A stretch of 33,774 nucleotides of DNA from Candidatus Woesearchaeota archaeon (GTDB lineage Archaea; Nanobdellota; Nanobdellia; Woesearchaeales; UBA10200), in contig DUGA01000048.1 in NCBI GenBank assembly GCA_013331615.1, positions 1 to 33,774 of the forward strand. The letters run 5' to 3'. A program made the translations under genes and the position numbers. The notes under the pieces are model-generated. The model had not been told where the DNA came from and did no database searches. It saw only the letters and a program-made list of their open reading frames with translations. Shown here piece by piece: positions 1 to 33,774 of the stretch (positions are counted from its first letter, which is position 1; the number at the start of each line of letters is the position of its first letter).

Positions 1-12
1 AAAAAACAAAAA

Positions 13-1827
13 TTAAGTGCTTGCCGCAGCTGTTGCGCTTGCATCTGCACTTACACCAGCATCTGCAGTTGTTGTTGTGCTAATATCTGTAGTTGTTGAA
101 GCATCTGCAGTTGTCTCACTTCCGGCGCTTGTTTCAGCTACAGGTGTGGTTTCTGTTGCTGTATCTGAACCAGTAGTTGTTGTACTCTCACTAGCTTCTG
201 TTGTAGCAGCTTCTTCTGCCTCTACTTCAGCTGCTTCTTCAGCGACCAATTGCTGCTCTGTTACTTCAACAGTAGCAACATCTCCCATATCTGTGCTTGG
301 GTCTTCTGCATCAACAACAACTTCTACTTCTGCAGCAGATTCTTCTTCAACTTCTCCGCCTGCATCTTTGATTGATTTGACAATCTCTTTCAAGAGTTTG
401 TGTGCTTCCTGCAGTGCATCCTGTGCAAGCTTTACATGCTTTCTAGCTTCCTGCACAGTTGCTTCTCCTGCAACATCATTTGCGCTTGCTTTTGCTTTTG
501 CAAATGTCTCTTCGCCAAGCTTGTAATGGTCTCTTGCATCTTTTACTTTTGCACTGAACTCAGCAATCTTTGCATTCAAGCCATCAACCTTGACGCCTTT
601 TGCTTCTAATGCGGCTAATGCTTTCTGCAATCTTGCTTCCAATTGTGTGCTTCTCTGTATTATCTCTCCTCCTTTAGCATGGACTAATCTTGCTGCATGT
701 AATTTTACCCTGTGTTTGTAAGCTTTCCAGACATCCTGAACTTCTTTAGCAGCTGCCTTTACTTCTTCTTTGGTTGTTGCAGCTTTTGCTTTTTCAGCTG
801 CTGCAGTCAATTTTGCAATGCCTGCATCTAGTTCAGCTAATATTGCATCTGCTTGCTCTTTTGTAAGCTCAGTTGCGCCAGAGACTCTTTCTTTCAATTT
901 TGTAAGCTGCTGTATCCCAACTTCTGCGCTGTGCTGCACAAATGCCTTTGCTGCTTCAAGAGCTTTTGAGTTTGCTTCTTTGCACTCAGTAGTGTCTGGT
1001 GTATCTTTGCATGCTTTCAATGTTTCTTTTAGTGCATCAAATTCCTTTTTCTTCTCATCATGCTTTAGTTTTGCGTCCTGGAATTTTTCTTTTGCAGCAG
1101 AGAATCTTTCTCTTGCTTTCTCAACATTCTCTTTTGCTAGAACTCTCTTTTTGAATAAATTTTCTACCTTGACTTTCTTGACTTTTATTTTTTCCAATCT
1201 TTCATTTAATTTTTCCTTGTCTAAGCCAGCGACTGCGTTTAATTTTGCAACGCCTAATCTTGCAAGCTTTGCTACATTGCTTTGTTTAAGATCTGCGACT
1301 TTTTCAAGCGTTTTTCCTTCTAATTTTGCAAGCTTTCTGAAATTTGCAGTTGTTAATTTTTCTAATCTCTCCTTGCTTTCAGTTTTTAATGTTGCGAGCT
1401 TTTCCTTGTGAAGTTCCTGTATCTTGTTTACTGCTTCTTTTCTAACTTCTCTTACTTTTTGGATGCCCTCTTTAAGAACTTCTTTTCTTGTTTCAAGGCC
1501 TTCTTTTCTTATATCCTTTGCAGCAGCTACTCCTTCTTTTCTCAATGCAAGCTTTTCATCTTTAGTCCCTGCATTTTTGGCAGCATCAAAAGCATCTCTT
1601 CTAGTATCTTTTGCTGTTGATAATGTCTCTTTCCTGTTTGTTGCAAGGTCCTTTCTTGTATCAACTTTGACTTCTCTTATGTCTTTTCTTGCGTCTTTGA
1701 CGACTTCTCTAGCTTTTTCTGCAGGCTTTTGTGCAGCAGGTCTATTAGGGCCTTCTTCTGCAATTGCTAGCGGCACTAAGCTAAAAATAAATATTGCCAG
1801 AACAAATATGGCTGATAGTTTTCTCAT
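13..1827 (-). CDS. Secreted K/E/A-rich coiled-coil protein with Ser/Thr-rich tail
   Basis: A 604-residue protein, complete (TAA stop at 13-15). Residues 1-23 form a signal peptide (basic MRK, hydrophobic core, AIA before EEG). Residues about 40-490 are almost entirely Lys/Glu/Ala/Arg/Leu with short repeated patterns such as RKE-x-L and AAKDIRKEG, which predicts long helical or coiled-coil rods. Two cysteines close together (CKDTPDTTEC) could form a local disulfide. The last 110 or so residues are acidic and then Ser/Thr/Ala-rich, as in glycosylated surface stalks. No transmembrane anchor is visible, so it is probably exported and held by interactions, or released. The start is fixed by a strong SD (GAGGTGA) four bases before ATG. 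It is divergent from the membrane-anchored winged-helix gene. I do not recognise a named family; a cell-envelope structural role is inference. Confidence 0.85.
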   Translation of the reverse strand: MRKLSAIFVLAIFIFSLVPLAIAEEGPNRPAAQKPAEKAREVVKDARKDIREVKVDTRKDLATNRKETLSTAKDTRRDAFDAAKNAGTKDEKLALRKEGVAAAKDIRKEGLETRKEVLKEGIQKVREVRKEAVNKIQELHKEKLATLKTESKERLEKLTTANFRKLAKLEGKTLEKVADLKQSNVAKLARLGVAKLNAVAGLDKEKLNERLEKIKVKKVKVENLFKKRVLAKENVEKARERFSAAKEKFQDAKLKHDEKKKEFDALKETLKACKDTPDTTECKEANSKALEAAKAFVQHSAEVGIQQLTKLKERVSGATELTKEQADAILAELDAGIAKLTAAAEKAKAATTKEEVKAAAKEVQDVWKAYKHRVKLHAARLVHAKGGEIIQRSTQLEARLQKALAALEAKGVKVDGLNAKIAEFSAKVKDARDHYKLGEETFAKAKASANDVAGEATVQEARKHVKLAQDALQEAHKLLKEIVKSIKDAGGEVEEESAAEVEVVVDAEDPSTDMGDVATVEVTEQQLVAEEAAEVEAEEAATTEASESTTTTGSDTATETTPVAETSAGSETTADASTTTDISTTTTADAGVSADASATAAAST

Positions 1828-1830
1828 GGT

Positions 1831-1838
1831 CTCACCTC
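1831..1838 (-). promoter_or_regulatory. Shine-Dalgarno of the coiled-coil gene
   Basis: The minus strand reads GAGGTGAGACC directly before the ATG at 1827. It matches the archaeal anti-SD complement GGAGGTGATC and decides this start. Confidence 0.8.
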
Positions 1839-1906
1839 ATTGGGTTATTGTTTGTAGATTATATCTTTAATCTAAATATCTGATAGAATCCAGTTAGAGC
1901 AAATTT

Positions 1907-1920
1907 GTTTATAAATATAC
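1907..1920 (-). promoter_or_regulatory. TATA-type promoter of the coiled-coil gene
   Basis: The minus strand reads GTATATTTATAAAC, a good archaeal TATA box. A start about 25 bases downstream gives a leader of roughly 55-60 nt that contains the SD. The 213-bp spacer 1828-2040 therefore carries two divergent promoters. Confidence 0.6.
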
Positions 1921-2006
1921 TTTTTAGTAAAATTAGAGTTAAGCTTTACCAGGCTGTTTAAAACTTTACGCAGCTTTATTCTGCCTTGTTTTTGAAAAAG
2001 AAAAAC

Positions 2007-2014
2007 ATTTAAAT
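2007..2014 (+). promoter_or_regulatory. TATA box, near-leaderless start
   Basis: ATTTAAAT lies about 30 bases upstream of the ATG at 2041. No SD separates them, so the mRNA is probably leaderless or nearly so. Confidence 0.6.
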
Positions 2015-2040
2015 GAGGTTATGCCAAATAGGATACTAAA

Positions 2041-2862
2041 ATGAGAAAATCAAACTTATTGATATTATTTGGAATTATAATTATTATGTTTTTAGTATCT
2101 TCATCTACGGCATCTGCTGCATTGATAGGCGGCAGAGTTTATGATTATTCATTGAATGCAATCTCTAATGTAAATGTTGAGATAAATACTAACCCTAAAC
2201 AAAGGGATATTGCTGAGCAAAGCGTGTATGCATTTAATGTTCCGAAAGGGAGTTATGTAATTACAGCAAAACAATATGAAGATGGAATCTTAAAGGCAAG
2301 CACAACTGAACAGATTACTGTTACAGATGAAGGAGAATATAAGCTTGACCTGATTCTGTTTCCTGATGTTTCTGAAGACCAAAATTTGGGTGATGAAAAG
2401 ATAGATTTTAATGCACCGTTTGAAGAAGAAGGAATTGATAAGAGGATGATTGTTGTTGCAGTTTTGGCTGTTGTTGCGATTATTGCAGTAATCTACCTAT
2501 TCTTCTCTAAAAAAAGAAAGATCTTAAAAAAAAATTCTTCTAGGCGTAAAATGAAAAGCACATCAAAAAATATTTTGGGAAAGAATAAGATAACTAAAAC
2601 TTATGGAGAGGAAGCATCTGAAAAAGTAAGTGAGGAACAAACCATTGCTAAAAAAACTGAATCTTTTTCAACAGAAGACGCAGACTCAAAGATGGTTCTT
2701 GATTTTATCAGATCACAAGAAGGCAGAACTACACAAAAAGACATCCGTAAGAATTTCCCCAGTTCTGAAGCAAAGATTAGCTTGATATTGACAGATCTAG
2801 AAGCTCAGGGCAAGATAAGGAAGATTAAAAAGGGACGCGGGAATGTGGTTGTGATGAACTGA
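2041..2862 (+). CDS. Membrane-anchored winged-helix protein (COG2512-like)
   Basis: A 273-residue protein. Residues 1-27 are a signal peptide or first membrane segment. Residues 28-106 look like a carboxypeptidase-regulatory-like beta-sandwich (GGRVYDY...NVNVEI...VPKGSYVITAKQ), outside the cell. Residues 136-156 are a clear transmembrane helix followed by a Lys/Arg-rich stop-transfer stretch, then a charged linker. Residues about 213-273 form a winged helix: LDFIRSQEGRTTQKDI, a recognition helix near EAKISLILTDLEAQGKI, then a basic KIKKGRG wing. This is the layout of archaeal predicted membrane-associated transcriptional regulators (COG2512): an outside sensor coupled to a cytoplasmic DNA-binding domain. 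The signal and the targets are unknown. The divergent coiled-coil surface gene is the obvious candidate target, by position only. Confidence 0.8.
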   Translation: MRKSNLLILFGIIIIMFLVSSSTASAALIGGRVYDYSLNAISNVNVEINTNPKQRDIAEQSVYAFNVPKGSYVITAKQYEDGILKASTTEQITVTDEGEYKLDLILFPDVSEDQNLGDEKIDFNAPFEEEGIDKRMIVVAVLAVVAIIAVIYLFFSKKRKILKKNSSRRKMKSTSKNILGKNKITKTYGEEASEKVSEEQTIAKKTESFSTEDADSKMVLDFIRSQEGRTTQKDIRKNFPSSEAKISLILTDLEAQGKIRKIKKGRGNVVVMN

Positions 2863-2907
2863 TCGTAAATTAATTATTTTTAAGGATAAGCTTTGATAAA
2901 TACAGAA

Positions 2908-2917
2908 ATATTTAAAT
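2908..2917 (+). promoter_or_regulatory. TATA-type promoter
   Basis: ATATTTAAATCC fits an archaeal TATA box. It would give a start near 2940 and a leader of about 45 nt before the ATG at 2985. A second AT-rich candidate lies at 2940-2948. Confidence 0.5.
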
Positions 2918-2984
2918 CCTTGTGTGCTCTATTAAAACAAATATAAAATAATACCAAAGAAAGTATAGCAATTAGAAAGTAAAA

Positions 2985-3827
2985 ATGTATAAATTAAAAA
3001 CTTTAAAAGAAGAAGTATTAAGAGGATTATGGGCCATATTTCCTCCTTAAGAGCCACGTGATCAAGGAGATATTGCGAGAAAAGAGGATGTCAGTTTAGC
3101 GCTTAATCTGCTTATCGACGAGATTGATAATGCATTGGGGCATGAACATTCTAATAGTATTTTGGAGGAGATCTTAAAAGCTACGCCTGCTAGAATAAAT
3201 AGGCATATTCAATTTTGCCAGGAATCACCTAGAGAAAGGCTAAATCCTTCTTCTCCTTATAGATTTATCATGAATTATGACGGGCATTTCCAGTATCTTG
3301 AGCTTGAAGGCCCAAAAAGGGACAGCATTATTTATGGGTTTAATCATAGGTATATACACATAAAATGCAAAGACACAGCAAGCGCTCTTGCTGCATATAA
3401 GGCTATTGCATCTAAGCTAGTCAGATCATTTTTAGAGTCGCATGAAGAATATAGAGCTGAGATAGAAGCCAGTTTGGAAGGAATACCAACAGAGCATATA
3501 CTGGTAATGAGCTCAGTATCTAACAATGCAAACGGTGCAAGCAAGCACAGAATAGTCTATGGATTTATAGATGGGGAATATATGTTGCAGTTGTGGGCAG
3601 GAAAAGATGAATCACTTAGACCTGTGGTAGAGGAGGGATTTCCACTGGCAAGAATATTAGGGCCAGGAAAAAATCCTGAGGTAGAATGGAACATGATTGG
3701 GTGTATCGCATATGGTGAAGCGTGCACAGTTGCAGCAGCAGGTGCAAGCAGCATTAGTGGGGTATTCAGAAAATATAAGGGAGTTCATTTTGGTAGGGAG
3801 CATGTTGATCCAAGGCCGAGCAAGTAA
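2985..3827 (+). pseudogene. Unrecognised protein gene interrupted by an in-frame TAA at 3048-3050
   Basis: An ATG at 2985 opens a frame (MYKLKTLKEEVLRGLWAIFPP) that stops at TAA 3048-3050. The same frame then runs open to 3827. The codons right after the stop (EPRDQGDIARKEDVSLALNL) look as protein-like as the rest, well before the first canonical in-frame start, a TTG at 3135 with no SD. The intact product would be about 280 residues; from TTG 3135 it is 230. I do not recognise a family. The C-terminal half is mixed alpha/beta, soluble, with no signal peptide. An AAGGAG at 3064-3069 lies just after the stop, but the only nearby in-frame initiator would be ATT 3072. Options are a recent nonsense mutation, a base error, reinitiation, or readthrough. 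TAA is neither a selenocysteine nor a pyrrolysine codon. Confidence 0.6.
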
Positions 3828-3904
3828 ATTCTTATTATTGAGTAATTGACCTGTTGAGATTTCTCTATTGTATCTTACCACTACTTTTCTGGAAAAATAG
3901 AAAG

Positions 3905-3913
3905 ATTTATATA
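3905..3913 (+). promoter_or_regulatory. TATA box of the vapBC-type operon
   Basis: ATTTATATA is placed so that transcription would start near 3935, inside the palindrome at 3918-3937 and about 20 nt before the antitoxin ATG. Confidence 0.6.
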
Positions 3914-3917
3914 GTAG

Positions 3918-3937
3918 TATACTATAGCTAGAGTATA
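3918..3937 (+). promoter_or_regulatory. Operator-like 20-bp palindrome before the antitoxin gene
   Basis: TATACTATAGCTAGAGTATA equals its own reverse complement except for one symmetric mismatch (positions 7 and 14 of 20). A perfect 10-bp palindrome TAGTATACTA overlaps its left side (3915-3924). The site sits between TATA box and SD, where a dimeric RHH antitoxin would repress its own operon. The binding role is inferred. Confidence 0.6.
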
Positions 3938-3954
3938 TAACCATAGGTGAAAAA

Positions 3955-4152
3955 ATGACAACCACCATACAACTGGAAGAATCAACATTACAGATATTGA
4001 AGCATGTCAAGGAAGAATTGCATGCGGATTCATACAATATAGTCATTGCTAAACTGCTTGAAGAAAAATTAGCTACCCCAAAATCAATGTTTGGTAAGTT
4101 TAAAAACCTGAAGTTTGCAAGAAATGACAGGCTAAAGTTCCATGGTGAATAA
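3955..4152 (+). CDS. vapB: VapB-type RHH antitoxin
   Basis: A 65-residue protein. Residues 1-38 (MTTTIQLEEST, then two helices ending KLLEEK) fit a ribbon-helix-helix DNA-binding dimerisation domain. The basic/aromatic tail (SMFGKFKNLKFARNDRLKF) fits the segment that VapB antitoxins insert into the PIN active site. The start is set by AGGTGA at 3945-3950 with a four-base spacer. The stop is 15 bases before the PIN toxin ATG, and the toxin SD overlaps the antitoxin stop. Expected role: neutralise the toxin and, with it, repress the operon at the palindrome upstream. The family call rests on size, RHH pattern and the partner gene. Confidence 0.75.
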   Translation: MTTTIQLEESTLQILKHVKEELHADSYNIVIAKLLEEKLATPKSMFGKFKNLKFARNDRLKFHGE

Positions 4153-4167
4153 GGAGGCGCTGTCTAT

Positions 4168-4551
4168 ATGGAAGTCAAATATATTATAGATACATTTGCG
4201 TGGGTAGAATACCTATCAGGCTCCGAGCGCGGAAAAGCTGTTGTAAGTATAATAGAGAATGATTTTCATGGCACCCCTATCTTGGTGCTTGCAGAACTTT
4301 CTGATAAATTTGCTAGAGATGGACAGGATTTTTCTGAAATCTTAAAATTTATTAAGGCAAAAAGTGTCATCATTGCAATGTCTCAAGAAGTAGCTATTAA
4401 TGCAGGAAAATTTAAGAAAAAAATGCGAGAAACACATAAGGATTTTGGTTTAATAGATAGTATAATCTATCTGACTGCAAAAGAACAAAATGCAAGACTT
4501 ATCAGCGGCGATAATCATTTTAAAGAATTAGATAGCGTAGTTATAATATAA
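4168..4551 (+). CDS. vapC: VapC-type PIN-domain ribonuclease toxin
   Basis: A 127-residue PIN domain, the usual VapC length. The acidic metal-binding set is intact: Asp8 (IIDTFAW), Glu43 (LAELSDK), Asp97 (FGLIDSIIYLTA) and Asp115 (SGDNHF). Family members are Mg/Mn-dependent endoribonucleases that cut tRNA or rRNA when freed from the antitoxin; the target here is unknown. The start ATG follows a strong SD (AAGGAGG at 4151-4157) that begins inside the antitoxin stop codon, so the genes are co-transcribed and probably translationally coupled. All key residues are present, so the toxin looks active. No mobile-element ends are visible around the pair. Confidence 0.85.
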   Translation: MEVKYIIDTFAWVEYLSGSERGKAVVSIIENDFHGTPILVLAELSDKFARDGQDFSEILKFIKAKSVIIAMSQEVAINAGKFKKKMRETHKDFGLIDSIIYLTAKEQNARLISGDNHFKELDSVVII

Positions 4552-4556
4552 ATACA

Positions 4557-4564
4557 TTTATAAA
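4557..4564 (+). promoter_or_regulatory. TATA box of proS, leaderless
   Basis: TTTATAAA is centred about 30 bases before the proS ATG. There is no SD between, so the transcript should start at or near the start codon. Confidence 0.65.
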
Positions 4565-4590
4565 CTTTTGATTTATTATTTCTTAGCAAG

Positions 4591-6123
4591 ATGACAAAAG
4601 ATAACACAAAAGCAGGCAGATCTGAAAATAATGCAGGTCAAAAATCTAATCCTAATCACAAGTCTTCTAAAAAGCACGAAGAGAACATAGGGATTACTGT
4701 AAAAAAAGCAGAGGACATCGCAGAATGGTACCAGCAAGTATGTTTGCGAGGAGAGCTTGCTGAATATGCGCCTGTAAAAGGCTGTATGATCATAAAGCCA
4801 AATGGATATGCAATCTGGGAAGGGATACAGGACTATTTTAATAAGATTATTAAGCTGCATAAAGTAAAGAATGTTTATTTTCCATTATTTATTCCTGAGA
4901 GTTTTTTTAAGAAGGAAGCCCAGCATGCACAGGGATTTTCTCCTGAAGTTGCTTGGATTGCAAACAAGGAAGATGAATATGATAAAGAAAGATTGGCTAT
5001 CAGGCCAACTTCTGAGACTATCATGTATGACGCATTCTCGCGATGGATAAGGTCATGGAGAGATTTGCCTGTCAAGATCAACCAATGGTGCAATGTAGTA
5101 AGATGGGAGACAGAAGCGACTAAATTATTCTTGAGAAGCAGAGAGTTTCTTTGGCAGGAAGGTCATTGTGCATACGAAACAAAAGAAGAAGCTGAAGAAG
5201 AGACACTTACTTATTTGCAGGAATATAAGAGAGTGTGTGAAGAATTGCTTGCATTCCCAGTAATTGCCGGCAGAAAGACAGATAAAGAGAAATTCGCAGG
5301 CGCAGTTTATACAACTACAGTTGAAGCATTGATGCCGGACGGAAAAGCTTTGCAATGCGGAACATCTCACTTATTATCTCAGGGATTTGCAAAATCATTT
5401 GGGATAAGTTTTCTTGGCAGAAATGAGCAGCAGCAGATGCCTTGGCAGATCTCATGGGGCATTTCTACTCGCCTTATTGGTGCGACTGTTCTGATGCATT
5501 CAGATGATTCTGGCTTGATATTGCCACCTAGAGTTGCACCTGTTAAAGCAATGATTGTACCAATTATATTTGAAGAGAGCAAAAAAGCAGTTGTTGAAAG
5601 ATGTTATGATGTTGCTGATGTTTTGAAGAATGTAGGCATTCCTGTTGAAGTAGATGCTCGCGAAGAATACAGCTCTGGCTGGAAATATAATCAGTATGAG
5701 ATGTTAGGAGTTCCTCTTAGGATTGAGATTGGTCCAAAAGATCTTGAGAAAGACCAGGTTGTGTTGGTCAGAAGAGATACTCGCAAAAAAGACTTTGTAA
5801 AAGTCAAAGACTTGCAAGAGAGTGTGGAAAAAACACTTGAGCAGATGCACCATGACTTATTTTCTAAAGCAATAAAGTTTTTGGATGAGAATGTCGTAAA
5901 AGTAAATAGTTTTACTGAGCTTATTATAACTATTAAAGACAAAAAATTAGCAAAAGCTTTGTGGTGCGGTGCTACTGAATGTGAGGAGAAGATCAAAGAT
6001 AAGACTGCAGGAGTTAACGCTAGAGTTCTTCCTTTTGAAGACAATACTTCTAAGCCTCATGGCGAATGCGTTCTTTGCGGCAAGGATGCCATGCATGTTG
6101 TGGTGTTCGGAAGGAGCTATTGA
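4591..6123 (+). CDS. proS: Prolyl-tRNA synthetase, archaeal/eukaryotic type
   Basis: Class IIa aminoacyl-tRNA synthetase (510 residues) that charges tRNA-Pro with proline using ATP in the cytoplasm. Visible landmarks: an N-terminal core beginning near residue 41 (EDIAEWYQQV), motif-1 region near 62-100 (GCMIIKPNGYAIWEGIQ), RPTSE at 138-142, and motif 2 with RSREFLWQEGH at 182-192. Motif 3 follows around GISTRLIGATVLMHSDDSG; then come the anticodon-binding domain and a C-terminal zinc-type domain with C-x4-C (WCGATEC) and C-x2-C (CVLC). The protein ends in Tyr, the conserved hallmark of the archaeal/eukaryotic form; it lacks the bacterial editing insert. Residues 1-35 are a hydrophilic Asn/Lys/Ser-rich extension not needed for the core. 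It is first in its transcript with a leaderless promoter. Confidence 0.97.
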   Translation: MTKDNTKAGRSENNAGQKSNPNHKSSKKHEENIGITVKKAEDIAEWYQQVCLRGELAEYAPVKGCMIIKPNGYAIWEGIQDYFNKIIKLHKVKNVYFPLFIPESFFKKEAQHAQGFSPEVAWIANKEDEYDKERLAIRPTSETIMYDAFSRWIRSWRDLPVKINQWCNVVRWETEATKLFLRSREFLWQEGHCAYETKEEAEEETLTYLQEYKRVCEELLAFPVIAGRKTDKEKFAGAVYTTTVEALMPDGKALQCGTSHLLSQGFAKSFGISFLGRNEQQQMPWQISWGISTRLIGATVLMHSDDSGLILPPRVAPVKAMIVPIIFEESKKAVVERCYDVADVLKNVGIPVEVDAREEYSSGWKYNQYEMLGVPLRIEIGPKDLEKDQVVLVRRDTRKKDFVKVKDLQESVEKTLEQMHHDLFSKAIKFLDENVVKVNSFTELIITIKDKKLAKALWCGATECEEKIKDKTAGVNARVLPFEDNTSKPHGECVLCGKDAMHVVVFGRSY

Positions 6124-6187
6124 ATAGTCGCACTGCAATAAAATATCAAGAGATGAATGATTTTATTTCTAGATTCCTCATAAATTT

Positions 6188-6196
6188 TTTATATTA
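6188..6196 (+). promoter_or_regulatory. TATA box, leaderless start at 6217
   Basis: TTTATATTA is centred 26 bases upstream of ATG 6217. This favours that ATG over the in-frame TTG at 6211. Confidence 0.55.
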
Positions 6197-6216
6197 GTTA
6201 TCAAGCCTTATTGAGT

Positions 6217-7482
6217 ATGGCAAAAATAATCGGCTTAAAGGGATTAAGGCCTAGAGATAATGACGCAGTAACAAAGCTTACTGTCCCACCCTATGATGTT
6301 ATTAGGAAAGGAAGCAGATTAGAGGAATTGCTGCAGCAAAGGCAAGATTCTTTATGGCATGTCACGCTTGGAGAGAATCCACGCTCTGCATTAGAAAGAT
6401 TAGCAAGAGAAGGTATTTTAGTTGAGGACAATGAACCTTGCGCTTATATATATGTGCAGGAATATGTTGACTTGTGGGGAAATACACAACAAAGGATAGG
6501 GATTCTCGATTCGCCTGAAGTAACACCTTATGAAGCCGGACAGGTGATAAGGCATGAGCAGACTTTTGATGATAAAGTAAAGGGAAGACTGGAGCTTACT
6601 AAGCAGCTAGGCTTGACTCTTGAACCTGTTTTCTTGTTGACAAAAGCAAAAATAACTGATTTATTGAGAGAATATATAGAAGGTAGTGTGCCCTCGTATG
6701 AATTTGTTTCTGATTTTCAGGGTGAATCTGAGTTGCATAATATGACAACTAAAGTATATAGAATCCCACATAACTCACCATTTATGGAAGTAGTAAAGCA
6801 CTTTATTGCAGAACAACCGCTCTACATTGCAGATGGTCATCATCGCTATCATGCTGCATTATTAAATGAGCAGAGAAATTGTCTGGCATATATAGTTGAG
6901 GCTGCAGAGATAGAGAGGACAGAAGGAATCCAGGCATATAATCGTGTAATTAATGGTATGGTCCCATTTGCTGATGCATTAGATGCAATTGCTAGAATTC
7001 AAGGAATCAGGGTGAAGGAAGCACCTGCGCTGGATGGACCAGTTACTTTGCAAAAAAGAGAATTCTGTGTCTATTCAGGCGGCAAGGTATATATTATAGA
7101 TACAACAGGCTTACCAGCAACTGATGATGTTGTAGAGAGACTGGACTGCAAAACGCTTGAAAGAGTAATTTATCCAGTATTAGGACTTGATGATTCAATG
7201 CTCGCAGATCCCAGGCATTTTGATTATTATCCTCAACAAGATAACCAAAGGATGAAGGAATTAGTGGATTCTGATAGATATAACTTGGCAGTTGCATTAC
7301 ACCAAGTGTCAGTAGATGAAGTGATAGCTGTAGCAGATGCAGGCTTGGCAGACTTAAGGTGTCGCGGCCAAGAAGCATTAACTGTTCCTAGATTTATAAT
7401 GCCAAGAAAATCAACATTCTTTGCACCAAAGATATTATCTGGATTATTTGTGTTAAGGCATGAAATGAGATATGCTGCGTAA
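6217..7482 (+). CDS. DUF1015 family protein (COG4198)
   Basis: A 421-residue soluble protein with the full DUF1015 signature: an N-terminal GLKGLRP...VPPYDVI, HEQTFDDKVKGRLEL near 113-127, and the family's strongest motif ADGHHRY at 205-211. Length is normal for the family. The biochemical role in this organism cannot be read from sequence; the family has been linked to small-molecule (serine-type) kinases, which I treat only as a possibility. I chose ATG 6217 because it sits 26 bases from a TATA box and begins like other members (MAKI...LRP); TTG 6211 would add two residues. Neighbours are separate transcription units, each with its own TATA box, so no operon partner informs the function. 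Confidence 0.9.
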   Translation: MAKIIGLKGLRPRDNDAVTKLTVPPYDVIRKGSRLEELLQQRQDSLWHVTLGENPRSALERLAREGILVEDNEPCAYIYVQEYVDLWGNTQQRIGILDSPEVTPYEAGQVIRHEQTFDDKVKGRLELTKQLGLTLEPVFLLTKAKITDLLREYIEGSVPSYEFVSDFQGESELHNMTTKVYRIPHNSPFMEVVKHFIAEQPLYIADGHHRYHAALLNEQRNCLAYIVEAAEIERTEGIQAYNRVINGMVPFADALDAIARIQGIRVKEAPALDGPVTLQKREFCVYSGGKVYIIDTTGLPATDDVVERLDCKTLERVIYPVLGLDDSMLADPRHFDYYPQQDNQRMKELVDSDRYNLAVALHQVSVDEVIAVADAGLADLRCRGQEALTVPRFIMPRKSTFFAPKILSGLFVLRHEMRYAA

Positions 7483-7483
7483 A

Positions 7484-7502
7484 TTTTTTTAAAATTATTT
7501 TT
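7484..7502 (+). terminator. T-rich transcript end after the DUF1015 gene
   Basis: A run of seven T and then a second T-rich run follow the stop codon directly, with no hairpin. This is typical of archaeal intrinsic termination but weak as proof. Confidence 0.35.
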
Positions 7503-7548
7503 AAAGAGCCGTTAATCAATCTTTATCTTAATCAAATGTGTCTTAACA

Positions 7549-7556
7549 TTTATAAA
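7549..7556 (+). promoter_or_regulatory. TATA box, leaderless start at 7581
   Basis: TTTATAAA is centred 28-29 bases before ATG 7581, with the same spacing and core as the proS promoter. Confidence 0.6.
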
Positions 7557-7580
7557 CTGCTGCAAATCTTTTCTTAGATC

Positions 7581-8747
7581 ATGGTAATAGCATTAACGCA
7601 GGCAAAGCCTGAAAAGAAATCTGCATACCAGTCAGGGCATGATGGTGATGAGCCGATTCTTGATTTGAATAATATCTATGTTTATAGACCTGAATCTCCT
7701 TCAGGCGGTAGGCTGCATGGCATCGATGCAAAGATACAATATATTATGGATACATATGGAGAAAATGCAAAATTTATAATCAGAAAGATAATTAGGATAG
7801 GCATCAGGGCAGAAGTTATCCCGGAAAAAGCTATGCTAAGGGAAGATTATATTGAAGGGCTTCAGGAGTTTGTTGACAGTGAATGCGGAAATATTGCAGA
7901 AGATTTTGATTCAAATCTTGGAAAATTTCTTGAGGGAGAAGGGCAGCTGGCTTTCATACTAGGATATAGGATGCTGCCATTGGAAATCAGGAAACAGAAC
8001 TTGCCGGATAATAGATTTAGTGAGTCTAAATATGACAGTAGTCAAACAGGATATGATAGTGCAGGGTTAGGAGAGGAAGATGAATCATTAGATGACCGCC
8101 TGGATGAGCAGCATCATGGCAAATTAGATAAAAAGCCAGATGTGCAGCAAGTGCTTGCAGACCTTCATACCAAGCCTAAGACTCCTGCAGACCTGATAGA
8201 CAGCTATGTACTTGGGTTTGCTGTAGGAATTGCAAAGGATTTTGGCATATCTCTGAAGATGACTGAATTACCCATAGACCTTGAGACATACAATGATTTT
8301 ATGACAGGGTATAATGCGATCCCTGTTAATCTTCAAAATGATTCAAGCAGTGGTCAGACACGGGTTAATGAAACGATCTATTTAGCAGGATTAAAAGTTT
8401 GGTTAAATGAGCAGGGATTAGGAGCTATAGAGTCACGTTATCTGCGAAATCCAAATGCGCTAGCAGGATTTATAGCTGCATTGGAAGGCGTAGAAGTTGA
8501 AGAATTTGAGAAGCATTTGACAGAAACAATGTTCAATTCAAGAGTAAGGATGGCATCAAGGCAATCATTGGCAGAATGTGATATCTTTCTTGATAACGAA
8601 TCTTATAAAGCTTGGCCATCTTCTGAGACTGAAAGAGATGCTGCTTTGCGTGGTTATAAGTTAGGGAAGATCGCTAAAGTGAGAATGGCTAAAGCAAATG
8701 AAGCAGTAAGTAATATGAGCAGAGACAGATCTGTAATCATAATGTAA
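7581..8747 (+). CDS. Unrecognised cytoplasmic protein, 388 residues
   Basis: The open frame begins 28-29 bases after a TATA box centre with no SD, so it is likely a leaderless gene. There is no signal peptide or transmembrane helix. Residues about 20-135 look globular and helical (GIDAKIQYIMDTYGENAKFIIRKI type segments). Residues about 145-195 form a charged Asp/Glu/Ser/His-rich linker (DSAGLGEEDESLDDRLDEQHHGK). Residues about 200-388 are helical again. I see no catalytic motif, metal site or nucleotide-binding loop that I can name. Codon use and composition match the neighbours, so there is no sign of recent transfer. Its own promoter and stop isolate it from proS and DUF1015, so context gives no function. 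Confidence 0.75.
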   Translation: MVIALTQAKPEKKSAYQSGHDGDEPILDLNNIYVYRPESPSGGRLHGIDAKIQYIMDTYGENAKFIIRKIIRIGIRAEVIPEKAMLREDYIEGLQEFVDSECGNIAEDFDSNLGKFLEGEGQLAFILGYRMLPLEIRKQNLPDNRFSESKYDSSQTGYDSAGLGEEDESLDDRLDEQHHGKLDKKPDVQQVLADLHTKPKTPADLIDSYVLGFAVGIAKDFGISLKMTELPIDLETYNDFMTGYNAIPVNLQNDSSSGQTRVNETIYLAGLKVWLNEQGLGAIESRYLRNPNALAGFIAALEGVEVEEFEKHLTETMFNSRVRMASRQSLAECDIFLDNESYKAWPSSETERDAALRGYKLGKIAKVRMAKANEAVSNMSRDRSVIIM

Positions 8748-8804
8748 TTTTCACCCTAACTAGATCATGAATTCACTATTCTAAAATAGCAAAAAGGCGA
8801 AACA

Positions 8805-8814
8805 TTTATATATA
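8805..8814 (+). promoter_or_regulatory. TATA box of the surface-protein gene, long leader
   Basis: TTTATATATA would start transcription near 8835, leaving a leader of about 130 nt before ATG 8964. A very purine-rich SD-like GGGGGGAT lies at 8952-8959. Confidence 0.5.
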
Positions 8815-8963
8815 GGTGTTCGTTTTTACCCATTAACAAGTTATAATTATAGCTATTGAAGAGTGGCTATTAATATAACAGCAGACGAAAGCCAGCAAAT
8901 TGCGGTAATCAACTGCAAATATTAAAGCATTATAATAACCTATAAACAGTAGGGGGGATTTAA

Positions 8964-10100
8964 ATGAGAAAACTAACAATATTGGGCGTTTTAGCGATGG
9001 TATTAGTTCTATTGGTCTCTGCAAGCGTACATGCAGGAGAGCTAAAATTTAAGGAAGTTAAAGCATATGTTGACGGTAAGAAAGACTCTGGCGTCAGCGA
9101 AACAGGCGGTATTGCAGATAATATTGCACCTGAATCAAAGCTTAAGTTCCAGGTAACGGTTGAGAATACATTTACCGAAGCAGAGAAGATTGAGATTCAA
9201 GGCGTAAGCGTTGAAGTCACAATCGATGGCATCGATGATGATGATGACCTAGATGATGAAAGCGATGATTTTGACCTAGATGCTCTAGATGATAAGAAAG
9301 TAACATTCAGTTTTGATGTGCCTTTAGAAGTTGACACAGGCTCATACAATGTAAAATTGACAGCAAAGGGAAGAGCAGTAAACACTACATCAGGCTCAAG
9401 CACATTTGATGTCTCAGCAAACACCTCATTCAAGGTTGAAGTTGAAAAGGACAAACATGATATCTGGGTTTACAGAAAAGTGCTGACACCTTCAAGCGTA
9501 AGCTGTGGAAGAGCTGCTGAATTAGATGTTGGCTTGATCAACCAGGGAGAGGAAGATGAAGACGATGTTTACCTAGAAGTTTCAAACGAAGCTCTTGGAT
9601 TAAAGCAGAAGGTTGGCCCATTTGAATTAACTGAAGGCGCTAATGATGATGATGTTAAGATGTCAAAGAAATTCAAAGTAACAACTGTTAAAGAGCTAGC
9701 TCCAGGCGTTTATCCTTTAACTATGCATGTAACATATGACAAAGATTCAAAGTCAAAGACAGAAGCTGTTGACTTAACAGTGACTGCATGCGAAGAGAAA
9801 AAGGAAGAGCCTAAAGCTGAAGCTAAGAAAGAAGAGCCTAAGAAGGAAGTTATTGAAGTGAAGACAGATGCTCAGGCAACTGCAGCAGCAGCAACACAGG
9901 TTGTTCAACAGCCAACTGCTCCAGCACTTACAAGCGCAGCTTCAGTCAAGACAGCTCCTCCAGTAACTTTGAGCTCAAGCGCAAAGAAAGCACCAGGCTT
10001 CCTAGAAAGCTATGGAACAGGCCTTGTAGTATTGCTATACGTAGTAGTTGTAGTAGTAGCAATCGCATTGTTTGGTATGCTGTTCAGAAGAAGGGATTAA
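8964..10100 (+). CDS. S-layer-like surface protein with C-terminal membrane anchor
   Basis: A 378-residue protein. Residues 1-24 are a signal peptide (MRKLTILGVLAMVLVLLVSA, cut near VHA/GEL). Two beta-rich Ig/CARDB-like domains follow, about 25-155 and 160-275 (LKFQVTVENTFTEAEKIEI; AELDVGLINQGEEDEDDVYLEV). The first contains a strongly acidic loop at about 91-112 (DDDDDLDDESDD), a possible Ca-binding or low-pI patch. A Lys/Glu-rich and then Ala/Thr/Ser/Pro-rich stalk covers 275-345. A single transmembrane helix near 353-373 is followed by a basic RRRD tail, so the body faces outside. This matches archaeal COG1361-type S-layer-domain proteins. A purine-rich SD and a long leader suggest high, controlled expression; the hairpin terminator follows at once. 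Envelope structural role inferred. Confidence 0.85.
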   Translation: MRKLTILGVLAMVLVLLVSASVHAGELKFKEVKAYVDGKKDSGVSETGGIADNIAPESKLKFQVTVENTFTEAEKIEIQGVSVEVTIDGIDDDDDLDDESDDFDLDALDDKKVTFSFDVPLEVDTGSYNVKLTAKGRAVNTTSGSSTFDVSANTSFKVEVEKDKHDIWVYRKVLTPSSVSCGRAAELDVGLINQGEEDEDDVYLEVSNEALGLKQKVGPFELTEGANDDDVKMSKKFKVTTVKELAPGVYPLTMHVTYDKDSKSKTEAVDLTVTACEEKKEEPKAEAKKEEPKKEVIEVKTDAQATAAAATQVVQQPTAPALTSAASVKTAPPVTLSSSAKKAPGFLESYGTGLVVLLYVVVVVVAIALFGMLFRRRD

Positions 10101-10130
10101 GCAATAAGATTGCTTGATTTTTTTATTTTT
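10099..10130 (+). terminator. Hairpin terminator after the surface-protein gene
   Basis: AAGCAAT-AAG-ATTGCTT (10099-10115) is a perfect 7-bp stem with a 3-nt loop that includes the last bases of the stop codon. It is followed by GATTTTTTTATTTTTA. It looks like a rho-independent type terminator, unusual among the other genes here. Confidence 0.7.
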
Positions 10131-10440
10131 ATTTTCTTTATTATATTTCTTTATTTTTCGGATTCTTTATTATGTTTCTTTGGGGTTTAATGTTGATTTC
10201 TTTGGTTTTTGTTTGTTTGATTTTGATTCTTGCTTTCTTTATCATAAATTAAACATTATTATCTGATTTATTTTTTTTTCTACTGAATGCTGACGATTAT
10301 CTGTTCGAATCTAGAACCTAAAATACACAAATTAGTCGAATATTTTATAAATAACTTATATTTCTTTTCTTGATATATTTGTTTTTCATATAACACATAC
10401 TTACTAATAAATTTTGTAGCTAAATGAGGGTAATTGAATT
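10131..10440. other. T-rich gene-free spacer with an imperfect direct repeat
   Basis: No gene is seen between 10101 and 10458. The plus strand is very T-rich. A 17-nt unit CTTTATTATATTTCTTT (10136-10152) recurs with one change at 10165-10181. The right part carries the promoter of the glutamate-synthase-like genes. I see no tRNA or conserved RNA structure. Confidence 0.5.
10344..10353 (+). promoter_or_regulatory. TATA box of the glutamate-synthase-like operon
   Basis: TTTATAAATA would start transcription near 10375, giving a leader of about 85 nt. The GGAAAGGGG SD (10443-10451) precedes ATG 10459. Confidence 0.55.
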
Positions 10441-10458
10441 TAGGAAAGGGGTTTTTAG

Positions 10459-11967
10459 ATGGCAGGAGAATCTGGTACTACTAAAGTTCTAACTGGAAAA
10501 GGTGAAAGGCCGCAGTTTATATATGGGATAGGGGAAGAATATGAGGGGTTTCAAGAAACCACCGAAGAAAGAGAATTTGTATGGGGATTAGCTGATTCTT
10601 TTGCAAAATCTGGTGCACTGCAGTTAGGAAGTGGCAATAACCAGTATAGTAAACTGGAACAAACATTATTTCCTACATGGAGAGAAGCTAATTTTGTCGG
10701 CGGCGGATTGATTTATCTTCCAGGAAATCCTAATCTAGATGTTGATATAAGTGTAACACTTGGTGGGCCTTTAGTAGAAGAGCCAGTTGTTCTTAATAGA
10801 CCTATTTGGAGAGGAGGCATTAGCTATGGCTCAACTTCAGACCCATTCCATATAGTACAAGCAACAGCAGAGAACAGGCTAGGCATGCCTTACAATGGCG
10901 GAGAAGGAGGATTAGTAAAACGAATTGAAGAAATAACTGAAAAGATTATTGTTCAATATGCAAGCGGCAGAGCAGGAGTTTCTGCAGGATATTTAACCAC
11001 CGATGGGAAAAGGACAAAGATAATTGAAATCAAGATGGGTCAGGGTGCTAAACCAAGCAAAGGTGGACAGCTAACTGGACAAAAAGTATTTCCATTTATT
11101 GCAGATCTGCGTTTTGTAAAACCTTGGCAGGATTTTTATTCTCCTGCGCATCCTATAGATGTTTCAAGTGTTGAAGATCTAAAAGCGATGATTTTAAAAT
11201 TAAGAGAAGCAACCAGATATCAATCAGTTATAGGTGTTAAGATAGGACCAAATGATATTATGGCAGATGTGATAACTGCTGCAGTTGCTTTAGATGGAGA
11301 TGGATATATAGAAGTTGCAGGCGCAGGCGGCGGTACAGCTGCTGCAACTAAGAATTCTATGCAAAACTTTGGTGTACCAACTATATATGCGGTTGCTGAA
11401 GCTAGATGGGCTTTAGACCAGCTAATATCATTAGATACTAAATATAAGAATATAAAATTAGGAGTAAGTGGCGGCTTAGGATTCGAACTAGGAGATGTTC
11501 AGAAAGCAATATTTGCAGGAGCCGACTTTGTAACATTAGGCAAAGCATTTATGATTGCTGCAGGTTGCATTGACTGCAATGAACCATGTTATACAGGCGA
11601 ATGCCCGACAGGCACAACATCACATGAACAGTCAAAGCATGAGAGAAATTATACACCGCCTCAATTAGAGATGCATATTGCAAGAGTGATGAATTATTCT
11701 AACGCTCAGGCAGCAATATTAAGAGACATATTGAGATCATATAATAGGCCATCATTATTCACCAGAACTGGAGAAAGAAATATAGGTCCACAAGATTTAA
11801 TCGCACTAACAGAAAGAGCAAGTTTGGCATTAGGGATTCCTTATGGCACACCTAATGGTCCTAATTTTAGAAATATAGCTTTACAAGAGATGAAAGGCCA
11901 GAGAGAGTTTCCATCTTCATTTAGAAAGAGTATAGCAGATTTGTTATACCAGATTAAGGGGAATTAA
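10459..11967 (+). CDS. Glutamate-synthase-like FMN-binding domain protein
   Basis: A 502-residue stand-alone version of the central/FMN domain of glutamate synthase large subunits (COG0069). In the family this TIM barrel uses FMN and a [3Fe-4S] cluster to reduce 2-iminoglutarate to glutamate. Visible: NGGEGG (about 147-152), SGRAGVSAGYL and QGAKPSKGGQL, the barrel strand GYIEVAGAGGGTAAA near 284-298, a phosphate-binding ADFVTLGKA segment, and a cysteine set C370, C373, C377, C382. The classical spacing is C-x5-C-x4-C; here it is C-x2-C-x3-C-x4-C, with one extra cysteine, so the cluster type may differ. The amidotransferase/GXGXG gene starts 60 bases downstream with its own SD, so the two are probably one complex. 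An N-methylglutamate-synthase-like (MgsC/GlxD) role is an alternative. Confidence 0.88.
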   Translation: MAGESGTTKVLTGKGERPQFIYGIGEEYEGFQETTEEREFVWGLADSFAKSGALQLGSGNNQYSKLEQTLFPTWREANFVGGGLIYLPGNPNLDVDISVTLGGPLVEEPVVLNRPIWRGGISYGSTSDPFHIVQATAENRLGMPYNGGEGGLVKRIEEITEKIIVQYASGRAGVSAGYLTTDGKRTKIIEIKMGQGAKPSKGGQLTGQKVFPFIADLRFVKPWQDFYSPAHPIDVSSVEDLKAMILKLREATRYQSVIGVKIGPNDIMADVITAAVALDGDGYIEVAGAGGGTAAATKNSMQNFGVPTIYAVAEARWALDQLISLDTKYKNIKLGVSGGLGFELGDVQKAIFAGADFVTLGKAFMIAAGCIDCNEPCYTGECPTGTTSHEQSKHERNYTPPQLEMHIARVMNYSNAQAAILRDILRSYNRPSLFTRTGERNIGPQDLIALTERASLALGIPYGTPNGPNFRNIALQEMKGQREFPSSFRKSIADLLYQIKGN

Positions 11968-12014
11968 TTAAAATGGAAATGAGACTTTAAGTAAGATAAT
12001 AAATATTAATTATA

Positions 12015-12020
12015 GAGGAG
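12015..12020 (+). promoter_or_regulatory. Shine-Dalgarno of the amidotransferase-GXGXG gene
   Basis: GAGGAG lies seven bases before ATG 12028. It places Cys2, the predicted nucleophile, directly after the initiator Met and supports operon translation. Confidence 0.6.
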
Positions 12021-12027
12021 ACTAATT

Positions 12028-14760
12028 ATGTGCAGAATGTTTGCATTGATGAGAGGAGAAAACTTGGATGGCTCATTAGGTGTAAGGTTAGCGTTAGCGT
12101 TTCCTCCTCAACAGACTTTTGGCCCGCATGCCGTTGCATTAGGCATATATGGTCATCAAAGAAAAAATAGCAGAACTGAATTTAATCCAGATGATTGGTA
12201 TACATTTAACGTATTGTTTCCTGAGGATCTTGAAAAAAGAGTAATAGGGGTGTTTGCAGATAATAATGTTAAACTTGACTCTTCTAATGGTCAGGTCAGA
12301 ATAAAATCTTTGAATTCAGATTTTGTAAATAGGGCATTTAGGTTAACACAACCATTGGATGCAGAAACATTAGATGAGGTAGTAGCTCAAATAAATAGTC
12401 TGGAAAATGGGCAGGGTCAACGAGCTTTTTCGCAGGCATATGGTCCAGATGTTATTGTAGTTAAAGATACTGTTTCTGCGCAAAAATTTTTTGCTGCGCA
12501 TAAAGGCGAGCATTGGGAAGGAGATATGGGTGGGTATCATTTAAGATATGCTACTAAGGAAGCGCTTGATGATCCTCAGAACGCACACTGGTTTCCTGTT
12601 GCCTGGATGGACAAAGAGGGGAATTATAACCATATGATTGTCATGGCTAATGGTCAGCTTACAAATGATAGGGCGTTAAGGCAATTTGTTGATAAATACA
12701 GAGCAACATATTTAAAAGGAAGAGAACATTTATTTTTACAGCGAGTCACAAATGTTGATACAAACTTACAGGGCCTTGTATTAGGAATTTATCTTAGAGA
12801 GCAAATTTCAAAATATGGTTATGATGTAGGTATAGATCGAGCAATGTCAATAGCAGCTTCTTTATTTGATGGTCCTTATACACTTGTTGCTATGGGTAGA
12901 GTAAATAATGAAAGAGTTCTAGCTGCAATCACTAGCAAGAAGAATAACAGGCCGTTATATATTGGACTTCCACCTGGTTCAGATTCAGTTGCAATATCCT
13001 CAAGTGAAGATGCATTGATTAGGGCATTTCCTGAGGGAGTTAACGTAGAATATCTTCCAGATAATTCGTTTGAAGTTTGGAGCAAGCCTGATATTCGTGT
13101 ATTTGAGCCAAACTATGGCAAATGGGTAATGCAAAACGGAATATCTTTGCCAGAGAGATTTGTAATAAAAGAAAATTCTAAGGACAAGAGATATACTAGA
13201 TGGACACAAGACGGTGATACTTTAAGAGTCGGGATGGGCTTATTAAGAATAATTGGTATTGCAAATGAGGCTATTACATCAGAGCAATTAAGAGATTATG
13301 AAACAGAAAGAGGCTTTACTAAAGCACGAAAAGAAGAATTTATCCCTATACCTGAGATAGAAGCATATTATGATGACATAAGTGATAGGGTACAGGAGTT
13401 ATTTGGGGTAAGACCATTAAGAAAACAAATAATGCTGGCAAAGGAATATGGTGCATCTGCAGATATTGCACCATTAGGCTGCGGAATAGTTAATCATTTA
13501 ATAGATAAGCTAGGGAGAGACCAAGCACTAAAAACCCTTGAGCTGCACGGTGTTGAAGCTTCATGGAATATTGGGGCAGGAAGAGCTAGTGGCGAATATT
13601 ATGGGGAACACTTTGATTTTGCAGGAAAGAGTGTAGTAGTTTATGGAAGCGGAGGAACTTATTTTGCAAATGAGACTGACGATATCAGATATATAGTAAG
13701 GCAATTTATGACAGAAGATGGCAGAAAAGTTGAAGGTAATGTAGGAGAGCATGCAGGCTTAAGCATGGGTCCAAATGCAGCATTAATTGTTGAAGGTGAT
13801 GCTGCCCAGAATGCATTTGCTAATTCTAGGGGGTTAGGTTATATAATGGGAAAAGCAGGCCCTAGATTTGGAAAAGCATTAAAAAAAAGCGGAGTAGCTG
13901 TTGTAGGTGAAACTTGCGGTATAGATAGTTTTGAATGGATGAATGCAGGCATAGGTATAGTAGGATGGCAGGTTAATCAACAAGACCCATATAGGTTTAA
14001 GGCAGAAGGTTTAGCAACAGGAAATGTTGGCGGCATAGTGTACTTTGGCGGCGGCTTAGAAGAGCTAGGTGATATGGGAGATAAGGTTAGCATATTTAGA
14101 TTGAATAATGATGATCGCACACTTATAGGACGAGTGATGCAAAAACTAGAGATAGATGAAGGAGAGTTAGGCAAGCTAGATAATTATGTTAAACTATTGC
14201 CAAGATATATTAATCTACAAAACCCTGTCAGAGTTGCAGAAGAAAAGAATAAAGCAATTCCAAGAATAATCACTATTAAATTATATGGTGATGAATTGTT
14301 TGAAGAATATGGCAAATTTGATCCAGATAGGCAAGCATTATCCCCAGAAAGAATATTTTACGATGAAGAAAGAGTTGTTGAGAGACATCTAAAGTTCACT
14401 GAGCTGGAGAAAGCTTTGCTTGACGGAAAAACAAACCCAGGAGAAGAGATACTTAACCCGCAGGAAAAAGATTTGTTTAGAAGAAGATATGTTAAGAACT
14501 ATAGCATAGGAGAACTTGCAACACACTTTAAAGCTTCTAGAGATATAGTATGTGCAAAACTTGATGAATTAACATTAAGAATCAACAATGCGATTCGTGG
14601 TGCACATGGATTAACAGAGAAATTTGGAATAAATGATACCATGACCTTATTTGATAATTACAGAATGATGAATGAGGGAATAATTTTATCGAGAGATAAG
14701 AATGATAAGCCTAAAGTGGTGTATAAGTTAGCTGTAGAAACAACTACAGTTGCAGCATAA
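12028..14760 (+). CDS. Class II glutamine amidotransferase + GXGXG fusion with C-terminal helix-turn-helix
   Basis: A 910-residue fusion. Residues 2 to about 350 are a class II (Ntn) amidotransferase: Cys2 (MCRMFALM), GGYHLRYAT, NGQLTNDRALR, LFDGPYTLVAMG and ISSSEDALI match the glutamine-hydrolysing domain. Residues about 480-690 fit the GXGXG beta-helix of glutamate synthase (VEGDAAQNAFANSRG, GKAGPRFGKALKKSG, GETCGIDSFEWMNAGIGIV). In large-subunit GOGAT these flank the FMN domain; here the FMN domain is the separate upstream gene, so the order is rearranged. Residues 809-857 (LNPQEKDLFRRRYV...SIGELATHFKASRD...) look like a sigma-70 region-4/LuxR-type helix-turn-helix, not normal for this family. 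No GltD-like NADPH subunit is in view. Likely role: ammonia release and channelling for glutamate or methylglutamate synthesis; the HTH role is unknown. Confidence 0.85.
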   Translation: MCRMFALMRGENLDGSLGVRLALAFPPQQTFGPHAVALGIYGHQRKNSRTEFNPDDWYTFNVLFPEDLEKRVIGVFADNNVKLDSSNGQVRIKSLNSDFVNRAFRLTQPLDAETLDEVVAQINSLENGQGQRAFSQAYGPDVIVVKDTVSAQKFFAAHKGEHWEGDMGGYHLRYATKEALDDPQNAHWFPVAWMDKEGNYNHMIVMANGQLTNDRALRQFVDKYRATYLKGREHLFLQRVTNVDTNLQGLVLGIYLREQISKYGYDVGIDRAMSIAASLFDGPYTLVAMGRVNNERVLAAITSKKNNRPLYIGLPPGSDSVAISSSEDALIRAFPEGVNVEYLPDNSFEVWSKPDIRVFEPNYGKWVMQNGISLPERFVIKENSKDKRYTRWTQDGDTLRVGMGLLRIIGIANEAITSEQLRDYETERGFTKARKEEFIPIPEIEAYYDDISDRVQELFGVRPLRKQIMLAKEYGASADIAPLGCGIVNHLIDKLGRDQALKTLELHGVEASWNIGAGRASGEYYGEHFDFAGKSVVVYGSGGTYFANETDDIRYIVRQFMTEDGRKVEGNVGEHAGLSMGPNAALIVEGDAAQNAFANSRGLGYIMGKAGPRFGKALKKSGVAVVGETCGIDSFEWMNAGIGIVGWQVNQQDPYRFKAEGLATGNVGGIVYFGGGLEELGDMGDKVSIFRLNNDDRTLIGRVMQKLEIDEGELGKLDNYVKLLPRYINLQNPVRVAEEKNKAIPRIITIKLYGDELFEEYGKFDPDRQALSPERIFYDEERVVERHLKFTELEKALLDGKTNPGEEILNPQEKDLFRRRYVKNYSIGELATHFKASRDIVCAKLDELTLRINNAIRGAHGLTEKFGINDTMTLFDNYRMMNEGIILSRDKNDKPKVVYKLAVETTTVAA

Positions 14761-14796
14761 ATAGTTGAGAATTAAATGCTTCCTCACGCAAAACTT

Positions 14797-14804
14797 TTTA
14801 AATA
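14797..14804 (+). promoter_or_regulatory. TATA box of rps6e
   Basis: TTTAAATA would start transcription near 14828 and give a leader of about 90 nt before ATG 14920. The SD GGAGG is at 14908-14912. Confidence 0.5.
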
Positions 14805-14919
14805 AAGCCCAATTCTAGCATTATAAGCTGAGTATACCATAGAGATTACTGAGATAGAGATGATAGGTGAGAGACAGCTATAACTTAAATAAATAAAAAC
14901 AAAGCACGGAGGCTATACT

Positions 14920-15336
14920 ATGGCACAATATAAACTATGTATTTCAGACCCTAAGACAGGGAGAACAAAGCAGTTAGAAGTCAAAGACAATGACGCAAAG
15001 CAATTTGCTGGCATGAAATTAAAACAGCCAATAAAAGGCGAAGCTTGTGGTTTGCCTGGATATGAATTCTTGATAACAGGCGGAAGCGACAAAGCAGGAT
15101 TTCCGATGCGTTCTGGTATAATGGGGAAAAGAAAAGTTATTCTTGCATATGGTGGAACTGGCATAAGAACAAAAGAATTTGGGATAAAGCAAAGAAAGAC
15201 TGTGTGCGGTTCTACAATTAATGCTGATATTGTGCAGATTAATTTGAAGATCCTGAAAGAAGGCACACAGAAACTCTTTGAAGATAAGAAGGAAGAAGTA
15301 AAAGCAGATGCTGTTGCACCTGCAAAGGCTGCATAA
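14920..15336 (+). CDS. rps6e: 30S ribosomal protein S6e
   Basis: A 138-residue archaeal/eukaryotic-specific small-subunit protein. The first 115 residues match S6e throughout: YKLCISDPKTGRTKQLEV, the conserved GMKLKQPIKGE, YEFLITGGSDKAGFPMR, and KRKVILAYGGTGIRTKEFG with RKTVCGSTI. The C-terminal 20 or so residues are a Lys/Glu and then Ala-rich tail that varies between species. GGAGG seven bases upstream sets the start. In many archaea S6e lies beside aIF2 gamma, as here, but each has its own promoter: a leaderless TATA promoter lies between this gene and the next two. Confidence 0.97.
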   Translation: MAQYKLCISDPKTGRTKQLEVKDNDAKQFAGMKLKQPIKGEACGLPGYEFLITGGSDKAGFPMRSGIMGKRKVILAYGGTGIRTKEFGIKQRKTVCGSTINADIVQINLKILKEGTQKLFEDKKEEVKADAVAPAKAA

Positions 15337-15372
15337 TTAGGACTAAGTATTAGGCTAAAATAATAATATACC

Positions 15373-15384
15373 TAAATATAAATA
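15373..15384 (+). promoter_or_regulatory. TATA box for the small membrane protein / aIF2 gamma operon
   Basis: TAAATATAAATA is centred about 25 bases before ATG 15403. That is the leaderless spacing, and it argues that the short frame at 15403 is a real first gene. Confidence 0.6.
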
Positions 15385-15402
15385 AAAACACACACAATAA
15401 AC

Positions 15403-15555
15403 ATGGATACAACAGACTTAAGCGCAAAGTTAAACGAGAAACTTAATGAGTTTCAAACATACCTAGCGCAGATGCCTAAGGATGATATGTTTTCTTTTCT
15501 TGGAATTTTTGTCGGAATTGTATTGATAGTTTTCGCAGTAATCACATGGCCATAA
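15403..15555 (+). CDS. Small single-span membrane protein, 50 residues
   Basis: ATG 15403 opens a 50-codon frame ending in TAA 15553-15555. The N-terminal half (MDTTDLSAKLNEKLNEFQTY) predicts an amphipathic helix. The C-terminal half (FSFLGIFVGIVLIVFAVITW) is a transmembrane helix. It has a leaderless TATA promoter and lies between rps6e and aIF2 gamma. Its stop codon is in the same frame as aIF2 gamma and overlaps that gene's SD (TAAGGTGA), so the two are co-transcribed and probably coupled. I do not recognise a family. It is too short to be SecE/Sss1 with any confidence. An alternative, that the TAA is read through to make a membrane-tethered aIF2 gamma, seems unlikely but cannot be excluded. 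Confidence 0.6.
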   Translation: MDTTDLSAKLNEKLNEFQTYLAQMPKDDMFSFLGIFVGIVLIVFAVITWP

Positions 15556-15560
15556 GGTGA
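15554..15560 (+). promoter_or_regulatory. Shine-Dalgarno that points to an ATA start for aIF2 gamma
   Basis: AAGGTGA overlaps the upstream TAA and is followed by AACT and then ATA GCA AAG. SD sequence and four-base spacing match the vapB gene (AGGTGA AAAA ATG). Confidence 0.6.
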
Positions 15561-15564
15561 AACT

Positions 15565-17004
15565 ATAGCAAAGAAAAAAACACAATCAGAGGAAACTGTA
15601 GCAGTTGAAAAGGCTGAGCTTAATGGTAGTGAGAATAGCCAAGATAACAATGCTAATAAAGTTAATAACATAGCTGATCAAAAAAATAAACAAGAAAATA
15701 AAAATAATGCTGCTTCTGAGGTAAGCAGTTCTGGTATTGACGTTGAAAATTCTCAGCCAGAAGTCAATATAGGCATGGTTGGGCATGTTGACCATGGAAA
15801 AACTACATTGACAGAAAAGCTTTCTGGCAAATGGACAGATACGCATAGTGAAGAGATTAAGAGGGGAATCACAATCAGATTAGGGTATGCAGATACTGTA
15901 ATCTATATATGCAAAAATTGTGCTTCTGCAGCTAATGATAATGAAGGTAGTGTTCAAACTGAATTCTACGGTGTCAAAAAGACTTGCGCAAAATGCAACT
16001 CACCTGCAACACCATTGAGAAAAATAAGCATAGTAGATGCCCCTGGGCATGAAAGTTTGATGGCAACCATGCTGTCTGGCAGCACTATAATGGATGGTGC
16101 ATTATTGCTTGTTGCAGTAAACGAAGAATGCCCGCAGCCACAGACAAGAGAGCATATAATGGCATTGCAGATTGCAGGCATAAAAAATATTGTCATAGTG
16201 CAGAATAAGATCGATCTTGTGAGCGATGAAGATGCACTTGCAAATTATAATGCTATCAGAGAGTTCTTAAAAGATACGCAGTATGCAAATGCTCCTATCA
16301 TACCTTTATCTGCTGCGCATAATGTGAATGTAGATGCATTGGCAGAAGCTATCCAGACATTTATCCCAACGCCAAAAAGAAACCAAGACTTAGATCCTAT
16401 CATGTTTATTGCAAGAAGCTTTGATATCAATAAGCCAGGAATTTTGCCAGAAAATATGCTGGGCGGAGTTTTAGGCGGTTCTGTCAAGCAGGGGACTTTC
16501 AAAGTTGGTGATAAGATAGAGATTGCTCCAGGTAGGATGTTTGAAGAAAAGAACCAGAAGATCTGGAGACCTTTAAAAACAACAATCACTGCATTAAAGA
16601 CAGGCGGCCAAGATGTGCAGGAAATTTATCCTGGCGGCTCAATCGCAATTATGACAGGATTAGATCCTGCAATTGTAAAATCTGACAGCTTATCTGGAAA
16701 TGTTGTAAGTTTGCCTGGCAAGCTTCCTCCTATCTGGACAGAGTTTAATCTGGAAGTCCATCTGCTTGAAAGAGTAGTAGGCGCAAAAGAAGATCTTGTT
16801 GTTGAGCCAGTAAAGATGCTAGAACCGTTAATGTTGAATGTAAATACTGCTGCTACAGTTGGTGTTGTGTCTGAGCTTCGCAAAAAATTAGTTAAATGCA
16901 AACTAAAGCTAGCTGTCTGCGCAAATTTGGGAGAGAGAGTCACTATTTCCAGAAGGATAGATAACAGGTTTAGACTGATAGGCTATGGATTGATAGTGAA
17001 GTGA
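15565..17004 (+). CDS. eif2g: Translation initiation factor aIF2, gamma subunit
   Basis: GTPase that carries initiator Met-tRNA to the small ribosomal subunit with aIF2 alpha and beta. Landmarks: G1 GHVDHGKTT, switch-1 region EIKRGITIRLGYAD, a zinc knuckle with two CxxC pairs (CKNC...CAKC), G3 DAPGHE, G4 NKID, G5-type LSAAHN, then domains 2 and 3 ending GYGLIVK. The first in-frame ATG (15775) would remove strand beta-1 (PEVNIG), so it cannot be the true start. No ATG, GTG or TTG exists in frame between the TAA at 15553-15555 and 15775. The SD at 15554-15560 points to ATA 15565 (reads AKKKTQSEE next), giving 479 residues with a roughly 65-residue Asn/Glu/Lys-rich extension absent from most aIF2 gamma. 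Start and extension are inferred; the identity is firm. Confidence 0.93.
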   Translation: MAKKKTQSEETVAVEKAELNGSENSQDNNANKVNNIADQKNKQENKNNAASEVSSSGIDVENSQPEVNIGMVGHVDHGKTTLTEKLSGKWTDTHSEEIKRGITIRLGYADTVIYICKNCASAANDNEGSVQTEFYGVKKTCAKCNSPATPLRKISIVDAPGHESLMATMLSGSTIMDGALLLVAVNEECPQPQTREHIMALQIAGIKNIVIVQNKIDLVSDEDALANYNAIREFLKDTQYANAPIIPLSAAHNVNVDALAEAIQTFIPTPKRNQDLDPIMFIARSFDINKPGILPENMLGGVLGGSVKQGTFKVGDKIEIAPGRMFEEKNQKIWRPLKTTITALKTGGQDVQEIYPGGSIAIMTGLDPAIVKSDSLSGNVVSLPGKLPPIWTEFNLEVHLLERVVGAKEDLVVEPVKMLEPLMLNVNTAATVGVVSELRKKLVKCKLKLAVCANLGERVTISRRIDNRFRLIGYGLIVK

Positions 17005-17032
17005 GATAGGATAGAGTGTAGTTTACTATTAC

Positions 17033-17040
17033 TTTAGAAT
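17033..17040 (+). promoter_or_regulatory. Weak TATA-like box before the 196-nt element
   Basis: TTTAGAAT is centred about 27 bases before 17063, the first base of the closing helix. The position fits a promoter but the sequence is only TATA-like. Confidence 0.3.
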
Positions 17041-17062
17041 TCTCGAGTTGCCTTAATCAATT

Positions 17063-17258
17063 AAAAGTGACGGCAGCTTGCGAGCACTTGCCTAGAACAT
17101 CGAAGAGTTACTCCTCCTCTAAGTTTAGTTGCTAAAGGTGGTACTAGAAGAGTATTGCGTGTTGTGATAGTTGAGGTGTAATTAGTTTGCATTGCCCGTC
17201 GTAACTTGACATGGATAAATAGATTTGTGCTTGCAAAAAATTAGCTGCCGTCACTTTT
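17063..17258 (+). ncRNA. Candidate structured RNA (or MITE-like element) closed by a 25-bp helix
   Basis: The 289-bp spacer between the convergent aIF2 gamma and protease genes has no credible frame. AAAAGTGACGGCAGCT (17063-17078) is the exact reverse complement of 17243-17258. The next nine bases 17079-17087 pair with 17227-17235 including one G-U, leaving a 7-nt 3' bulge. Inside, 17105-17111 pairs with 17201-17207, 17098-17100 with 17211-17213, and 17138-17145 forms a hairpin with 17151-17158 using three G-U pairs. The G-U pairs would be mismatches on the other strand, so the plus strand is the likely RNA. It ends in five T. RNase P, SRP and 5S hallmarks are absent. TTA flanks both ends, so a small inverted-repeat element is the alternative. 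Confidence 0.5.
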
Positions 17259-17293
17259 TATGTGACTTAGGTGTTTAGAATTATCTTTCTTTA

Positions 17294-20200
17294 TTAGGTC
17301 AAGATTATAGTGGCTGATTCTATCGTTCCGTAGTCTTTGTTGTCATAAGGTATAATACTGCATGAGAGATTAGCTCCAATTGGAGGATTGTTTCCAGTGT
17401 TATCTTTATTTAGGTAAAGTGATTTATTGATTACATTATTTTTAGTATGCCAGGTTATGGCTTCTTCATAGACGTTTGCTGCACAGTCTTTCTTAATATC
17501 CCTTCTCTGCCATCTGCCATAATCATTTGTCTGATAGGTGTCCCAGTTACCGTCATATGCCTTATCCTCCTGTTGTATATAGTATCCTGGGCAGAAATAA
17601 AATCTGCCTGAGTTAGCGTTTCTCTGTCCTATGTCCTGCCATTCACCATCATAACATTGAGGATAGGAGAGAGAGATGCTCTGCCTGTCAACTCTCTTTG
17701 ATTCTGCATAAATCCTGAGCTTTAACTTATCTGTATTATAATTATCTGCATTATCGATAGTATCATTATAATCAAAGCATGATTGAGGTATCCTAATCTC
17801 ATATGCTTCTAAGCCACCATGCTTGACTTTCCAGACAGCAGAATCTGCTTCACTTGGCTTGATATAATCCATGTAAAAATAATTGCCTTCGATCAGATAG
17901 GTGTCTGCAGATTCCTGATAGATATTATAGCCGACTGGAACTTCAACATTATCAACATACCATTTTAGTGTAGAGCGGTCAGCATCACGGTCTGCATCAT
18001 GATAATCATAGGTGCATGATATAAGGTCAGTGTAACGAGAGCTTGCAGTCAATTCAACATCTGTAACACTAGGAAGCCTGTTCTTGTCTTGCACATTTAT
18101 TGCCCAGGAGATGGTTGAGGAAAATTCACCATCACTTACAACTGAAGTTATCTGATGCTGGCCTGCACTTTCATACCCATAATATTTAGTGAGAGCAGCA
18201 GGGTTAGTTGCAGAGTTAGCATCAGAGTTTATGCCTTCAGAGCTTTCATCAATTAATATATTGTCTGAATACCAGGAATATGTCAGGTTATCTCCGTCAG
18301 TATCAGAGTATTCTATGTTGAATGCGACAAAGGAATCTTCATCGACATTTATGTCTATAGATGAAGGCATCCGTGTTTGGAGTATAGGTGGGTGGTTTAT
18401 TCTTGCAGGAGGTTCTGGCATAGGAGGATTCTCTATCGGTGGATTATCTGCTGGCGGAGCTGGTGGTGTTTCTGGCAGCAAGTCATCTGTCTCATTCATT
18501 GGGTCGGTACTATTGTCAGGATTCGCTGTTATATTACCAGGATTATCTGCAGGAGGTTCTGGCAGTAAAGGTGGTTCAGGTGGTGCAGGAGGCTGTGGTG
18601 ATGCATTAACAGTGACTTTAAATGTTGTACTATCTTCAAATTCACCATCACTTACTGTTATCTTAAAGTTATAGCTTCCAACATCATTGATCTGCGGTGT
18701 CCATGCAAAGAGAGCATAATTTTGTGTAAGAGAATTCTGAGTGAATCTTGAATCATTGATTGTATATATCAACCTATCATCATCAGGATCTGAGGCAGAT
18801 GCATTTATGATGATCTCTGTATTCACTTCAGCTGATAGGTCATTAATTATGCTGAGTGTTGGAGGTGAATTAGGGTTTGGTGTCAAGATTACATTAAATG
18901 GCATCGTGGAAAATACATTGCCGTCACTTACAGTAACTAAGAAATTGTATGTTCCTTGATCACTTTTGCTTGTGTACCATGAAAATTGGTTATCAGTTTT
19001 GCTGAATCTTGAATCATTGATCGCATAGCTTAATAAATCATTATCTAGATCTGTTGCATTGATGGTTACAAATATCGAATCTCCTGGAATGCGGTTGATA
19101 GGAGAAATAATCTCAATTATGGGCGCTCTATTTGTATTTTCAATAGTTACCTTAATATTTTGGTAAACTTCTAAAGCACCATCGGTTGCAATAATCTTTA
19201 AGTTATAAATTCCTGCATCATCGTAAGAAGTTTGCCATGTGAAAATATTGTTTGATGAACTGTTCTTTACAAATCTGGTGTTGTTAATTGTATAGGTAAT
19301 TGCATCATTATCAGGATCTGTTGCAGATGCAGTTATTGTGGCTAAGGAATTCTCGCTGAGAGTTAGGTCATTGATGGTTGCTAACATAGGAGCCCTGTTC
19401 ACATTATTGACTGTAACCTTAAATGCCTTTGAATCACTCAAATGACCGTCACTTACTGTTATTTGGAGGTTATATGTTCCAGCATCTGTGTAAGTTGTCT
19501 GCCAAGTAAAAACATTTTTGATCATACTGTCCTGGACAAATCTTGTATCATTGATAGAATATTGCAATGCTTCTCCCTCACTATCATCAGCATTTACAGT
19601 TATCACTATCCTTTCATTTTCGTTTATAATCCTATCAGCAATAGGTTCTAAGACTGGCTGAGTATTAGGCAAGGTCAAGTTAGGTGCAGCTGTTTCATTG
19701 CCTGGTGCATTACCGGAATTATTTCTTATCGGCTCAGAAGGAACCGGAGAATCACCTATCACACTTGAATTATCATATCCGTCAGATACAAGTATAACAC
19801 ATGAAACATTTTGCTGAGTGTACATGCTCATATTAATCACATTATTTGTTGTATGCCATGTTATGGATTCTTCATAGATATTTGCTGCGCAAGCTGTTCT
19901 TGTATTACTTCTCTGCCAGCTTCCGAAATCATTTGTTATGTAAGTATCCCAATTGCCATCACTTGCCTTATCTGTGTTCTGCGAAATAAATCCTGCGCAG
20001 GTGTATGATTTTCCTGATACTGTGTTTAGCTCTCCAATGTTTTTCCATCCTCCATCAAAACACTGAGGATAAGATAAAGCTATTCTTTGCCTGTTGATAA
20101 ATGCTGACTGTGAAAATATCCTTAGCTGAAGATTTTTGCTATTATTAAAGCATGATGCAGGAACCTCTATCTCGTAAGGGTTTAAGCCGCCATGCCTGAC

Positions 20201-23200
20201 TTTCCAGACTGCAGCTGATGCTTCAGCAGGCTTGCCATATGTTGCATAAAAGAAATTATCTGCAAATGAATAAGCATCTGCATCTTCTTGATAGACATCA
20301 TAACCAACTTCAACCTCTGCATCATTAACCTGCCATTTAACTTGTGAATAGTCTTTATCACCGTCTGCATCATAGTAATCATAGCTGCAAGATTGCAAGC
20401 CAGGAGAGAGAGTTATTGGCTGTGTTGCTATGTTAGAGATTACAGGCAACCTGTTTTTGTTGGTTATTGCAAGCGACCAATCATTTGTAGCAGCCAAGCT
20501 TCCATCTGTTGCAGTTACTCTTATTGAATATCTTCCTGTGCTATCATAATCATAATATTGCGTAAGTTTTGATGATGTTTCATCGATCAATATGTTGTTG
20601 ATATGCCAGGAATAAGTTAGAGTGTCGCCATCTGGGTCAGTAAACTGAGGTGTAAATTCTATCATATTATCTTCAGATTCTTGATAGTCTGATTGAGGCG
20701 CTGCAGATACAAGCACAGGAGCCCTGTTGATGTTATTTATCGTGAGGGTAGCAGTTTTGCTGACAGATTCTATACCATCTGTTACACTGAATTTAACATT
20801 ATATTGCCCAGAATCTGAGTAAGTTGTCTGCCAAGTGAAGAAGTTCCTGTTTTGGATAAATCTGGAATCATTTGCTGAATAGATAAGCGCATCATTGTCT
20901 GGATCAGTTGCTGCTAATACAATAACTATTTCATCTGCTTCATTTTTCACTATATTGGTGATAGGCTCCAAAGATGGTGCTCTGTTTATGTTGTTGACGG
21001 TAATCTTCAATATTTTTGAATCAGATAAAGTGCCATCAGTTGCAGTTATCTTTATGTTGTAAACTCCTGCATTATCATAGGAAGTTTGCCAAGTGAATAG
21101 GTTATTAGAGTTATCATCTTGTATAAATCTGCTATCATTGATCGAAAAGGTTAAGGTATTGTTGTCAGGATCAGTTGCTAAAGCAATTATTGTGGCTAAT
21201 TGGTTCTCACTAACAGTTAAATCACTGATTTGGTTTAAGACTGGTGCCCTGTTAAAGTTATTGACGCTAACTTTCAATGTCTTTGAATCTGATAAAGTGC
21301 CATCTGTTGCAAAGATTTTTATGTTGTATGTGCCTGCATCATCATAAGAAGTTTGCCATGTGTATCTGTTTTTATTGATGCTGTCTTGGGTAAATCTTGA
21401 GTCATTGATTGAATAAGTTATTGCGTCATTGTCTGGATCAGTTGCACTAGCCGTTATAGTTACCAGTTGATTTTCACTTACTGACAAATCACTTATTGCG
21501 TTTAGTACTGGGGCTCTATTAACATTATTGACTGTGACTTTGAGTGTTTTTGTGTCGCTCAAACTACTGTCGCTTGCAGTGATTTTTAAGTTATATTCTC
21601 CTGCATCTTCATAAGTAAGCTGTCTGGTAAATCTGTTGCTTGAATAAATAAATCTGGAATCATTGATTGTGTAAATGATTGCCTGACCATCTGGATCAGT
21701 TGCGCTCAAGAAAATCTCTGCAAGGTTGCCTTCATCTAAAGTCATGTCTGTGATAGATTGAAGAACTGGTGCCCTGTTTACATTGTTAACAGTGACTTTC
21801 AATGTTTGTGAATCAGATAAAGTGCCGTCTGTTGCAAAGATTTTTATGTTGTAAGTTCCTGCATCATCATATGTTGTCTGCCAGGTGAAGACATTATTTG
21901 CTGAACTGCTCTTTACAAATCTTGTGTCGTTGATTGCATAAGTTATTGCATCATTGTCTGGATCAGTTGCAGCAGCAGTTATTGTAACTAATTGGCTTTC
22001 ATCTACTGCAATATCACTTAATGCAGCTAATGTTGGCTTTCTATTCACGTTGCTAACATTGAGCCTGAATACTTTTGAGTCAGAATCTGTTAAGTCTGTT
22101 GCTGTCAGCTTTAAGTTATAAATTCCTGCATCATTGTAAGAAGTTTGCCATGTGAAAATATTGTTTGCAGAACTACTCTTTACAAATCTGGTATCGTTGA
22201 TCGAATAAGTTAGTTCATCATTGTCTTGGTCAGTTGCAGCAGCAGTTATTGTAACTAATTGGCTTTCATCTACTGCAATATCACTTAACGGAGCTAATAC
22301 TGGATTTCTATTGACGTTTTTAACTGTTAGCATGAATGCCTTTGTATCTGTAGCTGTGCCATCTGTTGCGGTAATTTTTAGGTTGTAAGTTCCTGCATCA
22401 GTGTAAGAAGTTTGCCATCCAAACAGATTATCCTGCTGCGTGAATCTGGAATCATTGATCGAATAAGAGATGCTATCTCCATCCAAATCTGTTGCATGTG
22501 CTGTTATTAGAGCAATTTCAGTCTCGTTTATATTAATGTCAGGAATATTGTCTAGGACTATGGCTCTATTGGCATTATTGATGGTAACTTTGAATGTCTT
22601 TGTGTCAGATAAAGTACCATCTGTTGCTGTTATTTTTATGTTGTAAGTTCCTGCATCATTGTATGTTGTCTGCCAGGTGAAGATATTTTTATTGATGCTG
22701 TCTTGAATAAATCTTGTGTCATTGATTGCATAAGTTATTGCATCATTGTCAGAATCTGCCCTGGTTAAGGTTATTATAACTAAGGAATTCTCGTCTAGAG
22801 CCATGTCATCTATCTCAGTCAGAACTGGCGCCCTGTTAAGGATATTGATTGAATCTTCAACAGGTATGCCCTCAGCTTTGCCATCATTAGGCACTACTTT
22901 ACATGATACATTTGAGTTTGGTGAGAGAAGATCCGGGGTTAGCAAGATACTGCCTTTCTTCCATGTTATGGCTTCTTCATATATATTTGCTGCACAGCTA
23001 GCTTTAGGGTTTCGCCTCTCCCAAATACCTAAGACATTCGTGATATAAGTGGTCCAACTTCCATCATATGCCTTATTTGAATCTAGAGTAAAGTAACTTG
23101 AAGTGCAGTTAGAATAACCGTCATCAGCCGAACTCCTCTTCCCTATAGTAATCCAATCTCTGCCAGTATAACATTCAGGATACGAGCTAGCTATTTTTGA

Positions 23201-26200
23201 TACTGTAAAGTTTGAATAGATCCTTAATTGCAATGTATCACTGGAATCAAAACATGCTTGAGGCAGTTGTATATCATATGTTGCCAATCCGCCATGTTTT
23301 ACCTTCCATGAAGCAGAATCTGCCTCTGGATGCTTTGCATAATTGACATACATATAATTTCCTTCGAAAGAATATTCTTCTGCAGCTTCCTGATAAATCT
23401 CCTTGCCAGATTGGACATGATTCTCATTTACATACCAGTTGACTGTTGATAAATCAATGTCGCCATCAGCATCGGTAAACTGATATAGGCATGTTAAGGT
23501 ATCATTGCTGTATACTATTTCTGGAGAAATGCTGACAGAATTTACGCTAGGAAGCCTGTTTGTATCGGAAACATAAACAGTAAATGTTTTTGTATCTGAT
23601 AATGATCCGTCATTTACAGTAACTGCTAGATTATACGTGCCTTTACTGTTATAATCAGTCTGCCATGTGAATATATTAGTTGTGCCAACATTTTTTGTAA
23701 ATCTGCCATCGTTGATAGAGTAGGTTAAGAAATCTCCGTCTGGATCAGCTGCAGATGCTGTTATAGTCACTAATTCAGCCTCATTGACAGAAATGTCACT
23801 GATTGCTGCTAAAACAGGAGCTCTGTTGAGATTATTAACAGTGACTTTGAATGTCTTTGTGTCAGATAAAGTACCGTCTGTCGCTGTTATTTTTACAGTA
23901 TATGTTCCAGAGTCTGTGTAAGTGGTCTGCCAAGTGAAGATGTTTTTGTTAAGGATATCTTGGACAAATCTACTATCGTTGATCGAATAAGTTAGTTCAT
24001 CATTGTCTGGGTCAGTTGCACTAGCTGTTATACTTACTAATTCATTCTCATTGACATAACTATCGCTGATTGCTGCTAACACAGGAGCTCTGTTGAGATT
24101 ATTAACAGTGACTTTGAATGTCTTTGAGTCAGATGATGTGCCATCTGTTGCAGTTATCTTTATGTTGTAAACTCCTGCATCATCATATCCTGGCGTCCAT
24201 GTGAAGATGTTTTTGTTTATAATATCTTGGGTAAATCTGGTGTCGTTGATTGTGTAAGTTAGAGCATCATTGTCCGAATCTGTTGCACTTGCGGTTATTG
24301 TGGCAAGTTGATTTTCATTCACAAGTAAATCACTGATTGTGTTTAGCACTGGCGCTCTGTTGACATTATTAACAGTAACTTTGAATGTCTTTGAGTCACT
24401 CAGACTCCCATCGGAAACTGTTATTAAGAGATTATAAATGCCTGCGTCTACATAACTTGTCTGCCAGGTGAATTTATTTTTGTTAACATTATCTTGGACA
24501 AATCTACTGTCGTTTATTGCATAAGTTAGGGCATCATTATCCGCGTCTGTTGCAGATGCAGTTATTATGATTAAGGAATTCTCGCTAAATGTTGCATCTG
24601 CTATTATATCTAATGCAGGCTTTCTGTTTATATTATTAACTGTAACTTTGAATGTTTTTGAATCACTTAAGTTGCCGTCGGTAACAGTAACATTTAGATT
24701 ATAAGTTCCCATGCTAGTATAATCAGTTTGCCAGGTAAATATATTATTTGTTTGTGTAAATCTGCTATCGTTAATTGTATAAGTTATTGCATCATTATCT
24801 TGATCTGTTGCAGATGCAGTTATTGTGACTAATTGATTTTCATCTATATTAATATCACTTAATGCAGCTAATGTCGGCTTTCTATTGACGTTGCTAACAC
24901 TGAGCCTGAATACTTTTGAGTCAGAGCTTGTTCCGTCTGTTGCAGTTATCTTTATGTTGTATACTCCTGAATCTGAATATGTTGTCAACCATCCAAACAG
25001 ATTATCCTGCTGCGTGAATCTTGTATCATTGACCGAATAAGTGATGCTATCTCCGTCTAGATCAGTTGCAATTGCAGTTATAAGCGCAACTTCAGTCTCG
25101 TTTATATCTAGGTCAGGAAGATTATTTAATGCAGGAGCCCTATTTACATTATTGACTGTTATCTTGACTATCTTTGAATCAGAGGACTCACCATCGCTTG
25201 CAGTTACATTTACAAAGTATATTCCTGCGTCTGAATAGGTAGTTTGCCAGGTGAAGACATTGTTTGCATCATCACTATCGTTAAATCTGGTGTCGTTGAT
25301 CGAATAGTTTAGAATATCTCCGTCAGGATCTAAGGCAACTGCAGTTATGATTACAAGATTATCCTCATCTACAGTTATGTCATTGATTGCATTAAGGATA
25401 GGGGGGTTATTTGGAATAAACTCTTTATAGGTTAAGTATTCAACTGCATTGGTAATCAATCTTCTGCTGGATTCATCATTATCAATGCTATTTACAGAGA
25501 ATGCAAAATAGAGAAGGTTTGTTGTACCATTTTTGAAGCTGAGTATGGCAGAGTTTGAGTTATTCCACTGTGCAAGGCTAGTGCTGTTTCCAATAGGGAT
25601 TACAGAATCAGGATAAGAACCGCGTGATTTATTAAATTTTAATTCAGGTATGTCTTTGAATATTGTGTGATTTGAGAGATTTAATGTCAGATTATTTTCA
25701 ATTGCAATATCACTATCAAAAACAGCATGCAAGTAATTAGCTAAGAAATCATCTTTTTTATGGTCAAATGCAATATCAGCTCCTTCAAACAAGATATTTC
25801 CAGTATAATTATATAATAACTCAGTATCATTATTGTTTATTACTCCATCCCAATAACTTCCTGCACTCCATATGACAAGATCATAACCGTCCAGATTAGC
25901 AAGGGAAGGTGTTCCTTTTTCATTCTCTTTCCATGTTGTAGTGCAATAGCCTGATTCTTTCAAAACAGAATCAATTTTTTCAAGACTGCTGGAATAATTG
26001 GTTAGACTCTCAGAAGCATCACTATCTTCCACTATAAACACTTTTGATTTATTGCAAAGATACAATTTAGAGCTTAGCAGATTATTAGAATAATCGGATT
26101 CTATTATTTGATGATTCTGATTTACAACAACTGTTACATTAAATATCTCATTGATGTTTTTATCTACTTGAAGATATGAATTTGTTACAGCGCTTTTTCC

Positions 26201-29200
26201 AGCTTCCAAAGAGACGGCACTGCTACCGATGAGATTATTGTTAGCATAGAGATCCACTATTGCATTGTCTGCATTAGCGCCGCCTATATTGCTAATGTTT
26301 ACAGTAAATGTAATATTAGCAGGGTTAATCTGCCAGTTTAAATAACTAGGAATCAGATCTGCCTCAACTGTTGCCACACTTACGTCAAATGCCTTAAGAT
26401 TATTTAAGTAATCATTTTCAACGAGATTAAAGTCATCATTTAATACTATTTTTATAACGTGTTTTCCCGCTGCTAAGTTAAGGCTGACAGGCACTATCTT
26501 CTCATCATTATGCGCAACATCTATATTTAATGATTGAACAACAATATCATCAACAAGTATGTCCACTTTAGCATTGGTTGCATCTAGTTGCCCATTATTG
26601 CCTAAGATGATATTAATTGCATTAGATCCTTGGATAAGATAACCATAATTAATATCTTTTACAGATAAATCTGCATTATTGTTGCTTGTAAACAACCAGT
26701 TCATCATATTTTGCATCATTGCATAAAAAATTACAGGATCTAATTCAGATAAGCTAAATCCAAAAGTCACAACCTTAGATCTATCAGAATTATATGCCAC
26801 TATTGAAGATGCTGCATCATTCCATTTGCCCAATTCTCTTGCACCATCCATCGGAGCCAGTGAAGTGCCAGAAGCATCAAGCATTATCTGATCTAGCTGC
26901 AAGCCTTTAAAGAGGGGATGAGGATAAGTGCCAATAATTTGACCTGTATTATTTTCATCAAACTCTAATTTCTTATCAAAATTGGCTTTAGTTACCTTAG
27001 TAAAATTATCATTAAACCTGTTATCGTAAACAATATTAGAGCCTTCTACAACTAAGTTTCCTCCTGCTCCAAGGTATTCCAATAATAATCCAGAATCTGA
27101 TTCTGAAAGAGGCGTGTTCGCACGAGTTCCTGTGCTTAATATTGCAGCAGTAAACTTATTAAGATAACCTAGACTAGGCATATCTGACTTTAATTTATTC
27201 CAAGAGGAGACACAGTAATTGCCAGCTAAGCCGTCACTAAATAATGTGGTGTAATTTCCTAACTCAGTAGATATGATCAATACACCTGGCTTTGAGCAAT
27301 CATTGACTCTAAAGCTAGCAGTATTAGATGTTGCACAAAGATTAGTACTGTCACATACATCAAAATTGAAGGTATAATCTCCTGTTTTTGATGTATCTTC
27401 ATATGTTGCGACCAATGTTAAAGCACCACCATACTTTGTAAATTGTTTTGCAGGCAAATCATGGGTTATGCCATCAGTATCTCTTAGATGCAATAATGCA
27501 GTTACATTACTTAGCTCATATACTTCAACTTCTATTAATGCAGGATCGTTTTTATTTAGGCTGTTTTTAAAAGTGATATCGCCTATGACTGGATCTGCCT
27601 GGTCTATGAGATAGAAAGTCTTTTCTTTTATCAGCGAATAACCGTCATAAGTAGCAATAATCCGTATCTGTTTCTCGCCTAAATCTGCATCAGCAGTCCA
27701 GTTAAACTCTATCACAAGCCCAGATTGCGGATCAACTGTATTATTCTGCTTATTGATAGACGCAACCATCAGATTATTATCTAGAATCTGCGCTTCAGTC
27801 ATCACATTAATGGCTGAATTGCCGTCATTCTTTAATATTGCCTGTAAGGTCAATGTGCCATTATGTGGAATATGCTGCGGAATTATAATCTGGTCAACAT
27901 AGCCCTCTTTTGAGTTGAATTTGAACACATCAAATGATTTTTCAACTGTAAAAATTCTGCCATATCTATCAGTGATAGAAATAGTCATTGTATATAAGCC
28001 AATTTCATCTGTCTCTTGATAAATCGCCTTCCACGAATTAGAAGAGATGCTAGTGTAATCAACATTTGTTTTTTGCTGTGAAGGCTTGGCAACAACCATA
28101 GAAATATTAGAGATATCACTTGAGCTGGTGTTGACAAATACTTGTACATCACTATGCAAGTATACTATTTCTGGATATGTGATATTATAATCTTTCTTAG
28201 TATCCAGATAAGCTGAGAATAAATCTGCAACATTAACTATTCCTGAGCCATATTTAATATCTTTGCCAGGATCACCTTTAGGAGCAGCAGTGGCTTCAAG
28301 CAAACTCTTAACTTCTCTAGGGGTTAAGCTTTTGTTCATCTGCAGCAATAAAGCAACTACCCCAGAAACATGCGGAGTAGCCATGCTGGTCCCATCAGCT
28401 TTATAATATATGTTGTCTACAATATTAGAGCCAGGTATATACCCACGTTGACCCAGATACATATCAGTCCCAGCTGCTCTTGCTGCAACAATATTTACTC
28501 CAGGAGCCACAACATCTGGCTTAATATAAGACCCATAATTATATCCGCTTGAGAATATTGCCCAGTTATTTGATTTGTCTACTGCACCAACTGTTATCGC
28601 TTCTTCAGTATTCGCAGGAGAAACTGCTACATTATATCCTGCATTGCCAGAGGCAATAACTACAGTAACATTATTTGCAATAGCATCTCTTACTGCATCA
28701 TTTAATAGGCCGTCTTCATTAATAGTTTTTCCAAGACTCATAGAGATTACATTTGCACCTGAATTTACTGCCCAATTAATCGCTGCAATTATCCATTCAT
28801 CATCAGCATTATGATTACCAAATACTTTTGCTGCTAAAATCTCAGCTTCTGGAGCAACTCCCCTATAGCGAGTACCATTTCCTGCAATTGTTCCTGCAAC
28901 ATGAGTACCATGACCGCCTGTATCTGTAGCGATTGAATCACTGTCACCATCACCATTTTCAATGCCATCATAGCCAATAGATGTTGGCGGTACAAAATCA
29001 TTTTCAGCTATAACTCTTCCACGAAGATCCAAATGATTCTTATCAACTCCTGAATCAATAACAGCTACTTTTATTCCTTTGCCTGTATAATTTAATTGCC
29101 ATGCAGAAGGAGCACTTATCTGAGGAACACTCTGGTCTAGCAACAGATGGTATTCTGTTACAGGCCAGACGCTATCAATACTTTGATCTTGAGATATGCT

Positions 29201-29563
29201 TCTTAGCTTAGAGACAGGCATAGATGCAGAAACTACATCACCTAACTTAAATTGCCCTTTTACGATGCCGCCTTGTTTTGAGATAGCATCTGCTACTTTT
29301 TTCAGATTATTTTCGTCTGTAACTTTTATCAAGACATCAATTTTTGGGCCAGAGTCAATATAATTAAAAAATGTTTTTATGAAGCTATTGCTATGCTCTG
29401 CATTGTTAAGCTTTTCTTGCTTTTCTAACTTATTTAGCAGATCATTATGGATCTTTCCATTAAAGTTATCTTTTCTCAGTGCAAGAACCTGTGTAGATAG
29501 AGACATGACTACTAAAAGGATCAATAAGATTTTCAAGCAGTTGATTAAGTTGTTATGCTTCAT
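17294..29563 (-). CDS. Giant secreted subtilisin-like protease with cadherin-like repeats (4089 residues)
   Basis: Signal peptide at residues 1-29; I9-like propeptide about 73-140; S8 catalytic domain about 150-450 with Asp170 (VAVIDSGVD), His218 (GGHGTHVAG), oxyanion Asn307 (ASGNAG) and Ser393 (GTSMATPHVSG), all intact. Then Ig-like sandwiches, a GATase-like alpha/beta domain (758-957), two CARDB domains (963-1168), and a second GATase-like domain (1173-1378). After residue 1386 come 19 cadherin-like repeats of about 86-90 residues (NRAPVL...ATDPDND...IND-RF...FTWQT...ATDG-LSD). They sit in blocks of 7, 8 and 4, each closed by an Ig-like domain split by a six-cysteine insert; the last two blocks also have a PKD-like domain. 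No C-terminal anchor is seen. The start overlaps the upstream gene by 11 bases (ATGAAGCATAA). Likely an extracellular protease/adhesin; substrate unknown. Confidence 0.9.
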   Translation of the reverse strand: MKHNNLINCLKILLILLVVMSLSTQVLALRKDNFNGKIHNDLLNKLEKQEKLNNAEHSNSFIKTFFNYIDSGPKIDVLIKVTDENNLKKVADAISKQGGIVKGQFKLGDVVSASMPVSKLRSISQDQSIDSVWPVTEYHLLLDQSVPQISAPSAWQLNYTGKGIKVAVIDSGVDKNHLDLRGRVIAENDFVPPTSIGYDGIENGDGDSDSIATDTGGHGTHVAGTIAGNGTRYRGVAPEAEILAAKVFGNHNADDEWIIAAINWAVNSGANVISMSLGKTINEDGLLNDAVRDAIANNVTVVIASGNAGYNVAVSPANTEEAITVGAVDKSNNWAIFSSGYNYGSYIKPDVVAPGVNIVAARAAGTDMYLGQRGYIPGSNIVDNIYYKADGTSMATPHVSGVVALLLQMNKSLTPREVKSLLEATAAPKGDPGKDIKYGSGIVNVADLFSAYLDTKKDYNITYPEIVYLHSDVQVFVNTSSSDISNISMVVAKPSQQKTNVDYTSISSNSWKAIYQETDEIGLYTMTISITDRYGRIFTVEKSFDVFKFNSKEGYVDQIIIPQHIPHNGTLTLQAILKNDGNSAINVMTEAQILDNNLMVASINKQNNTVDPQSGLVIEFNWTADADLGEKQIRIIATYDGYSLIKEKTFYLIDQADPVIGDITFKNSLNKNDPALIEVEVYELSNVTALLHLRDTDGITHDLPAKQFTKYGGALTLVATYEDTSKTGDYTFNFDVCDSTNLCATSNTASFRVNDCSKPGVLIISTELGNYTTLFSDGLAGNYCVSSWNKLKSDMPSLGYLNKFTAAILSTGTRANTPLSESDSGLLLEYLGAGGNLVVEGSNIVYDNRFNDNFTKVTKANFDKKLEFDENNTGQIIGTYPHPLFKGLQLDQIMLDASGTSLAPMDGARELGKWNDAASSIVAYNSDRSKVVTFGFSLSELDPVIFYAMMQNMMNWLFTSNNNADLSVKDINYGYLIQGSNAINIILGNNGQLDATNAKVDILVDDIVVQSLNIDVAHNDEKIVPVSLNLAAGKHVIKIVLNDDFNLVENDYLNNLKAFDVSVATVEADLIPSYLNWQINPANITFTVNISNIGGANADNAIVDLYANNNLIGSSAVSLEAGKSAVTNSYLQVDKNINEIFNVTVVVNQNHQIIESDYSNNLLSSKLYLCNKSKVFIVEDSDASESLTNYSSSLEKIDSVLKESGYCTTTWKENEKGTPSLANLDGYDLVIWSAGSYWDGVINNNDTELLYNYTGNILFEGADIAFDHKKDDFLANYLHAVFDSDIAIENNLTLNLSNHTIFKDIPELKFNKSRGSYPDSVIPIGNSTSLAQWNNSNSAILSFKNGTTNLLYFAFSVNSIDNDESSRRLITNAVEYLTYKEFIPNNPPILNAINDITVDEDNLVIITAVALDPDGDILNYSINDTRFNDSDDANNVFTWQTTYSDAGIYFVNVTASDGESSDSKIVKITVNNVNRAPALNNLPDLDINETEVALITAIATDLDGDSITYSVNDTRFTQQDNLFGWLTTYSDSGVYNIKITATDGTSSDSKVFRLSVSNVNRKPTLAALSDINIDENQLVTITASATDQDNDAITYTINDSRFTQTNNIFTWQTDYTSMGTYNLNVTVTDGNLSDSKTFKVTVNNINRKPALDIIADATFSENSLIIITASATDADNDALTYAINDSRFVQDNVNKNKFTWQTSYVDAGIYNLLITVSDGSLSDSKTFKVTVNNVNRAPVLNTISDLLVNENQLATITASATDSDNDALTYTINDTRFTQDIINKNIFTWTPGYDDAGVYNIKITATDGTSSDSKTFKVTVNNLNRAPVLAAISDSYVNENELVSITASATDPDNDELTYSINDSRFVQDILNKNIFTWQTTYTDSGTYTVKITATDGTLSDTKTFKVTVNNLNRAPVLAAISDISVNEAELVTITASAADPDGDFLTYSINDGRFTKNVGTTNIFTWQTDYNSKGTYNLAVTVNDGSLSDTKTFTVYVSDTNRLPSVNSVSISPEIVYSNDTLTCLYQFTDADGDIDLSTVNWYVNENHVQSGKEIYQEAAEEYSFEGNYMYVNYAKHPEADSASWKVKHGGLATYDIQLPQACFDSSDTLQLRIYSNFTVSKIASSYPECYTGRDWITIGKRSSADDGYSNCTSSYFTLDSNKAYDGSWTTYITNVLGIWERRNPKASCAANIYEEAITWKKGSILLTPDLLSPNSNVSCKVVPNDGKAEGIPVEDSINILNRAPVLTEIDDMALDENSLVIITLTRADSDNDAITYAINDTRFIQDSINKNIFTWQTTYNDAGTYNIKITATDGTLSDTKTFKVTINNANRAIVLDNIPDININETEIALITAHATDLDGDSISYSINDSRFTQQDNLFGWQTSYTDAGTYNLKITATDGTATDTKAFMLTVKNVNRNPVLAPLSDIAVDESQLVTITAAATDQDNDELTYSINDTRFVKSSSANNIFTWQTSYNDAGIYNLKLTATDLTDSDSKVFRLNVSNVNRKPTLAALSDIAVDESQLVTITAAATDPDNDAITYAINDTRFVKSSSANNVFTWQTTYDDAGTYNIKIFATDGTLSDSQTLKVTVNNVNRAPVLQSITDMTLDEGNLAEIFLSATDPDGQAIIYTINDSRFIYSSNRFTRQLTYEDAGEYNLKITASDSSLSDTKTLKVTVNNVNRAPVLNAISDLSVSENQLVTITASATDPDNDAITYSINDSRFTQDSINKNRYTWQTSYDDAGTYNIKIFATDGTLSDSKTLKVSVNNFNRAPVLNQISDLTVSENQLATIIALATDPDNNTLTFSINDSRFIQDDNSNNLFTWQTSYDNAGVYNIKITATDGTLSDSKILKITVNNINRAPSLEPITNIVKNEADEIVIVLAATDPDNDALIYSANDSRFIQNRNFFTWQTTYSDSGQYNVKFSVTDGIESVSKTATLTINNINRAPVLVSAAPQSDYQESEDNMIEFTPQFTDPDGDTLTYSWHINNILIDETSSKLTQYYDYDSTGRYSIRVTATDGSLAATNDWSLAITNKNRLPVISNIATQPITLSPGLQSCSYDYYDADGDKDYSQVKWQVNDAEVEVGYDVYQEDADAYSFADNFFYATYGKPAEASAAVWKVRHGGLNPYEIEVPASCFNNSKNLQLRIFSQSAFINRQRIALSYPQCFDGGWKNIGELNTVSGKSYTCAGFISQNTDKASDGNWDTYITNDFGSWQRSNTRTACAANIYEESITWHTTNNVINMSMYTQQNVSCVILVSDGYDNSSVIGDSPVPSEPIRNNSGNAPGNETAAPNLTLPNTQPVLEPIADRIINENERIVITVNADDSEGEALQYSINDTRFVQDSMIKNVFTWQTTYTDAGTYNLQITVSDGHLSDSKAFKVTVNNVNRAPMLATINDLTLSENSLATITASATDPDNDAITYTINNTRFVKNSSSNNIFTWQTSYDDAGIYNLKIIATDGALEVYQNIKVTIENTNRAPIIEIISPINRIPGDSIFVTINATDLDNDLLSYAINDSRFSKTDNQFSWYTSKSDQGTYNFLVTVSDGNVFSTMPFNVILTPNPNSPPTLSIINDLSAEVNTEIIINASASDPDDDRLIYTINDSRFTQNSLTQNYALFAWTPQINDVGSYNFKITVSDGEFEDSTTFKVTVNASPQPPAPPEPPLLPEPPADNPGNITANPDNSTDPMNETDDLLPETPPAPPADNPPIENPPMPEPPARINHPPILQTRMPSSIDINVDEDSFVAFNIEYSDTDGDNLTYSWYSDNILIDESSEGINSDANSATNPAALTKYYGYESAGQHQITSVVSDGEFSSTISWAINVQDKNRLPSVTDVELTASSRYTDLISCTYDYHDADRDADRSTLKWYVDNVEVPVGYNIYQESADTYLIEGNYFYMDYIKPSEADSAVWKVKHGGLEAYEIRIPQSCFDYNDTIDNADNYNTDKLKLRIYAESKRVDRQSISLSYPQCYDGEWQDIGQRNANSGRFYFCPGYYIQQEDKAYDGNWDTYQTNDYGRWQRRDIKKDCAANVYEEAITWHTKNNVINKSLYLNKDNTGNNPPIGANLSCSIIPYDNKDYGTIESATIILT
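17297..18082 (-). repeat. Split-Ig six-cysteine module, copy 3 (C-terminal)
   Basis: Begins NRLPSVTDVELT and runs to the protein end. Cysteines at ISCTYDY, QSCFDYN, YPQCYDG, YFCPGY, KDCAANV and LSCSIIP. Conserved SAVWKVKHGG, KAYDGNWDTYQTND, YEEAITWHT. An extra Asn/Asp-rich loop follows the second cysteine. Confidence 0.75.
18400..18614 (-). repeat. Proline-rich linker coding region
   Basis: Encodes repeated PPAPPEPP, LLPEPPADNP and ENPPMPEPPA with Asn/Thr-rich spacers: an extended, probably glycosylated stalk between block 3 and the last PKD-like domain. Confidence 0.7.
18615..19667 (-). repeat. Cadherin-like repeat block 3 (4 units)
   Basis: Four more divergent units from NTQPVLEPIAD to TTFKVTVNA. 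DNA of the second unit (about 19200-19290) is nearly identical to a block-2 unit (about 22100-22200), so exchange has crossed blocks. Confidence 0.8.
19735..20455 (-). repeat. Split-Ig six-cysteine module, copy 2
   Basis: Begins NRLPVISNIATQ. Cysteines at QSCSYDY, ASCFNNS, YPQCFDG, YTCAGF, TACAANI and VSCVIL match the other copies. Conserved AAVWKVRHGG, KASDGNWDTYITND, YEESITWHT. Confidence 0.75.
20456..20734 (-). repeat. PKD-like domain before split-Ig module 2
   Basis: Reads NRAPVLVSAAPQ..., FTDPDGDTLTYSWHINN and a YYDYDSTGRYSIRVTATDGS end, a PKD/Ig-type sandwich distinct from the NDxRF units. A second copy is at about 18083-18400. Confidence 0.6.
21963..22021 (-). repeat. 59-bp exact direct repeat, copy A
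   Basis: Identical base for base to 22230-22288, offset 267 bp (89 codons, one repeat unit). Encodes the ATDxDND-preceding VDESQLVTITAAATD segment. Confidence 0.85.
22230..22288 (-). repeat. 59-bp exact direct repeat, copy B
   Basis: Second copy of 21963-22021; silent sites are also identical, which implies a recent duplication or gene conversion. Confidence 0.85.
22835..23560 (-). repeat. Split-Ig six-cysteine module, copy 1
   Basis: Begins NRLPSVNSVSISPEI and shows C at LTCLYQF, QACFDSS, YPECYTG, SNCTSS, ASCAANI and VSCKVVP. Between strands of an Ig-like domain (DADGDIDLSTVNWYVN ... CKVVPNDG) lies an insert with SASWKVKHGG, KAYDGSWTTYITN and YEEAITW. Confidence 0.75.
23561..25408 (-). repeat. 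Cadherin-like repeat block 1 (7 units)
   Basis: Seven tandem units of about 86-90 codons, each starting near NRAPVL or NRKPTL and ending in TFKVTVNN. The acidic TDPDND and NDxRF motifs suggest Ca-binding turns. The block is closed by split-Ig module 1. Confidence 0.85.
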
Positions 29564-30251
29564 TTTTTGGGGTCATATCATCGCAATAAATCTTTTCCGT
29601 CTTCAGATCATAATAACACCTGCCTTCTGCATCCATCTTAAACACGCAAAAGTTGTTTGTTATATTTTCATACTGTTGCTTAGTTAATTCCTTGAATAAA
29701 TTGCTAATTTTTGATGCAATCTCATATTCCTTTTTTATAGAATTATATCTCTCATTATCTTTAACACTGCCCTCTTTCCTTAATTGTTTAAGTAGAGTAA
29801 TAAGCAATAACAGTAACCCTGGATTGATAAATACATATTTAACTACAAAACCTGTTTTAAGAATCCAATCTAACCCCTTCCGTATAATCCCATCTTGTTT
29901 AATCCCTGATGTTCTAGCGGCATTTAACATCTCAAAATAAGATGCATCATAATTTTTTAGTTCTATAATCGCTAGAGAAACATAAATCCTAAATAGGTAA
30001 GACATAATCTGCATCTTATATCCTTCGTTCATTAAATATCCATATTGTTGCATAAATGCTTCATTCTTTGTAATCTCATCTTGGATATGCTCACGTACCT
30101 CTCTCAAATCCTCTTTATTTTCGTTCTTATTCTTGAGAGTAATCTTAATTTTAGCTAATAATTTTTTGTCTAATCTATAAAAAAATCTAACTAGTATTAA
30201 CCCTAAATATATCTCCTTATTCTCAGTTTCAAATTCGATATTTCTTCTCAT
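29553..30251 (-). CDS. Single-span membrane protein between zincin and subtilase genes; possible partner or immunity protein
   Basis: A 232-residue protein with no signal peptide. Residues 1-130 are charged and helical (KIKITLKNKNENKEDLREV; YLFRIYVSLAIIELKNY). A hydrophobic stretch near 136-157 (FVVKYVFINPGLLLLLITLL) is a likely transmembrane helix, followed by a Lys/Glu-rich helical segment and a short Cys-containing end (NNFCVF, GRCYYD, IYCDD). I do not recognise a family. It starts 22 bases after the zincin stop behind GAGGGGATC. It ends by overlapping the subtilase start by 11 bases, so all three genes are one translationally linked operon. Placement directly behind a toxin-like gene suggests an immunity or assembly partner; that is inference from position only. 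Confidence 0.75.
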   Translation of the reverse strand: MRRNIEFETENKEIYLGLILVRFFYRLDKKLLAKIKITLKNKNENKEDLREVREHIQDEITKNEAFMQQYGYLMNEGYKMQIMSYLFRIYVSLAIIELKNYDASYFEMLNAARTSGIKQDGIIRKGLDWILKTGFVVKYVFINPGLLLLLITLLKQLRKEGSVKDNERYNSIKKEYEIASKISNLFKELTKQQYENITNNFCVFKMDAEGRCYYDLKTEKIYCDDMTPKNEA

Positions 30252-30253
30252 TA

Positions 30254-30262
30254 GATCCCCTC
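30254..30262 (-). promoter_or_regulatory. Shine-Dalgarno of the 232-residue gene
   Basis: The minus strand reads GAGGGGATC just before ATG 30251, close to the archaeal consensus GGAGGTGATC. It lies in the 22-base gap after the zincin stop. Confidence 0.55.
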
Positions 30263-30273
30263 ATTAGATGTTA

Positions 30274-33200
30274 TTAGCCCATATTTTTGGTTTCTTCAGC
30301 AATCAGATTTACCATTCTCTTATATTCAGCTGGGTCAGTAACTACTGCAGTGTCTTCATATAATTTAACAAGCGTATTTGTTTTAGTAATTACTTCATCA
30401 CAGAGATATGGAAAACAATCAAATGTTCTTATCATATTATCAAATTCAGTTAAGGACATTATCCCAGAATCTCTATATGAGAGTTTAATCCATGCTAGTT
30501 GGTCAAAGTTTCTGTTTTTTATTCTTTTTTCTATTTCTTGTCTTGCCATTTTTCTCAAAAAGGTTTTTTTCATTGTATCTTTAAATCTTGTTTTTTCTGT
30601 TGAGAAGAACCTGTTTATGCCTAGATTATTTGTTTCAAATTCATCAAAGTATTTTACATTGTCATAGGTATACGCCGGAGTTAAGATATCTTCGATATCA
30701 ATGCCTCTGTACAACATTTTCTTTTTGTGTAATAATTCATGTCCAATCGTAAAATCCAGTATTAAATCAGGATCATATCTTACCTCATTTAAATTGTATA
30801 CAATTTTGTCAGAAATTGGGTAAAATGCACTCTGGTCAGTATACTTAAAGGAGATTTCTGGCAAATCTTTACCAGGTTTTAAACTTAAATCATCTGCAAA
30901 TCTTATTATGCTTTCATCTAATTGGGTGACATATTTAACCTTAGAAGCATCTTTTAATATTTCTACTGACCCATCATATTTAGCAACAAATGTGAATACA
31001 TTTTGCAAGACAGTATCATCAACACCGCTTTGCTTCAGAATTTTATATAATACCTCATCACCTAATTTATCAAACGTTCTGACCAATCCGGCTTTTGCCT
31101 CTGCAATATGCTCCCATGCTGCAAACAATCTGTCTATCTTTGCCTTGACTACTACATCACTCACTTTGCTTAATAGTTTAGCAAGGGCATCATCCCAAAT
31201 TCTTATACAATCTTGGACACTCTGCGGAGTTACTGTTGCGCCTGCAGGAACTAATTTACAGACTTTAGTATAATATTCAGTAAGATCAGAGACGCTGCTA
31301 GACATAGTTTTAATGAAATCATCACTCTTGCCAACAAACCATTCTGCCCCCCTATGCTTGGCTAACCTAGCCAACCCATCGACAAGCTTATCACCCCATT
31401 TGGATGCTACAGCCCATATTTTTAATTCACCGACTGTTTTAGCAACCGCACCGCCATATTTCAGGGAGATGTCTGCAATCAATCTTGCTCCTTCAGTTGC
31501 AACTCTGCCAATCTTAGTGCCTTTTGAGATTGCGCTAAATATTTTGCCTGCTTTTGCGATTACAAGTTCAATAAGAAGTATTTGTTCTATGATGTAACCT
31601 ATAATATACCCAAAATAAAATGATGACTGGAAAGAGGCATATTCATCACTTGGGCCATATATGCCAAGCAAACTTAAGAACCATCTGCCTTGTTCAAATA
31701 TGCCTATGCTAACATCATGTACAACATCTCCCAAATTGCTGAATAATGTGCCGAGACCTTCCCATAATTTGCCTAAAAAGTCTGTAACTTTGTCGACATC
31801 AGCGCCTTTCCAAAACAAATACCATAATGCTTCCAAAATCATCTTACCTAAGTCAAAAAGGCCAACTGCATCATCTTTTATACCATTGCCTACACCAAAT
31901 AAAATCCCTACAAGCTGACCTGCGCATCCAGCTAAAATAGGAAATACACCAGTAACACCTGTATCTTTATCTTTTATGAAATAAATAACATTCGCGCCAT
32001 ACTGAACATATTTTACACTATCACTATTAAGAAGCATTGGCTTCATAGTTTTCTGATTAGAAACTAGTTTATCATCAGGAATATTAACTGAATCCAATAG
32101 TTGTCCTATAGAAACGCTATCTTTATTTACAAACATCTGATTAAAAGACTCTGAATTATATGATTTAATTTTGGTAATCATTGAATCAACTTCAGATTCA
32201 CTAAACCATCCAGAAAATAATGCTGTATAATCAAAACAACCATGTGCAACATGTCCAGGCATTAAGAAATAGGTTAGGTCTTTACTGGAATCCAATGGGT
32301 CTAAGCCCATCACTGTCTCATCATAATCATTTAATCCATCTGCATCTGAATCTACTGTAGCTAAATCACACGCGCATTCAAAATACATATATTTATTTCC
32401 ATCGATATTTTGCCTTTTCGAGTCACAAAAATTCTGATCTGGACATCTTACCTTAACTTCTTTGACACCATAGCTTGTTGTAAATGTGAACTTACCATCT
32501 GAGCCTGTACTGCCACGAAGTTCGTTGTCTAACAATACTTTTGCATTTCTAAGAGGCCTCTTATAATCATTTGTATTGACAACATCTACATTAATTCTAG
32601 CGATAGGAGAGATGCAATCACTATTGCATATTTGCCAAGTTTCACCATTATTGCAAATCCCGTCGCCACAATATTCAATTATTCTTTGAGTGACTGTTAG
32701 GCTTTGAGTCTTTACATTATTATTCTCACTTGTTTCTGAGATATAATTATCTGTATCAATTATATTCTTCAGGGTATAAGTTCCTGCGCTTAATTGTATG
32801 CCTGATCTTTCACAATAGTAGTTTGTATTTGGAAGTATCTCAATATTTGAGTTGCATGTTTGATATAATTCATTATTGAGATATAATTTATAATTAAAAG
32901 GTGCACTTATAGTATCAGGGCCATTATTGACCATAGAATACCTGATGGTGATTGAATCAGAATTATAAGGACTACTGGGATTTACAGTAAAATCAGAAGC
33001 GACAAGATCGTATTGCTTTAATGCACCTACGCTCATGCTTTGCGTCTTTACATTATTATTTTCGTTAGTTTCGCCTATATTATTATCTGCATCAACAACA
33101 TTCTTAATAGTGTATATGCCGGAAGTTAGACGTATGTTAGTTCTATCACAATAATAAGTGTAACCTGCTAAAGCACTATTAAGATTACATGTTTGATAGA

Positions 33201-33774
33201 GTATATTGTTTATATAAAGTTTAAAATTAAAATAATTGTTAATATTATCTGGCCCTTTATTTTCAACTTGATATCTGATTGTAACAGAATCTATGTCTTT
33301 GGGATTACTTGGCGTAATTACAAAGTCATAAGGCATTAGGTCATATAGGTTAGTTGTACTGACTGGTAAGCTCTGCGTCTTTGCATTATTATTTTCATTG
33401 CTTTCCCCGATATTATTATCTGCATCAACGACATTCTTCAATACATGCGTGCCTGAAGATAAGGTCAAGCCTGTTCTTTCGCAAGTATATATCGAGCCAG
33501 TGTTTGCGCCATTATTAAAATTACAAACCTGATCATAAACATCATCTATATACAGCTTTGAGGTAAATGCAGCGCCTATATTATCAGGACCATTATTGAT
33601 TACACGATACTGGATAGTAATAGAACTTTGGTCTGTCGGTGAACTTGGTGTAACTGTGAAATCACCTGGCACTAGGTCATACTGTGCAGCATGGCTGACT
33701 GGCAAACTCTGCGTCTTTGCATTATTATTTTCATTTGACTCGCCTATATTACCATTTGCATCAACGACATTCTT
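30274..33774 (-). CDS. CARDB-repeat secreted protein with C-terminal HExxH zincin domain, toxin-like (5' end outside window)
   Basis: The frame is open to the window edge, so the start and export signal lie outside. From the edge: the tail of one CARDB domain, then three complete CARDB repeats of about 112 residues (YDLVPGDFTVTPSSP...VVDADNNIGESNENNNAKTQSL). Next a CGDGICNNGE cysteine motif, a carboxypeptidase-regulatory-like sandwich (PLRNAKVLLDNELRGSTGSDGKF) and a thrombospondin-3/EF-type DSDADGLNDYDE. A long Gly/hydrophobic region follows (SFYFGYIIGYIIEQILLIEL), like the pre-toxin segment of polymorphic toxins, then helical linkers. The end holds HELLH (30727-30741), with EFE about 29 residues later as third ligand, preceded by DKIVYNLNEV, as in secreted zincins. 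Predicted zinc metallopeptidase. First gene of the operon visible here. Confidence 0.8.
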   Translation of the reverse strand, partial: KNVVDANGNIGESNENNNAKTQSLPVSHAAQYDLVPGDFTVTPSSPTDQSSITIQYRVINNGPDNIGAAFTSKLYIDDVYDQVCNFNNGANTGSIYTCERTGLTLSSGTHVLKNVVDADNNIGESNENNNAKTQSLPVSTTNLYDLMPYDFVITPSNPKDIDSVTIRYQVENKGPDNINNYFNFKLYINNILYQTCNLNSALAGYTYYCDRTNIRLTSGIYTIKNVVDADNNIGETNENNNVKTQSMSVGALKQYDLVASDFTVNPSSPYNSDSITIRYSMVNNGPDTISAPFNYKLYLNNELYQTCNSNIEILPNTNYYCERSGIQLSAGTYTLKNIIDTDNYISETSENNNVKTQSLTVTQRIIEYCGDGICNNGETWQICNSDCISPIARINVDVVNTNDYKRPLRNAKVLLDNELRGSTGSDGKFTFTTSYGVKEVKVRCPDQNFCDSKRQNIDGNKYMYFECACDLATVDSDADGLNDYDETVMGLDPLDSSKDLTYFLMPGHVAHGCFDYTALFSGWFSESEVDSMITKIKSYNSESFNQMFVNKDSVSIGQLLDSVNIPDDKLVSNQKTMKPMLLNSDSVKYVQYGANVIYFIKDKDTGVTGVFPILAGCAGQLVGILFGVGNGIKDDAVGLFDLGKMILEALWYLFWKGADVDKVTDFLGKLWEGLGTLFSNLGDVVHDVSIGIFEQGRWFLSLLGIYGPSDEYASFQSSFYFGYIIGYIIEQILLIELVIAKAGKIFSAISKGTKIGRVATEGARLIADISLKYGGAVAKTVGELKIWAVASKWGDKLVDGLARLAKHRGAEWFVGKSDDFIKTMSSSVSDLTEYYTKVCKLVPAGATVTPQSVQDCIRIWDDALAKLLSKVSDVVVKAKIDRLFAAWEHIAEAKAGLVRTFDKLGDEVLYKILKQSGVDDTVLQNVFTFVAKYDGSVEILKDASKVKYVTQLDESIIRFADDLSLKPGKDLPEISFKYTDQSAFYPISDKIVYNLNEVRYDPDLILDFTIGHELLHKKKMLYRGIDIEDILTPAYTYDNVKYFDEFETNNLGINRFFSTEKTRFKDTMKKTFLRKMARQEIEKRIKNRNFDQLAWIKLSYRDSGIMSLTEFDNMIRTFDCFPYLCDEVITKTNTLVKLYEDTAVVTDPAEYKRMVNLIAEETKNMG

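What the first reader, a model, noticed from the sequence alone, without database searches (positions are those of the whole stretch)
17063..17258. Undescribed 196-nt structured element: new archaeal RNA or MITE
Perfect 16-bp arms plus nine more pairs close a region with at least three internal helices. Plus-strand G-U pairs favour an RNA. A weak TATA-like box sits about 27 bases before its first base and five T end it. I see no RNase P, SRP, tRNA or 5S signature. TTA on both sides also fits a small inverted-repeat insertion.
Basis: partly seen in the sequence, partly recalled or inferred. Interest (0 to 1): 0.72.

Follow-up and report, generated by a model that had tools for sequence, protein, structure and literature searches.

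The report
Archaeal mini-transposon with swapped ends
The hairpin-rich 196 bases are the inside of a 232-bp non-coding jumping element, one of dozens to over a hundred copies per genome in a genus of tiny archaea (Woesearchaeota), and unusually the same conserved middle is carried under the ends of several different transposon types.

Summary
The structure is real, but it is a mobile DNA element and most likely not an RNA gene. The full insertion is 17042-17273, flanked by a 9-bp direct repeat TTTAGAATT. A covariance model finds 43, 67 and 109 copies in three genomes of the genus, and almost nothing in 353 genomes of the order or 371 drawn from the phylum. Sister genomes have empty sites at orthologous loci. 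23 copies have exact 8-bp target duplications at near-perfect terminal repeats, mostly of three types (GTATTTGTTTAGCT, GTATGTGCATAG, GTATGTATTAAGCT). IS66-family transposons elsewhere in the order carry the same ends. This is a MITE family mobilised in trans, at least partly by IS66 transposases. The window copy belongs to another end class (about TTCGAGTCGCC, 9-bp duplication) whose transposase I did not find. The arms covary strongly, but G-U and A-C mismatches are equally frequent (109 vs 129), so pairing is probably kept at the DNA level. The unexplained part is a conserved core (37 columns at 94% identity, variable columns at 45%) shared by all end classes. No report of MITEs in DPANN archaea turned up in the papers searched.

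The parts
17033..17041 (.). left copy of the target duplication, TTTAGAATT (9 bp)
   Evidence: exact repeat at 17274-17282; other class A copies also show 9-bp repeats
17042..17273 (+). whole MITE insertion, 232 bp, end class A
   Evidence: bounded by the direct repeat; family members align to it
17042..17052 (+). left end CTCGAGTTGCC, class A (consensus about TTCGAGTCGCC)
   Evidence: shared with other class A copies and with small elements L309, L310
17260..17273 (-). right end, decayed class A terminal repeat (CACCTAAGTCACAT on the minus strand)
   Evidence: position next to the right duplication; only partly matches the left end (by inspection)
17063..17078 (+). P1a left arm
   Evidence: pairs perfectly with 17243-17258
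17243..17258 (+). P1a right arm
   Evidence: P1a columns are among the top covarying pairs
17079..17087 (+). P1b left strand TGCGAGCAC
   Evidence: pairs with 17227-17235; changes on both sides at 7 of 9 pairs over 47 copies
17227..17235 (+). P1b right strand GTGCTTGCA
17106..17121 (+). conserved core block 5' (AGTTACTCCTCCTCTA; family AGTTGCTCCTCCTCTA), includes GTTAC 17107-17111 of the core inverted repeat
   Evidence: most columns over 90% conserved in 159 copies; pairs with 17201-17205
17191..17207 (+). conserved core block 3' (ATTGCCCGTCGTAACTT), includes GTAAC 17201-17205
17274..17282 (.). right copy of the target duplication, TTTAGAATT

Best explanation
The element is one copy of a non-autonomous transposable element (MITE) sitting in the gap between two convergent genes. 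Shown: many copies per genome, terminal repeats, target duplications, orthologous empty sites, no coding capacity, and for three end types the same termini on IS66-family transposons of the same order. Inferred: a transposase made elsewhere binds the outer ends, moves the element and duplicates 8 bp (IS66-type ends) or 9 bp (the window's class A ends, transposase unknown). The subterminal arms and the conserved core are cis-acting DNA. The arms stay complementary because palindromes are corrected or exchanged as DNA. The core is kept because only core-bearing copies spread, so it is probably a site used in mobilisation; that last step is a guess.
For: 43, 67 and 109 copies in three congeners. 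Seven orthologous empty sites, two resolved to the base with 8-bp duplications CTTTTTTA and AAAATTAG. 23 copies with duplications at near-perfect terminal repeats, all 8 bp although 9 was allowed. Type B ends 94/13/5 in G002/G001/G000, a lineage-specific burst. Elements with both ends identified: IS66 L307 and L308 (type B) and L298 (type C) with 8-bp duplications; L305, L297, L291, L292 agree at the 3' end; Pfam confirms the IS66 domain in L287 and L307. Window copy: 9-bp repeat TTTAGAATT, and class A repeats in other copies and genomes. No open frame. No G-U excess.
Against: No complete IS66 was found in the three genomes; G000 has one transposase fragment at a contig end and G001/G002 have none, although the assemblies are only 64-76% complete. 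The window copy's own ends are not IS66-like, its right end is decayed, and no clean empty site exists for it because downstream synteny is lost. Most copies (136 of 159) no longer show an exact duplication at matching ends.
Confidence: 0.9

Rival explanations
1. A structured non-coding RNA family that works as RNA and is merely dispersed by transposition.
For: Strong fold; 95.4% of cells paired, 122 double changes, covariation 0.458 against 0.203 in shuffles; a core far more conserved than the rest.
Against: G-U 109 against A-C 129 mismatches in the arms; both strands fold equally well; core does not fold consistently beyond 5 bp; orthologous copies are not vertically kept; no Rfam match.
Confidence: 0.07
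2. A transcription terminator or mRNA 3'-end stabiliser between the two convergent genes.
For: It lies tail-to-tail between 15775-17004 (+) and 17294-29563 (-), with a GC-rich palindrome followed by T5.
Against: Copies are spread over convergent, divergent and co-directional gaps (8, 9 and 32 of 49), and both congeners lack it after the same upstream gene. A local effect of this one copy is not excluded.
Confidence: 0.1
3. An integron attC-like recombination site.
For: Variable but always complementary imperfect palindromes, one strand carrying bulges.
Against: Flanked by 8- or 9-bp target duplications, scattered singly and not in cassette arrays, core repeat oriented GTT...AAC, the reverse of the attC boxes (general knowledge).
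Confidence: 0.01

Closest known systems
IS66-family insertion sequences, single-ORF (ISBst12-like) group
   Same: Ends beginning GTA and 8-bp target duplications (PMC11946415, PMC12898284). MITE types B, C and F share their terminal 13-14 bases with Woesearchaeota IS66 elements.
   Different: No transposase and no similarity inside the ends. The window copy (class A) has other ends and a 9-bp duplication.
Correia elements of Neisseria (MITE)
   Same: About 200 bp, high copy, intergenic, nested inverted repeats; inversion of the element is reported (PMC10969869).
   Different: No sequence relation claimed; here one core occurs under several unrelated end types.
Archaeal MITEs of Sulfolobus (SM1-SM4)
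   Same: Non-autonomous archaeal repeats with 25-44 copies in a genome for the families quoted (PMC10969869).
   Different: Different host lineage; at least 109 copies in G002. Sequences were not compared.

Membership tests
MITE | short, non-coding, multicopy | tested here: met
   220-275 bp where ends are known, 43-109 copies per genome, no conserved frame
MITE | terminal inverted repeats | tested here: met
   Met for types B, C, F; in the window copy the left end is recognisable and the right end decayed
MITE | target-site duplication | tested here: met
   8 bp in 23 copies; window copy 9 bp TTTAGAATT
MITE | empty orthologous sites | tested here: met
   Seven family members; not resolvable for the window copy itself
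MITE | autonomous partner with the same ends | tested here: inconclusive
   Present in other genomes of the order for B, C, F; one 12/14 match in the own genome; none found for class A
IS66-type MITE (window copy) | GTA-starting ends with 8-bp duplication | tested here: not met
   Window copy starts CTCGAGTTGCC and has a 9-bp repeat
structured RNA gene | G-U tolerated over A-C in helices | tested here: not met
   109 against 129 in the arms
structured RNA gene | match to a known RNA family | tested here: not met
   Rfam none, also at E up to 0.1 on six copies
structured RNA gene | defined transcript | not testable with these tools
   no expression data

The most novel reading that the evidence does not exclude
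The conserved core is itself the selfish unit: a roughly 130-bp sequence, acting as DNA hairpin or RNA, captured by ends belonging to at least two unrelated transposase systems (several IS66 lineages with 8-bp duplications and an unidentified one with 9-bp duplications), and actively promoting mobilisation by whichever transposase is present.
Probability: 0.25. Interest if true: 0.7.

Novelty: new variant of a known kind. Interest (0 to 1): 0.43.

Why it matters
It appears to be an undescribed MITE family in DPANN archaea: searches of the held literature found none (the library is partial). It occupies roughly 1-2% of small genomes. MITEs usually keep the ends their transposase needs and let the middle drift; here the middle is the constant part. 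That makes a question testable: what does an internal sequence do for a non-autonomous transposon? It also warns that strong covariation in intergenic regions of assembled genomes can come from DNA palindromes and not from RNA.

Tried and rejected
IS1595 as partner: absent. DDE_Tnp_1: one broken copy with different ends. A class A end search across the order found small core-less class A elements (L309, L310) and one in G256 with a divergent middle (L312), but no transposase. Multicopy proteins in the fetched DNA: none. In-place inversion to explain opposite orientation at two orthologous sites: for C69/C99 the variable parts are as different as random copies, so independent insertion is likelier; C84/C89 remains possible. 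Vertical inheritance at co-occupied sites is mostly rejected: variable columns 0.476 against 0.445 for random pairs, and at C2/C94 the two insertions are adjacent with different duplications. Protein coding: rejected.

Full report
What is there. The inverted repeat, the second helix and the T run are as described, and the fold is far better than shuffles on both strands. ARAGORN and Rfam find nothing. A search of the window's own genome found 28 places, the other 27 mostly 68-83% identical.

Family. I extracted copies from the own genome (G000) and two congeners (G001, G002), aligned 47 and built a covariance model. It finds 43, 67 and 109 copies. By its aIF2-gamma ortholog and a contig of identical length (15,985 bases), G002 matches Ca. 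Woesearchaeota NC_groundwater_258_Ag_S-0.2um_36_8; G001 is probably RIFCSPHIGHO2_02_FULL_37_9 (inference). In 353 genomes of the order only one further genome has copies (G256: two on one contig, possibly mis-binned or transferred, and one weak). In 371 genomes drawn from the phylum only the own genome matched; these wide scans used stricter filters that lose weak matches. Many copies lie at contig ends, so true numbers are probably higher.

Anatomy. From outside in: target duplication; terminal repeat; subterminal arms P1a and P1b with a 3'-side A-rich bulge; a conserved core bounded by AGTTGCTCCTCCTCTA and ATTGCCCGTCGCAACTT, whose GTTGC/GCAAC form an inverted repeat. Outer ends and inner arms come in linked types (B-B-B 28 copies, C-C-C 28, with a few hybrids), yet the core is common to all. 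In 159 copies, 37 columns average 94% pairwise identity while 80 variable columns average 45%.

Mobility. At seven orthologous sites a sister genome is empty. Two comparisons are clean to the base: an insertion with ends GTATGTATTAA/TTAATACATA duplicated CTTTTTTA, and one with ends GTATTTGTTTAG/CTAAACAAATAC duplicated AAAATTAG. Of 159 copies, 23 retain duplications supported by matching ends, all of 8 bp although 9 was also allowed. Type B ends are far more frequent in G002 (94) than in G001 (13) or G000 (5), which points to a recent burst. Where both sisters carry an element between the same genes, the copies are about as different as random copies, and in one resolved case (G001 C2/G002 C94) the duplications differ; these are mostly independent insertions into the same short gaps.

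Helper. IS66 transposase matches occur in 40 of 353 genomes of the order. Elements with both ends found carry MITE-type termini and 8-bp duplications: L307 and L308 type B, L298 type C; L305 (B), L297 (C), L291 and L292 (F-like) agree at their 3' ends. Beyond the ends there is no similarity to the MITE core. The own genome has one IS66 transposase fragment at a contig end whose flank GTACTTATTAAGCT matches type F in 12 of 14 bases. Published IS66 insertions show 8-bp repeats and GTA-starting ends (PMC11946415, PMC12898284).

The window copy. It is class A: left end CTCGAGTTGCC, right end decayed, flanked by TTTAGAATT (17033-17041, 17274-17282). Two other class A copies also show 9-bp repeats (TATAGAATT; ATTCTTTAC/ATTCTTCAC) (by inspection). 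Small class A elements without this core occur in other genomes, e.g. L310 with TCATTTACT on both sides. Their transposase is unknown. The upstream gene's orthologs in G001 and G002 are not followed by the element, but downstream synteny is lost, so no clean empty site exists for this copy.

RNA or DNA? Compensatory change is strong, but it does not single out RNA. If RNA pairing were selected, G-U mismatches should exceed A-C on the transcribed strand. In the arms the counts are 109 and 129; the core helix is too invariant to decide. Correction of DNA palindromes or exchange between copies fits (inference). No conserved reading frame exists.

Judgement. MITE membership is secure for the family and likely for this copy. 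IS66 as the helper is well supported for types B, C and F and not met for the window's class A. The role of the core is open; my best guess is a cis-acting mobilisation site. It is a new MITE family with an unusual constant middle, not a demonstrated new RNA class.

Noticed in passing
L069:334-520; G002 C61 about 22083-22328; G001 C45:1490-1717; G001 C59 about 8565-8800; G002 C23 from 4066: Elements with the same outer ends but other, unrelated hairpin-rich middles (e.g. GAACTTGCC...GGCAAGTTC), so several core families share these ends.
   Followed up: partly
L045, L067 (G001 C141), G001 C129, G001 C121, G002 C80:14231: A subfamily carries the same roughly 40-nt hairpin insertion (ACTCATTTCATTCGTAGGTTTGGAGACGTAACTCCAAAC) at one core position in all three genomes.
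   Followed up: partly
G001:C64 about 6811-6948 (L186): An element truncated exactly at its core GTTGC abuts a tRNA-like sequence that ends at the same base.
   Followed up: no
G002:C72 about 11491-11546 (L135): The 3' half of an element continues the open frame of an upstream gene, so it may have become its C-terminus.
   Followed up: no
L034 (G000 C89) and L064 (G002 C84): Same gene neighbourhood, element in opposite orientation, and copies more alike than random; possible in-place inversion.
   Followed up: partly
G208 C1, C28, C32, C41; G237 C27, C49, C59: Several places encode only the last 30-45 residues of an IS66 transposase, suggesting IS66-derived miniature elements in other Woesearchaeota.
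   Followed up: no
17294-29563 (-): A 4089-aa predicted secreted protein with a subtilisin-like start and many near-identical repeats (family by eye only).
   Followed up: no
10459-14760 (+): A glutamate-synthase-domain protein (PF01645, E 9.6e-71) followed by a 910-aa protein without Pfam match that begins like a glutamine amidotransferase (second part by eye).
   Followed up: no

What the first reader, a model, noticed from the sequence alone, without database searches (positions are those of the whole stretch)
29553..33774. Archaeal toxin-like zincin followed by a small membrane protein: candidate secreted effector/partner pair
The minus-strand gene reads: CARDB repeats, cysteine motif, Ca-type loop, hydrophobic pre-toxin-like region, then a C-terminal HELLH zincin with EFE as downstream ligand. 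Repeat stalk, pre-toxin and C-terminal enzyme is the polymorphic-toxin plan, well known in bacteria but poorly described in DPANN archaea. The next gene (22-base gap) codes for an unrecognised 232-residue single-span protein in the immunity-gene position. The motifs are seen; the system is inferred.
Basis: partly seen in the sequence, partly recalled or inferred. Interest (0 to 1): 0.8.

Follow-up and report, generated by a model that had tools for sequence, protein, structure and literature searches.

The report
Archaeal polymorphic toxin with immunity gene
A tiny uncultured archaeon (a Woesearchaeales relative) carries an operon for a long secreted protein tipped with a probable zinc protease, followed by a probable self-protection gene and a giant secreted protease; related archaea carry the same core tipped with different toxin-like domains, the hallmark of a microbial weapon system that is barely described in such archaea.

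Summary
The window is a whole contig of a Woesearchaeales-order genome; the toxin's N-terminus is lost at the contig end. Homologues share the core/pre-toxin region (residues 499-840) and then diverge abruptly into nuclease-like, Barnase/EndoU-like, ParB-like, ADP-ribosyltransferase-like or other zincin-like tips (mostly read by eye, with weak family matches). Within one genus, two proteins are 54-78% identical up to residue ~1054 and 18-25% afterwards. The small downstream gene co-varies with the tip: 7 of 7 tip-sharing pairs also share a small-gene family (permutation p about 5e-5). One locus carries an orphan tip with extra small genes. For the window's own pair, the zincin and the 232-residue protein have no toxin-locus homologues, and single-sequence AlphaFold models failed (pLDDT 45 and 47), so metalloprotease activity and immunity are inferred. 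Overall: a real polymorphic toxin system, apparently new as a family in DPANN archaea and as a subtilase-coupled operon.

The parts
30274..33774 (-). large secreted polymorphic-toxin protein, 1166 codons, 5' end lost at contig end
32692..33774 (-). CARDB repeat stalk (residues 1-361; contig breaks inside the repeats)
   Evidence: Pfam PF07705 E 6.6e-37, 3 stretches
32614..32682 (-). cysteine motif CGDGICNNGETWQICNSDC (residues 365-387)
   Evidence: translation
32371..32601 (-). small beta-type domain (CILP-like, weak) shared with sister toxins
   Evidence: PF23591 E 0.0035 (below cutoff); matches A1 3-84 in many genomes
32293..32355 (-). TSP3/Ca-type loop DSDADGLNDYDETVMGLDP
   Evidence: the equivalent stretch in homologues is PF18884 TSP3_bac
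31255..32280 (-). conserved core / pre-toxin region (residues 499-840), hydrophobic, GxGxGxxDD...GYxxGYxxEQ
   Evidence: profile A2 E 3e-128 on the window, a training row; 15 of 353 genomes of the order
30277..31005 (-). variable C-terminal toxin domain, zincin-like (residues 924-1166)
   Evidence: no homologue in sister loci; 37% over 60 aa to a SprT-like protein around HELLHKK
30727..30741 (-). HELLH zinc-binding motif
   Evidence: 0.16% of shuffles
30634..30642 (-). EFE, possible third ligand (inferred)
   Evidence: conservation could not be tested, no homologues
29553..30251 (-). 232-aa helical candidate immunity protein
   Evidence: 22-b gap, operon position; sister loci carry toxin-matched small genes here
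29790..29852 (-). hydrophobic stretch of the small protein (residues 134-154)
17294..29563 (-). giant secreted S8 subtilase with signal-like N-terminus and Ig/PKD/cadherin-like repeats (4089 aa); third gene of the operon
   Evidence: homologues sit downstream of the small gene(s) in sister loci
28241..29083 (-). Peptidase_S8 catalytic domain (residues 161-441), triad motifs intact
   Evidence: PF00082 E 2.8e-61

Best explanation
This is one locus of a polymorphic toxin system of Woesearchaeales archaea. The large protein is exported by Sec (signal-like N-termini seen in homologues; the window's own is off the contig) and displayed or released on a repeat stalk. The hydrophobic core presents or inserts the C-terminal domain into a neighbouring cell, where the domain, here a probable zinc metallopeptidase, does the damage. 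The 232-residue protein encoded 22 bases downstream protects the producer by binding that domain. The giant subtilase encoded next, overlapping the small gene, probably cuts or releases the toxin and/or helps contact. Shown: domain order, constant core with switched C-termini, linked co-varying small genes, recurrent subtilase neighbour. Inferred: zincin activity, immunity by this protein, target cell, role of the subtilase.
For: Core shared with G126, G207, G174, G306 and others, alignments ending at window residue 807-832. C-termini differ in kind, with weak family support: PBECR1 E 0.18 and Scabin-like E 0.0024 and 0.11, SbnI E 0.03 and SprT E 0.036. Same-genus proteins are 54-78% identical up to residue ~1054, then 18-25% (L040/L071); a pair with the same tip stays at 63-68% in the last blocks (L040/L073). 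Core tree: L071 is sister to L072 (100/99) with a different tip, while L071's tip matches L041/L042; L075, of another family, carries the L040/L073 tip and small gene. Tip clusters and small-gene clusters coincide, 7/7 pairs, p 5e-5. Orphan tip and further small genes after L044. Two small genes beside PD-(D/E)xK-like tips weakly hit PF11876 TsiV, immunity for VRR-NUC (E 0.02). Subtilase homologue downstream of the small gene(s) in L040-L042, L044-L048, L071, L073, L075. Same-genus G001 has a subtilase next to another such protein with a different C-terminus and small gene.
Against: No experimental data. The window's zincin and small protein have no toxin-locus homologues, so their pairing rests on position alone. 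AF2 single-sequence models are uninformative. C-terminal family assignments at sister loci are mostly below curated cut-offs. The subtilase is absent downstream in L055, L072, L074 and L076, so it is not obligatory. The genome is a 64%-complete assembly.
Confidence: 0.82

Rival explanations
1. The large proteins are surface digestive enzymes or adhesins with interchangeable enzymatic tips, used to scavenge polymers from partner cells or debris; the small genes are chaperones or unrelated membrane proteins.
For: Secreted, repeat-rich, next to a subtilase; one sister protein carries an M15 peptidase domain (L076, E 3.4e-15); Woesearchaeota have been proposed to degrade bacterial cell walls (PMC9723730).
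Against: Several tips look like cytoplasm-acting enzymes (nuclease-, Barnase/EndoU-, ParB-, ART-like). Most small genes track tip type and lack signal peptides by eye. An orphan tip with duplicated small genes has no use in digestion.
Confidence: 0.07
2. A self/non-self recognition or adhesion system with a hypervariable tip, like VARTIG of Thermococcales, not a toxin.
For: Large Ig/CARDB protein plus variable small downstream genes; VARTIG has this plan without known toxins (PMC8416519).
Against: The tips here carry enzyme-like motifs of recognised toxin kinds (HExxH, E-x-K, HIxxKH, DGHHR); VARTIG's variable part is an Ig domain.
Confidence: 0.05
3. The system is a polymorphic toxin system, but in the window the 232-aa protein is an accessory (chaperone or export factor) and immunity lies elsewhere or is missing.
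For: No homologue of the 232-aa gene anywhere searched; a hydrophobic stretch; accessory lipoprotein-like genes do occur between small gene and subtilase in L040 and L041.
Against: At most other loci the first gene after the toxin is the co-varying one; lack of homologues is expected of a rare tip's immunity gene.
Confidence: 0.15

Closest known systems
Bacterial polymorphic toxin systems (Zhang et al. 2012, PMC3482391)
   Same: Secreted multi-domain protein with repeats, pre-toxin region, switchable C-terminal toxin, downstream immunity gene, orphan cassettes; subtilisin is listed among processing proteases of Sec-exported toxins.
   Different: Archaeal (Woesearchaeales); the core/pre-toxin matches no Pfam or NCBIfam family; the subtilase is a separate giant protein in the operon; no T6SS, T7SS or PVC marker was seen in the neighbourhoods read. 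That paper calls classical systems rare in archaea.
Archaeal polymorphic toxin systems (Makarova et al. 2019, mBio; full text not held, cited in PMC8416519)
   Same: Predicted toxin loci in archaea, mostly DNase/RNase tips (as summarised in PMC8416519).
   Different: Whether this Woesearchaeales family was among them could not be checked; the zincin tip and giant subtilase partner are distinctive.
VARTIG modules of Thermococcales (PMC8416519)
   Same: Large Ig-type surface protein plus variable downstream genes.
   Different: VARTIG has no recognisable toxin domain; here the tips resemble several enzyme kinds.
SPEARE proteins of Nanohaloarchaeota (PMC6642349)
   Same: DPANN; giant secreted proteins with serine protease and adhesion modules.
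   Different: In SPEARE the protease, toxin-like and nuclease parts lie in one membrane-anchored protein; here they are separate genes and the toxin tip is switched.
SprT-like zinc metallopeptidases
   Same: 37% identity over 60 aa around HELLHKK with a SprT-like protein of a related genome.
   Different: No curated family matched the window's tip; the third ligand appears to differ; fused to a secreted stalk.

Membership tests
Polymorphic toxin system | constant delivery/core region with C-terminal domains switched between relatives | tested here: met
Polymorphic toxin system | small gene immediately downstream, co-varying with the C-terminal type | tested here: met
   (7/7 pairs, p 5e-5) at sister loci; the window's own pair is a singleton
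Polymorphic toxin system | export signal on the large protein | tested here: inconclusive
   lost at the contig end in the window; hydrophobic signal-like N-termini in G126, G306, G174, G062 and G495 by eye
Polymorphic toxin system | orphan toxin cassettes / extra immunity genes | tested here: met
   L044 (205-aa orphan tip; 254-, 267- and 363-aa small genes); not seen in the window
Polymorphic toxin system | C-terminal domain toxic, neutralised by the small protein | not testable with these tools
   needs experiment
Zincin metallopeptidase | HExxH motif | tested here: met
   single HELLH at 1012; 0.16% of shuffles
Zincin metallopeptidase | fold with third zinc ligand (E at EFE) | tested here: inconclusive
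   AF2 single-sequence pLDDT 45; no Pfam match
SPEARE protein | one protein with serine protease, adhesion and cytoplasmic restriction-enzyme domains with TM anchor | tested here: not met
   giant ORF has S8 plus repeats; no nuclease family among its Pfam matches; hydropathy above 1.6 was listed only for its N-terminal signal
Subtilase S8 | S8 domain with D/H/S triad | tested here: met
   PF00082 E 2.8e-61, triad motifs in the translation

The most novel reading that the evidence does not exclude
A distinct delivery class of polymorphic toxin in DPANN archaea, in which a co-transcribed giant secreted subtilase processes or hands over the switched toxin tip on contact with a host or competitor; toxin, immunity and protease act as one weapon of host-associated archaea.
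Probability: 0.45. Interest if true: 0.88.

Novelty: new variant of a known kind. Interest (0 to 1): 0.74.

Why it matters
How DPANN archaea harm, hold or compete on their partners is an open question, and few secreted effectors are known. This gives a family of concrete toxin-immunity cassettes with matched specificity, a shared core usable as a search probe, and a protease partner, so antagonism by or among these archaea becomes testable by expressing single cassettes in laboratory strains.

Tried and rejected
AF2 of the zincin (pLDDT 45) and of the small protein (47): too poor to read or to search by fold. Small-gene hits in G089, G127, G090: overlap unrelated genes (a helicase, enolase and others), rejected. 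Window small gene versus the 224-aa gene after L045's zincin-bearing toxin: weak similarity, not significant. Zincin hit in G342: a SprT-like gene outside any toxin locus, not a second cassette. PDB searches with toxin and immunity profiles: nothing firm (6n7m at E 0.018 with the Barnase/EndoU-like group is only suggestive). Viral contigs, phages and plasmids: no relatives. G389 and G013 matches are only TSP3-type loops. G386, G011, G134 and G265 share the beta domain but have lipase-like C-termini within subtilase proteins; left outside the family. A second copy of the toxin in the own genome: none found.

Full report
Observation. The window is a complete contig, C72 of a 1.54-Mb, 64%-complete genome. 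The minus-strand ORF 30274-33774 is open at the contig end inside CARDB repeats, so its N-terminus is missing. The 232-aa gene starts 22 bases downstream. By spacing the three genes form an operon.

Taxonomy. The first homologue, G126, corresponds to JACRKK010000107.1, a Candidatus Woesearchaeota archaeon, and the genome search places it in the same order as the window's genome.

Family. Residues 394-807 match G126 at 32% (E 2e-63). A profile of that region (A1) found 17 of 371 genomes of the phylum sample, four of them along the whole region and the rest mostly in the first 80 or so positions. A core profile (A2) found 15 of 353 genomes of the order. About 30 neighbourhoods were read.

Switched tips. 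Alignments to the window stop at residue 807-832 in G207, G306, G174 and G126; G126's contig ends about there, so its tip is unknown. Tips by sequence reading (inferred unless an E-value is given): G207, G174, G495 PD-(D/E)xK-like and mutually similar; G306, G497, G508 Barnase/EndoU-like and mutually similar (PBECR1 E 0.18 for G497); G496 nuclease-like; G160 and G481 ParB-like (SbnI E 0.03 for G481); G139 and G332 ART-like (Scabin-like E 0.11 and 0.0024); G219 and G523 with other HExxH stretches; G494 unknown. In genus g150, L040 and L071 are 54-78% identical up to ~1054 and 18-25% beyond, while L040 and L073, with the same tip, are 63-68% identical in the last blocks. L040, L045 and L071 lie at the same chromosomal place, next to a dCTP-deaminase-like and a kinase-like gene, with different tips and small genes. 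On a core tree L071 is sister to L072 (100/99) yet they carry different tips; L075, from another family, carries the tip and small gene of L040 and L073.

Small genes. Small-gene families coincide with tip families: 7 of 7 tip-sharing pairs also share a small gene, permutation p 5e-5. The permutation ignores kinship, but the discordant core tree argues that kinship alone is not the cause. L044 has four further genes after the toxin: 267-, 254- and 363-aa small genes and a 205-aa orphan tip homologous to its own toxin's C-terminus, as in bacterial systems. Small genes of L041 and L071, beside PD-(D/E)xK-like tips, weakly match TsiV, 'Type VI immunity for VRR-NUC' (E about 0.02), and three of that family match PADLOC PDC-M20B (E 0.0014-0.018). 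All are weak.

Subtilase partner. A homologue of the window's giant protein follows the small gene(s) in L040, L041, L042, L044, L045, L046, L047, L048, L071, L073 and L075: 12 loci with the window. It is missing in L055, L072, L074 and L076. Same-genus G001 has S8 - 527 aa - 1362-aa toxin-like protein with a different, nuclease-like C-terminus - 195 aa - 158 aa, with only a weak core match (i-E 3e-5).

Window's own pair. The tip has no significant homologue except a 60-residue, 37% match around HELLHKK to a SprT-like protein. The 232-aa protein has none. Models from single sequences are unusable, though the small protein is read as mostly helical. So this tip is a probable zincin and this small protein a probable immunity factor, by position and by the rule seen at sister loci.

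Mechanism. Most likely: Sec export, stalk display, hydrophobic core helping presentation or membrane passage, tip acting inside a neighbour, small protein guarding the producer, subtilase for release or processing. Only the anatomy and co-variation are shown.

Known or new. Polymorphic toxins are well known in bacteria and predicted in some archaea (PMC3482391, PMC8416519, PMC6393860). The main archaeal survey (Makarova 2019) is not held, so prior mention of this family cannot be excluded. No held paper was found for DPANN with this architecture. SPEARE proteins (PMC6642349) are the nearest DPANN analogue but are built differently.

Noticed in passing
   Followed up: yes
L040 10578-11171, L042 2442-3434, L044 8252-8977, L045 5360-6019, L046 9164-9898, L047 3189-3881, L016 3611-4276: A gene upstream of the toxin recurs: ~200-330 aa, signal-like N-terminus, mostly Pro/Ser/Gly-rich, ending in a basic amphipathic tail such as FFKRLFG. 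Function unknown; in the window it would lie beyond the contig end.
   Followed up: partly
L044 1694-2311 (-): Orphan toxin tip whose EVKTQ nuclease-like motif reads EVSAQ, perhaps inactive.
   Followed up: no
L040 5349-5972, L041 4454-5146: Homologous Cys-rich lipoprotein-like genes between the small gene and the subtilase gene (E 4e-23).
   Followed up: no
L076 6297-8567 (-): Sister toxin with an internal M15_4 D-Ala-D-Ala carboxypeptidase domain (E 3.4e-15), hinting at a bacterial target.
   Followed up: no
L049, L050, L052, L053: Family f10 genomes carry proteins with a subtilase region, the shared beta domain and a lipase-like C-terminus, followed by small membrane genes; possibly a related effector class.
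   Followed up: partly
window 4168-4551 (+): PIN-domain protein (E 2e-13) next to prolyl-tRNA synthetase.
   Followed up: no
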